Part shown: piece after piece, positions 1 through 45,995 of the stretch
Layout of the letters: each line of letters begins with the position of its first letter
Numbering within the stretch: position 1 is the first letter of the stretch
Virus record (IMG/VR): IMGVR_UViG_3300042554_002704
Location: 1 to 45,995 of that record
Source of the DNA: a virus
Reading direction: 5' to 3' (one strand)
DNA: 45,995 bases
Program-made: the position numbers and the translations under genes
Notes under the pieces: generated by a model
What the model was told of the DNA's origin: nothing
Seen by the model: the letters and a program-made list of their open reading frames with translations, nothing else
Databases searched by the model: none

Positions 1-234
1 TCCGTCGAAAACTAAAATAACTCTAGTTGGTTGTAATTGTCTGATAGCGGCACCTATAGATTTAAGAAAACCGCCTAGTCCTCCAATATGTGCCCCGCTT
101 GGATTTATATGGCTAATTGCGGTAAAGCTACGAAGAAATGTATTTAACGAATCGACAATTAGTACTCTACTGTTCTTATGTAAGTCCTCCGGTTCCTGCT
201 TCTCCATTTTTTCGAACATCGCTCTGTAATCCAT
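1..234 (-). CDS. 5'-3' exonuclease / flap endonuclease (T4 RNase H-like), N-terminal part
   Basis: Only the N-terminus lies in the window; the gene runs off the left edge. The minus-strand reading contains NSRVLIVDSLNTFLRS, the first metal-binding aspartate motif of the FEN-1/T4 RNase H family, and later QPTRVILVFDG, the typical second aspartate motif. Such enzymes remove RNA primers and 5' flaps during replication, which fits the downstream position in a replication/repair operon after uvsX and denV. I place the start at the ATG at 234 (MDYRAMFEKM), which overlaps the end of denV by 59 bases. Two in-frame ATGs at 219 and 207 would shorten the overlap, and none has a strong ribosome binding site. 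A PIN-like nuclease of another subfamily is the main alternative. Confidence 0.72.
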   Translation of the reverse strand, partial: MDYRAMFEKMEKQEPEDLHKNSRVLIVDSLNTFLRSFTAISHINPSGAHIGGLGGFLKSIGAAIRQLQPTRVILVFDG

Positions 235-613
235 TCTTCTTTTGTTTTGCAATTGTATTGGCCAACCTGTCGGCTATCCTCTCACGGATTATGTAAATAT
301 CATTCTCTGTTGGAGAGTAACTATTCATTAACTCTTGCGGTACCCCATCCCATGACGCTAAATAACTCTGTACCTGGAATCCTCTAGCTATACATTCGTT
401 GTAGAGGTCAATGTACCTCTCTTTTAAATATCCTAGCTTATCGTAAAAGAATGATACATGACCTTTACCCAGGGTAAATTCTTGCGGTATATTCTTAAGA
501 TTACACTTACCCTTTGCTACAACGTTTGGTATGCGTTTAAGCTCTCTATGTTCAGCAATCAAATGCTTACTACTTAACTCCTTTGGCGGAATCCCGATAT
601 TGATCCTTGTCAT
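176..613 (-). CDS. denV: Pyrimidine-dimer DNA glycosylase / AP lyase (T4 endonuclease V)
   Basis: The 145-aa product starts MTRIN, as T4 endonuclease V does, and keeps the family landmarks. Thr2 becomes the catalytic N-terminal amine once Met1 is removed. The segment LIAEHREL carries the catalytic glutamate (Glu24, equivalent to T4 Glu23). GKGHVSFFYDKLGYL matches the GAGHVTFFYDKLEFL core of the T4 protein. The length is close to the 138 aa of T4. The enzyme cleaves the glycosyl bond at UV-induced cyclobutane pyrimidine dimers and nicks the abasic site, protecting phage DNA from sunlight damage, which suits a phage of lit habitats. The C-terminus (KNGEAGTGGLT) differs from the aromatic T4 tail. 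It follows uvsX by 14 bases and is probably co-transcribed with it. Confidence 0.93.
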   Translation of the reverse strand: MTRINIGIPPKELSSKHLIAEHRELKRIPNVVAKGKCNLKNIPQEFTLGKGHVSFFYDKLGYLKERYIDLYNECIARGFQVQSYLASWDGVPQELMNSYSPTENDIYIIRERIADRLANTIAKQKKNGLQSDVRKNGEAGTGGLT

Positions 614-627
614 ACCGTAAAGATATA

Positions 628-1704
628 CTATTCCTCGGTAGGATCAAATACGTCTTTGTTATCTTCATCAGTCTCGATAACTACATCGAAATCGTTTGAT
701 CCGAGAGTCTTTAACCAATCCTTAGAGTATTGCTTTTTATAAGCATCGATTGCCTGCTTGGTATCGTCAATAAATCCATGTGCGGTCATTATAACTCTAC
801 CAGTAGATGTAACGTCATTAACGTGATTCTTATCACAACTAACTTTAGTACGCTTGGCAAACTCTACGTCCTTGCCGTTCTTGGTTGCTTTGATCTTATT
901 AGTTCCGGAATTAGTTACGTTTCCGAAAGTAATAATCAAAGATGCATCGAAGTACATAGTATCACCGCCCTTATTCTTCATCTTGGGCTGGGCCATAATA
1001 TTCTCTGCTTTAGCAACCCAGATCTTATTTACTGCAAGCATAGTATTCGTGTAAGGTTGACTCTGCTTACGTGACAATACAATCTTCTGGTTAATAAAGT
1101 TACCAAACTGCTGGGACATAGCTCCGGCATTCCACTCGTTATTATTCTTATTTGACTCAACAGACAGACGGCAAGGAATAGATCCTACAGAATCCCAGAG
1201 GAAAAGAAGATCGTAAGGTAAGTTACCTTTCTTCTGTTCGTCGAGAAGGTCTGCAATAAATGCAGCTACGTCTTCGATAGTATTTAATCTCTCTCTATCT
1301 ACGTAAATGAAAAATCCCTTGTAGTCAGCTACTTCGCCTTCTTCATTAGGTACTTCTTCGAATACAAGTCCCATTTGTTTGGCATGCTCCCAATTCCATT
1401 TCATCTCAGTAATGATAAATACAGGCAAGATACCTATCTTCTGGGCACTTACGGCTGCTTCTAAAAGAGCTGTAGTCTTGCCTGTATCAGAATGTCCTCG
1501 AAGTAATGTAATATGGCCTACAGGAATACCAGGAATAGAAAGACAGTCTTGAAAGGCTTTAGATAAAGGAATCCAAGTCTGCTCTTTCATTTTGATAGAG
1601 GTACTTGAGAGGTTTTTAGACTGTATAAACTTCTCTAGGTTAAAAGTACCCTTGACGGCTCCCGCTACACTTTCGTTAAGCGAGGCTTTAATTGATTTGG
1701 CCAT
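628..1704 (-). CDS. uvsX: UvsX-type recombinase (phage RecA)
   Basis: The 358-aa protein is of RecA/UvsX size. A Walker A loop, GHSDTGKTTALL, lies near residues 70-81, and a Walker B strand followed by the switch region appears as YDLLFLWDSVGSIP. An ITEMKWNWEHA segment sits where UvsX has its ATPase glutamate region. The C-terminus is acidic (ETDEDNKDVFDPTEE). UvsX forms ATP-dependent filaments on single-stranded DNA and drives strand exchange, recombination-dependent replication and double-strand break repair. It works with gp32, which is encoded immediately upstream with a gap of 7 bases. Its start (MAKSIKAS) has an AT-rich leader and no Shine-Dalgarno sequence. Confidence 0.92.
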   Translation of the reverse strand: MAKSIKASLNESVAGAVKGTFNLEKFIQSKNLSSTSIKMKEQTWIPLSKAFQDCLSIPGIPVGHITLLRGHSDTGKTTALLEAAVSAQKIGILPVFIITEMKWNWEHAKQMGLVFEEVPNEEGEVADYKGFFIYVDRERLNTIEDVAAFIADLLDEQKKGNLPYDLLFLWDSVGSIPCRLSVESNKNNNEWNAGAMSQQFGNFINQKIVLSRKQSQPYTNTMLAVNKIWVAKAENIMAQPKMKNKGGDTMYFDASLIITFGNVTNSGTNKIKATKNGKDVEFAKRTKVSCDKNHVNDVTSTGRVIMTAHGFIDDTKQAIDAYKKQYSKDWLKTLGSNDFDVVIETDEDNKDVFDPTEE

Positions 1705-1711
1705 AAATTAA

Positions 1712-2521
1712 TTACTTAAAAAGGTCATCAAATTCCTCATCAATACTAGGCTTAGCCTTGGGAGTATTAAGGGATAAAGAACTAGGCTTTGACGCAAGTG
1801 AAGATTCTTGCTTTGGTGCAGCAGCTGGTGCAGGTTCGTCAGTAGTTTCTTCTGGATTAAGCCAGCCAAGGAGCGCCTCTTTCATCTCATCGTAGGAGTA
1901 CTTCTTAAAGATAGAAAATACATCTGGTTGATTACTTAACCACTTCTCTACCTCTTTGGCATCCTCTGATAGAGGTGTAGTTTTTGTGCGGACACGTACC
2001 TTAGATTGATTAAAAGAAGTGCCGTTAGTCTCGGGACCTGTAGTTTCGATAGTAATATCGCGACCCTGAATAACGTCAGTATAATCCCCGACATCTGGAT
2101 CGTCAGCCAAGCTCAATAATTCGGCGTAAATTTGCTTACCAAATTCCCACAAGCGAACGCCTTTCTCTTCTTCACCGCGAACGATTACGGGAGTGAATAC
2201 ACGCATTTTAGGTTCAAGCTTACGTGACATCATCCAGTTTTCTTTGTCGCCGCTTGATGCAAGCTGCTTGGCGAATTCAACAATTGGGTCTTTCTCTCCA
2301 AAATTCTGGAGTGAAATCATTGTACGGTTCCCGATACCGTAATGTACGAAAATCTCTTTGAAAGGATTTGCCTTATCCCACACTGCAGGTACAATTCGTA
2401 CTGAATGCTTCCCTACTGTAGGTTTCCAGAGAATGAGAGACATATCTCTCTTTTGTCCGCCTTGCTTTTGTGATTGCAAAGCACTAAGTTTAGACTTAAT
2501 TGCGCCTAAATCCATACCCAT
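1712..2521 (-). CDS. 32: Single-stranded DNA-binding protein (T4 gp32-like)
   Basis: The 269-aa product resembles gp32 of T4-like marine phages. A short basic N-terminus (MGMDLGAIKSKL) would serve cooperative self-interaction. An OB-fold core contains SLILWKPTVGKHSVRIVPA and a conserved NPFKEIFVHYGIG stretch. A Pro/Ala/Ser-rich linker follows, and the acidic tail DEEFDDLFK is the region through which gp32 recruits partner proteins. The cysteine/histidine zinc motif of T4 gp32 is not apparent. The protein coats single-stranded DNA during replication and recombination. Its position directly upstream of uvsX matches that partnership. The start is ATG at 2521 in a GTTATG context; an in-frame ATG two codons later is also possible. 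Confidence 0.9.
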   Translation of the reverse strand: MGMDLGAIKSKLSALQSQKQGGQKRDMSLILWKPTVGKHSVRIVPAVWDKANPFKEIFVHYGIGNRTMISLQNFGEKDPIVEFAKQLASSGDKENWMMSRKLEPKMRVFTPVIVRGEEEKGVRLWEFGKQIYAELLSLADDPDVGDYTDVIQGRDITIETTGPETNGTSFNQSKVRVRTKTTPLSEDAKEVEKWLSNQPDVFSIFKKYSYDEMKEALLGWLNPEETTDEPAPAAAPKQESSLASKPSSLSLNTPKAKPSIDEEFDDLFK

Positions 2522-2590
2522 AACTTATAGTTTTAAATTTAAAAATTACGTTAATAAAAGAATGTAAGTACTAATTCTCAGATAAGCAAC

Positions 2591-3010
2591 TTAAATGTTG
2601 ACTATTCTATGAATTTTTGTAGAGAGCTTTTTAAGCTCGTCTCCTTGCGAAAGGAGAACTGTGTTTCTATAATCCGGCCAGTTAATTCGGAAAGAAGTAT
2701 CCAGAATGCCTTCATTAAGGGATTTAATAAGAAGATTGAGACTATTGATAGTGTAAAGAGTATTAGTCTCTTTTTTCCGGTGAAGTAGGATAGTATTCTG
2801 AAGTACTTTTGTTGTAGGTCCTTCTACTTCTATATTATATGTGCAGAGTAATTCTTCAGAATCAACGGATTCAAGTACGAAAATCTTTCCGTACATTATA
2901 GAGTACTCGCCTTGAATTAGATTGAGAGTATCTTCAAGTCTATCTTTTGGCGAAAACGTACAAAATAACTTATTCTTCAATTGTTCTTGCGTTAGTTCAA
3001 TGTATGCCAT
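2591..3010 (-). CDS. Hypothetical protein of the replication region
   Basis: I do not recognise this 139-aa protein. It is soluble with mixed alpha/beta character, has a lysine-rich middle (LLHRKKETNTLY), and no transmembrane segment or clear nucleotide-binding motif. It lies between the homing endonuclease and gp32. In T4 the equivalent position upstream of gene 32 holds gene 59 (helicase loader) and gene 33 (late transcription co-activator), so a replication or late-transcription accessory role is possible by position only. No residue pattern I can see confirms it. The coding-strand string GATATTTATT abuts the ATG directly, so there is almost no leader if that element is a promoter. Confidence 0.6.
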   Translation of the reverse strand: MAYIELTQEQLKNKLFCTFSPKDRLEDTLNLIQGEYSIMYGKIFVLESVDSEELLCTYNIEVEGPTTKVLQNTILLHRKKETNTLYTINSLNLLIKSLNEGILDTSFRINWPDYRNTVLLSQGDELKKLSTKIHRIVNI

Positions 3011-3039
3011 AATAAATATCTAGGTTCTAACTCAGAGGG

Positions 3040-3636
3040 TTATAATATTTTATTTTTACAGTTTTCGAAGTGGTACGTTTTCATTCTAGGACCTCCTCCT
3101 ATTTTTCCGCAGTAAGAACACGTCTGTTTAGGGTAGGTTTTTCCTTTTTTTAATAGACTTAATTTTTGCTTTACCTCTTCAGACAACTTTTTACCTTTGT
3201 GTTTTTCACTCATCTTACGTTTTGTTTCTTCTGAATGCGGTTTTCTTTTTTTCCCAGGTTCTGCTGCTTTTCTTCCTTTTAGTCTACTACTTATCTTTTT
3301 TCTAGTCTCTTCTGAAGCTTTATATCCTAGTCTAGAGTTTAATAAGGCTTGTTTATGTTTTTCGGTTAGCTTAGCCCCTTTCCTATTACCTGCAAACCCT
3401 TTAACTATCGGTTTATCGAACCTTTTCGCAATTAAATTTGCAGCAGCATAGTCCCCTTTCTCTAAATGTAATCTATAATGTTCTTCTATAGAAAGGCATT
3501 GTAAATTTTCAAGACTGTTGTTATTTCTATTACCATCAATGTGGTGTATTTCATAACTCCTACCTTTTTCATCTACTGGAATTTTCCCATAAACTTTCTC
3601 CCAAATTTTTCGATATTTCATAGCACCTTTATTCAT
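3040..3636 (-). CDS. HNH homing endonuclease with NUMOD3 repeats
   Basis: This 198-aa protein has the layout of free-standing phage homing endonucleases. The N-terminal HNH core is YEIHHIDGNRNNNSLENLQ followed by EEHYRLH (about residues 28-55), with the metal-binding histidine pair and asparagines intact. Next come basic NUMOD3 DNA-binding repeats: SEETRKKISSRLKGRK, HSEETKRKMSEKHKGKK and LSEEVKQKLSLLKKGKT. The C-terminal CSYCGK...H...C looks like a small zinc finger. Such enzymes cut DNA at a site lacking the gene and are copied in by repair. It sits between the polymerase gene and the unknown 139-aa gene without interrupting either, so it behaves as an intergenic mobile gene rather than an intron ORF. 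Its codon use looks more A-rich than its neighbours. Confidence 0.9.
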   Translation of the reverse strand: MNKGAMKYRKIWEKVYGKIPVDEKGRSYEIHHIDGNRNNNSLENLQCLSIEEHYRLHLEKGDYAAANLIAKRFDKPIVKGFAGNRKGAKLTEKHKQALLNSRLGYKASEETRKKISSRLKGRKAAEPGKKRKPHSEETKRKMSEKHKGKKLSEEVKQKLSLLKKGKTYPKQTCSYCGKIGGGPRMKTYHFENCKNKIL

Positions 3637-3653
3637 AAATATCTTTAATTAGT

Positions 3654-4949
3654 TTAAAAGTTATAATTCACTCCTTTTTGTGCTTTCACCCTATATCTGT
3701 CCTTTTCCAAAACATCTTTGATCTGCTTTAAAAATCCTTTTCCGTCTTCAGTTGAATAATCAATAAGAATTGAATCGTATACTACCAGGATGACTTTACT
3801 CTTTTTCCCTTTAAATAACTCGCGTAAATCAATTAACTTTTTTACATTGTTTACGGTCTCTAGACATTGAACATAGTAATTAAAAAGCTTCTGCGGATTG
3901 GCGTTTTCTATCTTTATTTTTCGCTTGTTTGGTAATTCAAGAAAGCCTTTCCTTTTATATTCAGCCCATCCTGCCTCGAGTAGCCAGTTAACCTTATCAA
4001 ATAATTCTATATGCTTATATTCTTCTTCAACTCCGTTGTAGAGCTGTCTAAACGTAATTTTCTTGGATTCTTGGTACTCTTCTGGAGTTAATTCTTCTTT
4101 GCCGAAATACTCTTTACCTAAAATCACGTGAATGGATTCGTCTGAAGGGAGAGGTACGTTTAGCATATTAGCTATTAACCTCAAGTGATATCCGTCAAAG
4201 TCAAATTCCACTAAAACGTCGTTTTGCGGCACAAAAGCTGCTCTAGATCCGTTATCTTTGTTAAAGGCCAGGAAGTTTATACCGTTAAAAGCATTGGTAG
4301 GTCGTGAGGTTATGTTATAAAGGTTATAGCTTGTGTATATCCTATTATCTTTCATAGACCTAGCCTTCCATGTAGGTTCAAAGAACTTATCAAAAACCCT
4401 TTCATCTACCGTTAGGCCCTGTTCTTCTACCCATTTATAGGCTTGAATGTATTTATTTTGCCATTCTAGATTTATCTCTTCCCCAATATACCCTCTAACT
4501 GCTCCAAACATACATTCACACTTCTCGTAATGCTTTGAAATTGGAATAAGTGTATTCATATTTTCTGAATACTTAAACTTGTTGTGGAAATCTAGGTGAA
4601 CGGGGGTGTAGCATTGGATATCTTTGATCTCACCGTCTTTATCTAAGATGTTGAAGTATAGATCTACAGCCTGAGGGAGATAAAGGAAATACGAATGCCA
4701 CTTTTTATCAAGCAGGTAGATTGTCGGAATATCAAACAGGTAGTTCTGGATTTCATCCAGACTTAAAGAGAAACCTTCTGAATGATTAATAGGGAAAATA
4801 TACCCTTTTTCGAAATCATTGTAGTAGAGTGCACAGGGTGCAGTAAGTGAGGGATGTGTTTCCTCTGAAAGAGATACTAAATCAATGAAACACTTTTCTG
4901 TTCTTGATAATTTTAAAAGCTGCTCTTTCGTTTCGACAATATAATACAT
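3654..4949 (-). CDS. Compact family A DNA polymerase, proofreading motif apparently lost
   Basis: This 431-aa protein carries the three polymerase motifs of the Pol I family. Before motif A is a TSYNLYNITSRPTN segment equivalent to the T-x-TGRLSS region. Motif A is VEFDFDGYHLRLIA (Asp250). Motif B is KKITFRQLYNG, with Lys296, Phe300 and Tyr304 in the same spacing as Pol I Lys758, Phe762 and Tyr766. Motif C is VVYDSILID: Asp392 is kept, but the usual HDE reads YDS. The N-terminal 120 residues look like a decayed 3'-5' exonuclease fold: FIDLVSL keeps one Asp (Asp23), but the partner acid is Val25. T4 itself uses a family B polymerase. The protein is probably the replicative or a repair polymerase. 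At about half the length of Pol I it lacks the 5' nuclease, which is encoded separately at the left edge. Confidence 0.85.
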   Translation of the reverse strand: MYYIVETKEQLLKLSRTEKCFIDLVSLSEETHPSLTAPCALYYNDFEKGYIFPINHSEGFSLSLDEIQNYLFDIPTIYLLDKKWHSYFLYLPQAVDLYFNILDKDGEIKDIQCYTPVHLDFHNKFKYSENMNTLIPISKHYEKCECMFGAVRGYIGEEINLEWQNKYIQAYKWVEEQGLTVDERVFDKFFEPTWKARSMKDNRIYTSYNLYNITSRPTNAFNGINFLAFNKDNGSRAAFVPQNDVLVEFDFDGYHLRLIANMLNVPLPSDESIHVILGKEYFGKEELTPEEYQESKKITFRQLYNGVEEEYKHIELFDKVNWLLEAGWAEYKRKGFLELPNKRKIKIENANPQKLFNYYVQCLETVNNVKKLIDLRELFKGKKSKVILVVYDSILIDYSTEDGKGFLKQIKDVLEKDRYRVKAQKGVNYNF

Positions 4950-4955
4950 AACATT

Positions 4956-4963
4956 TATTTATA
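4956..4963 (-). promoter_or_regulatory. TATAAATA element upstream of the polymerase gene
   Basis: On the coding strand TATAAATA, identical to the T4 late promoter core, lies only 6 bases upstream of the ATG at 4949. At that distance it may be coincidental. Confidence 0.25.
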
Positions 4964-5003
4964 ACCTAATTAAGATAAGATATTACGATCTTATAAACAA
5001 CTA

Positions 5004-5663
5004 CTAAGAGGTAATTCTTGCAAATTTAGTATAATCTCCACCGATATACTGCAAGAGACCAGAAAAGACCCTATCTTTACTCTCTGTCACACGTCTATTT
5101 GTACTTATTATTCCTCCTTTGATTTGATACTGCGATACGCGTGTATCTTCTAAAGGACCTGTTAACTGCCATAACATATCTATACTTTCATACCCTAAAA
5201 TATTCTCTGCTGCAATGTCTCCGTTCTGGATTTTGGTCCAGTCTAGTGGCGATATTTCAAAAATATATCCAGGTCCGCTGACGGTTTTTGCAAAATAACG
5301 AGTAAAATATCCAAGCTCATAGTCGCTCTCTATCACAATAGGGTAGTAGGGCTTTAACTCAGTAAGAGTGCCGTCGGCGCTACTTGCATCATCAATAGCA
5401 TCTACCGGACGTCCGCCAGCTATATTATAATAGGGAATTGTATTGAAGCCTTCTGCTATTCCTGCACCTCTCCTAAAATACTCTAGAGGATATAATTTCT
5501 CGTTTGTTCCTGTAACCGGATCTGGTCCGGTATATGCATCTCCTCCGTATAGCCTGTAGTACCTTCCCGCATAGGGTACTCCATTTGCAGTAGCATACTC
5601 GTTACCGTTAGTTGATAAGTTTGGAGCTACTCGTGATAGTGGGTAATACCTTAAAACTCCCAT
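5004..5663 (-). CDS. Putative baseplate or tail structural protein
   Basis: The family of this 219-aa protein is not recognised with certainty. It is rich in Tyr, Gly and Pro, as in GRYYRLYGGDAYTGPDPVTG near the N-terminus, and has no transmembrane segment. It starts one base after the stop of the large hub/lysin gene and shares its orientation, so it is almost certainly the last gene of the tail operon. That position suggests a small baseplate or hub-associated part, possibly a cap or tip partner of the preceding protein. Function is inferred from context only. Confidence 0.6.
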   Translation of the reverse strand: MGVLRYYPLSRVAPNLSTNGNEYATANGVPYAGRYYRLYGGDAYTGPDPVTGTNEKLYPLEYFRRGAGIAEGFNTIPYYNIAGGRPVDAIDDASSADGTLTELKPYYPIVIESDYELGYFTRYFAKTVSGPGYIFEISPLDWTKIQNGDIAAENILGYESIDMLWQLTGPLEDTRVSQYQIKGGIISTNRRVTESKDRVFSGLLQYIGGDYTKFARITS

Positions 5664-5664
5664 T

Positions 5665-8600
5665 TTATATAAATTTTCCAGTTAAATCTACATAATTAGT
5701 TAGCTTTCCGTTCTGTACGCCTATGTGTAAGTGCGGGAAGTTTACAAGCCTTGTTCCATAACTATCCGGAAACAGTCCTATGTACCCTACAAGATCGCCG
5801 CGGCTTACTGTTGTACCGCTTTTAACTGTAACGTGATCTAGGTGTGTATAAAAGAAGGATCCTCTTCCTCCTACTAGCGTAAAAGAGTATCCCCACACCG
5901 TATCATTATTTTCGGAGAAATAGATACTAGTTACAGTACCGTCAACAATAGCATATACGGGGGTACCGGCATTAGCTCCTAAATCCCATGCGTTATTGTT
6001 TGGCCAAGTATTTGCACGGCCGCCCCAATTTGGATGAGCGGGAGTATTAGGTATTCTTTTTGGAGACCCTAGGAGATAGTCAGAGGTGGATGATGCGTTA
6101 TTACCTCTAAATAAGTCAGTACCTCTTGGGACTCTAGAGAAAGTTCCTGGTGTAGGTCCGGTAGAGGCGGCTAAGCTGATTTGATTCGAGTCAACGAATA
6201 ATACTGATCTACCTAAACCGCTGCTTTCTCTTAGCGGGAACATTTGCCCTGTGAGTTTAGTCAACCACTGGTTGTTCTCAATAGTATGGACCAGGCCGGA
6301 AGTAATAAACCCGAATCTAGCATTGCCGTTCAATCCTCTCAGCGATATCGGTAATCTTTCTTCAGGTATCGTAAATGCATTATACATTAAGATTCCGCTA
6401 ATACCGTCAATAGTTATTTCTGCATTAGCGGGTATAGGGGCAGTTGCTACGGCTTCAGGCAGTCCTGATTTTACTTTCGAAATCCGTTCAATATAATAAT
6501 TTTTAGCCTGTTCAATGTCACTTTTAGCTACTTTAAAACTTGAATTAATGTTTATCGTATGCTTGTCAAAAAACTCTGCCGCTTTTACATCATTGGCTTT
6601 TGTTGAACTACCTTTAGTATTCGTATTCGCAGCTGCTTGTACGCTTGCTGCATCACCAGGGTAGGGTTTATATCTATCTACGTACAATTCGTTTAACGTA
6701 CTAAAAGAAGAATGATCTGTTGCATTGATTGATCCAGTTGCAGGAGATGCTGATATAGCGATTATCTTTGCTAGATTAGTAGATATTGTAGTTTTCAATT
6801 GAAACTCACGTGCTAAACTTCCGCTGCCAAAAACTGGAAGCTCCCCGGATGTAATCCTAGTGTCTAGATCAGTACTCCTTCTATTGTTGTTATAAGCTGT
6901 CCGATCAGTCATAGTGGTTTCTTGAGCGAAAGGACTTTGGTATCTTGGACATATTTGATAGTCGAGAATTTGTGCAGTGTTTGCATCGTCTCTATAAACC
7001 AACCTAAAGTAATTAGCATTTCCGGTTGCTTTTCCGACATCCACTAAGATTCTTTCTATGAAAGGCTGTAAATTAACTGCATGTTCAGGATCAGAATATT
7101 GAAATTCAGATAACAAATTCAGCAGGTAATCAACGTTTAAAAGAATCTTCATTATCTCTCCCCTATTTGCACTATCTGACTGAAAGTTATACTTAGCTTC
7201 AGTCAATTTTTCAAGCAGCGGGTTAGTCTTCTGTGGATTAAATTTCAAGCCTGCACCAGCAAGAGTAGCAGATGGAAAAATGCTTTTATATTCACTGTCT
7301 GTTGCACTAAAAGGAATCAAACATACAAATGGATCAACGGAAAATTGCTGAGGAAAAGTTAAGCATAAGTTTGTTTTTGGATTAAAATCAATATAGAAGT
7401 ACGGTCTTTGATCGTTACTGTTACCTGGAGGAATATCTCTTAAAAGTCTCGTAGAATCATAAACTATACACATATTAGCTAAAAACGCCAGTAGAAAGCC
7501 GAAACTAATGTACACAGGACAGCGAACTGTGTCCGGTATGCCATCATCAAGATCTTGATCGTACCTTACTATAAATGCTTTTGTAAGTTCAACAAAGTCT
7601 ACATCCGGTATTTGACTTAAAAGGCTAGGATCAAGCATTAAATTAGCGTTAAAGCCTTTCAGTGCATACTTTAAATCTGGATTTGTTGTTACACTGGTTG
7701 GATCTAGTACGCCGTTAAGTATACCTTTTGCAAAAAAGTTATTAACGATGTTCTTATAAGTTGTGCTTTTGTCTATAGACAGCCAAGCAACACTTTTCTT
7801 TTCATCTGCTCTAGCCTGCACTTCAGCTTGAACTATAGTTAACATTGCATGTAGTGCAGATTGAAATCCATCAGACCGGTCTTTTTGTGTATCACTTACA
7901 GTGTTTTTTACCGCCGATCCTCCTCCGTCTGCTCCACTACCGCTTCCTTTTTTATTAGTAGGAGTAGCTAAGGATGGTGCTGGTCTGAACAGTAGGAGAT
8001 TATTAGTTTCATACTTGATAAAAATAGTGTACTTACGTGTTTGAGATGCGAAAGCGGAGTTAGTGCCTGCATACGGCACCACTACGTCATCTAATCTTAT
8101 CGTTCCGTCTATTATCACTCCGTCGGGGTTACCTGAGACGGGAGTAGGAGTGTTAGTAAAGCCTAATTGAGAAAGTGCAGTTCTAAATAAAGACTCTGCT
8201 GCACTGGCGAGTGCTAGTAGACCTCTAGCGGCTCCGGAAAAACCAACGCTTGTGGCTACATCAGATATGTTGATCGGTGCCGGTACTGCTTTCCTGATAC
8301 TAGTTATGTTAGCATTAACTCCTTGTCCAGAATTGCCGTTAGTAATGTATTGCTCTAATGCTTGAATTATTGCTTTTCTAGTTGGAGGGAAATCGGCCTC
8401 TGTATTGCCGTCAACAGATACAGCACTAATTTCACCAGAAAAATACAGTAAACCTGGTGATCCGCTCACTCTTTTTGCTAAGAAAAAGTTTTTTCTATCT
8501 CCATTAAGTCTACCGTTAATATCTCTTGCTTCAGCTACTTTATAATCAGGAGCGCTGAGACCTGCAGGCGCATTACCTGTTCTAACATCATATATTAAAT

Positions 8601-10086
8601 CCTGTGCTAGTTGAAATACCCCGGGGGATACGTTAATTCCTGCATCATTTAGTATTTGTCTGGTCCGATTAGTTAGATCGGTGCCGAATAGATTGTTTGC
8701 GCCAATAGTGTTGTTTGTCACTGTAATTGCGTTGCCAAATCTCTCGAAGATTTCAGGAACTAAAACAGCAGAAACTGTATTATCTCTACCAAGCGAAATG
8801 TTACCGAACGGTGCGTTGAGGTATCTTATATACAACCCGCTATAGGCCTTATCTACTTGTAGTCTTTTATCTCGTGTTGTAGTTGTTACGTTAGGGCGAC
8901 TTGGAGTATTAAATGTTGCAAAGCTTTCATTCTGTCTAATATCGCCTCCACTTGGTAAAAAATCATAGCCGATGACACTATAATCTGGATTATTATAGAG
9001 CTCTAGTGCTGGATCAGCTCCATCGTAAGTTACTAGATATTCCTTAAGTTTTGCAAAACTAGTAGGTGCAGGAGGCGGTGCTCCAGTACTAGTTCCGCCG
9101 GCGCCACCTGTTGCAGAGGCTAGTTTATCAGCTAACGCTCTTTGATTTGCCTCTATCTGCTGTAGTCTTTTCTTTAATATTTCCTGATTCCTTAGAAACC
9201 TTTTAATATCTCCTTCTGGTAACTGATAAGCTTGATTCACCCTTACCGTATTCATTATAGCGCCAGGGCCTATTATTCTTACCGTGCAGTCGTATCCGCC
9301 TTCTTGGTTAAACGCCCAATTAAAATTAGATACAACCCCGAGCATTCCGTCGTAATTGCCGGACGTCTCTCTTGACTTTCTTGCGATTTCTTGTTGTATC
9401 TCTAGTTTTCTTCTATTAGGAGTTGCGGAAAAAGGATCGGGAATACCGTAAATTTCATTTGTAACAAAAACTCCTTCAGGTGTAAAGCGGCCAGTTGTAG
9501 TATCGATATTATTAAAATACTGCGTATGACCCCACTCCAGTAGCATTGAGTATCCTAGCCTAAAATAAAGAGCTTCAACAACGTTCAATTGATTTATATT
9601 CCATACCTTGAAACTGATAGTGGCCTGTCTTAGAGATCCGAGTCTCCCTAAGGTCTCTACTTGTATAGACGTAAGACCTGGCATAGGTCTATACCCTAAT
9701 TCTGCGGTTCCTCCTAGCCCGTAAGCTCCTTCAGGACCAATTCCCTGTCTTAATGTTAATCCTTCAGGATTAAATAATGCATCTCTCTGTGATCCTTGTA
9801 TAGAGGTACCGGCTTCGAGAATCCAGTTTTTAGCTAGAGCATCAGGATCAAGACTCTGTATATTACCGAGTTTTAAATTATCGTAGAACTTAACTAAGTC
9901 GGCCTGATCACCATTGATATTAACTGATGATACAAGGCGTGCCCATGCACTTTTATTGGCTACAAATAAAACATCTTGAATGTCTCTTGTTTGAGCAGCA
10001 TTACGGTTTGCCCTAATTGCTAGCTGCTGTAGGACATAATCAGGAAAAGGAGCGCCTATAACGTTCGATAACTTAATATTAGCCAT
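5665..10086 (-). CDS. Large baseplate hub / tail lysin with C-terminal M23 peptidase-like domain
   Basis: At 1473 aa this is the largest complete gene of the tail module. The last ~110 residues form an M23 (LytM-like) fold: DLGANAGTPVYAIVDGTV, then FFYTHLDHVTV, GDLVGYIG and PHLHIGV. Asp1368 and the HxH pair (His1452, His1454) are kept, but the usual first zinc ligand, four residues before the Asp, is Asn. The rest has hub-like stretches (for example LGRLGSLRQATISFKVWNI and YSMLLEWGHTQYF, residues ~150-190), a coiled coil with Gln/Ala repeats near 290-320 and a Gly/Pro linker. It probably sits at the tip of the tail tube and opens peptidoglycan during DNA entry, as the T4 gp5/gp27 complex does. 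It overlaps the preceding wedge gene by 8 bases. Confidence 0.78.
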   Translation of the reverse strand: MANIKLSNVIGAPFPDYVLQQLAIRANRNAAQTRDIQDVLFVANKSAWARLVSSVNINGDQADLVKFYDNLKLGNIQSLDPDALAKNWILEAGTSIQGSQRDALFNPEGLTLRQGIGPEGAYGLGGTAELGYRPMPGLTSIQVETLGRLGSLRQATISFKVWNINQLNVVEALYFRLGYSMLLEWGHTQYFNNIDTTTGRFTPEGVFVTNEIYGIPDPFSATPNRRKLEIQQEIARKSRETSGNYDGMLGVVSNFNWAFNQEGGYDCTVRIIGPGAIMNTVRVNQAYQLPEGDIKRFLRNQEILKKRLQQIEANQRALADKLASATGGAGGTSTGAPPPAPTSFAKLKEYLVTYDGADPALELYNNPDYSVIGYDFLPSGGDIRQNESFATFNTPSRPNVTTTTRDKRLQVDKAYSGLYIRYLNAPFGNISLGRDNTVSAVLVPEIFERFGNAITVTNNTIGANNLFGTDLTNRTRQILNDAGINVSPGVFQLAQDLIYDVRTGNAPAGLSAPDYKVAEARDINGRLNGDRKNFFLAKRVSGSPGLLYFSGEISAVSVDGNTEADFPPTRKAIIQALEQYITNGNSGQGVNANITSIRKAVPAPINISDVATSVGFSGAARGLLALASAAESLFRTALSQLGFTNTPTPVSGNPDGVIIDGTIRLDDVVVPYAGTNSAFASQTRKYTIFIKYETNNLLLFRPAPSLATPTNKKGSGSGADGGGSAVKNTVSDTQKDRSDGFQSALHAMLTIVQAEVQARADEKKSVAWLSIDKSTTYKNIVNNFFAKGILNGVLDPTSVTTNPDLKYALKGFNANLMLDPSLLSQIPDVDFVELTKAFIVRYDQDLDDGIPDTVRCPVYISFGFLLAFLANMCIVYDSTRLLRDIPPGNSNDQRPYFYIDFNPKTNLCLTFPQQFSVDPFVCLIPFSATDSEYKSIFPSATLAGAGLKFNPQKTNPLLEKLTEAKYNFQSDSANRGEIMKILLNVDYLLNLLSEFQYSDPEHAVNLQPFIERILVDVGKATGNANYFRLVYRDDANTAQILDYQICPRYQSPFAQETTMTDRTAYNNNRRSTDLDTRITSGELPVFGSGSLAREFQLKTTISTNLAKIIAISASPATGSINATDHSSFSTLNELYVDRYKPYPGDAASVQAAANTNTKGSSTKANDVKAAEFFDKHTININSSFKVAKSDIEQAKNYYIERISKVKSGLPEAVATAPIPANAEITIDGISGILMYNAFTIPEERLPISLRGLNGNARFGFITSGLVHTIENNQWLTKLTGQMFPLRESSGLGRSVLFVDSNQISLAASTGPTPGTFSRVPRGTDLFRGNNASSTSDYLLGSPKRIPNTPAHPNWGGRANTWPNNNAWDLGANAGTPVYAIVDGTVTSIYFSENNDTVWGYSFTLVGGRGSFFYTHLDHVTVKSGTTVSRGDLVGYIGLFPDSYGTRLVNFPHLHIGVQNGKLTNYVDLTGKFI

Positions 10087-10384
10087 TATTAATTAGATTG
10101 TAATTATTCAACACTATTTTAATATCGGCTGGAACTCTAAGCTGTATACCAATAGGGGGGTAGATAGAATCTCCCGGAAGTGCATTTGCAGAAGCTATGA
10201 TCCACCATAGACTACTATCTTGGTAAAAATCAAGGGCTATTAGATCTAACCTATCATTGATAGTTGTTATAAAATAGTAGTCAGAATCTGTAGGAGGTAT
10301 TACCGGATAAAAATTAGTCTCATAGTAAAGACTCCCTGTTACGTCTAGTTTTGTTGTCCGTATGTATTGATATCTTGATTGCAT
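10079..10384 (-). CDS. Baseplate wedge protein with LysM-like fold (gp53-like)
   Basis: In this 101-aa protein the pattern DRLDLIALDFYQDSSLWWII followed by ANAL and a Pro-rich turn (PIGIQLRVP) is typical of the short LysM-containing baseplate proteins related to T4 gp53. These link wedge units to the hub in contractile tails. It is about half the length of T4 gp53 (196 aa), so only the core fold is present. Its end overlaps the start of the M23-bearing hub protein by 8 bases, which suggests translational coupling and joint assembly. Confidence 0.72.
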   Translation of the reverse strand: MQSRYQYIRTTKLDVTGSLYYETNFYPVIPPTDSDYYFITTINDRLDLIALDFYQDSSLWWIIASANALPGDSIYPPIGIQLRVPADIKIVLNNYNLINNG

Positions 10385-10412
10385 ATTACTTTTTTCTACG
10401 CAAGTTTATGAG

Positions 10413-12368
10413 TTAACCTCCGTTATTTGTCTGCTGTCTACTCTGTCTCCGCTCTAATCTAGCAGCCCTCCTTATATCTCTTCTAGTTAGAGATTGAAAG
10501 AATTCTGCTTGAGATAGTAGATCGGCATCTTGTCCTTGAGTATCTACCTGAGTCGGAGTTTGTACACCGACGGCTGGCGCTACAGGGAGACTGTTAGTAG
10601 CGAGCGTTTGTTTCAAATCATTGGTAGTTGCTGCTGGATCTAAATAATGGTCTTTGTTCACTATCAACGGTACCCACGGATTATCTTTACTTACTTTTCT
10701 CGGTAGTATATCCATTATAGGCTTGAAGGTACATTGTATAGCTACCATATGGGGCAACTCTCTAACGTCGTTTTCCGCTACACCCTGTCCTAGATATTGA
10801 TTTAAAACTATCTCCCAGGGAGTGTTGGAATTATCTATAGTTATGTTGATATTCTCAATAAAACCAGGCATTCTGTAAATATAATCTCCAATAGTCAGTT
10901 TTACAACATTTCCTCGCATTATTCCGTAGTCAGGAGAGTAGTCAGGATATACTTGCGACATTAATTGATTCAACTTCGTATACATCGGTAACATTTCCTG
11001 TCTACTCTGTGCAAACATTTTAAAGGTAAATCCAATACTTCTGTCAAAACCTTGGTATGTTCTAAAAGTCTCTCCTCTACCTAAATATTTAAAAGTATTA
11101 TACGAGGCTTGATTATTATCGGTTATTGATCCTTCTAAAAATGCTCTAAAAACTAATGCTATTGCTTGAGTTGGATCGGTATTATCAATACACTCAAAAG
11201 CAAATTTGATAATATCCTTAGTCTGCGATCCACCAGTAGCCCAGGGATCTTGATTACCTGTTACAGCAAAAGGAAATAGCATATTCAAGACATCTTCTCC
11301 TACTCTATTACCTCTAGAAATATAAGATACTCTTGAGTTAGGTGCACCAGGACTACCTATTCCTAGCGTCTTTGTTATATTAAATGCTTCGTAATTAGAA
11401 AACGGAATTATCGGGTTGTTTTCATTGGTCTGTGCTCTGAAATCTTGGATTGGCTGTTGAACAGGAGTTCTAGTATCAGTTCCCTGAGTTGCTAATTGTT
11501 GATAGGTTAATGCAATAGCTGAATACGCTACCCCTTTTGCGTCTCCTACGGTGAATTTAGGATCGGCATTAGTTTGACTTAACTTAGTTACATTAGTGTC
11601 TGTATACCGGAATATTCTAGTATTTCCTATCCCGTATACTGATCCTGGTCCGCCAATGTAATTAAATAACTGAGATTGTATTGGTGAGATACCCATCCTG
11701 TCAACTAAGGTAGGATCTACTCCTACACCTCCTATTAAATCAGGATTAACTAAAAAATTTGTATTTCCTACAATTTTTAATGCCCTTAAAATAGAGAGTC
11801 TGTTAGTGGCAGCAGTATTGTTTTGCGGTGCACCGGCGATGTATGCATACGTCTGCCGTGGATTTTCATAGAGGTTAGGTGCTACACCGTGTCTGTTAAA
11901 GTGAGCTCCTGTACCTTGAACTTGAACTTGAGCTAATGTGTTTATAGGGTTATAAACATTAGTTACAGGGATAAATGAATTAACTATTCCTATATTAGCT
12001 ATAGAATCTGCACCTATCGCTGTTGCATTAGGTACTTGCATTCTTGGATTAGTTAATTGTAATCCGCGCTGCTTTTCTATAAACGCAGTACCGCGAGGTG
12101 CATCATTGAAAAACTTCTCTATCCTCTGTCTGTCGATAGTTGAGGTTATAATTCCTGTCCCGCCAGTTAATAACTGCGTAATTGCACCTCCCCTCACCGG
12201 ATAATCTAACGACGTTCTATTGATCTCGTAAAAGGCCCTTATTTGCGAAGGTGTACTAGCATTGTCTATCGGAAACTGCATGTAAGGCTGGTTGCTACTA
12301 CCCCCACCAGGTCTATCTGCGCCATAGCGTAGACTAGTTAAATCAGTTCTGAAATTAATTAAAGGCAT
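10413..12368 (-). CDS. Putative baseplate hub / tail-tube initiator protein
   Basis: The 651-aa protein has a C-terminal part (about residues 420-570) that reads like a tube-initiator or hub fold. GFDRSIGFTFKMFAQSRQEM is followed by a cluster VVKLTIGDYIYRMPGFIENI and then NSNTPWEI. The pattern 'KLTIGDY...PG.IE.I.I...N.PWE' is common in tail-tube-like baseplate proteins such as the T4 gp48/gp54 group. The N-terminal 400 residues are Asn/Thr/Gln-rich and I cannot assign them. It lies between the tape measure gene and the gp53-like gene, where T4-like phages keep tube-initiator genes. Its role in nucleating the tube on the baseplate is inference; a structural role is nearly certain. Confidence 0.65.
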   Translation of the reverse strand: MPLINFRTDLTSLRYGADRPGGGSSNQPYMQFPIDNASTPSQIRAFYEINRTSLDYPVRGGAITQLLTGGTGIITSTIDRQRIEKFFNDAPRGTAFIEKQRGLQLTNPRMQVPNATAIGADSIANIGIVNSFIPVTNVYNPINTLAQVQVQGTGAHFNRHGVAPNLYENPRQTYAYIAGAPQNNTAATNRLSILRALKIVGNTNFLVNPDLIGGVGVDPTLVDRMGISPIQSQLFNYIGGPGSVYGIGNTRIFRYTDTNVTKLSQTNADPKFTVGDAKGVAYSAIALTYQQLATQGTDTRTPVQQPIQDFRAQTNENNPIIPFSNYEAFNITKTLGIGSPGAPNSRVSYISRGNRVGEDVLNMLFPFAVTGNQDPWATGGSQTKDIIKFAFECIDNTDPTQAIALVFRAFLEGSITDNNQASYNTFKYLGRGETFRTYQGFDRSIGFTFKMFAQSRQEMLPMYTKLNQLMSQVYPDYSPDYGIMRGNVVKLTIGDYIYRMPGFIENINITIDNSNTPWEIVLNQYLGQGVAENDVRELPHMVAIQCTFKPIMDILPRKVSKDNPWVPLIVNKDHYLDPAATTNDLKQTLATNSLPVAPAVGVQTPTQVDTQGQDADLLSQAEFFQSLTRRDIRRAARLERRQSRQQTNNGG

Positions 12369-12369
12369 G

Positions 12370-12594
12370 TTAACGTTTGTTTGACGACTTTACATAGTCA
12401 ATGTAAGTCGGTTGCGGTTTTGCATTATACGTAACATCTATAGGGTTTTGAATAGGAGGTATTGCAGGAGAGTTCAAAGGTACTGATGAACCTCTTATTG
12501 AGGCTGCAACATTTGCAGGAACGCCTTCAAAAATTCCCGAGGGATTAGTTTGCCCTTTTTTGCTTAGTGTTGATCTTGTTATTTGCTCTAACAT
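12370..12594 (-). CDS. Small hypothetical protein between tape measure and baseplate genes
   Basis: This 74-aa protein is rich in Pro, Ser and Asn and probably largely unstructured; it ends YIDYVKSSNKR. It begins 11 bases after the tape measure stop and ends one base before the next start. The tight packing supports a real gene. It could be a small baseplate adaptor or a tape-measure partner. I do not recognise the family. Confidence 0.6.
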   Translation of the reverse strand: MLEQITRSTLSKKGQTNPSGIFEGVPANVAASIRGSSVPLNSPAIPPIQNPIDVTYNAKPQPTYIDYVKSSNKR

Positions 12595-12605
12595 AGTTTT
12601 ATTAT

Positions 12606-14906
12606 TTATGCCATACCTAAACCGTATATTTGATCTTGTGTTTGTCCGAAGAGTATTTGACCTACCTTTTGTTTATCTAGGTAGACGTTACCGGGATTAT
12701 TGCTTGCTGTTGCTCTGTCTACTGCTGCTCCTGCTCCTGCTCCTCTACTAACTCTACTCGTTTCTGCGGCGGCGGTAGCAGGGTTTACCGGTGCTGCCAT
12801 TGAGGGATTCGGGGTTCCTACAGTAGGTGTATTTCCGCCTCCAGTCATCCCTGACATAGCTTTATCTACCAATCCTTCTAGATACATGCCTACTCCGCCT
12901 GCAACTATGAGTCCAGTTGCTAGGCCAGGAATACCGCCCATGCCGGCTGCCATCACGACTCTTGCTACTGCTGTAGCAACTGATAGCATTGCTAATATTT
13001 TTGCAGCCTGTATAATGCCATTCATGATAGCTGGAATATTCTTTAAAACATCGGCTATTCCTATGAAAACGTTTTTAATCTTGTCAGCTATGTTTTTCAT
13101 TTTTTCAGTATTGTTAACAAAGCTGATTAACTTTTCAAGTATTCCAATAACAGGTCCTTGTAAGGTACTTCCTAAAATTTCTTTAAACTTTTCTACTGTA
13201 GTATTGAACTTATCTTGAATGGATGCTCTCTTTAGATCACTTAGCTCCTGCTGAGAGAGTACTTTGCTCAATCGTTTTTGCCCCTCTTCAGTCTTCATCA
13301 AGGTTTCGTACCTCTTAGATAGCGACTCACCTTCTTTTCCTCCTAACTCTAAAACTTGTTTTTGCTGTAATAATATCTTTGCATACTCTTCTGATGTTAA
13401 TCCTATCCTCTTTGCTTCCGCATCTCTTGCAATAACATTCAGATTCATGAACTTGTCATAAGTATACATCTGCTTATTTAACTCTTCCATAAGACCGGCA
13501 GTATCACCGGTAAGAGCTAGGTTTCTGGCGTTAATTAAATTACTTTCACGTCCCGTTATAACAGAGGCTTCTATTTCACTACTAATACTTGATTCAAAAT
13601 CTAAGAGACTGCTAGCTTGTTTATTAACTTGTTCTAGAGTAGTTCCTAACTTTGTAGCTCTAACTATAGCTGCACTTAAGGCTTCTATATCTCCTTTAAA
13701 ATTCATTAGTACGGTTGCACTAGTTTTAGCAATACCGTCTAATATCTGTCTTTGTGTAAGGGCTAGCTTATTTCTTGCTCCTTCTATCTTTGCACTAGCC
13801 TGCAAAATACCGTAAGTTTGGTTTAACTTCTTGCCTGAAATAGCAGAAGCTGTTGCTAGTGCAGCCATTTGGTCGGCTGAAGCACCGATACGTTTTTGAA
13901 CTAATGCAGCGGTTTCAGCAAATGCTTTATTGGCAGGTACTAAAAATCCAAAAGTATTTGTTAACTGGGAGTACGTTTCGGTAACCTCTTTCGAAAGTAA
14001 GAAATTGCTATGTGCAATCGCCATTAACTGGCCATGTAATTTTCCTGCCTCGCTTACTGATACTCCTAGATTCTTAGCAAAATCGAATGCCTTTTGATTG
14101 AACTGTATTGCGAGCTTTACAAGAGTTTCAAATCCTTTTGCAAGCAAACCTAGCATACCAATTCCGAAATTGGTTCCGAGCTGCATCAAACCTTCAGCGA
14201 AGACTTCCATTTTAGAGCCGCCTTCTTCGGCTTTCTTTTTCATCGCCTCTAGGACTTTCTCACCTTTTGTTAGCTGGGATATTAGAGGGCCTATGAAAGG
14301 TAGCCCTCCTATTGTTTTCATGACAACAGCTAGACCTCCCATTGAGGTTTCAAAACGTTTTGCTTTTTTTAGTAACTTATCATATTCTGCGCCTTGCATC
14401 TTTATTGCTTCCAATGCATTCCAGTAACTATTCCTTATATCACTTGCTGCTTGACTATGCTCGGCTGCTGTACCTTTTATCAATAATTCAAAATCAAATA
14501 ACTGTTCAGCTAGCCTTTCTTGTTTTTGTTTGTTTGCTAGAATCGCCTTTTCTACCGATGCAACAGATGAGAGGTCTTTTAGGAGGTCTTTGTTTTTATC
14601 TTTTAACTTATTAGTTTCACTTACTGCATTTCTTAGCTCTTTTGTAAAATCTCGGGCAATACTCTTACCTACTTTTTGAGTATCGATATCAAGGCCCTGG
14701 AGAGCATCTCTCATATCATCTCCAATGATACTGCTAATTGCTCTTAGCGTATCTCTCATTGTACCGAATACGGCATTGAGTTTTTCGGCTTCGGTAGTAT
14801 TGGCGTTGCTGCCAGTAGGTCCAGGAGGCGGTGTAGTGCCTCCAGCTCCGCCGCCAGTTGCGCCAGTACCAGCTCCACGTGTAAATCTTGCTCTTCTTCT
14901 AGCCAT
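12606..14906 (-). CDS. Tail tape measure protein
   Basis: The 766-aa protein has the features of tape measure proteins. It has a low-complexity Gly/Thr-rich N-terminus, long helical and coiled-coil stretches (about residues 60-190 and 320-560), and a hydrophobic helical region near the C-terminus (AAKILAMLSVATAVARVVMA and GLIVAGGVGMYLEGLV, about 640-690). A repetitive Gly/Ala end carries RGAGAGAAVD. Tape measure proteins set tail length and are ejected into the envelope to help DNA pass. By the common rule of about 0.15 nm per residue it would fit a tail slightly over 100 nm, an estimate only. It follows the tail assembly chaperone, the classical order. A candidate promoter element lies 13 bases upstream. 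Confidence 0.85.
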   Translation of the reverse strand: MARRRARFTRGAGTGATGGGAGGTTPPPGPTGSNANTTEAEKLNAVFGTMRDTLRAISSIIGDDMRDALQGLDIDTQKVGKSIARDFTKELRNAVSETNKLKDKNKDLLKDLSSVASVEKAILANKQKQERLAEQLFDFELLIKGTAAEHSQAASDIRNSYWNALEAIKMQGAEYDKLLKKAKRFETSMGGLAVVMKTIGGLPFIGPLISQLTKGEKVLEAMKKKAEEGGSKMEVFAEGLMQLGTNFGIGMLGLLAKGFETLVKLAIQFNQKAFDFAKNLGVSVSEAGKLHGQLMAIAHSNFLLSKEVTETYSQLTNTFGFLVPANKAFAETAALVQKRIGASADQMAALATASAISGKKLNQTYGILQASAKIEGARNKLALTQRQILDGIAKTSATVLMNFKGDIEALSAAIVRATKLGTTLEQVNKQASSLLDFESSISSEIEASVITGRESNLINARNLALTGDTAGLMEELNKQMYTYDKFMNLNVIARDAEAKRIGLTSEEYAKILLQQKQVLELGGKEGESLSKRYETLMKTEEGQKRLSKVLSQQELSDLKRASIQDKFNTTVEKFKEILGSTLQGPVIGILEKLISFVNNTEKMKNIADKIKNVFIGIADVLKNIPAIMNGIIQAAKILAMLSVATAVARVVMAAGMGGIPGLATGLIVAGGVGMYLEGLVDKAMSGMTGGGNTPTVGTPNPSMAAPVNPATAAAETSRVSRGAGAGAAVDRATASNNPGNVYLDKQKVGQILFGQTQDQIYGLGMA
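12724..12744 (-). repeat. GGAGCA microsatellite in the tape measure C-terminus
   Basis: Three and a half copies of a 6-base GGAGCA unit on the coding strand encode a Gly-Ala run. The length could vary by slippage without frameshift. Confidence 0.6.
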
Positions 14907-14918
14907 ACTTTATCTATA

Positions 14919-14929
14919 GATATAAATAT
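14919..14929 (-). promoter_or_regulatory. Candidate late promoter, tape measure gene
   Basis: Coding strand ATATTTATATC, 13 bases before the ATG at 14906. Confidence 0.35.
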
Positions 14930-14938
14930 GAATAACAG

Positions 14939-15286
14939 TTATTTTTTACCTGCTTTGCTAGTATATATAGGTGTGCTTTGAGTAGGATTAGGTACATCAG
15001 GTCTACTTACTTTCGACTTATAGACGGGTTTACTTGCTATAGCATCTGGAATAGGAGATTTAAACGATTTAGTCTTTTCGGTAATCATTTCTCCTTTACC
15101 GGCTGCTTTATTATATTCTTCACGTTCTTTTTCGTAAAATTCGTTCATACTATTGAACGTAAATCTACGTAGCCAGATAGGCATATTATAGACCGTGTCC
15201 CAGTCGTAGCCTCCTTTACCAAAGAAAACTATCTCGTGTATTTGTCGGAATAAATCTGATCTATACTCGGGCGGTAGGGTAAAAAA
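14939..15286 (-). CDS. Tail assembly chaperone extension, probably made by +1/-2 ribosomal frameshift
   Basis: An ATG-initiated 81-aa ORF begins at 15184 (MPIWLRRFTFN). The same frame stays open upstream to a stop at about 15301 and encodes convincing protein there: LPPEYRSDLFRQIHEIV, then FFGKGGYDWDTVYN. That stretch overlaps the last codons of the preceding gene in another frame. A run of seven T follows CC on the coding strand (15281-15289, CCTTTTTTTACC), just before the 0-frame stop. A +1 or -2 slip there would fuse this segment to the chaperone gene, the well-known G/GT arrangement just before the tape measure gene. The W-x-x-x-x-x-MP-x-W-x-R-R pattern also looks like second-frame chaperone ends in other phages. 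The product ends in a lysine-rich tail (YTSKAGKK). Independent translation from 15184 is the alternative. Confidence 0.65.
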   Translation of the reverse strand, partial: FFTLPPEYRSDLFRQIHEIVFFGKGGYDWDTVYNMPIWLRRFTFNSMNEFYEKEREEYNKAAGKGEMITEKTKSFKSPIPDAIASKPVYKSKVSRPDVPNPTQSTPIYTSKAGKK

Positions 15287-16025
15287 AGGAAATATTTAAT
15301 GGTATCTCTACACCCTCCTGTGTGTAGCCGTCGGAGCCGACGAAAGTAAAAGTGAGGTCTAAATCAGGAGATATCTTTTTTATATGATCTCTGAAGGCTC
15401 TAGCATCTGTTGCTAGAAGGTAGTTATCAATGAAATCCCTTACAGTCTTCTTATCTCTATCGCCATTAACGGCAATGATTGTTTGTTTTAATCTTGTAGT
15501 TACTTCGGCAGATAAATTAGCTTTTTTCAAGCCCTTTAGTTCTTCCTCGATGATTCTTTCATCTCCGTGTGTGAGAATTTTAAAAGTAATTTCGTTTTGA
15601 GAAGCTGGAAGAGTAAATGTGAATTCGTTAATGTTACTGTATGTACTGTAATCTACATCTCTATTCTTTAAAGTAGAGAGATCGATACTGATCGCTTCAT
15701 CCTCTCCGGTTACAGGATGTGCCATTTTAACGTGGTAATCTTTTCCATAACCAAGGATACGGGCCGCTATTAGAACTGCGTTCTTATCGCCTACAGTTAG
15801 ATCGTCGTAGTTGATTTTAGAAACGATAAGTGAGTTAAGTAACTTATCGAAAACTGTACCCTGCCTTATATAGTTTGGGTTAGAGAGGATATCTTCCTCT
15901 TTTGCTGTCATGTACTTCATTTCAATAACCCCTGAGGATAAAGGGTTATCTAAGGGATACAAAAGCCCTTTGGAAGGGAGTTCTACTGTTTCAGTAGGTA
16001 GCGATAACTTGGTTTGTGTACTCAT
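15261..16025 (-). CDS. Tail assembly chaperone / baseplate assembly protein of the T4 gp26/gp51 family
   Basis: The 254-aa N-terminus ETVELPSKGLLYPLDNPLSS matches the 'ELPSKG..Y' signature I associate with the T4 baseplate-protein family (gp26/gp51). It is followed by MKYMTAKEEDILSNPNYI, a feature shared with many phage tail assembly chaperones. In T4 these proteins act in hub assembly and are not bulk parts of the particle. It lies between the tail tube and the tape measure, the standard place for the tail assembly chaperone, and a slippery T7 run near its 3' end could extend it into the 14939-15286 frame. The unshifted product ends FFYPTARV. The start at 16025 is preceded by a candidate promoter 25 bases away. 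Confidence 0.75.
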   Translation of the reverse strand: MSTQTKLSLPTETVELPSKGLLYPLDNPLSSGVIEMKYMTAKEEDILSNPNYIRQGTVFDKLLNSLIVSKINYDDLTVGDKNAVLIAARILGYGKDYHVKMAHPVTGEDEAISIDLSTLKNRDVDYSTYSNINEFTFTLPASQNEITFKILTHGDERIIEEELKGLKKANLSAEVTTRLKQTIIAVNGDRDKKTVRDFIDNYLLATDARAFRDHIKKISPDLDLTFTFVGSDGYTQEGVEIPLNISFFYPTARV

Positions 16026-16049
16026 AATCTTGATTTATGTTATATATAC

Positions 16050-16060
16050 ATAAATATATC
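16050..16060 (-). promoter_or_regulatory. Candidate late promoter, tail assembly chaperone gene
   Basis: Coding strand GATATATTTAT, 25 bases before the ATG at 16025. Useful after the terminator at 16643. Confidence 0.35.
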
Positions 16061-16083
16061 AAGTATGAGTTTTTTTACCTATT

Positions 16084-16527
16084 CTAGAACAAATTCCAGT
16101 TCCAGGGGTCGGCGTAGATAGTAACTGCAATAAATACAAGGATCCATACAATAGATACTCTAATATTATCCCAAACCTCTCTCATATTATCTCGTCTACT
16201 AATCTCGGCCTCTAACTCCGAGGTCCAGGTTCCGTTATACATTGCATCAAGAGACTCGTAAGAGCTTCTATTGAAATCATACTTAGGGTCAGTCCACTTA
16301 AACCTAGTCATAAGGTTACCTAGTCTACGGAAGAAGGCTCCTACAAACTGGCCGAAAGCAGTACTTTCTAGACCTAGCCACCCTAATACTTTCATAACTA
16401 TCTTCTCAATACCGCACTTAACCATAACACACACAAACCATATAAACCTAACCATAAAGAAGGCTATAAAAAGCCCGATAATAACTCCTACATCGTAGGC
16501 CGTAATTCTGTCCATAAAGTCAAACAT
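16084..16527 (-). CDS. Hypothetical membrane protein with two transmembrane segments
   Basis: This 147-aa protein has a hydrophobic helix at about residues 13-37 (VGVIIGLFIAFFMVRFIWFV) and a second near 123-140 (SIVWILVFIAVTIYADPW). Between them is a charged, Trp-containing soluble stretch. I do not recognise the family. Its location between the tube gene terminator and the tail assembly chaperone is unusual for a membrane protein. It might act at the host membrane during lysis, exclusion or ejection, but nothing in the sequence settles this. The start has the GTTATG context. Confidence 0.6.
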   Translation of the reverse strand: MFDFMDRITAYDVGVIIGLFIAFFMVRFIWFVCVMVKCGIEKIVMKVLGWLGLESTAFGQFVGAFFRRLGNLMTRFKWTDPKYDFNRSSYESLDAMYNGTWTSELEAEISRRDNMREVWDNIRVSIVWILVFIAVTIYADPWNWNLF

Positions 16528-16598
16528 AACATTGATTTTTATACCTAAATATAACGGATAACCCCATAGGAAACAACTTTTTACAGTGATATATCTTA

Positions 16599-16693
16599 TT
16601 GAGAATCAATGAGTTATGAATATTAGGGTTTCTGTAAGATTCATAAAAAAAGCCGCTTTTTAGGCGGCTTCTAATGTGTTGAGAATCAATGAG
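16599..16693. repeat. 15-bp direct repeat flanking the terminator
   Basis: TTGAGAATCAATGAG occurs exactly at 16599-16613 and again at 16679-16693, with the tail-tube terminator between them. The rest of this ~170-base gap (16528-16696) holds no gene that I can see. Confidence 0.85.
16643..16670 (-). terminator. Rho-independent terminator after the tail tube gene
   Basis: On the minus strand AAGCCGC, a 7-base loop and GCGGCTT form a perfect 7-bp GC-rich stem, followed at once by a run of seven T. It lies about 27 bases after the tube gene stop. It would end the sheath-tube transcript and limit read-through, so the chaperone/tape measure genes may depend on their own promoter. Confidence 0.9.
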
Positions 16694-16696
16694 ATA

Positions 16697-17182
16697 TCAA
16701 TAGTTGAGGATACAGTAATCCATTCCGATACCTAATTCTATGGTAATTGCGTCTTGATTTGACCAATCGTAAGATCCGAAGTTTGCAGTCTTAACGAAAG
16801 CTCCCTTAATAATCCACTCAGAAACCACGTCGCCTACAGGTCCAAGGATTGATAGATTCAAATCCTTTTTATAGAAGTCAGAATATCCGTCACGTCCAGT
16901 TACGGATTCGTGTGATAAACGTATCCACTCGATACAGGCCTGCTGTCCAGAAGGAGAGATAGGATTGTAAAGGTTAAGGGTCATATCTTGCCATTCGGCC
17001 TTACCCTTGATCTTCCGGTAGATATTAATGTGGTCTAGCTTTACCTCATTCAAGTTGATATTGGGTGCTGTAGCACTCTTAATCATGAAAGAAGGAATGC
17101 CGTCAATATACATGATAAACCGGTTCTGAACCGTTGGTTCATAGGCCGTGAACATTATTTCATTTGGATCTAGTACTGGCAT
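16697..17182 (-). CDS. 19: Tail tube protein (T4 gp19 family)
   Basis: The 161-aa protein has the size and pattern of gp19: an N-terminal NRFIMYIDGIPSFMIKSATA strand pair, a middle KLDHINIYRKIKGKAEWQDM, then LNLYNPISPSGQQACIEWIR and a late GPVGDVVSEWIIKGAF. It ends in a short hydrophobic strand. Hexameric rings of this protein stack into the inner tube of contractile tails, through which DNA passes. It lies downstream of the sheath gene with one gene between, and a strong terminator follows. Tube and sheath are usually among the most expressed tail proteins, consistent with the terminator and the upstream promoter-like element 15 bases before the ATG. Confidence 0.9.
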   Translation of the reverse strand: MPVLDPNEIMFTAYEPTVQNRFIMYIDGIPSFMIKSATAPNINLNEVKLDHINIYRKIKGKAEWQDMTLNLYNPISPSGQQACIEWIRLSHESVTGRDGYSDFYKKDLNLSILGPVGDVVSEWIIKGAFVKTANFGSYDWSNQDAITIELGIGMDYCILNY

Positions 17183-17196
17183 TTTATTCTTGTTTT

Positions 17197-17208
17197 ATAT
17201 AAATATCT
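17197..17208 (-). promoter_or_regulatory. Candidate late promoter, tail tube gene
   Basis: Coding strand GATATTTATATA, 15 bases before the tube ATG at 17182; an independent tube promoter would allow high expression. Confidence 0.38.
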
Positions 17209-17224
17209 ATTAGTACAGAACCTA

Positions 17225-17947
17225 TTACTTAGCTTCCTTCTCTATTTTTTTTGCTGCTTCTACTGCTTTAGCTGCGTCTTTATCTGAAACGCCTGCTTTT
17301 TTAAGTTTACCTCCTAGAGCAACAGCGCCTCCTAAAGCGGCAATTAGAACAGGAAGGTAATCAGTCAATTGAGCTAAAACACCTCCAGGAGGTAAGTGCG
17401 TAAATCCTTGCTGCATAGCACTCATAGTTTGGGGGTCAAGCTCATTTATCTCATCTCCTTCAGCTGTAATGGTCTCCATCTCTTTCTTTACACCACCAGT
17501 AGTTGCCTTAAACGTTTTGGTTGCGGCTTTAAGAGGATTGACGATACTTCCCTTCTGTACCTTATCGATTACGTCGTCTAGAAGTGCGATTATTGCGCCG
17601 ATTTCAGAGCTATCGAGGCCCTTCATAAGGCTTACTTGCCTGGCTAGATCAAGAAGCTTTTTCTTGAAATCACTTATGTTATACACCATGTTAGGCTGAT
17701 CATTCTTAGACAAATTTAGCGCTTCCGGTCTTACCTTCTTATCGCTATGCTTTTCAGCTTTTGCTCCTTTATCGGCTTTAGCCTCTTCTTTAGGTGCTTT
17801 TTCTTTCTTCTCACCTTTAGGTGTTTTAACGGCCTCGGTATAAGCACCGCCTGACATATCACCTTTGGCTTCAGTCAATACCTGCTTGGCAAGTGATTCG
17901 AACAATTGCTTTGATAAATGCAATCTAACTTTTGTGTTATTTTTCAT
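17225..17947 (-). CDS. Lysine/alanine-rich protein between sheath and tube
   Basis: This 240-aa protein is unrecognised. It has three parts. The N-terminal helix VRLHLSKQLFESLAKQVLTE is a type of start seen in several marine phage structural proteins. A disordered Lys/Glu/Ala stretch follows (about residues 45-75, with repeated KEKAPKEEAKADKG-like text). The helical C-terminal half includes a small hydrophobic segment (LPVLIAALGGAVALGGKL) before an Ala/Lys-rich end. It lies between sheath and tube genes that are normally adjacent. A tail-completion, chaperone or membrane-contact role is possible, but no function can be assigned. Confidence 0.62.
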   Translation of the reverse strand: MKNNTKVRLHLSKQLFESLAKQVLTEAKGDMSGGAYTEAVKTPKGEKKEKAPKEEAKADKGAKAEKHSDKKVRPEALNLSKNDQPNMVYNISDFKKKLLDLARQVSLMKGLDSSEIGAIIALLDDVIDKVQKGSIVNPLKAATKTFKATTGGVKKEMETITAEGDEINELDPQTMSAMQQGFTHLPPGGVLAQLTDYLPVLIAALGGAVALGGKLKKAGVSDKDAAKAVEAAKKIEKEAK

Positions 17948-17965
17948 CTAGAGTTATTTTTTATT

Positions 17966-19735
17966 TTATGCACCAAACGTAACACCGGTTGGTAAGATGT
18001 TGAAATCAAGTTGAATGAATTCAGCTGTTCTAGTAGGCTGTAGGTAAATAGCACCTACAAGAAGGTTACGGTCAATTACATCTGGTGTATTATTGGTCTC
18101 ATCCATTACTACACGGAAGGCATATAGACCTTGACGCTGTTGTACGTAATCAAGATATGGATTAACTTGAGATAGGAAACGATTACGTGTAACGGCTGTA
18201 TTCTGCTCGAATACCAAAGTCTGGGCAATCTGACCGATATAGCTCTTAAGGGCGATCAATAGACGACGTACATTCACTCTATCTAGTGCAGAAGCACGAG
18301 CTTGTAGTGTCTTTTGTCCATATACTACTGTACCTTGACCGGGGAATACTGCGATTGGGTTAACGCGACCTGTATATAATGTATTACGTTGACCTACAGT
18401 TAGACGTCTTTCAGGCTGGATTACAGTTGGAAGACCTCCGCGATTTAGACCAGCGGGTGCAAACCACTCAGCTGATACCTTATCGTTGTACTCGTATACT
18501 CCGGGGATAATTACTGAAGCAGGTACGAAGTTCAGACGTCCGGTTTCGATTGAGCGAACCTGTAACCATGGCCAATATGTAGCACCATAGCTATTGTCGT
18601 AAGACTGCGCTGCTGTAGTTACAAGGTTAATGGCTTGATTATATCCAACCATATCAACTACTGCAATAGCATCTCCACGATTCTGAACCATTGCAAGAAG
18701 GCTACTGATTATTGAGGTAGCGTTTTGATTTGTGATACCTGGAGCATATATCGAATCATATACGTACTGGTCTTGATTGGCCAGCAAATTGATAGCAGTA
18801 GCGTAATTGTCAGGGAATACACCTTGAATATTTGTTGCTGAGTTAGAACCTACTGAAGTTATAGTTGGGATTTGCTCGAATAAGTTCAATGGAGCAAGAC
18901 CGAAACAACCGTACAAGGGACCTACAGCACCACCGAAAGCACCGTTTTGAGATCCGCTACCGTTCAAAGGAATTGAGGCGGTGTAGGCGGCATAAGGACG
19001 GCCTTGTGGATTTAGGTAGTTAGGAGTCGGTAGGTTAACGTTTCTAACACGTACATATAATGATGAGTTAGGATAGCTACCGGTAATCTCTAAATATTGC
19101 TGTCCATCGCTATCTGTAGCTACGGTTTGGGTTTGATCACCGATTACGTAGGCAATATAGTTATTCTGATTAGGATCAAGAGAAAGGTTTGTCCAAGTCT
19201 CAAGTACGGTTTGGTTGGCTGTATAATCATCTCCTCTTCTAATCAAAAGAGTAAAGAGGCCGGAAGCTGAATCGGCTTGAGTAACTTGCCATCTAATATT
19301 ATTTATAGACCCTGAAGGTAGAATACCGTTGAGTGCTGTTGTTGCACCCTGGTTATTGTTCATAATAGTACCTACTGAAAGGGTTTCAAGTACGAAAGGA
19401 GTCTCGCCAGCAAGACTACAAGGGATAAGGGATGAAGTCGCTGCTGTATAGGATCCACTAGCAACTCTCGTTACAAGAAGTGAAGTACCTCCTTGTTGGA
19501 AGTAGTTATAAGCGGCTTGCGAAGTTAAATACTCGTAGGTGTTACTGTTAGATACAAAGGTAGTTCCGAATCTAGCTTTATACTGAGAATAGGAAGTTAC
19601 GAGTGTTGGGATATTAGGTCTACCTACAACGGTTGGACCGATTAAGGCGGCTCCTACTGTTACTGGACCTGCAGTTACCTGGGAAAGGTCGTTTTCTCTT
19701 AGGAATACACCTGGTGAAATTAATGCTTCTGCCAT
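17966..19735 (-). CDS. 18: Contractile tail sheath protein
   Basis: The 589-aa protein begins MAEALISPGVFLRENDLSQ, the characteristic sheath N-terminus in which the 'SPGV...E.D' stretch forms the linking arm. It continues VGAALIGPTVVGRPNIPTLV. The C-terminal region has the conserved sheath core: YGQKTLQARASALDRVNVRR, then LLIALKSYI, a FEQN segment, YLDYVQQRQGLYAFRVVMDE and a final QLDFNILPTGVTF. Sheath subunits wrap the tube and contract to drive it through the host envelope. Length is slightly below T4 gp18 (659 aa). A candidate promoter element lies about 20 bases upstream of the ATG. Confidence 0.94.
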   Translation of the reverse strand: MAEALISPGVFLRENDLSQVTAGPVTVGAALIGPTVVGRPNIPTLVTSYSQYKARFGTTFVSNSNTYEYLTSQAAYNYFQQGGTSLLVTRVASGSYTAATSSLIPCSLAGETPFVLETLSVGTIMNNNQGATTALNGILPSGSINNIRWQVTQADSASGLFTLLIRRGDDYTANQTVLETWTNLSLDPNQNNYIAYVIGDQTQTVATDSDGQQYLEITGSYPNSSLYVRVRNVNLPTPNYLNPQGRPYAAYTASIPLNGSGSQNGAFGGAVGPLYGCFGLAPLNLFEQIPTITSVGSNSATNIQGVFPDNYATAINLLANQDQYVYDSIYAPGITNQNATSIISSLLAMVQNRGDAIAVVDMVGYNQAINLVTTAAQSYDNSYGATYWPWLQVRSIETGRLNFVPASVIIPGVYEYNDKVSAEWFAPAGLNRGGLPTVIQPERRLTVGQRNTLYTGRVNPIAVFPGQGTVVYGQKTLQARASALDRVNVRRLLIALKSYIGQIAQTLVFEQNTAVTRNRFLSQVNPYLDYVQQRQGLYAFRVVMDETNNTPDVIDRNLLVGAIYLQPTRTAEFIQLDFNILPTGVTFGA

Positions 19736-19754
19736 TTTAATAATTTATTTCTAG

Positions 19755-19765
19755 TAATAAATATC
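19755..19765 (-). promoter_or_regulatory. Candidate late promoter, sheath gene
   Basis: Coding strand GATATTTATTA, 20 bases before the sheath ATG at 19735. Confidence 0.38.
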
Positions 19766-19809
19766 AGTCCATAAAGGCAAAACCTAATTTATTCCCAAGG
19801 AGTACTCAC

Positions 19810-20064
19810 TTATGCAGGAAGCGGAGAGATATCTCCAGTTTCGGGATCAATACTGCCATCACCGTACTTTTCTCCAAGCTGTTTAAGTTGCACGCGCTGT
19901 TTAAGTGCATTAGATTTAATAGCTTCTTTTAGGTTCTCTAATTCGAGATCAAGTAGAGTTCTTTGAAAATGTAACTCACCTAGAATTGCCGCTAGACGAG
20001 CGGCCTCTTGTCTGTTGTTTTGAAACTCTTGTAACTCTTCTGGAGATAATGTCTGTTTTTCCAT
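19810..20064 (-). CDS. Small coiled-coil protein
   Basis: The 84-aa protein is almost entirely helical with heptad-like Leu/Glu spacing (EELQEFQNNRQEAARLAAIL), then a second helix LDLELENLKEAIKSNALKQR and an acidic Pro-containing end. It resembles the short coiled-coil proteins seen near structural genes in many marine T4-like phages, without a known role. It lies 75 bases upstream of the sheath gene and 7 bases after the 46-aa gene, so it probably belongs to the same transcript. Confidence 0.65.
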   Translation of the reverse strand: MEKQTLSPEELQEFQNNRQEAARLAAILGELHFQRTLLDLELENLKEAIKSNALKQRVQLKQLGEKYGDGSIDPETGDISPLPA

Positions 20065-20071
20065 GTTTTAT

Positions 20072-20212
20072 TTATTTTGTAACTTTTTTGGCTGCTTTCT
20101 TACGTGGTTTTTTGACTTCAGCAGGCTGTACTTCTAGAACAGGGGTCTCAACTTCAGGCTCAGGCTTAATGAAAAGACTCTTCAACTTGTTGATGATCTT
20201 ACTAAGTACCAT
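20072..20212 (-). CDS. 46-aa basic small protein
   Basis: A short ORF, MVLSKIINKLKSLFI at its start, then an acidic Pro/Glu stretch (KPEPEVETPVLEVQPAEV) and a basic end KKPRKKAAKKVTK. The amphipathic N-terminal helix followed by a PE-rich and a Lys-rich tail is a coherent pattern, and the gene fills the space between its neighbours with a 7-base gap. Two ATATTTAT-like elements lie 17 and 47 bases upstream, suggesting that it starts the sheath transcript. Function is unknown. Confidence 0.6.
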   Translation of the reverse strand: MVLSKIINKLKSLFIKPEPEVETPVLEVQPAEVKKPRKKAAKKVTK

Positions 20213-20258
20213 GGTTTAGTTATTTGGTAATAAATAGTATTGAATCTATGGGATCTAA

Positions 20259-20270
20259 TATATAAATATC
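20259..20270 (-). promoter_or_regulatory. Candidate late promoter, 46-aa gene
   Basis: Coding strand GATATTTATATA, 47 bases before the ATG at 20212. A weaker CTATTTATTA copy lies at 20228-20237, 17 bases away. The gap 20213-20286 contains no gene. Confidence 0.35.
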
Positions 20271-20286
20271 TACTAAACTTGCAGAA

Positions 20287-20541
20287 TTAAACCTTTCTAT
20301 CTTCTTCTTTCCTAAGTCCGTAATTAATCCACCTATACCATATCCTTTCGTGTATATAGTATTGAATAGGCTTATAGACTAGTTCGGCGATACCAAATGC
20401 CGCACCTATTTTGACTGAACCTGATACTCCCCACATTATTATAAAGCCAATTAGAGTGCTGATAACTCGATAGCTTACGGTTTTTGCTATATGTCGTTTT
20501 CTTTCAACTATCATCTTACTATTACTACATCTCCCTTCCAA
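20287..20541 (-). CDS. DUF2061-like small membrane protein
   Basis: The 84-aa protein carries the pattern KRHIAKTVSYRVISTLIGFI followed by a second hydrophobic stretch with GAAFGIAELVYKPIQYYIHE and RIWYRW. This is the signature of the DUF2061 family of two-helix membrane proteins. In bacteria the family often neighbours sulfate-assimilation genes such as cysC and cysN; I recall this from genome context and have not checked it. Here it is the last gene of the set containing the APS-kinase-like and sulfotransferase genes, which gives that link weight. It overlaps the preceding 77-aa gene by 31 bases. Confidence 0.75.
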   Translation of the reverse strand: MEGRCSNSKMIVERKRHIAKTVSYRVISTLIGFIIMWGVSGSVKIGAAFGIAELVYKPIQYYIHERIWYRWINYGLRKEEDRKV

Positions 20542-20744
20542 ATTACCTCTACTGCAGTACAGCTTACGTGGTGTTTTTCAACTTCTTGATTCCTAATCGA
20601 ATCCCAGACTGTATCTCGGGTTGTATGTACAGGGAGTTGAAAGATAACATTTGAGCAAATACGTTCTTGTCCGTCGACTAGTATTCGCCAAAAGCTATGA
20701 TTATCCTTACACTGGGTATTCCACCTTACTTTTACGTCTATCAT
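20511..20744 (-). CDS. 77-aa hypothetical protein in the sulfation gene set
   Basis: Unrecognised small soluble protein (MIDVKVRWNTQCKDNHSFWR) with four cysteines or histidine clusters (HHVSC near the end of the middle part) and mostly beta character. The start codon overlaps the previous stop as ATGA, and it has the best Shine-Dalgarno of the window seven bases upstream. It overlaps the DUF2061-like gene by 31 bases. The placement implies co-expression with the nucleotidyltransferase; no function can be proposed from sequence. Confidence 0.65.
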   Translation of the reverse strand: MIDVKVRWNTQCKDNHSFWRILVDGQERICSNVIFQLPVHTTRDTVWDSIRNQEVEKHHVSCTAVEVIWKGDVVIVR

Positions 20745-21127
20745 AATTTTCCCTCCTGTTTCATTTGTTCACGGATTTTGGTTGCAGATATATCATGGAT
20801 CTCTTGAGGAGGTACATGTTCTATTACGTCGTAGCCTATTCCTCTTCCGATATTAACCGATTCGATATCGGGAATTTTCATGATATGTAATTTTCCTGTT
20901 TCTAGGAGATCTCTTAGTTCGCTCGATAGGTTCATAAGAATCTCTTGAGCCGTCCACGGGTTCTTCTCGCTAACAGGGACATCGCGAATACAGAGAAGTA
21001 CCTTTTTTCCTTCTTCGAGAGCTTGATCAATTAACCATCTATGCCCAGAATGCCAGGGCTGCCATCTCCCGATGAACATTGCCCACTCTCCGGACTTATG
21101 TTCTGCTTTAGCTAGGTAGTTCTTCAT
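20741..21127 (-). CDS. HxGH nucleotidyltransferase (cytidylyltransferase-like)
   Basis: The 128-aa protein has both landmarks of the nucleotidyltransferase alpha/beta phosphodiesterase superfamily. GRWQPWHSGHRWLI holds the His26-x-x-His29 catalytic motif, and HDISATKIRE (residues 111-120) is the C-terminal ISxTxIR nucleotide-binding motif. Members transfer AMP or CMP to a phosphate or similar acceptor. ATP sulfurylase has the same fold and a related motif. Because the next upstream gene is APS-kinase-like, a small sulfate-activating enzyme is one reading, but ATP sulfurylases are normally about three times longer. NMN or sugar-phosphate transfer is equally possible. It overlaps the kinase gene by 20 bases. 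Confidence 0.8.
   Translation of the reverse strand: MKNYLAKAEHKSGEWAMFIGRWQPWHSGHRWLIDQALEEGKKVLLCIRDVPVSEKNPWTAQEILMNLSSELRDLLETGKLHIMKIPDIESVNIGRGIGYDVIEHVPPQEIHDISATKIREQMKQEGKL
20751..20757 (-). promoter_or_regulatory. Strong Shine-Dalgarno for the 77-aa gene
   Basis: AGGAGGG seven bases from the ATG at 20744. It is exceptional in this window, where most starts lack one, and is buried in the last codons of the nucleotidyltransferase gene. Confidence 0.75.
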
Positions 21128-21563
21128 TAGTATAGCGTTTTATTGCATCTACGCATTCGGATATTGATAACTTAGACGTGTCTAAATGTAATATACGTTC
21201 TTTTTCTGGTATTTCAAAATCTTGCACGTGAAATTTTTCTCTCCCTCTTTCCCCTTCGTAGGTCAAGTATATCCACTTAACATCGTCGGTCAGATTCTTA
21301 AGGTAGTTACGTGCTTCTTTATAAGGATATACGAGAGATAGAATAATACCGTCACTACCTATACTATTCATGTAGTGAGCAATATCACTGGCTCTATTCA
21401 GATTTTGAATACGGCCTTTTCTACTGAAATTTTTGTTTTTAAAGATTTCACGCAGTTCATCTCCGTCAATATTCCAGTATTCACCGAAACACTGTTCGTT
21501 TACTAATTTTTTTGCCAGGGTAGACTTACCGCAGTGGGGCTGTCCGAATAATACTATAATCAT
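21108..21563 (-). CDS. Adenylylsulfate (APS) kinase-like protein
   Basis: The 151-aa protein matches APS kinase (CysC) segment by segment. The Walker A loop is GQPHCGKST (residues 7-15). IDGDELR (32-38) equals the LDGDNVR motif. FSRKGRIQNLNR (46-57) equals the FSxxDRxENIRR substrate-binding motif, although Asp is replaced by Gly50. GIILSLVYPYKEAR corresponds to the AxISPYRxxR strand. APS kinase phosphorylates APS to PAPS, the universal sulfate donor. It is shorter than the usual ~200 aa. Since its neighbour is a sulfotransferase that uses PAPS, the pair makes a coherent route. A related small-molecule kinase is the alternative. Its start overlaps the sulfotransferase stop by 4 bases. Confidence 0.82.
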   Translation of the reverse strand: MIIVLFGQPHCGKSTLAKKLVNEQCFGEYWNIDGDELREIFKNKNFSRKGRIQNLNRASDIAHYMNSIGSDGIILSLVYPYKEARNYLKNLTDDVKWIYLTYEGERGREKFHVQDFEIPEKERILHLDTSKLSISECVDAIKRYTNEELPS

Positions 21564-22381
21564 TTTTTATAACCGAATATGTCAAAGAACCATTTGTGAC
21601 TGTTGTAGATCCATTCGTAGGTGTAATCGCCTAATATGTCTCTTGAATCATCAGGTAGAGCACCTAATGTATTTCTAATTGTATGATCGCCATAAATACC
21701 GTGTACGGTATCATCTTCTACTGTGATTTGAGGTATATGGCTGAAGTTATGTTGGTAATAAGGTACTTCAAGATATTGATAGATACTCTGCATCATTGCC
21801 TCTGGTTTAGTGCAGAGATCCTCATATCTAATAATAAGAAAGTTTTGAGCTGTCTTATCAAGTATTGCTTGATATAGCTTTGGTACTGCATGCCCTATTG
21901 GATGTCCTACGGCCCATTTTTCTACTCGCTGCTGTGTAGTTAAACCCGTTAATTTAGCATTGTCTATTTCACCCTGATCTCTATCGGGATTGGCTCTAAA
22001 TTTTTTCTCCATAGAAGCAAATACCGCTCTCAAATCCCTTACCATGTATAGCATTTTAGGATTTGGATAAATGTTATTCACTAAGGAGTAAACAGAACCC
22101 CAATTTCTATTTTTGTCTAGAATGTAAGGCTTGTCAGTTAAATTTTCGATATAACCTCTTAGTCCCTCTCTACAGAAGGCATAAAACCCGTCACGCCACA
22201 TTTCTTTATCCCCAGCGTATGCTTCTTTGTTTCCGTTATAACCAATTCTAGCACCTAGTACTAGATCAATCATACCGGAGGTAGGCGTAACATGAAAATC
22301 AGGATTTTGTCCAATGAGGTTTTGTAGTAATGTTGAACCGGCTCTAGGAAGTGAGCTTTGATAAAATATTTTTTGTCTCAT
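21560..22381 (-). CDS. PAPS-dependent sulfotransferase
   Basis: The 273-aa protein shows both PAPS-binding elements. The 5'-phosphosulfate loop is SLPRAGSTLL (residues 10-19) at the N-terminus, and the 3'-phosphate motif is MVRDLRAVFAS, with Arg115 and Ser123 at the usual 8-residue spacing. A later YEDLCTKPEAMMQSIYQYLEV fits the sulfotransferase helix. Sulfotransferases move sulfate from PAPS to hydroxyls or amines of proteins, glycans or small molecules. The acceptor is unknown. The gene lies directly after three propeller adhesin genes and is coupled to an APS-kinase-like gene. Those adhesins, a surface glycan or a small metabolite are all candidates. No signal peptide is present, so it acts in the host cytoplasm. 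Confidence 0.88.
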   Translation of the reverse strand: MRQKIFYQSSLPRAGSTLLQNLIGQNPDFHVTPTSGMIDLVLGARIGYNGNKEAYAGDKEMWRDGFYAFCREGLRGYIENLTDKPYILDKNRNWGSVYSLVNNIYPNPKMLYMVRDLRAVFASMEKKFRANPDRDQGEIDNAKLTGLTTQQRVEKWAVGHPIGHAVPKLYQAILDKTAQNFLIIRYEDLCTKPEAMMQSIYQYLEVPYYQHNFSHIPQITVEDDTVHGIYGDHTIRNTLGALPDDSRDILGDYTYEWIYNSHKWFFDIFGYKK

Positions 22382-22427
22382 AACTTAATTTAAATATAAC
22401 TAAATTTTTTATGTTTTCAAAACTTTT

Positions 22428-23375
22428 TTATAAAGTACAGACTATATAACTATATTCTTCTGTGCATGCTACTTCTGTTGGTCCGGTAATGCCCCCAAAT
22501 GCAAGAGCTGCATTTTGTGTACCTGCCCCTGCTAATGCATATCTAGCAGTACTTAAAGCACAACCTGCTGTCCAAGTAGATCCATTATACTCTTCTGTAC
22601 AAGTATATCCTTGTCCACCAAAAGCAAGTCCGGCGTTTTGTGTTCCTGCTCCTGCTAAAGCAAATCTAGCAGTAATCAAAGCACCGCCTGCTGACCAAGC
22701 AGATCCATTGTATTCTTCTGTGCAAGAGACAATTGAAGCGTTATCTTCTCCTCCAAAAACAAGCCCAGCGTTTTGTGTACCTGCTCCTGCTAAATATTTT
22801 CTAGCGGTAATTAACGCGCTTCCTGCTGACCATGATGATCCATCATATTCTTCTGTACATGCTCCATATGGGCTGTCTCCTCCAACAGCTAAAGCGGCAT
22901 TTTGTGTTCCTGCTCCTGCTAAGTAATATCTACCAGTAATTAAAGCACCTCCTGCTGACCATGATGATCCATCATATTCTTCTGTACATCTAAGTACATA
23001 CGGTGAGTAAAAACCTCCAAAAGCAAGTCCGGCGTTTTGTGTTCCTGCTCCTGCTAATCCATGTCGAGCACTAGCTAAAGCACCACCCGCTGTCCAAGAA
23101 GTTCCATCATATTCTTCTGTACAAGATACACTGTTGACAGGGGGGAGTGCCCTCCCTCCAAAAGCAAGACCTGCGTTTTGTGTACCTGCTCCTGCTAATT
23201 CGAACCTAGCGTAAATCATAGCGCCACCCGTTGACCAAGCTTGCGGTCCGGTATATTTAACTCTCCCCTCATCTTCATCATACCACATACTGCCTTCAAT
23301 CTCTGGTGTTGGTGTTTTACCAAGCACCAAAACTGCAGTACCTGAAAGTGTTAAATTAGGGCCGTTAATTAACAT
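22428..23375 (-). CDS. Single-propeller Kelch-like adhesin A
   Basis: The 315-aa protein has a ~45-aa N-terminal module (GPNLTLSGTAVLVLGKTPTP then a GSMWYDEDEGRVKYTG strand) followed by six tandem blades. Each blade contains a W-S/T-x-GGAL-I-T-A-R strand, an AGAGTQNAGLAFGG strand and CTEEY followed by D or N, G and, after four more residues, W. A di-glycine followed by Tyr and Trp at fixed spacing is the Kelch signature, so six blades predict one six-bladed beta-propeller. The last blade ends CTEEYSYIVCTL. It has no shaft and no S74 chaperone, unlike the large paralogues. It is probably a receptor-binding or decoration protein of the tail fibres. Confidence 0.82.
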   Translation of the reverse strand: MLINGPNLTLSGTAVLVLGKTPTPEIEGSMWYDEDEGRVKYTGPQAWSTGGAMIYARFELAGAGTQNAGLAFGGRALPPVNSVSCTEEYDGTSWTAGGALASARHGLAGAGTQNAGLAFGGFYSPYVLRCTEEYDGSSWSAGGALITGRYYLAGAGTQNAALAVGGDSPYGACTEEYDGSSWSAGSALITARKYLAGAGTQNAGLVFGGEDNASIVSCTEEYNGSAWSAGGALITARFALAGAGTQNAGLAFGGQGYTCTEEYNGSTWTAGCALSTARYALAGAGTQNAALAFGGITGPTEVACTEEYSYIVCTL

Positions 23376-23400
23376 GTTGTATTGTTGATGTTTTTATTGT

Positions 23401-24351
23401 TTATTCTGGGATTGTACATATTGATATTCCGTTGTATTCTTCTGTGCATGATGCTCCAGATGGACTCCCTCCAAAAGCAAGTCCGCTAGCTTGTGTTCCT
23501 GCTCCTGCTAATTGTTGTCTACCAGTAATCAAAGCACCGCCTGTCGACCATACAGTTCCGTTATATTCTTCCGTGCAGGCATATCCCGGTGATCCGCCAA
23601 ATGCAAGACCTGCATTTTGGCTTCCTGCACCTGCTAATTTAGTAACACCGTTAATCAGTGCACCGCCTGTAGCCCATGCTGATCCGTCATATTCTTCTGT
23701 ACAAGTATATCCTTGTCCACCAAAAGAAAGAGCTGCATTTTGTGTTCCTGCTCCTGCTGACGACTCTCTACCGAATATTAAAGCACCGCCTGCTAACCAC
23801 GAAGTTCCGTTATATTCTTCTGTGCACGATACATATGAAGTACCTCCAGAGGCTAATGCTGCGTTTTGAGTTCCCGCTCCCGCTAATTGAGATGTACCAT
23901 TAATTAAAGCGCCGCCGGCTGACCAAGAAGATCCATTATATTCTTCTGTGCATGTTCCTACATTAATTGAAGGATTATTTCCCCCAAAAGCAAGGCCTGC
24001 GTTTTGGATTCCTGCTCCACCTACTCCAAATCTACACGTAATTAAATTACCGCCTGCTGCCCACGATGTTCCGTTATATTCTTCTGTATTTCTTAAAGGA
24101 TTAGGTCCACCATCCCCTCCTCCAAATACTAAACCTGCATTTTGTGTGCCTGCCCCTCCTGCTCCTTCTGTCCTACAGGTAATCAATGCACCGCCTGCCG
24201 ACCATGTACTATTCCCTGATCCAAATGTAAACTGTATTTTTCCTAATGTAGGATTAAACCACATATTACCAGCAGTAGTTGTATTCGATACTGTATTAAG
24301 TATCAGTACTGCCGATCCTGTAATGACTAAATTTGAATTATCTATGTTCAT
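23401..24351 (-). CDS. Single-propeller Kelch-like adhesin B
   Basis: This 316-aa protein is a paralogue of the neighbouring adhesins. The N-terminal module (NSNLVITGSAVLILNTVSNT, then AGNMWFNPTLGKIQF) is followed by six blades, the first with NTEEY in place of CTEEY. Loops between the GG and TEEY strands differ in length and sequence from gene A, which is where binding variation would be expected. It ends CTEEYNGISICTIPE. The gap to gene A is 25 bases. A promoter-like ATATTTATAA element lies 23 bases before the start. Confidence 0.82.
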   Translation of the reverse strand: MNIDNSNLVITGSAVLILNTVSNTTTAGNMWFNPTLGKIQFTFGSGNSTWSAGGALITCRTEGAGGAGTQNAGLVFGGGDGGPNPLRNTEEYNGTSWAAGGNLITCRFGVGGAGIQNAGLAFGGNNPSINVGTCTEEYNGSSWSAGGALINGTSQLAGAGTQNAALASGGTSYVSCTEEYNGTSWLAGGALIFGRESSAGAGTQNAALSFGGQGYTCTEEYDGSAWATGGALINGVTKLAGAGSQNAGLAFGGSPGYACTEEYNGTVWSTGGALITGRQQLAGAGTQASGLAFGGSPSGASCTEEYNGISICTIPE

Positions 24352-24373
24352 TGATATGTGGTGTTGTCCTTTC

Positions 24374-24385
24374 TATTATAAATAT
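24374..24385 (-). promoter_or_regulatory. Candidate late promoter, adhesin B gene
   Basis: Coding strand ATATTTATAATA, 23 bases before the ATG at 24351. Confidence 0.33.
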
Positions 24386-24386
24386 T

Positions 24387-25346
24387 TTAGAAGCAGCATA
24401 TGACTGGTACTGTATTGTATTCTTCTGTGCATGCTACATTTGGATCTCCTCCAAAAGCAAGAGCTTTAGCAAATGTACCTGCGCCTGCTAAACTACCTCT
24501 ACCGGTAATTAATGCGCCGCCTGCTAACCATGATATACCATTGTATTCCTCTGTACAAGCCTCATTTGGAGTTGTACCTCCAAAGGCTAAACCTGCATTT
24601 TGTGTCCCTGCACCAGCTAGTGTTCTCCTGCCAATAATCATAGCGCCGCCTGCCGACCAATTAGTTCCGTTATATTCTTCTGTACATGATAGTATAGGTC
24701 CGTTCTGTCCGCCAAATGCAAGACCAGCATTTTGTGTACCTACTCCTGCTAGAATACATCGGGCATTAATCATTGCTCCACCGGCCGACCAATTAGATCC
24801 GTCATACTCTTCCGTACAGGATACGTTACTACTAACCGGAGTTCCGGCATATCCTCCAAAAGCAAGCCCCGCATTTTGTGTTCCTGCTCCTGCTAAATTA
24901 AATCTAGCTGTAATTAAAGTAGTACCTGTCGACCAGGCTGTTCCGTTATATTCTTCAGTACAAGCTACTATAGTTGGTATACCACCTCCGAAAGCGAGAC
25001 CAGCATTTTGAGTACCTGCTCCAGCTAAAAGATATCTAGCGGTAATTAAAGCTCCGCCTGCTGCCCAAGATGATCCATTATACTCTTCTGTACAAGATAC
25101 TACTGTTGGAGTACTACCCCCGAATGCGAGGGCTGAGTTTTGAGTACCTGCTCCGGCGAGCCCGTTTCTAGCAGTGATTAAAGCACCGCCTGCCGCCCAT
25201 GCTCCATTACCAAGCCCGGTATACTGTACTTTCTGTAATAATTTATTATACCATATAGCGCCCTCTATAGCAGTATCGTCTGCTCTTCCAAGTGTTAAAA
25301 CCGCTTGGCCTGATATAACTAGGTTAGGAGGTCCGCAAACTTTCAT
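24387..25346 (-). CDS. Single-propeller Kelch-like adhesin C
   Basis: The 319-aa protein has the same plan as adhesins A and B: a VCGPPNLVISGQAVLTLGR head with an AIWYNKLLQKVQYTG strand, then six CTEEY blades. The third blade carries the insertion YAGTPVSSNVS. The same insertion and its DNA recur in the large adhesin at 36197-39421, showing exchange of blades between loci. Blade six ends CTEEYNTVPVICCF. It is the first of the three single-propeller genes in transcription and follows the glycosyltransferase gene. Confidence 0.82.
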   Translation of the reverse strand: MKVCGPPNLVISGQAVLTLGRADDTAIEGAIWYNKLLQKVQYTGLGNGAWAAGGALITARNGLAGAGTQNSALAFGGSTPTVVSCTEEYNGSSWAAGGALITARYLLAGAGTQNAGLAFGGGIPTIVACTEEYNGTAWSTGTTLITARFNLAGAGTQNAGLAFGGYAGTPVSSNVSCTEEYDGSNWSAGGAMINARCILAGVGTQNAGLAFGGQNGPILSCTEEYNGTNWSAGGAMIIGRRTLAGAGTQNAGLAFGGTTPNEACTEEYNGISWLAGGALITGRGSLAGAGTFAKALAFGGDPNVACTEEYNTVPVICCF

Positions 25347-25362
25347 ACTACGTCACATTTGA

Positions 25363-25374
25363 TAATAAATATAT
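25363..25374 (-). promoter_or_regulatory. Candidate late promoter, adhesin C gene
   Basis: Coding strand ATATATTTATTA, 17 bases before the ATG at 25346. Confidence 0.33.
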
Positions 25375-25379
25375 TAGAA

Positions 25380-26303
25380 TCAAATGTTATTGAGTATTTC
25401 GTCAATATTAAACATGTCTGTTAACTCCATGTAAGGACATTCGTGTAGATTATTTTCAAATTGAAAATCAAAGAGATACGATCCTATGAGCTGATTTGCT
25501 TTCTTGGGTAGGTTTGCAACTACATTTTTATGTAATCTATATCCGAATACTGTCGGCGAAGTTCCTACCCATAGTACTGTCGATGGAAGTTTGAATGCGG
25601 CAGCAGCATGCTGTAGACAAGAATCGATTAGAACGCGTTTCTGTGCATCAACTAGTATTGCAAATAACTCAATATTGGATAGCTGTTGGTCTATTCTCTC
25701 TACCCCGTCTAGGTGATATCCGTCGGGTCTAGTTACTTGAAATATGTGGTATTGATTTCTGAATTTATTTACAATTGCCTGGGCTATATCTTGAGGCATA
25801 TCGCGGGTCCAGGAGTAATTATACTTTTGACCTTGGCCCGGTCCTCCCCCTGTTTGAATAACTATTGTTGGTTTTTGTCTTTTCCAAAGACCGACTAATT
25901 GTCTTTGTACGTAGTTTGCAAATACTTGGGGCTGTTGTTCAGTATATTTTATACCCAGTAGATCGCACCAGTTTTCAATCAAATGCTTTGTTTTAGTAAT
26001 ATGTCCTGTTTGATTGTAGGGTTCGTGTCTACAGACAATGATATCTTTCTCGTAGATATAGTCTTCATAGAAGTAGGGTGCTTGTGTTAAATTGTATACC
26101 CTATCGATATAAGGGTTATTTAGAAATGCTTCTGGATAGGATACTACCATTATCAGCTTTCTGTCAGGAAAAGCTTCTTTTATATCTTTACATAGAGAGG
26201 TTGCTGCAATATTTTTACCTAATCCTCCCTGTATATGCCAGATAAAAAATTTATCTCCAATATTCCTGTTTGAGTGGTATATGTATCCTTGTTCTTGTTT
26301 CAT
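25380..26303 (-). CDS. GT-B glycosyltransferase, heptosyltransferase (GT9)-like
   Basis: The 307-aa protein resembles GT9-type transferases. The N-terminal FFIWHIQGGLGKNIAATSLC matches the 'GGLGD...' nucleotide-sugar-side loop, followed by FPDRKLIMVVSYPEAFLNNP. A central PTIVIQTGGGPG strand starts the second Rossmann half. The C-terminal DSCLQHAAAAFKLPSTVLWVGTSP matches the 'D....H.A.A.g.P.v.lfg.T.P' donor-binding region. Such enzymes add heptose or similar sugars to lipopolysaccharide cores. In a phage it could alter host surface glycans or glycosylate virion proteins. It starts one base into the stop of the neighbouring oxygenase gene (TAATG), suggesting coupling. Confidence 0.75.
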   Translation of the reverse strand: MKQEQGYIYHSNRNIGDKFFIWHIQGGLGKNIAATSLCKDIKEAFPDRKLIMVVSYPEAFLNNPYIDRVYNLTQAPYFYEDYIYEKDIIVCRHEPYNQTGHITKTKHLIENWCDLLGIKYTEQQPQVFANYVQRQLVGLWKRQKPTIVIQTGGGPGQGQKYNYSWTRDMPQDIAQAIVNKFRNQYHIFQVTRPDGYHLDGVERIDQQLSNIELFAILVDAQKRVLIDSCLQHAAAAFKLPSTVLWVGTSPTVFGYRLHKNVVANLPKKANQLIGSYLFDFQFENNLHECPYMELTDMFNIDEILNNI

Positions 26304-26941
26304 TAAAATATTAATTCAGTTAAGTTCTCTTCCTCTCCAAATCCTACTTTAGGTACTACGTTGAATGCTAAACTGCATCTAGGTTTATCAGTCTTATTGA
26401 CCGGTACCGAATGCATGAGATGAGAAGGGAATAGTATTAACAGGCCTGGTTCAAATGTTATAGCGAATTCCTGCTGTGCATACCTTAAGTCTTTTTTATC
26501 TTTTACTAGCTTTGGGGAAATATAAGATGCATTAACACCGCCTGCTGTTCTATGAAACTTGATAGCCGATGTTTTTTCAGCTGCATGTCCGTAATAGAGT
26601 ACTCCTGAGAGTAGACTATTTGGGTGAGTATGTGCAGTATGGTGCTGTCCTGGGGCTTTTATAGAGACCCAAGATTGTCCGAATCTATATTCATTATAGG
26701 CGTATCCTAGCTTCTCGGCATACACCTTCACGTTACCTAAGATAAATTCAGCTAATGTCGCACATTCAGGTTTATCTAACAAATAGCTATCCTTAGATCT
26801 GAACCCGTAGTTATCATGATCGGAATCGGTACCCATGTCTTGACCATCGAAGAACTTAATTACCTTTGCATACTGCACGGGCAGCGTGGTAGCGTAAACC
26901 GGGGTTGGGAACAACTCCAGTATTTCATAATTAATTTGCAT
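26303..26941 (-). CDS. 2OG-Fe(II) oxygenase 1 (phage 2OG-FeII_Oxy_5-like)
   Basis: The FPTPVY N-terminus and the core HTHPNSLLSGVLYY are hallmarks of the small phage 2OG/Fe(II) dioxygenases common in marine myoviruses. Numbering from the ATG at 26941 (212 aa), the metal site is His104/His106 with distal His177 in FPSHLMHSVPV, and Arg188 in RCSLAFN would hold 2-oxoglutarate. An HxH replaces the classical HxD. These enzymes hydroxylate amino-acid side chains or other substrates. I prefer the ATG at 26941 (MQINYEILELFP) over an upstream in-frame TTG at 26950. It overlaps oxygenase 2 by 11 bases and is its closest paralogue. Confidence 0.85.
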   Translation of the reverse strand: MQINYEILELFPTPVYATTLPVQYAKVIKFFDGQDMGTDSDHDNYGFRSKDSYLLDKPECATLAEFILGNVKVYAEKLGYAYNEYRFGQSWVSIKAPGQHHTAHTHPNSLLSGVLYYGHAAEKTSAIKFHRTAGGVNASYISPKLVKDKKDLRYAQQEFAITFEPGLLILFPSHLMHSVPVNKTDKPRCSLAFNVVPKVGFGEEENLTELIF

Positions 26942-27590
26942 AACGTCCAAATATTATTTCAGAAATGGTTTCTTTATCGCCCAGTGTTCCTTTCGTTAAT
27001 ACGTTTACACCTAATGCTTTCCTGACTTTATTTGTTCTATTGGGAGGTACACCATGTGTAACGTATGAAGGAAATATAATGAAATTATTTTGTTGCGGTG
27101 TAAAATAAATTTCCTCCTGAGAGAATTTATGCTGCTGATAATCGTCCTGTAGAGAGGGTTCTAAATAAGTTCTATACTGAGATCCAGCTACTTTACTAAA
27201 GCAAATAGCTGCATCCCCGGGTTCAAAATCGTAATAAAATACGCCGGCAAGTAGAGTGTTTGGGTGAGTATGTGCTTTGTGAAATTGACCGGGCATTTTA
27301 TAGGTAAGCCACGATTGAGAAAACTGCAATTCCTTATAGCGATACCTCATTACGTTAGTGGCAAAGTCATTAAAGCATTGCATGAAAAAATTAGCCAGCG
27401 GTTTACAGATTGGATGATCAATTATATAGCTATTTTTTGATATCCAACCATAAGGGCTATTTTTTCCATCGTTCATTTCGCAACTATCGAAGTACTTAAC
27501 TATTTCAGTTGTATCTCCCGGGTATGTTGCTACATACAGCGGAGTTGGAAACATTTCAAAAACTTTAGCACTACTCCCTGCTATATTCAT
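26931..27590 (-). CDS. 2OG-Fe(II) oxygenase 2, paralogue of oxygenase 1
   Basis: The 219-aa protein shares with oxygenase 1 the FPTPLYVATYPG start and the core HKAHTHPNTLLAGVFYY. The predicted ligands are His107, His109 and His179 (FPSYVTHGVPPN), with Arg190 for 2-oxoglutarate. It also shares the KYFDSCEMNDGKNSPYGWIS region and the ending TISEIIF, showing that the two arose by tandem duplication. Large sequence differences outside the active site suggest different substrates. It starts in a GTTATG context. Confidence 0.85.
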   Translation of the reverse strand: MNIAGSSAKVFEMFPTPLYVATYPGDTTEIVKYFDSCEMNDGKNSPYGWISKNSYIIDHPICKPLANFFMQCFNDFATNVMRYRYKELQFSQSWLTYKMPGQFHKAHTHPNTLLAGVFYYDFEPGDAAICFSKVAGSQYRTYLEPSLQDDYQQHKFSQEEIYFTPQQNNFIIFPSYVTHGVPPNRTNKVRKALGVNVLTKGTLGDKETISEIIFGRYAN

Positions 27591-27594
27591 AACC

Positions 27595-28200
27595 TTAATT
27601 ACTTTTTTGTGAAGGACTGATAAAATTAAATGCTATAGAGATTCTCTCTTCGTTTGATTCGTTTCTTTCTACGTGATGTTTGATCCAACTTGGAAACAGG
27701 TAGAAAGTAGATTCTTTAGCTGGCTTTGTCACAGAAAATGCGTTAGCCATTGTATGCTCTCTCTGTACCTTACTATTCATGAAGAATTCTATGTCGTCTC
27801 CCCTATGTAGCACTAAATCTCCCATGTTATTTCTTGGAACCGATACATAGTATACCCCAGACAAGATACTGTTCTGATGATCGTGTAATAGGTTATAATC
27901 ATGATGTCCGTTGATGTTAATCCAGAAATTACCTATCTCTAGGTTATTGATTCCAGTATAACGAGCACATACATCGTTGACGAATACGTTCAAGTCATTG
28001 AAGAGGTTTTCTAACGCTACCGGAATTGGGAAGAGGAGTTCGCCTGAATGCCATCCTCCTCGATTTGAAATCGTAACCCCGGGCTTCTGTCTACGGGTTT
28101 CCAGGCAATACTGCTTGATAGATTGATTATCGATTCCTGATACAGGACACTCCCAAACCGGAGTTGCGAACCATAACTGTTCGTAAACTTTAAATTCCAT
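27595..28200 (-). CDS. 2OG-Fe(II) oxygenase 3
   Basis: The 201-aa protein belongs to the same broad family but a different branch. It has FATPVWECPV at the start, then HHDYNLLHDHQNSILSGVYY with His106 and His108, a distal His near 175 (FPSWIKHHVERN), and Arg186 in RISIAFN. A GDLVLHRGDDIEFF insertion sits between the metal motifs. The protein is close in pattern to oxygenases annotated in cyanophage and pelagiphage tail regions. The gap to oxygenase 2 is 4 bases. Confidence 0.84.
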   Translation of the reverse strand: MEFKVYEQLWFATPVWECPVSGIDNQSIKQYCLETRRQKPGVTISNRGGWHSGELLFPIPVALENLFNDLNVFVNDVCARYTGINNLEIGNFWININGHHDYNLLHDHQNSILSGVYYVSVPRNNMGDLVLHRGDDIEFFMNSKVQREHTMANAFSVTKPAKESTFYLFPSWIKHHVERNESNEERISIAFNFISPSQKSN

Positions 28201-28214
28201 AACTAAGTTTTTAA

Positions 28215-28826
28215 TTATCTAAATGGGCGACCGCCGGTCCAAAATACTAGACACTTACGCTGGCCTCGTGTGATTGGTTTTACTCTATGCATGCAGAATG
28301 CTGGAAAGCAAATAACGTCTCCTTTCTCCCTGGGCACAACTACTGATTTTTGACCACCAAACCAGATCTCAAAATCGCCTCCTTCATAATCCCTAGGATC
28401 TGATAATTGAACAGTAGTAGCGATCTTTCTTTTATTAACATCGAGAGCACCTACGTCCATATGCCAGTCCAGGTGCCCTCCATCAGTTGGGTAGACTACA
28501 TAGTGGATGGGATCGGTAACAACATCGATATCAAAATGAAATGCTTTTTCGTTAGCTTCTAATACTAGCGGAAATAAAATATCATAAAGCCATTTTGTAT
28601 GCGGGGCTGGTTCAAGGTAGGCAATATCTCGGTTATTTGTTTGGTAGGAATCAGTATCGGTACCTAATTCTCTTACACCAGTCCTACCCTTGGAAAATTT
28701 ATAGTTTGCTTTAACCATCTGCTCCAGTTCTCCGATCATACGATCATTAAATACGTTTTTAAAATAGTAAAACGTATTCCAGTTAGATTGTGGCTTAAAA
28801 TTATTGTACGGCTTTAATGGAAACAT
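28215..28826 (-). CDS. 2OG-Fe(II) oxygenase 4 (prolyl-4-hydroxylase / PKHD-type)
   Basis: The 203-aa protein has a canonical double-stranded beta-helix site. HLDWHMDVG supplies His122 and Asp124 (HxD), MHRVKPITRGQRKCLVFW supplies the distal His180, and Arg190 would anchor 2-oxoglutarate. ATTVQLSDPRDYEGGDFEIW lies between them, as in PKHD-type hydroxylases and phage relatives that modify proline or other residues. The motif is more classical than in oxygenases 1-3, so it is a separate subfamily and not a copy of them. Confidence 0.88.
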   Translation of the reverse strand: MFPLKPYNNFKPQSNWNTFYYFKNVFNDRMIGELEQMVKANYKFSKGRTGVRELGTDTDSYQTNNRDIAYLEPAPHTKWLYDILFPLVLEANEKAFHFDIDVVTDPIHYVVYPTDGGHLDWHMDVGALDVNKRKIATTVQLSDPRDYEGGDFEIWFGGQKSVVVPREKGDVICFPAFCMHRVKPITRGQRKCLVFWTGGRPFR

Positions 28827-28832
28827 AACAAT

Positions 28833-29420
28833 TTATTTTTCAGTTCTATCAAGCATGGTAAACCAGCCTGTTAAAATATACTTTGTTTGAGTGGGAGAAG
28901 GAACACCTCTATGTAAATGCATCCAGTCCGACGGCCATATTATTAACTTTCCTTCGACTGCTGATTCGAAATGGTGCTGATAAAAAAATTCAGTTTCACC
29001 TCTATCTGTTACTGTATTTAAGTAAACAGCCCAGACTAGAAACCTGTTACTGTATTTGTTTGTTGCTCTTTCGCAATGCCACCCGTGAAATCCTTCTCCT
29101 GGTTCGTAGCGCTGCATATTGAATAGAGGGCTAATCTGCAAAGGATCAAGCTTAGAGAATGCTAGAGAATGTCTGTCAATATAATCTCGTTGACCTTTTT
29201 CTAAAATACCTACTAATTCTGTTAGCAAAGGACTCCAAGTCGGATGTTGCAAGTACCTAGGATCAAAAGTTATGTCTGTTGACTTTTTTCCGTTAGATGA
29301 CGAAGTACCGTCGGGGCCGTAGAGTACGCCCGGTTTTTTATCTTCGGATACTTCAAACGCATCTATAAAAGCTTTACATAACTGAGAGGATAATGCCTTC
29401 TCTTTTCTGTATATGAACAT
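28833..29420 (-). CDS. 2OG-Fe(II) oxygenase 5
   Basis: The 195-aa protein has EPGEGFHGWHCERAT with His115 and Glu117 (HxE variant of the metal site). It then has VWAVYLNTVTDRGETEFFYQ, a strand pair typical of this fold, and a distal HLHRGVPSPTQTKYILTGWF with His170 and Lys180, where Lys instead of Arg probably binds 2-oxoglutarate. It is first of the five in transcription. The leader is GTTATG. Substrate unknown. Confidence 0.84.
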   Translation of the reverse strand: MFIYRKEKALSSQLCKAFIDAFEVSEDKKPGVLYGPDGTSSSNGKKSTDITFDPRYLQHPTWSPLLTELVGILEKGQRDYIDRHSLAFSKLDPLQISPLFNMQRYEPGEGFHGWHCERATNKYSNRFLVWAVYLNTVTDRGETEFFYQHHFESAVEGKLIIWPSDWMHLHRGVPSPTQTKYILTGWFTMLDRTEK

Positions 29421-29428
29421 AACTAAGT

Positions 29429-30142
29429 TTACTGTTGTTGCTGGCTTTCAACATGCTGGGCAAGCTGCTGTTGACGAGCCTGTTCAAATGTCAAAAGTGT
29501 ATTACCTTCGGCCTTGAGTCTTTGCAGGGTTTGATAAGGACCTACAGCGTTAATAACTTCACTCGGTTCACTATTTGGACTGAGAGCCTTTACTCTATTT
29601 TCAAGCCTTAGTCCTAAGCTTTCGGCCTGATGTGTATTTACCTCTCTATCGTCGAAGGTTCCATCGTTGAGTTCGGCTTTAATCTTAGACCAAGTCTGGA
29701 TCTCACGAACACGGTCGTGGGCTACCTGTTCCATGCAGGCTTTATTGTAGAGATTTTGATCTAAATCGATCTGTGCCTCTATAATATCGAGCATATCACC
29801 TTTAAGTTCTGCTTCTTTCATTTTACGTTCGAGTCTGAGCCTTTCTACATCGGCTCTTCTCATTTCAAATGAAAGATTCATCATCGCATCAAAGTGCGCA
29901 GACATTTCCCTAACCGACTGCCAGTATTTAGATGCCGGAGTGGGATGCTTGGCATCATTCAAGACCGATACACGCATTTCCGTTTCAGTACGGAAAATTT
30001 GTTTTTTATTCCAGTTATCGGCCAGTTCTTCTTTTAATCTTACAACTTCCCTAGCGTCTTCCGGTTTCAAAACCGCTAGAATATTCTGTAAATCACTAGG
30101 AATTGCTAGTTCGCGACCTGATTCTTGTTTATTTTCGTCCAT
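29429..30142 (-). CDS. Helical, charged hypothetical protein
   Basis: The 237-aa protein is dominated by long charged helices (AHFDAMMNLSFEMRRADVER, then LRLERKMKEAELKGDMLDII) and ends in a Gln-rich tail (QARQQQLAQHVESQQQQ). Coiled-coil assembly is likely; no catalytic motif or membrane segment is seen. Similar helical proteins occur near tail fibres in marine T4-like phages, but I cannot name a family with confidence. Candidates are a fibre-assembly chaperone or a connector. It precedes the oxygenase group with a gap of 8 bases. Confidence 0.62.
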   Translation of the reverse strand: MDENKQESGRELAIPSDLQNILAVLKPEDAREVVRLKEELADNWNKKQIFRTETEMRVSVLNDAKHPTPASKYWQSVREMSAHFDAMMNLSFEMRRADVERLRLERKMKEAELKGDMLDIIEAQIDLDQNLYNKACMEQVAHDRVREIQTWSKIKAELNDGTFDDREVNTHQAESLGLRLENRVKALSPNSEPSEVINAVGPYQTLQRLKAEGNTLLTFEQARQQQLAQHVESQQQQ

Positions 30143-30199
30143 AACGAAGTTTGTATTTACTATTAATGTAACAAATATTATTCAATCTTCCAACTCTTT

Positions 30200-30475
30200 T
30201 TAGGGAAGAATGATATTTTGAGGTTCAGGGCCACAGAGCCATGGTGTTGAACCGGAAACGCAAGTTTGCCATTCTGTCTGAGTCTGATCAACTACGGCAT
30301 CAACGAGAGCTTGTGCTTCTGCTTTAGTCTTTTCTACAGCTCCTACCCGGGTTGCCCAGATTTGATTGTTTTCCGTTACCCATACGTTTGCGGGATATCC
30401 GGCAATGTGGGATCTTTGGTTATCTTCGTGGGTGATGAATCCTACCCCCGTGTTAACTGCTACGTAATACTGCAT
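30200..30475 (-). CDS. 91-aa hypothetical protein with QIW motif
   Basis: MQYYVAVNTGVGFI at the start, then WVTENNQIWATRVG and a helix KTKAEAQALVDAVVDQ. The C-terminus carries two Cys in CVSGSTPWLCGPEPQ. The 57-aa protein at 39472 shares the order QIW-x-x-R followed by an Ala/Glu helix. Both lie at the edges of the propeller adhesin block, so they may be related small fibre accessory proteins. Not a recognised family. Confidence 0.6.
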   Translation of the reverse strand: MQYYVAVNTGVGFITHEDNQRSHIAGYPANVWVTENNQIWATRVGAVEKTKAEAQALVDAVVDQTQTEWQTCVSGSTPWLCGPEPQNIILP

Positions 30476-30498
30476 GTTTTTTAGTTTTAAGGTTTATT

Positions 30499-30508
30499 AA
30501 TAAATATT
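30499..30508 (-). promoter_or_regulatory. Candidate late promoter, 91-aa gene
   Basis: Coding strand AATATTTATT, 24 bases before the ATG at 30475, just touching the end of the double-propeller gene. It could drive the oxygenase genes. Confidence 0.33.
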
Positions 30509-32915
30509 ACTTGTTCTTAAATTTATTGATTTTTGCCGTAAGATCGGCAATTTGCTGCTGCTGTTCTTGGATGGCTTTAATAAGCGGAGCTATAATTTTT
30601 GAATAGCTCATACCCTCTACCTCGCCTGCTTCATCCTTACTTACTATTTCAGGATAAACATTGGCTACCTCTTCGGCAATCAATCCTATGTCATGTTTGC
30701 GGTTGGTTTTCCAATCAAATTCAACAGGTTTGAGTTGGTTAATTTTATCAAGCTGTGATGTTAATTCTTTGATATCATCTTTGTAGCGCTGGGCTGATGT
30801 TTCAATAAGGCATGATACTGTTGTGATGCCGTTTTCGGCACAGTAATCGAAAGATAGTAGAGGGCCTATTCCACCTGTGTATTCTTCCGTGCAGGCTAAA
30901 TATGCCCCGTAAAACCCTCCAAAAGCAAGTCCAGCATTTTGTGTTCCTGCTCCAGCTAATGCATATCTGGAATTATTTAGAGTACCGCCTGTTGACCACG
31001 TTGATCCGTTATATTCTTCCGTACAGGCACCGTATCCGCTACTGCCTCCAAAGGCTAAAGCAGCATTTTGTGTGCCTGCTCCTGCTAAACATTTTCTACC
31101 AATAATCATAGCACCGCCTGCTGTCCATGAAGTTCCGTTATATTCTTCTGTACAAGCTCCTGCAGATCCTCCAAATGCTAAAGCTGCGTTTTGTATACCT
31201 GCTCCCGCTAAGCTATCTCTACCAGCGATTAAAGCACCACCAGCAGACCAAGAGGTTCCGTTATATTCTTCTGTGCATGCGCCTGGTCCATAGTTTCCGC
31301 CAAATGCTAATCCGGCATTTTGTGTACCTGCTCCTGCTAAATACTCTCCACCTGAAATTAAAGCACCGCCTGCTGTCCAAGTGGCGCCATCATATTCCTC
31401 TGTACAGGTATTTGGGGACGGCCTTCCTCCAAAAGCTAAAGCTGCATTTTGTGTTCCTGCTCCTGCTAAACGGAATTGAGCGTTTATCATTGCTCCACCG
31501 TTTGACCATGAAGATCCATCATACTCCTCTGTACAATTATAAGTAGGATAACCGCCAAAAGCAAGACCTGCATTTTGAGTACCTGCTCCTGCTAAAAAAT
31601 GTCTAGCAGTGATCATAGCACCGCCTGCCGACCACGATCCTCCTGGCCCTACACCAGATGTATAATAACAAAATTGAACATTACTTATTGTTTTTATAGA
31701 ACCTGATATCTCTAGTGTATCATCTACAAATGTAGTTCTGATAGATGTATTGCCTGTTGTGTTGGAGAAGTTGAAGGTTTGGGGGTTGGGGTTTGAGCCA
31801 GCATATTCTTCTGTGCATGATTGCCCCGGATTTCCTCCAAAAGCAAGTCCTGCATTTTGTGTACCTGCTCCTGCTAAAAATGCTCTACCAGTAATTAAAG
31901 CACCGCCTGTAGACCATGAAGATCCATCATATTCCTCTGTACAGGTAACTGAAGGAGTGCCTCCAAATCCTAAAGCAGCATTTTGTGTACCTGCTCCGGC
32001 TAGAGCATACCTAGAGCTAATCAATGCTCCTCCTACCGACCAAGAAGTACCGTTATATTCTTCAGTACATGCTACTGTTGTTGGGTTGGTAGTTATTCCA
32101 CCAAATGCTAAGCCTGAATTTTGTGTTCCTGCTCCTGCTAAACCTTGTCTAGCAGTAATTAAAGCACCGCCTGCCGACCAAGTCGATCCATCGTACTCTT
32201 CAGTACATGCTCTTGATGTTGGGGTGGTAGTTATTCCACCAAATGCTAAGCCTGAATTTTGTGTTCCTGCTCCTGCTAAATACAATCTAGCTGTAATTAA
32301 AGCTCCACCAGTTGACCAGGACGATCCATTATATTCTTCTGTACATGATATAGGATTATATCCATCGCTACCTCCAAATGCTAAGCCGGCATTTTGTGTT
32401 CCTACTCCTGCTAAGAGATATCTAGCAACACTCAAAGCTCCGCCTGTAAACCAGCTTGACCCGTTATATTCTTCAGTACATGTACAAACATATGTTACAA
32501 TACCTCCAAATGCTAAGCCTGAATTTTGTGTACCTGCTCCTGCTAAACTTTCTCTAGCAGTAATTAAAGCACCACCAGCACTCCACCCGGCTACTATATT
32601 ATATCCAAATCCTACACTTCCTGTTACACCTAATGATCCGCTAACTTGAGCCGATCCTGTAAAAGGGAATACGGGCGGTAGGTTTATATAAGATGCTGTA
32701 AGGGCATATGAAGATGTTCCAAATAGAGATCCTGTTGCTGATATATTACCTGTTGAATTTGAATAGAGGAAAGTTTGTGTAGTACCTCCACCTGTATGAT
32801 AATTAAATCCTACACTTCCAGTAACACCTAGTGATCCGGTCGCTCTGAAGGATCCTGAAACCCTAGAGTTGTCTGGAGAAATTAAACCGTTCCTGGCTAC
32901 AAATTCGTTTGACAT
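30507..32915 (-). CDS. Double-propeller adhesin with S74 intramolecular chaperone
   Basis: The 802-aa protein has an N-terminal anchor (MSNEFVARNGLISPDNSRVS, then ATGSLGVTGSVGF), a short TGS-rich shaft and propeller 1 (six blades, about residues 110-375). A linker with ALEISG-like shaft text follows, then propeller 2 (six blades, about 420-690). The C-terminal ~98 residues are an S74 domain. SAQRYK provides Ser707 and Lys712 at the same 5-residue spacing as the endosialidase self-cleaving dyad, then KPVEFDWKT and HDIGLIAEEV. The domain trimerises and is cut off after folding. This is probably a trimeric tail fibre or tailspike for receptor binding. Confidence 0.85.
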   Translation of the reverse strand: MSNEFVARNGLISPDNSRVSGSFRATGSLGVTGSVGFNYHTGGGTTQTFLYSNSTGNISATGSLFGTSSYALTASYINLPPVFPFTGSAQVSGSLGVTGSVGFGYNIVAGWSAGGALITARESLAGAGTQNSGLAFGGIVTYVCTCTEEYNGSSWFTGGALSVARYLLAGVGTQNAGLAFGGSDGYNPISCTEEYNGSSWSTGGALITARLYLAGAGTQNSGLAFGGITTTPTSRACTEEYDGSTWSAGGALITARQGLAGAGTQNSGLAFGGITTNPTTVACTEEYNGTSWSVGGALISSRYALAGAGTQNAALGFGGTPSVTCTEEYDGSSWSTGGALITGRAFLAGAGTQNAGLAFGGNPGQSCTEEYAGSNPNPQTFNFSNTTGNTSIRTTFVDDTLEISGSIKTISNVQFCYYTSGVGPGGSWSAGGAMITARHFLAGAGTQNAGLAFGGYPTYNCTEEYDGSSWSNGGAMINAQFRLAGAGTQNAALAFGGRPSPNTCTEEYDGATWTAGGALISGGEYLAGAGTQNAGLAFGGNYGPGACTEEYNGTSWSAGGALIAGRDSLAGAGIQNAALAFGGSAGACTEEYNGTSWTAGGAMIIGRKCLAGAGTQNAALAFGGSSGYGACTEEYNGSTWSTGGTLNNSRYALAGAGTQNAGLAFGGFYGAYLACTEEYTGGIGPLLSFDYCAENGITTVSCLIETSAQRYKDDIKELTSQLDKINQLKPVEFDWKTNRKHDIGLIAEEVANVYPEIVSKDEAGEVEGMSYSKIIAPLIKAIQEQQQQIADLTAKINKFKNK
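32290..32404 (-). repeat. Blade-coding segment nearly identical to 35638-35752
   Basis: About 115 bases are identical except for one internal base, although they lie in two different adhesin genes. This indicates recent blade copying or gene conversion. Confidence 0.85.
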
Positions 32916-32918
32916 AGT

Positions 32919-35900
32919 CTATTCTTGGGGCGGTGTTTTATATAAATATTTTTGATCTTCTAAATCGCTAGCTTCCTTAGTTAACACAGCAATTTGTTGT
33001 TGCTGCTCTTGAATAGCTTTAATTAGGGCGGCTACCATTTTAGAGTAACTAATACCTGTTATTTTACCCTCTTCGTCTCTACTTACTACCTCGGGATAAA
33101 TTTCGGCTACCTCTTCGGCAATCAGACCAATATCTGGTTTGCGGCTTGTTTTCCAAACAAACTCTACTGGTTTAAGTTGATTAATCTTATCAAGCTGGTT
33201 TGTTAATTCTTTAACGTTGTCTTTATAACGATGGGCTGAAGTTTCTACTAGACATGATACTGTTGTTATACCGGTATTAGATGAGTAGTCGAATGATTTT
33301 ACTATAGCGGCCGTACCGTTGTATTCTTCTGTGCATGCTACAACTGTTGGGGATGTACCGCCAAATGCTAAAGCAGAGTGTTGTACACCAGCACTTGCTA
33401 AGCTGTCTCTACCAGTGATTAAAGCACCTCCTGCCAACCATGAAGATCCATCATACTCTTCTGTACAAGCACGAACTGTAGGTGATGCATATCCTCCAAG
33501 AGCAAGAGCTGTATTTTGAGTACCTGTCCCTGCTAATCGAGTTCTACCAGTAATTATAGCACCGCCTGTTGACCAGCTAGCTCCATCATATTCTTCTGTG
33601 CAAGCTCCATTTGGATTGTTTCCACCAAAAGCTATAGCTGCATTTTGAATACCTGCTCCAGCTAGACTAAATCTAGAAGTAATCATATTACCTCCCGCTG
33701 ACCAAGCAGATCCATCATATTCTTCTGTACATGTTGGGTTTCCAAATGCTAAACCAGCATTTTGAGTACCAGCGCCTGCTAAATCACCTCTAGCAGTAAT
33801 TAATGCTCCACCAGCTGACCAAGATGATCCATTATACTCTTCTGTGCAAGCTACAACAGCATTAATACATCCTCCAAATGCTAAACCAGCATTTTGAGTA
33901 CCAGCGCCTGCTAAAATACTTCTTCCGCTAATCATCGCTCCGCCTGCTGCCCATGAAGATCCATCATATTCTTCAGAACATGCTACTTTAGTTGGTGTTG
34001 CTCCACCAAAAGCAAGACCTGCATTCTGTGTACCTGCCCCTGCTAAAGAAGTTCTAGCAGTAATCAAAGCACCGCCTGCTGACCATACACCTGCCCCTCC
34101 ATCTGATGAATTAAAACAAAATTCGATATCGCTTATTGCTTTTACAGAGCCTGTTACTGCTAACGTCTCTGTCACTCTAGCCGATCTAATAGCTGTATTA
34201 CCTGTTGAAGTTGAATAGTTAAATGCTTGGATAAGACCAGGGGCACCGCTATATTCTTCTGTACAGGCATAACCTGTAGCACCAGCTGGGCTTGCACCAC
34301 CAAAAGCTAAAGCTTCATTCTGTGTTCCTGCTCCTTCAAGGGCATATCTAGCCTGTATTAAAGCACCGCCTGTAGCCCAAGTTGATCCATTATATGCTTC
34401 TGTACAGCTAACTAACGTTGGTGTTGATCCTCCAAAAACGAGGCCTGAGTTTTGAAAGCCGGCTCCTGCTGATTGATCTCTAGCTGTAATTAATGCACCA
34501 CCTGCTGCCCATACTGTTCCGTTGTATTCTTCTGTACATGCAGTAGCGGATGGAGTTGTATTACCTCCAGATGCTAAACTAGCATTTTGTATTCCAGATG
34601 CCGCTGAACCGAATCTAGCAGTTATCAAACCACTAGCTACTGCCCATGCTGTACCATCATATTCTTCTGTACATGAACAAGCTGTATATGTTGGAGCAGC
34701 TCCTGAACCCCCAACAGCTAAAGCTGCATTTTGAGTTCCAACTCCCGGTGAATACCATCTAGTAGCTATCATAGCACCGCCTGTTGCCCATGTTGCTCCA
34801 TCGTATTCTTCAGTACAAGTGACAATAGCTGTATTAGTAGGTGGGTTTGTTGCTCCTGAAAATCCTAAAGCTGCATTTTGCGTACCTGTACCTCCTAAAC
34901 CAAACCTACCTGTTATCATTGCATTGCTTGCCGCCCATGATGTTCCATTGTATTCCTCAGTACAGTTACGCATTGAAGGAGGTGCGTATCCGTTAAAAAC
35001 GAGAGCACTGTTTTGAACTCCAGCTCCGCCCGATAGATACCTGCCTGTAATCATAGCCCCGCCTGCAGTCCATCCGGCAGTTGAATTGTATGAAAATCCA
35101 ACACTACCTGTCACACCTAGGGATCCTGTGATTCTAGCTGAACCGGTAAATGGAAATGCTACAGGTGCATTTAAAGCATTTGATGCTGTAAGGGCAAATG
35201 ATGCTGTACCAAATAGAGAGCCTGTTGCCGATATACAGCCCGTTGTATTTGAGTAAAGGAAGGTTTGTAGTGGACTGTATTCTTCTGTACATGATAAAGT
35301 ATAATACTGATCTCTTCCTCCAAAAGCAAGACCTGCATTTTGAGTACCGGCTCCTGCTAGTGTTCGTCTACCATTAATTAAAGCACCGCCTGTTGACCAT
35401 GAGGTACCATTATATTCTTCTGTGCATGCTTCATTTGGGTTGCCACCTCCAAATGCAAGACCAGAGTTTTGTGTACCAGCTCCCGCTAAGCTATACCTAG
35501 CTGTTAATAGAGCACCTCCTGCTGACCATGAAGATCCGTTATATTCTTCTGTGCAGGCTACTATAGCTGGGGCTGGAGTAAGTCCTCCAAACGCTAGTCC
35601 AGCATTTTGAGTGCCTGCTCCTGCTAAAGTTGCTCTGGCTGTAATTAAAGCTCCACCAGTTGACCAGGACGATCCATTATATTCTTCTGTACATGATATA
35701 GGATTATATACATCGCTACCTCCAAATGCTAAGCCGGCATTTTGTGTTCCTGCTCCAGCTAAAGTGTTTCTAGTAGTGATTAAGGGATTTCCGGCTGACC
35801 AAGATATACCATTGTATTCTTCTGTACAAGCTACTATTGCTATAATTCGTCCACCAAAAGCTAGAGCTTCATTTTGTGTTCCTACTCCTGCTAACTGTCT

Positions 35901-36188
35901 CACAGTGTTAATCATTGCTCCGCCTGCTGTCCATGAGGTACCGTTGTAGGCTTCTGTACATGCTACACTAACCGGTGTACCACCTCCAAATGCAAGTCCG
36001 GCATTTTGTGTTCCTGCTCCAGCTAATTGATATCTAGCTGTTGATAGAGCACCTCCTGTTGACCAAACTTTATAAGCAAACCCAACACTACCCGTCACCT
36101 CCAATGATCCAGTCACTTGGAACGAGCCTGTCACCTGAGAATTATCTCGAGATATTAATCCATTCCTAGCTATAAACTCGTTTGGCAT
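32919..36188 (-). CDS. Triple-propeller adhesin 1 with S74 chaperone
   Basis: The 1089-aa protein has the same head as its neighbours (MPNEFIARNGLISRDNSQVT). It contains three blocks of six Kelch-like blades separated by shaft linkers (for example TGCISATGSLFGTASFALTA and RITGSLGVTGSVGFSY). The S74 domain starts near residue 980: SAHRYK keeps Ser984 and Lys989. The C-terminus is longer than in the paralogues, ending DLEDQKYLYKTPPQE; this extension coincides with a promoter-like element for the next gene. Some blades in the second block are divergent (ITARFGSAASGIQNASLASG). It ends 3 bases before the start of the double-propeller gene, so translation is probably coupled. Confidence 0.85.
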   Translation of the reverse strand: MPNEFIARNGLISRDNSQVTGSFQVTGSLEVTGSVGFAYKVWSTGGALSTARYQLAGAGTQNAGLAFGGGTPVSVACTEAYNGTSWTAGGAMINTVRQLAGVGTQNEALAFGGRIIAIVACTEEYNGISWSAGNPLITTRNTLAGAGTQNAGLAFGGSDVYNPISCTEEYNGSSWSTGGALITARATLAGAGTQNAGLAFGGLTPAPAIVACTEEYNGSSWSAGGALLTARYSLAGAGTQNSGLAFGGGNPNEACTEEYNGTSWSTGGALINGRRTLAGAGTQNAGLAFGGRDQYYTLSCTEEYSPLQTFLYSNTTGCISATGSLFGTASFALTASNALNAPVAFPFTGSARITGSLGVTGSVGFSYNSTAGWTAGGAMITGRYLSGGAGVQNSALVFNGYAPPSMRNCTEEYNGTSWAASNAMITGRFGLGGTGTQNAALGFSGATNPPTNTAIVTCTEEYDGATWATGGAMIATRWYSPGVGTQNAALAVGGSGAAPTYTACSCTEEYDGTAWAVASGLITARFGSAASGIQNASLASGGNTTPSATACTEEYNGTVWAAGGALITARDQSAGAGFQNSGLVFGGSTPTLVSCTEAYNGSTWATGGALIQARYALEGAGTQNEALAFGGASPAGATGYACTEEYSGAPGLIQAFNYSTSTGNTAIRSARVTETLAVTGSVKAISDIEFCFNSSDGGAGVWSAGGALITARTSLAGAGTQNAGLAFGGATPTKVACSEEYDGSSWAAGGAMISGRSILAGAGTQNAGLAFGGCINAVVACTEEYNGSSWSAGGALITARGDLAGAGTQNAGLAFGNPTCTEEYDGSAWSAGGNMITSRFSLAGAGIQNAAIAFGGNNPNGACTEEYDGASWSTGGAIITGRTRLAGTGTQNTALALGGYASPTVRACTEEYDGSSWLAGGALITGRDSLASAGVQHSALAFGGTSPTVVACTEEYNGTAAIVKSFDYSSNTGITTVSCLVETSAHRYKDNVKELTNQLDKINQLKPVEFVWKTSRKPDIGLIAEEVAEIYPEVVSRDEEGKITGISYSKMVAALIKAIQEQQQQIAVLTKEASDLEDQKYLYKTPPQE
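32941..32950 (-). promoter_or_regulatory. Candidate late promoter, double-propeller gene
   Basis: Coding strand AATATTTATA inside the last codons of triple-propeller gene 1, 26 bases before the next ATG at 32915. Confidence 0.33.
35638..35752 (-). repeat. Blade-coding segment nearly identical to 32290-32404
   Basis: Partner copy in triple-propeller gene 1; the flanking blades are much less similar. Confidence 0.85.
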
Positions 36189-36196
36189 GTATTAAA

Positions 36197-39100
36197 TTAA
36201 TTTGACAGGTTATCTATTTTTTTAGCTAAATTAGAGAGCTGTTGTTGTTGTTCTTGGATGGCTTTAATAAGGGCGGCCACCATCTTAGAATAACTAATTC
36301 CTTCCACTTCTCCAACCTCGTTTTTCTTCACTATTTCAGGATATACTTTGGCTACATCCTCGGCTATGAATCCAATATCGTGTTTGCGACTTGTTTTCCA
36401 ATCAAATTCAACCGGTTTGAGTTGATTGATTTTATTGAGTTGGGAGGTTAGTTCTTGTATATTGTCTTTATAGCGTTTGGCCGATGTCTCTATTAAACAG
36501 GATACTGTTGTGATACCTGTATCTACTGAATAATCAAATGTTTTTTCTACGGCTTGGGCGCCTGTGTATTCTTCTGTGCAAGAAAAAATACTACTATAAG
36601 CACCTCCAAAAGCGAGAGCTAGTTTTTGTGTCCCTGCTCCTCCTAAGGCGACTCTAGCTGTTATCAAAGCGCCTCCTGTTGACCAAGAGGTTCCATTATA
36701 TTCTTCTGTACATACTCCTGGGAAGCCCCCGCCGATAGCAAGACCAGCATTTTGAGTACCTACTCCTGCTAGATTTTCTCTAGCATTAATTAAAGCACCT
36801 CCAGCCGACCATGATGCACCGTCGTATTCTTCTGTACAACTTAAACAGTTTGAGTTATCAAATCCACCAATTGCTAAAGCAGCATTTTGTGCGCCAGCTC
36901 CTGCTAAGTAATATCTAGCGGTACTTAAAGCACCTCCAGCCGACCATGATGCACCGTCGTATTCTTCTGTACAAGTAGTTAAACCTACATTACTATATCC
37001 GCCAATAGCAAGGCCTGTATTTTGAGTACCTGCACCTGCTAAACGATATCTAGAAGTACCTAGAGCACCACCTGTTATCCAGCTTGATCCGTTATATTCT
37101 TCTGTACAAGATAAAATAGTAGGTGTATTACCTCCGAAAGCTAGGGCTGAATTTTGTATACCTGCGCCTGCTAACTGAAGTCTAGCAGTAATTAGAGCGC
37201 CGCCTGCTGACCATGATGATCCGTTGTATTCTTCTGTACAAGATAAAATAGTGAAAGTCGGTGCTACACCTTGACCTCCAAATGCTAATCCAGATTCTTG
37301 AGTTCCTGCTCCTGCTAAAGCTGTTCTAGCAGTAATCATCGCCCCGCCTGCCGTCCACGTAGCAGGTCCTGCATTAGGTGCAAAATAACAAAATTCAACA
37401 TTACCTGTTGTTAAAAAAGATCCTGTTACCTCGGCATCTCTTTGCATGAGAGCTCTCGATATTGTTGTATCACCTGTTGTTTCGGAGTAGGTAAAGGTGA
37501 TTGGACTGCCGTTGTATTCTTCTGTACAAGCAACTATTATAGGTGACGCATATCCTCCAAATGCTAATCCTGCATTTTGAGTACCGGCACCAGCTAATCT
37601 CTGTCTTCCACTAATCATTGTCCCGCCTGCCGACCAAACTGATCCGTTGTATTTTTCTGTACAAGTATATCCTCCTGATCCACCAAATGCAAGTCCTGCA
37701 TTTTGTGTTCCTGCTCCTGCTAGTTCAAATCTACCAGTAATCAAAGCACCGCCCACTGACCAGGAAATACCGTTATACTCTTCAGTACAAGTTTGAGGTC
37801 CATAGCTTCCACCAATAGCAAGAGCTGCATTTTGGGTTCCTGCTCCAGCTAGCTGTTGTACGAGATTAATTAAAGCGCCGCCTACTGACCAAGACGATCC
37901 ATCATATTCTTCTGTACAATTTGATATACCATTGACTGGATTACCGGCATAGCCTCCAATAGCAAGACTTGCATTTTGTGATCCTGCTCCCGCCAGAAGA
38001 CTTTTAGCGATAATTAAAGCACCGCCTGTAGACCATGAAGCACCATTGTATTCTTCTGTACAAGTATATCCTCCTAATCCACCAAATGCAAGTCCTGCAT
38101 TTTGTGTTCCTGCTCCTGCTAGGTTTTGTCTTTCACATATTAAAGGACCGCCTGTAGTCCAAGTTGATCCATCATACTCTTCCGTACAGGATATATTACT
38201 GTTAACCGGAGTTCCGGCATATCCTCCAAAAGCAAGCCCCGCATTTTGTGATCCTGCTCCAGCAAGAGATTGCCTACTGTTAATCAACGCACCTCCCACA
38301 CTCCATCCTGCTGCTGTAAATGAAAATGCTACACTACCTGTCACTCCTAGTGATCCAGTGATTCTACCATCTCCAACAAATGGAAATCCATAAGTACCGT
38401 CAAGATAGGAGGCTGTAATAGCAAATGAGGCTGTTCCGAATAGTGAGCCTGTAGCCGATGTATTGCCTGTTGTGCCTGAGTAGAGGAAGGTTTGAGTTAC
38501 AATTGTTGGGCCTAGATACTCTTCTGTACAAGCTAAAAATCCTCCTCCATAACCTCCAAATGCTAATGCACAAGCTTGCTCACCAGCACTACCTGGCTGT
38601 ATTCTTGCACGAATCATTGCTGATCGAGCAGACCATATAGATCCGTCATATGCTTCAGTACAAGTAAACCTGTTAGGGGCAGCTGGACCGCCTCCAAAAG
38701 CTATAGCAGAAGTATCGCTAGCCCCCTTTCCTCCTGAGCGTTCTCTACCGTTTATAAGGGTACCTCCTGTTGCCCAAGAGGTTCCGTTATATTCTTCTGT
38801 TGTTGCTACACCTCCTTGTCCACCAAATCCTAAAGCAGAGTTTTGAGTACCTGCTCCTGCTAATTGCTGCCTTCCAGTAATCATTGCACCACCTGACGAC
38901 CAGGCACTTCCATTATATTCTTCTGTAGAAATTGAAAATGCTAGAGCAGCGTTTTGACTACCTGCTCCTGCTAAAAATGTTCTAGCTTGAATTAAATTAC
39001 CTCCTGTTGACCAAGAGGTTCCGTTATATGCTTGAGTATTATTGGTATTTCCAAGTACATTTGTTCCTCCAAATACTAAAGCAGCATTTTGTATTCCTGC

Positions 39101-39421
39101 CCCACCACCATTTTGTTTTCTATCAATTAAAGCAGGTCCTGTTGCCCATGTGTTACCATTGTAAGATTCTACACAAGTAAGTCCAAGTCCTGGTGTATAA
39201 CCGCCTGCTGCTAAAGCTGCATTTTGTGTTCCAATTCCAATAGGTGCGTTTCTACCTGTAATTAAAGCACCACCAGCACTCCATCCTTCTGGTCCACCTG
39301 CTAGGTAAGCAAACCCGGCGCTACCGGTAAGGCCTATCGATCCTAGGATCTGGGTCGATCCCGACATTGCGGAACTGTCCTGGGCAATAAAGCCATTTCT
39401 GGTTATGAATTCGTTTGACAT
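36197..39421 (-). CDS. Triple-propeller adhesin 2 with S74 chaperone
   Basis: The 1074-aa protein has the head MSNEFITRNGFIAQDSSAMS, three six-blade propellers joined by shaft linkers, and a C-terminal S74 domain (SAKRYK with Ser980 and Lys985). The first propeller is the most divergent of the set, with CVESY, NTQAY and STEEY in place of the usual CTEEY and several missing cysteines. The second and third are close to consensus. Divergence of only the membrane-proximal or anchor-side propeller suggests different duties for the three. First of the three large adhesins in transcription. Confidence 0.85.
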   Translation of the reverse strand: MSNEFITRNGFIAQDSSAMSGSTQILGSIGLTGSAGFAYLAGGPEGWSAGGALITGRNAPIGIGTQNAALAAGGYTPGLGLTCVESYNGNTWATGPALIDRKQNGGGAGIQNAALVFGGTNVLGNTNNTQAYNGTSWSTGGNLIQARTFLAGAGSQNAALAFSISTEEYNGSAWSSGGAMITGRQQLAGAGTQNSALGFGGQGGVATTEEYNGTSWATGGTLINGRERSGGKGASDTSAIAFGGGPAAPNRFTCTEAYDGSIWSARSAMIRARIQPGSAGEQACALAFGGYGGGFLACTEEYLGPTIVTQTFLYSGTTGNTSATGSLFGTASFAITASYLDGTYGFPFVGDGRITGSLGVTGSVAFSFTAAGWSVGGALINSRQSLAGAGSQNAGLAFGGYAGTPVNSNISCTEEYDGSTWTTGGPLICERQNLAGAGTQNAGLAFGGLGGYTCTEEYNGASWSTGGALIIAKSLLAGAGSQNASLAIGGYAGNPVNGISNCTEEYDGSSWSVGGALINLVQQLAGAGTQNAALAIGGSYGPQTCTEEYNGISWSVGGALITGRFELAGAGTQNAGLAFGGSGGYTCTEKYNGSVWSAGGTMISGRQRLAGAGTQNAGLAFGGYASPIIVACTEEYNGSPITFTYSETTGDTTISRALMQRDAEVTGSFLTTGNVEFCYFAPNAGPATWTAGGAMITARTALAGAGTQESGLAFGGQGVAPTFTILSCTEEYNGSSWSAGGALITARLQLAGAGIQNSALAFGGNTPTILSCTEEYNGSSWITGGALGTSRYRLAGAGTQNTGLAIGGYSNVGLTTCTEEYDGASWSAGGALSTARYYLAGAGAQNAALAIGGFDNSNCLSCTEEYDGASWSAGGALINARENLAGVGTQNAGLAIGGGFPGVCTEEYNGTSWSTGGALITARVALGGAGTQKLALAFGGAYSSIFSCTEEYTGAQAVEKTFDYSVDTGITTVSCLIETSAKRYKDNIQELTSQLNKINQLKPVEFDWKTSRKHDIGFIAEDVAKVYPEIVKKNEVGEVEGISYSKMVAALIKAIQEQQQQLSNLAKKIDNLSN

Positions 39422-39459
39422 AATCTAAATCTCGGTTCACTATCCCCGAAATAGAGTTC

Positions 39460-39469
39460 TATATAAATA
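39460..39469 (-). promoter_or_regulatory. Candidate late promoter, triple-propeller gene 2
   Basis: Coding strand CTATTTATAT about 39 bases before the ATG at 39421. Confidence 0.3.
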
Positions 39470-39471
39470 GT

Positions 39472-39645
39472 TTAAATCTCTACAACTCTGTACTTCCTAT
39501 TTGTTGGATCGGCACTCTCTAGTTCAAATGCTTTGGCCTCGGCCTCAATGAGAGTAGGATATTCATATACAGGATCGTCGGGGTTAAGACGTGCTACCCA
39601 AATCTGATCATTGCCTGGAATGAACTCCATTTGTACTTGATACAT
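39472..39645 (-). CDS. 57-aa hypothetical protein with QIW motif
   Basis: Short ORF starting MYQVQMEFIPGNDQIWVARL, then DDPVYEYPTLIEAEAKAFEL and ending KYRVVEI. The reading fits exactly between the long fibre and adhesin genes (10 bases from the fibre stop). It resembles the 91-aa protein at 30200 in the QIW-x-x-R and Ala/Glu helix parts. The compact alpha/beta pattern suggests a folded domain. No known family recognised. Confidence 0.6.
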   Translation of the reverse strand: MYQVQMEFIPGNDQIWVARLNPDDPVYEYPTLIEAEAKAFELESADPTNRKYRVVEI

Positions 39646-39655
39646 AAGTCAATTT

Positions 39656-42600
39656 TTATATTAATCGATAGGTTGTTTTTACTGTCCAGGTTCCTGTTGA
39701 AGGTCCGGCAAGAAGTCTTGCGTTTGCACCGCTTAGATCAACGCTCATAGTTACGGCCGAAGTATCTCCGATGTCAAGGGTTGAATTATCGGTAAATTGT
39801 ACGCTAGCACCATTCCACACCGACATTACCGTACCTGCTCTTGCATTTGATCCTGATGAAATCGTGTAATCAAAGAATCCTGCTCTATATGATCCTGTAG
39901 CTACGGTTACTATAGCCGTATTACCGGTTGCTGATCCTCCTTGGGCTGCATAGAGGGATGATGATAAGAATAATGAACCTGTGATGGTAGTGTTACCGTT
40001 GACGTCAAGTGTGGTTCCTGGTGTCGTAGTGTTTATACCAACATTACCTGCTGATGTAATACGTACTGCTTCTGAAGGAGTAGTATCAGTTTTACGAATG
40101 TCAAAAGCCAGTCCCCCTGAAAGAACGTTTACGCTATCTGTAAATGCCCTTAATATCGCTACTTCTTTACCTGTTCCAACAGTGTCAGTTAGATTAAGTG
40201 CAACGCTTGCTGCTTTTGTTGTATTTGATGCAGTAGAAGTATTTGCAAAACTTGCTACAATTACGTTAGTAGTTGAGGTGTCTCTAGTATCTAGTTTGTA
40301 GCCTGGTGTCTGTGTGTTTATCCCTACATTACCATCGTTTGCAATACGCATTTTTTCTGTAAGACCTACTCCAGACCGAAATGTTTTAAATGTTAAATCA
40401 GCATTACCATTACCTGCATTAACATTTACTGTAGAAATTTCGGCTCCACCTACTGTAACACTTGCTCCAGCATCAACAGAAAATTTAATTGTTGCTTCAT
40501 TATTTAAAGTAGATGTGGCATTGTTGTCAATATACAAAATTGCTTTTCCACCAGCATTTGATTGTGCAATATGAAGTAATGATTCAGGGGAAGTCGTACC
40601 TATACCTACAAAACCATTACTTCCACTAATAGTCATTCTAACTGTACCATTAGTTTCAAGTGCTAGGTTTTGTGCATCATTAGTACCTAATAGGGCTTGT
40701 GTACCAAATGAATTACCGTTTTGTACAAAGGCATTTGCTACGAAAGAAGCCGTTGTTGCAAACGAAGCAGTTACTGCATTCAATGCCCAACTTGAGGTAC
40801 CAAATAGACTACCTGTTAGGTTATTGATAGTAGTAGGCCCTACAACGTTTAATGATCCACTGATAACCTGAGATCCGGTCAGTGCATTCGATCCTGTAGT
40901 TAAATACTTTCCTTCAATAGTTGTCAATCTAGTACTGATAGATCCAGATGCAGCAGAATAACTGCTAGAAACCAGGGCAAATGAAGCAGACGCTGTTGTA
41001 AGAGTAGATGCTGTAGCCTCTAGATTGGTAGCCCTTCCTGCAATTGATGCCGAGAATGTGTTATAAGATCCAGTGGTAACTACAGCTTCACCATTTACTG
41101 CCAAGCTTCCGGTAATTGTAACTGAACCGGTAAACTGATGTGTGTTGGTAAGTAGAGAGCCAAATCTAGTAGAACCAGTAATAAAGCTTACAGAAGAAGT
41201 AACAGTCTGTACTACTAGGGTTTGTGCCGTTAGTGTACCGTTAACAAGCAAGTTAGAGGCTGTAGCATTCTGACGAATTACAAAGTTATCTGCCGAACTT
41301 GCAGTTGCTGCAAAGGATGCCGATATCGCATTTAGTACATAAGAGGCACTGGTTGCAGATGAGGCGAAGGATGCAGTAGTTGCAAACGAAGAAGATACTG
41401 CCTGTAGTACGTAAGAGGCGGTAGCTGCACTTATTGCTCTAGAAGCAGTAGTAGCGAATGAGGCAGTAGTAGCAAACGATGCACTAGTGGCAAACGAAGA
41501 AGATACTGCATTCAAGACATAGCTTGCTGTCAAAGCACTAGATGCAAACGATGCTGTAGTTGCAAACGAAGAAGATACTGCGTTTAAGACGTAGCTTGCT
41601 GTTACTGCATTCAACGCCCAGCTTGAGGTACCAAATAGACTACCGGTCAAGTTAGTAGCTGTAAGAGGTCCTACTACTGTTGCACTTCCGCTAATATTAA
41701 ATGATCCGGTTACATTATGTCTGTCGGTAGTAAGATTACCGATAGTTACTCCTGTACTAGTTACTTGAAGTTCATTTACACTAGAAGGAGCTACAGTCAG
41801 TGATCCTGTAATAGTTACGTTTTGATTTAGCGGATTTACAGAACTTGCAGTAGATGCAAACGATGCACTAGTAACAAATGAAGCTGTTGTAGCAAATGAC
41901 GCACTAGTAACGAACGAGGCTGTAGTGGCAAACGATGCACTAGTTGCGTTATTTGCAAACGATGCCGTTCCGAGTAGACTACCGGTAACTCCACCGAAGA
42001 TGTTAACGCTGCCACTCACCAATAGGCTTCCGGTCATTGTTACCGAGCCTGTGAATTGATGTCTGTCAGTCAACAAATTACCGAACCTGCTTGATCCGGT
42101 TATGAAGGCTGTAGATGCAGTTAGAGCACTTCTTACCAAGAAGCTATCGGCTGAACTTGCTGTAGCGGCAAAAGAAGCGCTAGTAACAAACGATGCAGTA
42201 GTTGCAAAAGAAGCGCTAGTAACAAACGATGCGCTTACAGCATTCAGTACATAAGAAGCGGTAGTAGCGAAAGATGCTGATGTTACAAAAGAAGCAGATA
42301 CAGCGTTTAATACATAACTGGCTGTATTAGCGAAAGATGCGCTAGTAACGAATGATGCTGATACTGCGTTTAGAACATAAGAGGCAGTCTGAGCAAACGA
42401 AGCACTTGTTACAAATGATGCTGATACAGCGTTCAATACGTAACTTGCAGTTACTGCATTTAAAGCCCAGCTAGATGTTCCGAAAAGACTAGCTGTAACT
42501 CCTTGGGTAGCTACAATACTTCCGGTCACTACTAGTGATCCAGTTATTACCTGAGATCCAGATATTATGTTGGAACCGGTAGTTAAATACTTGCCTTCAA

Positions 42601-45600
42601 TTGTTGTTAGTCTTGTACTGATTGAACCAGAAGCGCTTGAATAGCTGCTTGATACTGTAGCAAAACTAGCAGAAGCAGTAGTCAGGGTAGATGCTGTAGT
42701 CTCTAGGTTAGTTGCACGTCCTGCAATCGATGCCGAGAACGTATTGTAAGATCCAGTAGTAACTACAGCTTCGCCGTTTACGGCAAGGCTTCCGGTAATA
42801 GTAACTGAACCAGTGAATTGATGAGTATTTGTAAGTAAGGTTCCAAATCTCGTTGAACCAGTTACAAAATCTACCGAGGACGTAACGGTTTGTACGACTA
42901 AGGTCTGTGCCGTAATCGTGCCGTTAACGAGTAGATTAGATGCTGTCGCATTTTGCCTGATTAAGAAACTATCGGCCGAGCTTGCCGTAGCAGCATATGA
43001 AGCCGATATTGCATTTAACACATAGCTTGCCGTAGTAACAAATGAGGCGGTTATAGCAAAGGACGCACTTGTTGCAAACGATGCGCTAGTGGCAAACGAG
43101 GCTGTAGTGGCAAAAGATGAGGTTGTTGCAAATGATGCGCTAGTAGCGAAAGATGAGGTTCCAAATAAGCTGCCGGTAACTCCTGCTGAAACGTTTATAC
43201 TTCCAGTTACCGTGAGACTGCCTGTTATAGTACTTGAGCCGGATACGATATCTATTCCTATTACCCGGAAGCTGCTAGATACTGCCGTTGAGCCGGTAAT
43301 ATTTGTTATACCTGTCAGTATGTTTGAGCCGGATAATGTTGTACTACCGCTCATGACAAGACTGCCGGTCATTGTTACTGACCCTGTAAACTGGTGTCTG
43401 TCGGTTAGTAAGCCGCCGAATCTAGAAGATTGTGAAATAAATATAAGAGATCCTGATATACCGGCACCGACTACGTTTAAGCTACCGCTTATACTAGCTG
43501 AGCCTGTAATGAGAAGGCTACTCGATATAATAGTTGAACCGGTAATATTCGTTATTCCAGTGATAATATTTGAGCCAGAAAGCGTCGTACTACCGCTTAC
43601 TAGTAGGCTACCGGTCATTGTTACTGACCCTGTAAACTGATGTCTGTCTGTTAGCAGACCACCAAATCTTGTAGATTGTGATACGAATATGCTAGATCCG
43701 GAAATACCGGCACCGGTTACATTCAAGCTACCGGTCATTGTTACTGACCCTGTAAACTGATGTCTGTCTGTTAGCAGACCACCAAATCTTGTAGATTGTG
43801 AAATGAAAATGCCTGAGCCTGAGATACCGGCCCCTACCACGTTCAAGCTACCGCTTATTGCAGTTGAACCGGTAATCAAGAGGCTGCCGGAAATAATAGT
43901 GGAACCTGTAATATTTGTTATACCGGTAATGATATTTGATCCGGATAGTATTGTACTACCGCTTACAGATAAACTACTACTGATATTAAACGATCCGGTT
44001 ACATTATGCCTGTCAGTGGTGAGATTGCCTATAGTTACCCCTGTACTAGTTACTATAAGTTCATTTACGTTAGAAGGAGCAACCGTTAATGATCCTGTAA
44101 TGATCACATTCTGGTTTAGCTGATTTACTGAACTTGCAGTAGCAGCAAAAGAAGCACTAGTTGCAAAAGAAGATGTAGTTGTAAAGGAAGCACTAGTTGC
44201 AAAAGAAGACGTAGTGGCAAACGATGCTGATACGGCATTAAGTACGTATGATGCAGTTGATGCGTTATCTGCATAACTAGCTGTTCCGAGTAATGACCCT
44301 GTAATACCTCCGGATACTGCTATAGATCCGGTTACTATCAAACTACCGGAAATAATAGCGCTTCCTGTATACGGGAAAGTGGTACTACCTCCGACTGCAA
44401 TCGTAATCACATTACCGGAGGTATCAACTGCAAGGCTAGCAGCAGCGGAGCCTGGGAATGCACCTGAGCCTGTATACCGATTAAATGATACTTGACCACT
44501 ATGTAGGTTGACGCTCACAAATTCTGCATCACTACTAGCATTAGTACCTCTTAATATTCTAAATTTATCTTGATAGGTATCTACCATTGAAGCTGAGGTA
44601 TACAATCCTCCGCTTGCCTGTAATAATACCTGACCGCCCTCACCTGCTCCGCCTGCTGGTGAAGGACCTAACACTAATGTATTTTCGGTAGATCCTAATG
44701 AGGAAGTACCTACAGTTAAATAATTTGTTATTACTACACTTTGGTTCAGTGTATTAACTGAGGAGGCTGTCGATGCAAATGACGCACTAGTTACAAAAGA
44801 GGCTGTTGTAGCAAAAGATGCACTAAGGGTAAATGACGCCGTAGTTGCAAAAGATGCGCTGGTTGCGAACGATGCTGATACGGCATTTAAAACATAGCTA
44901 GCAGTTGTGGCGTTTGATGCCCAACTAGCTGTACCTATTAAAGTACCGGTAAATGATCCAGTATAAGAACCGGTCCTAAATGATCCGCTCAATGCTGCAT
45001 AGCTTGAACTAACTACTGCAAAGCTGGCAGATGCTGTAGTTAATGTAGAGGCTGTACTTTCGAGATTAGTAACACGTGTTGAAAGTGACCCAGAAGCTGT
45101 AGAATATGAAGCGCTAACTGCGGCAAAGGATGCACTAGCAGTTGTAAGGGCGGAAGCGGTAGATTCTAGGTTAGTTAACCGTACGCTATTACTACCTGAC
45201 TGTGAAGCAAAGCTCGCTGAAGCATTCTCAAGGGTTGTTACTCTTGTACTGAGAGATCCTGAAGCGCTAGAATAACTACTTGAAACTAGGGCAAATGATG
45301 CACTAGCGGTTGTTAGTGTTGATGCAGTAGATTCGAGGTTTGTTGCACGGCCTGCAATCGAAGCAGAGAAGGTATTGTAGGAGCTTGTAGTAACTACAGC
45401 TTCCCCGTTTACGGCTAGGCTTCCAGTAATTGTTACAGATCCTGTAAACTGGTGAGTATTTGTAAGTAGTGATCCAAATCTCGTAGATCCTGTAATGAAG
45501 CTTACAGAAGAAGTAACAGTTTGGACTACTAATGTTTGTGCTGTAAGGGTACCGTTTACTAATAGGTTTGAAGCAGTAGCATTCTGTCTGATTAAGAAAT

Positions 45601-45995
45601 TATCAGCAGAGCTAGCTGTAGCTGCAAACGATGCACTTACGGCGTTTAGGACATAAGAAGCTGTTTGTGCGAGCGAGGCACTAGTTGCAAATGATGCACT
45701 AGTTACGAATGATGCAGATACTGCGTTGAGTACATAAGAGGCTGTAGCAGCACTTGTTGCTCTAGAAGCTGATGTGGCAAACGATGCGCTGGTTGCGAAA
45801 GAAGATGTTGTTGCAAACGATGCGCTGGTTACGAACGAAGCCGTTACTGCATTAAGAGCCCAGCTAGATGTTCCGAAAAGACTAGCTGTAACTCCCTGTG
45901 TTGCTGTAATACTACCTGTTACTATCAAGGATCCTGTGATTGTTTGAGATCCTGACATTACGTTAGATCCTGTTGTAAGATACTTACCTTCGATG
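39656..45995 (-). CDS. Giant repetitive tail fibre protein, 5' end outside the window
   Basis: At least 2100 aa are present. The in-frame Met at 45958 is internal, because the frame stays open to the window edge and encodes IEGKYLTTGSN, a string repeated inside the protein. The sequence is built from short TGS/TAS repeats (for example TASYVLNAVSASFATSASF and HQFTGSVTMTGSL) predicted to form a long beta-structured trimeric shaft. A ~120-residue module with LLVNGTLTAQTLVVQTVTSS occurs three times. The last ~450 residues change to less repetitive fibre text (GNVGINTTTPGTTLDVNGNT) and end VKTTYRLI, without an S74 domain. It is likely the long tail fibre shaft carrying or contacting the propeller adhesins. 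Confidence 0.82.
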   Translation of the reverse strand, partial: IEGKYLTTGSNVMSGSQTITGSLIVTGSITATQGVTASLFGTSSWALNAVTASFVTSASFATTSSFATSASFATSASRATSAATASYVLNAVSASFVTSASFATSASLAQTASYVLNAVSASFAATASSADNFLIRQNATASNLLVNGTLTAQTLVVQTVTSSVSFITGSTRFGSLLTNTHQFTGSVTITGSLAVNGEAVVTTSSYNTFSASIAGRATNLESTASTLTTASASFALVSSSYSSASGSLSTRVTTLENASASFASQSGSNSVRLTNLESTASALTTASASFAAVSASYSTASGSLSTRVTNLESTASTLTTASASFAVVSSSYAALSGSFRTGSYTGSFTGTLIGTASWASNATTASYVLNAVSASFATSASFATTASFTLSASFATTASFVTSASFASTASSVNTLNQSVVITNYLTVGTSSLGSTENTLVLGPSPAGGAGEGGQVLLQASGGLYTSASMVDTYQDKFRILRGTNASSDAEFVSVNLHSGQVSFNRYTGSGAFPGSAAASLAVDTSGNVITIAVGGSTTFPYTGSAIISGSLIVTGSIAVSGGITGSLLGTASYADNASTASYVLNAVSASFATTSSFATSASFTTTSSFATSASFAATASSVNQLNQNVIITGSLTVAPSNVNELIVTSTGVTIGNLTTDRHNVTGSFNISSSLSVSGSTILSGSNIITGITNITGSTIISGSLLITGSTAISGSLNVVGAGISGSGIFISQSTRFGGLLTDRHQFTGSVTMTGSLNVTGAGISGSSIFVSQSTRFGGLLTDRHQFTGSVTMTGSLLVSGSTTLSGSNIITGITNITGSTIISSSLLITGSASISGSLNVVGAGISGSLIFISQSSRFGGLLTDRHQFTGSVTMTGSLVMSGSTTLSGSNILTGITNITGSTAVSSSFRVIGIDIVSGSSTITGSLTVTGSINVSAGVTGSLFGTSSFATSASFATTSSFATTASFATSASFATSASFAITASFVTTASYVLNAISASYAATASSADSFLIRQNATASNLLVNGTITAQTLVVQTVTSSVDFVTGSTRFGTLLTNTHQFTGSVTITGSLAVNGEAVVTTGSYNTFSASIAGRATNLETTASTLTTASASFATVSSSYSSASGSISTRLTTIEGKYLTTGSNIISGSQVITGSLVVTGSIVATQGVTASLFGTSSWALNAVTASYVLNAVSASFVTSASFAQTASYVLNAVSASFVTSASFANTASYVLNAVSASFVTSASFATTASYVLNAVSASFVTSASFATTASFVTSASFAATASSADSFLVRSALTASTAFITGSSRFGNLLTDRHQFTGSVTMTGSLLVSGSVNIFGGVTGSLLGTASFANNATSASFATTASFVTSASFATTASFVTSASFASTASSVNPLNQNVTITGSLTVAPSSVNELQVTSTGVTIGNLTTDRHNVTGSFNISGSATVVGPLTATNLTGSLFGTSSWALNAVTASYVLNAVSSSFATTASFASSALTASYVLNAVSSSFATSASFATTASFATTASRAISAATASYVLQAVSSSFATTASFASSATSASYVLNAISASFAATASSADNFVIRQNATASNLLVNGTLTAQTLVVQTVTSSVSFITGSTRFGSLLTNTHQFTGSVTITGSLAVNGEAVVTTGSYNTFSASIAGRATNLEATASTLTTASASFALVSSSYSAASGSISTRLTTIEGKYLTTGSNALTGSQVISGSLNVVGPTTINNLTGSLFGTSSWALNAVTASFATTASFVANAFVQNGNSFGTQALLGTNDAQNLALETNGTVRMTISGSNGFVGIGTTSPESLLHIAQSNAGGKAILYIDNNATSTLNNEATIKFSVDAGASVTVGGAEISTVNVNAGNGNADLTFKTFRSGVGLTEKMRIANDGNVGINTQTPGYKLDTRDTSTTNVIVASFANTSTASNTTKAASVALNLTDTVGTGKEVAILRAFTDSVNVLSGGLAFDIRKTDTTPSEAVRITSAGNVGINTTTPGTTLDVNGNTTITGSLFLSSSLYAAQGGSATGNTAIVTVATGSYRAGFFDYTISSGSNARAGTVMSVWNGASVQFTDNSTLDIGDTSAVTMSVDLSGANARLLAGPSTGTWTVKTTYRLI
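43607..43801 (-). repeat. 75-bp exact direct repeat with 120-bp period in the giant fibre
   Basis: 43607-43681 and 43727-43801 are identical, encoding the RFGGLLTDRHQFTGSVTMTG motif twice. It is a recent tandem duplication of a 40-residue shaft unit. Confidence 0.88.

Follow-up and report, generated by a model that had tools for sequence, protein, structure and literature searches.

The nearest known system to the locus described here is a glycan cluster of the eukaryotic giant virus Moumouvirus australiensis, for which sulfate activation and a sulfotransferase were predicted, the cluster as a whole being proposed to decorate the virion fibrils (PMC10117803). Among phages, sulfotransferases have been described in cyanophages and OM43 phages (S-SRM01, S-SCSM1 and S-SKS1), where their function was called unclear (PMC10580990). 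The 2OG-Fe(II) oxygenases of T4-like cyanophages such as Nanhaivirus ms29 were filed as auxiliary metabolic genes (PMC10436341), and auxiliary metabolism is the category under which phage 2OG oxygenases are usually listed (PMC10436341, PMC9301287). In cells, PAPS is synthesized by CysDN or Sat together with CysC, or by human PAPSS.

The window analysed in this study, the 45,995-base virus record IMGVR_UViG_3300042554_002704, stems from a virus of aquatic bacteria and is judged to be a fragment of a T4-like myovirus because its tail sheath resembles those of Flavobacterium phage immuto (53% identity) and Microcystis phage Mel-JY01 (48% identity). Like the Moumouvirus cluster, the window is predicted to encode both sulfate activation and a sulfotransferase (ST), but in Moumouvirus the former was attributed to a predicted bifunctional sulfate adenylyltransferase/APS kinase, and kelch adhesins and DUF2061 are not among the features given in the accessible part of that report (PMC10117803). 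The ST of the window is of the Sulfotransfer_3 type and is 24-30% identical to the cyanophage and OM43 phage enzymes, although no adjacent kinase-nucleotidylyltransferase pair was reported for these (PMC10580990). Its oxygenases belong to the same two families, likewise in multiple copies, as those of Nanhaivirus ms29, for which a link to kelch adhesins is not stated in the accessible text (PMC10436341). As in cellular PAPS synthesis, the window pairs a nucleotidyltransferase (NTase) with an APS kinase-like protein that together would feed a sulfotransferase, and the two enzymes are fused in some species, as they are in parts of the window's NTase family; unlike Sat and CysD, however, the window-type NTase is NMNAT-like, small (112-170 aa when stand-alone) and, by family searches, outside both of these ATP sulfurylase families.

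Gene content and order

All of the genes under study lie on the minus strand and are transcribed in the order long fibre, mp3, mp2, mp1, o91, o237, oxy5 to oxy1, GT9-like, prop3 to prop1, ST, kinase, NTase, o77, DUF2061, o84 and tail sheath, with overlaps between ST and kinase (4 bases), kinase and NTase (20), NTase and o77 (4) and oxy1 and oxy2 (20), as in an operon. Family searches and catalytic motifs confirmed each part that the first-pass annotation had named (Table 1), including the five oxygenases, all of which score above family cut-offs with intact metal-ligand motifs (PF13759 at 1.7e-23 to 4e-17 for oxy1-3, PF13640 at 1.3e-12 and 3.9e-8 for oxy4-5). The position of the enzymes between two groups of adhesins, also claimed by that annotation, applies to the oxygenases and the GT9-like gene only, as ST, kinase, NTase, o77 and DUF2061 lie farther along, past the single propellers and before the tail sheath. 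The block is composed of two linked modules, an adhesin-oxygenase locus and a sulfation module, and the co-location of its genes exceeds chance, given that many other contigs share this gene order. T4 late-promoter motifs (TATAAATA) numbered 8 against 5.9 expected; they are not enriched and lend no support to the adhesins as substrate. Elsewhere in the window, an ORF at 3040-3636 that by eye resembles an HNH-type homing endonuclease adjoins a polymerase-A-like gene at 3654-4949.

Table 1. Positions in the window of the genes under study, and the basis of each assignment
Feature	Position	Strand	Basis
DUF2061 small membrane protein, putative sulfation-module partner	20287..20541	-	PF09834 2.5e-15
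o77, 77 aa	20511..20744	-	4-base overlaps with both NTase and DUF2061
NTase, HxGH nucleotidylyltransferase, 128 aa, predicted minimal ATP sulfurylase	20741..21127	-	PF01467 6e-7
APS kinase-like enzyme, predicted PAPS maker	21108..21563	-	PF01583 2.5e-10
ST, sulfotransferase (Sulfotransfer_3)	21560..22381	-	PF13469 4.6e-17; PRAGST and RDLR motifs
prop1, single six-bladed kelch-like protein, putative adhesin	22428..23375	-	blade count, kelch profile match
prop2, single six-bladed kelch-like adhesin	23401..24351	-	blade count, kelch profile match
prop3, single six-bladed kelch-like adhesin	24387..25346	-	blade count, kelch profile match
GT9-like glycosyltransferase	25380..26303	-	weak NCBIfam heptosyltransferase match; profile link to PF01075 protein
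oxy1, 2OG-Fe(II) oxygenase	26303..26950	-	PF13759/TIGR02466
oxy2, 2OG-Fe(II) oxygenase	26931..27590	-	PF13759
oxy3, 2OG-Fe(II) oxygenase	27595..28200	-	PF13759/TIGR02466
oxy4, 2OG-Fe(II) oxygenase, PKHD-like	28215..28826	-	PF13640
oxy5, 2OG-Fe(II) oxygenase	28833..29420	-	PF13640
o237, conserved protein marking the adhesin-oxygenase locus	29429..30142	-	locus comparison
o91, small protein beside propeller genes	30200..30475	-	locus comparison
mp1, kelch adhesin of 12 blades ending in a Peptidase_S74 chaperone domain	30507..32915	-	domain search, blade count
mp2, kelch adhesin of 18 blades, also ending in S74	32919..36188	-	domain search, blade count
mp3, adhesin with several propellers and no fewer than 16 blades	36197..39421	-	blade count

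The ST matches its family profile at 63.4 bits (cut-off 27) and retains both the 5'- and the 3'-phosphate-binding motifs of Sulfotransfer_3 enzymes. The kinase reaches 41 bits against PF01583 (cut-off 21.1), carries the Walker A motif GQPHCGKS and DGDELR (DGDxxR), and the best PDB matches of its family profile are APS kinases (3.7e-16). It is nevertheless short, with an alignment that extends only to about residue 97; the C-terminal FTGI lid present in cellular CysC is missing from the phage kinase family alignment, and at 38.4 bits against 138.7 on the apsK equivalog (TIGR00455) the protein does not qualify as a full-length APS kinase. DUF2061 scores 57.1 bits against PF09834 (cut-off 23.1), and the TTG annotated as its start, at 20541, is probably a miscall, the true start lying near 20514, because homologues begin at an ATG ten codons in; no paper on its function was found in a literature search of papers outside subscription. 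Homologues of o77 directly follow the NTase in other phages, and the protein is strongly conserved in larger ones, such as that of L203:2345-2578, where the next gene encodes a DNA methyltransferase. The GT9-like protein itself gave no match to PF01075 (Pfam GT9) and its profile nothing useful in the PDB, the assignment being based on a match of the family profile (1.5e-8) to a protein of locus L179 that is itself PF01075 at 2.6e-23.

The single propellers consist of six kelch repeats each, of about 44 residues per blade, and the multi-propeller proteins of 12 or more. When five single propellers were combined into a profile, it matched solved kelch proteins in the PDB (2.4e-12), which places the propellers among kelch-repeat proteins; the AF2 model of a single propeller, computed from a 5-sequence alignment, had a pLDDT of 37, too low to support a closed propeller fold. 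Adhesin function is presumed for prop1. The S74 chaperone domain occurs on phage fibres, and the C-terminus of mp3 resembles, as judged by eye, the S74 domain of mp1 and mp2. A tblastn search with a window propeller gave no match in isolate phages, though the low-complexity filter may have hidden one. Between 22428 and 39421 the kelch blades are near-identical outside the segment that separates FGG from CTEEY, a pattern suggestive of one loop undergoing recombination or diversification. The conserved TEEY motif was considered as a site of tyrosine sulfation and dropped, as it matches the general kelch pattern ‘E-x-YD...W’ and also occurs in propellers whose loci showed no sulfotransferase.

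The adhesin-oxygenase locus and the presumed target of its enzymes

Loci selected by propeller sequence repeatedly contained propellers, o91, o237 and oxygenases, and often ST. Conversely, kelch propellers were present in 57 of the 62 loci that were picked by o237 alone, without selection for propellers, and had at least 1.5 kb upstream. Neither the isolate-phage collection (tblastn with two o237 proteins) nor the PDB yielded a match to o237; o91 is a possible assembly factor. The locus recurs in unrelated uncultured phages of two types, one T4-like and the other, with a different virion protein (phrog_3287), taken to be podovirus-like, and in the second type ST, ST and kinase, or ST, kinase and NTase may occupy the space that separates o237 from the first oxygenase. 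Across 43 distinct o237-oxygenase loci of both types the sulfation enzymes are nested: 24 loci have none, 12 have ST, 2 have ST and kinase and 5 have all three, with neither a kinase without ST nor an NTase without kinase in any of the 43. As a long, fully supported branch (100/100) separates the NTases of the second type from the T4-like ones, PAPS genes probably joined adhesin loci separately and more than once. Five o237-oxygenase loci (L427, L434, L438, L439 and L451) have several ORFs of 61-82 aa directly upstream and no propeller gene, and these ORFs are perhaps broken or very divergent adhesins.

The functional tie between enzymes and adhesins that the first-pass annotation had drawn is likely for the oxygenases and the ST, because their co-location with kelch propellers recurs in two very different phage groups, and it was not borne out for kinase, NTase and DUF2061. 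In a set of 80 sheath-picked loci, analysed with profiles and gene calls made for this study, ST, GT9, kinase, NTase and DUF2061 repeatedly form a group on the upstream side of the sheath, at sheath identities as low as 56%. Of the 34 sheath loci whose upstream sequence spanned at least 4 kb, 18 had a kinase or NTase, but 15 of these 18 were without a single-propeller ORF in upstream stretches of at most 10 kb, some of them shorter, and in these sheath-anchored loci the link between cassette and single propeller was not significant (3/18 vs 0/16). The same annotation had reasoned that enzymes occurring regularly in phages lacking the adhesins would speak against the tie, which is what was observed for kinase, NTase and DUF2061 in many phages; the frequency of the sulfation module where no propeller is seen nearby counts against the adhesins as its target.

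We regard it as slightly better than an even chance that the window represents a tail-adhesin locus with its own PAPS supply and with enzymes that hydroxylate, glycosylate and sulfate the adhesins or their glycans. The NTase would convert ATP and sulfate to adenosine phosphosulfate (APS), the APS kinase would convert APS to PAPS, with DUF2061 as a membrane partner of sulfate activation, and ST would use PAPS as the donor to sulfate a hydroxyl group. The five 2OG oxygenases would introduce hydroxyl groups into a substrate, to which the GT9-like enzyme would add a sugar, the new hydroxyls or sugars being plausible sulfate acceptors, such that sulfation would occur on or beside enzymatically hydroxylated sites. 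The likeliest target would be the neighbouring kelch-propeller adhesins or glycans on them, because the enzyme genes interleave with kelch adhesins across unrelated phages, and the outcome would be virions with a chemically altered, negatively charged binding surface. Within this scheme, comparison supports the family assignments, the recurrence of the gene order and the NTase's substitution for CysD in cellular genomes, whereas the target, the order of hydroxylation followed by sugar or sulfate, and the benefit are presumed.

A less likely, though serious, alternative is that the enzymes sulfate and glycosylate the LPS or capsule of the host, thereby blocking superinfection or the sticking of progeny to debris, and lie near fibre genes as both deal with the same host surface. 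GT9 is a heptosyltransferase (LPS) family, the kinase-NTase pair of other phages clusters with glycosyltransferases and sugar dehydrogenases, and Marinimicrobia hold the pair in polysaccharide-like gene clusters, all of which would suit modification of the envelope; this explanation does not, however, require the specific interleaving of the oxygenase-o237-ST set with propeller genes that was observed in two phage groups.

The NTase as a predicted minimal ATP sulfurylase

The NTase belongs to the HxGH superfamily, scoring 30.1 bits against PF01467 (cut-off 21) with the motifs HSGH and ISATKIR. Its sequence profile is nearest to NMN adenylyltransferase (NadM), with which it shares the HxGH and ISxTxxR motifs, and its AF2 model (pLDDT 80.7) adopts an NMNAT fold (Foldseek E 5.6e-4 to NMNAT), ATP sulfurylases being among the weaker structural matches. 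It is nevertheless far below the NMNAT equivalog TIGR01527 (36.9 bits vs 181) and differs from NadM in its own invariant R47 and GR[GD]VGY loop, and it is also below the cut-off of the Sat family PF01747 (13.4 bits vs 24.3). Among 49 distinct viral NTases, again by our profiles and gene calls, a kinase was found within two genes in 46, and DUF2061, ST and GT9 within six genes in 38, 23 and 20, respectively; in other phages the kinase-NTase pair adjoins a DNA methyltransferase or sits in glycan clusters. Cultured Stenotrophomonas phages carry a kinase-NTase fusion, annotated as ‘kinase’ or hypothetical (L270:4587-5327 and L271:4620-5351), with no sulfotransferase annotated nearby, which offers an isolate-based handle on the enzyme.

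In 48 cellular loci the NTase is mostly adjacent or fused to APS kinase. One operon (L132) comprises a sulfotransferase, a DUF2061/APS kinase (CysC) fusion and the NTase, another locus (L120) pairs CysC with the NTase and has a CysQ-like gene four positions farther along, and in a member of the Nitrospiraceae the NTase follows sulfite reductase and CysH in an operon (L113:4665-8438), although that genome has Sat elsewhere. APS kinase was found in 62 of 148 Flavobacteriales genomes, and CysD was present in 56/56 of those with APS kinase and no NTase as compared to 0/6 of those with both (Fisher p=1.6e-8; p=2e-6 after removal of two genomes that entered via the NTase search); Sat was not found in the six either, which may represent only a few independent losses. 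Of the 33 Flavobacteriales genomes with DUF2061, 21 had it no more than 3 kb from apsK or cysD. Sat occurred in 6 and CysD in 2 of 37 NTase genomes, never in the same one, leaving 29 without both, and the Sat carriers include Nitrospiraceae. As MAG and single-cell genomes are incomplete, single absences are weak evidence, and the contrast within one order is strong.

From the replacement of CysD, the adjacency and fusion to APS kinase, and the sulfate-gene contexts, we predict the NTase to be a minimal ATP sulfurylase and the cassette a PAPS-supplied sulfation unit. Since phage NTases occupy a different part of the tree from the cellular ones, we infer rather than observe that they share this activity. 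The genetic evidence comes from Flavobacteriales and Nitrospiraceae homologues, with which the window NTase shares only about 34-40% identity, and this weighs against the assignment, as does a fold nearer to NMNAT than to ATP sulfurylase. The assignment of kinase, NTase and DUF2061 to a PAPS-supply unit, overlooked by the first-pass annotation, is well supported by these comparisons. No paper on an NMNAT-like ATP sulfurylase was found in the search of papers outside subscription.

It is improbable that kinase and NTase instead make another activated nucleotide, such as a 3'-phosphorylated CDP- or ADP-linked small group, or serve NAD metabolism. A Campylobacter APS-kinase homologue is reported to act in this way for phosphoramidate, and the NMNAT-like fold and profile of the NTase, the score of the kinase below the APS-kinase equivalog, and the fused homologues of Casjensviridae, which adjoin genes for a NADAR-domain protein and a DNA methyltransferase but showed no sulfotransferase nearby, would all be in keeping with such a role. 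The replacement of CysD beside full-length APS kinases, the fusion to APS kinase with a neighbouring sulfotransferase, and the adjacency to CysH and sulfite reductase point instead to sulfate. That the block is a gathering of unrelated auxiliary genes in a hypervariable slot near fibre genes, with no joint function, is very improbable, for although tail-fibre regions collect cargo genes and many contigs hold only part of the set, the fixed order on a common strand, the overlaps between genes, the nested occurrence of the pathway and the reappearance of the set in unrelated phages argue against it.

Implications

A broader proposal is put forward tentatively, its chances falling somewhat short of even: the minimal NMNAT-like enzyme would be a third kind of ATP sulfurylase, active in the PAPS synthesis of many bacteria and phages, and unrelated phages would employ it, along with dedicated oxygenases and a sulfotransferase, to sulfate their own host-binding proteins. 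If true, it would name the missing sulfate-activation step in many genomes lacking both known ATP sulfurylases, and would provide a role for the sulfotransferases and 2OG oxygenases of phages, which the cited papers call unclear or assign to auxiliary metabolism. Chemical tailoring of phage adhesins would then represent a mechanism of host range.
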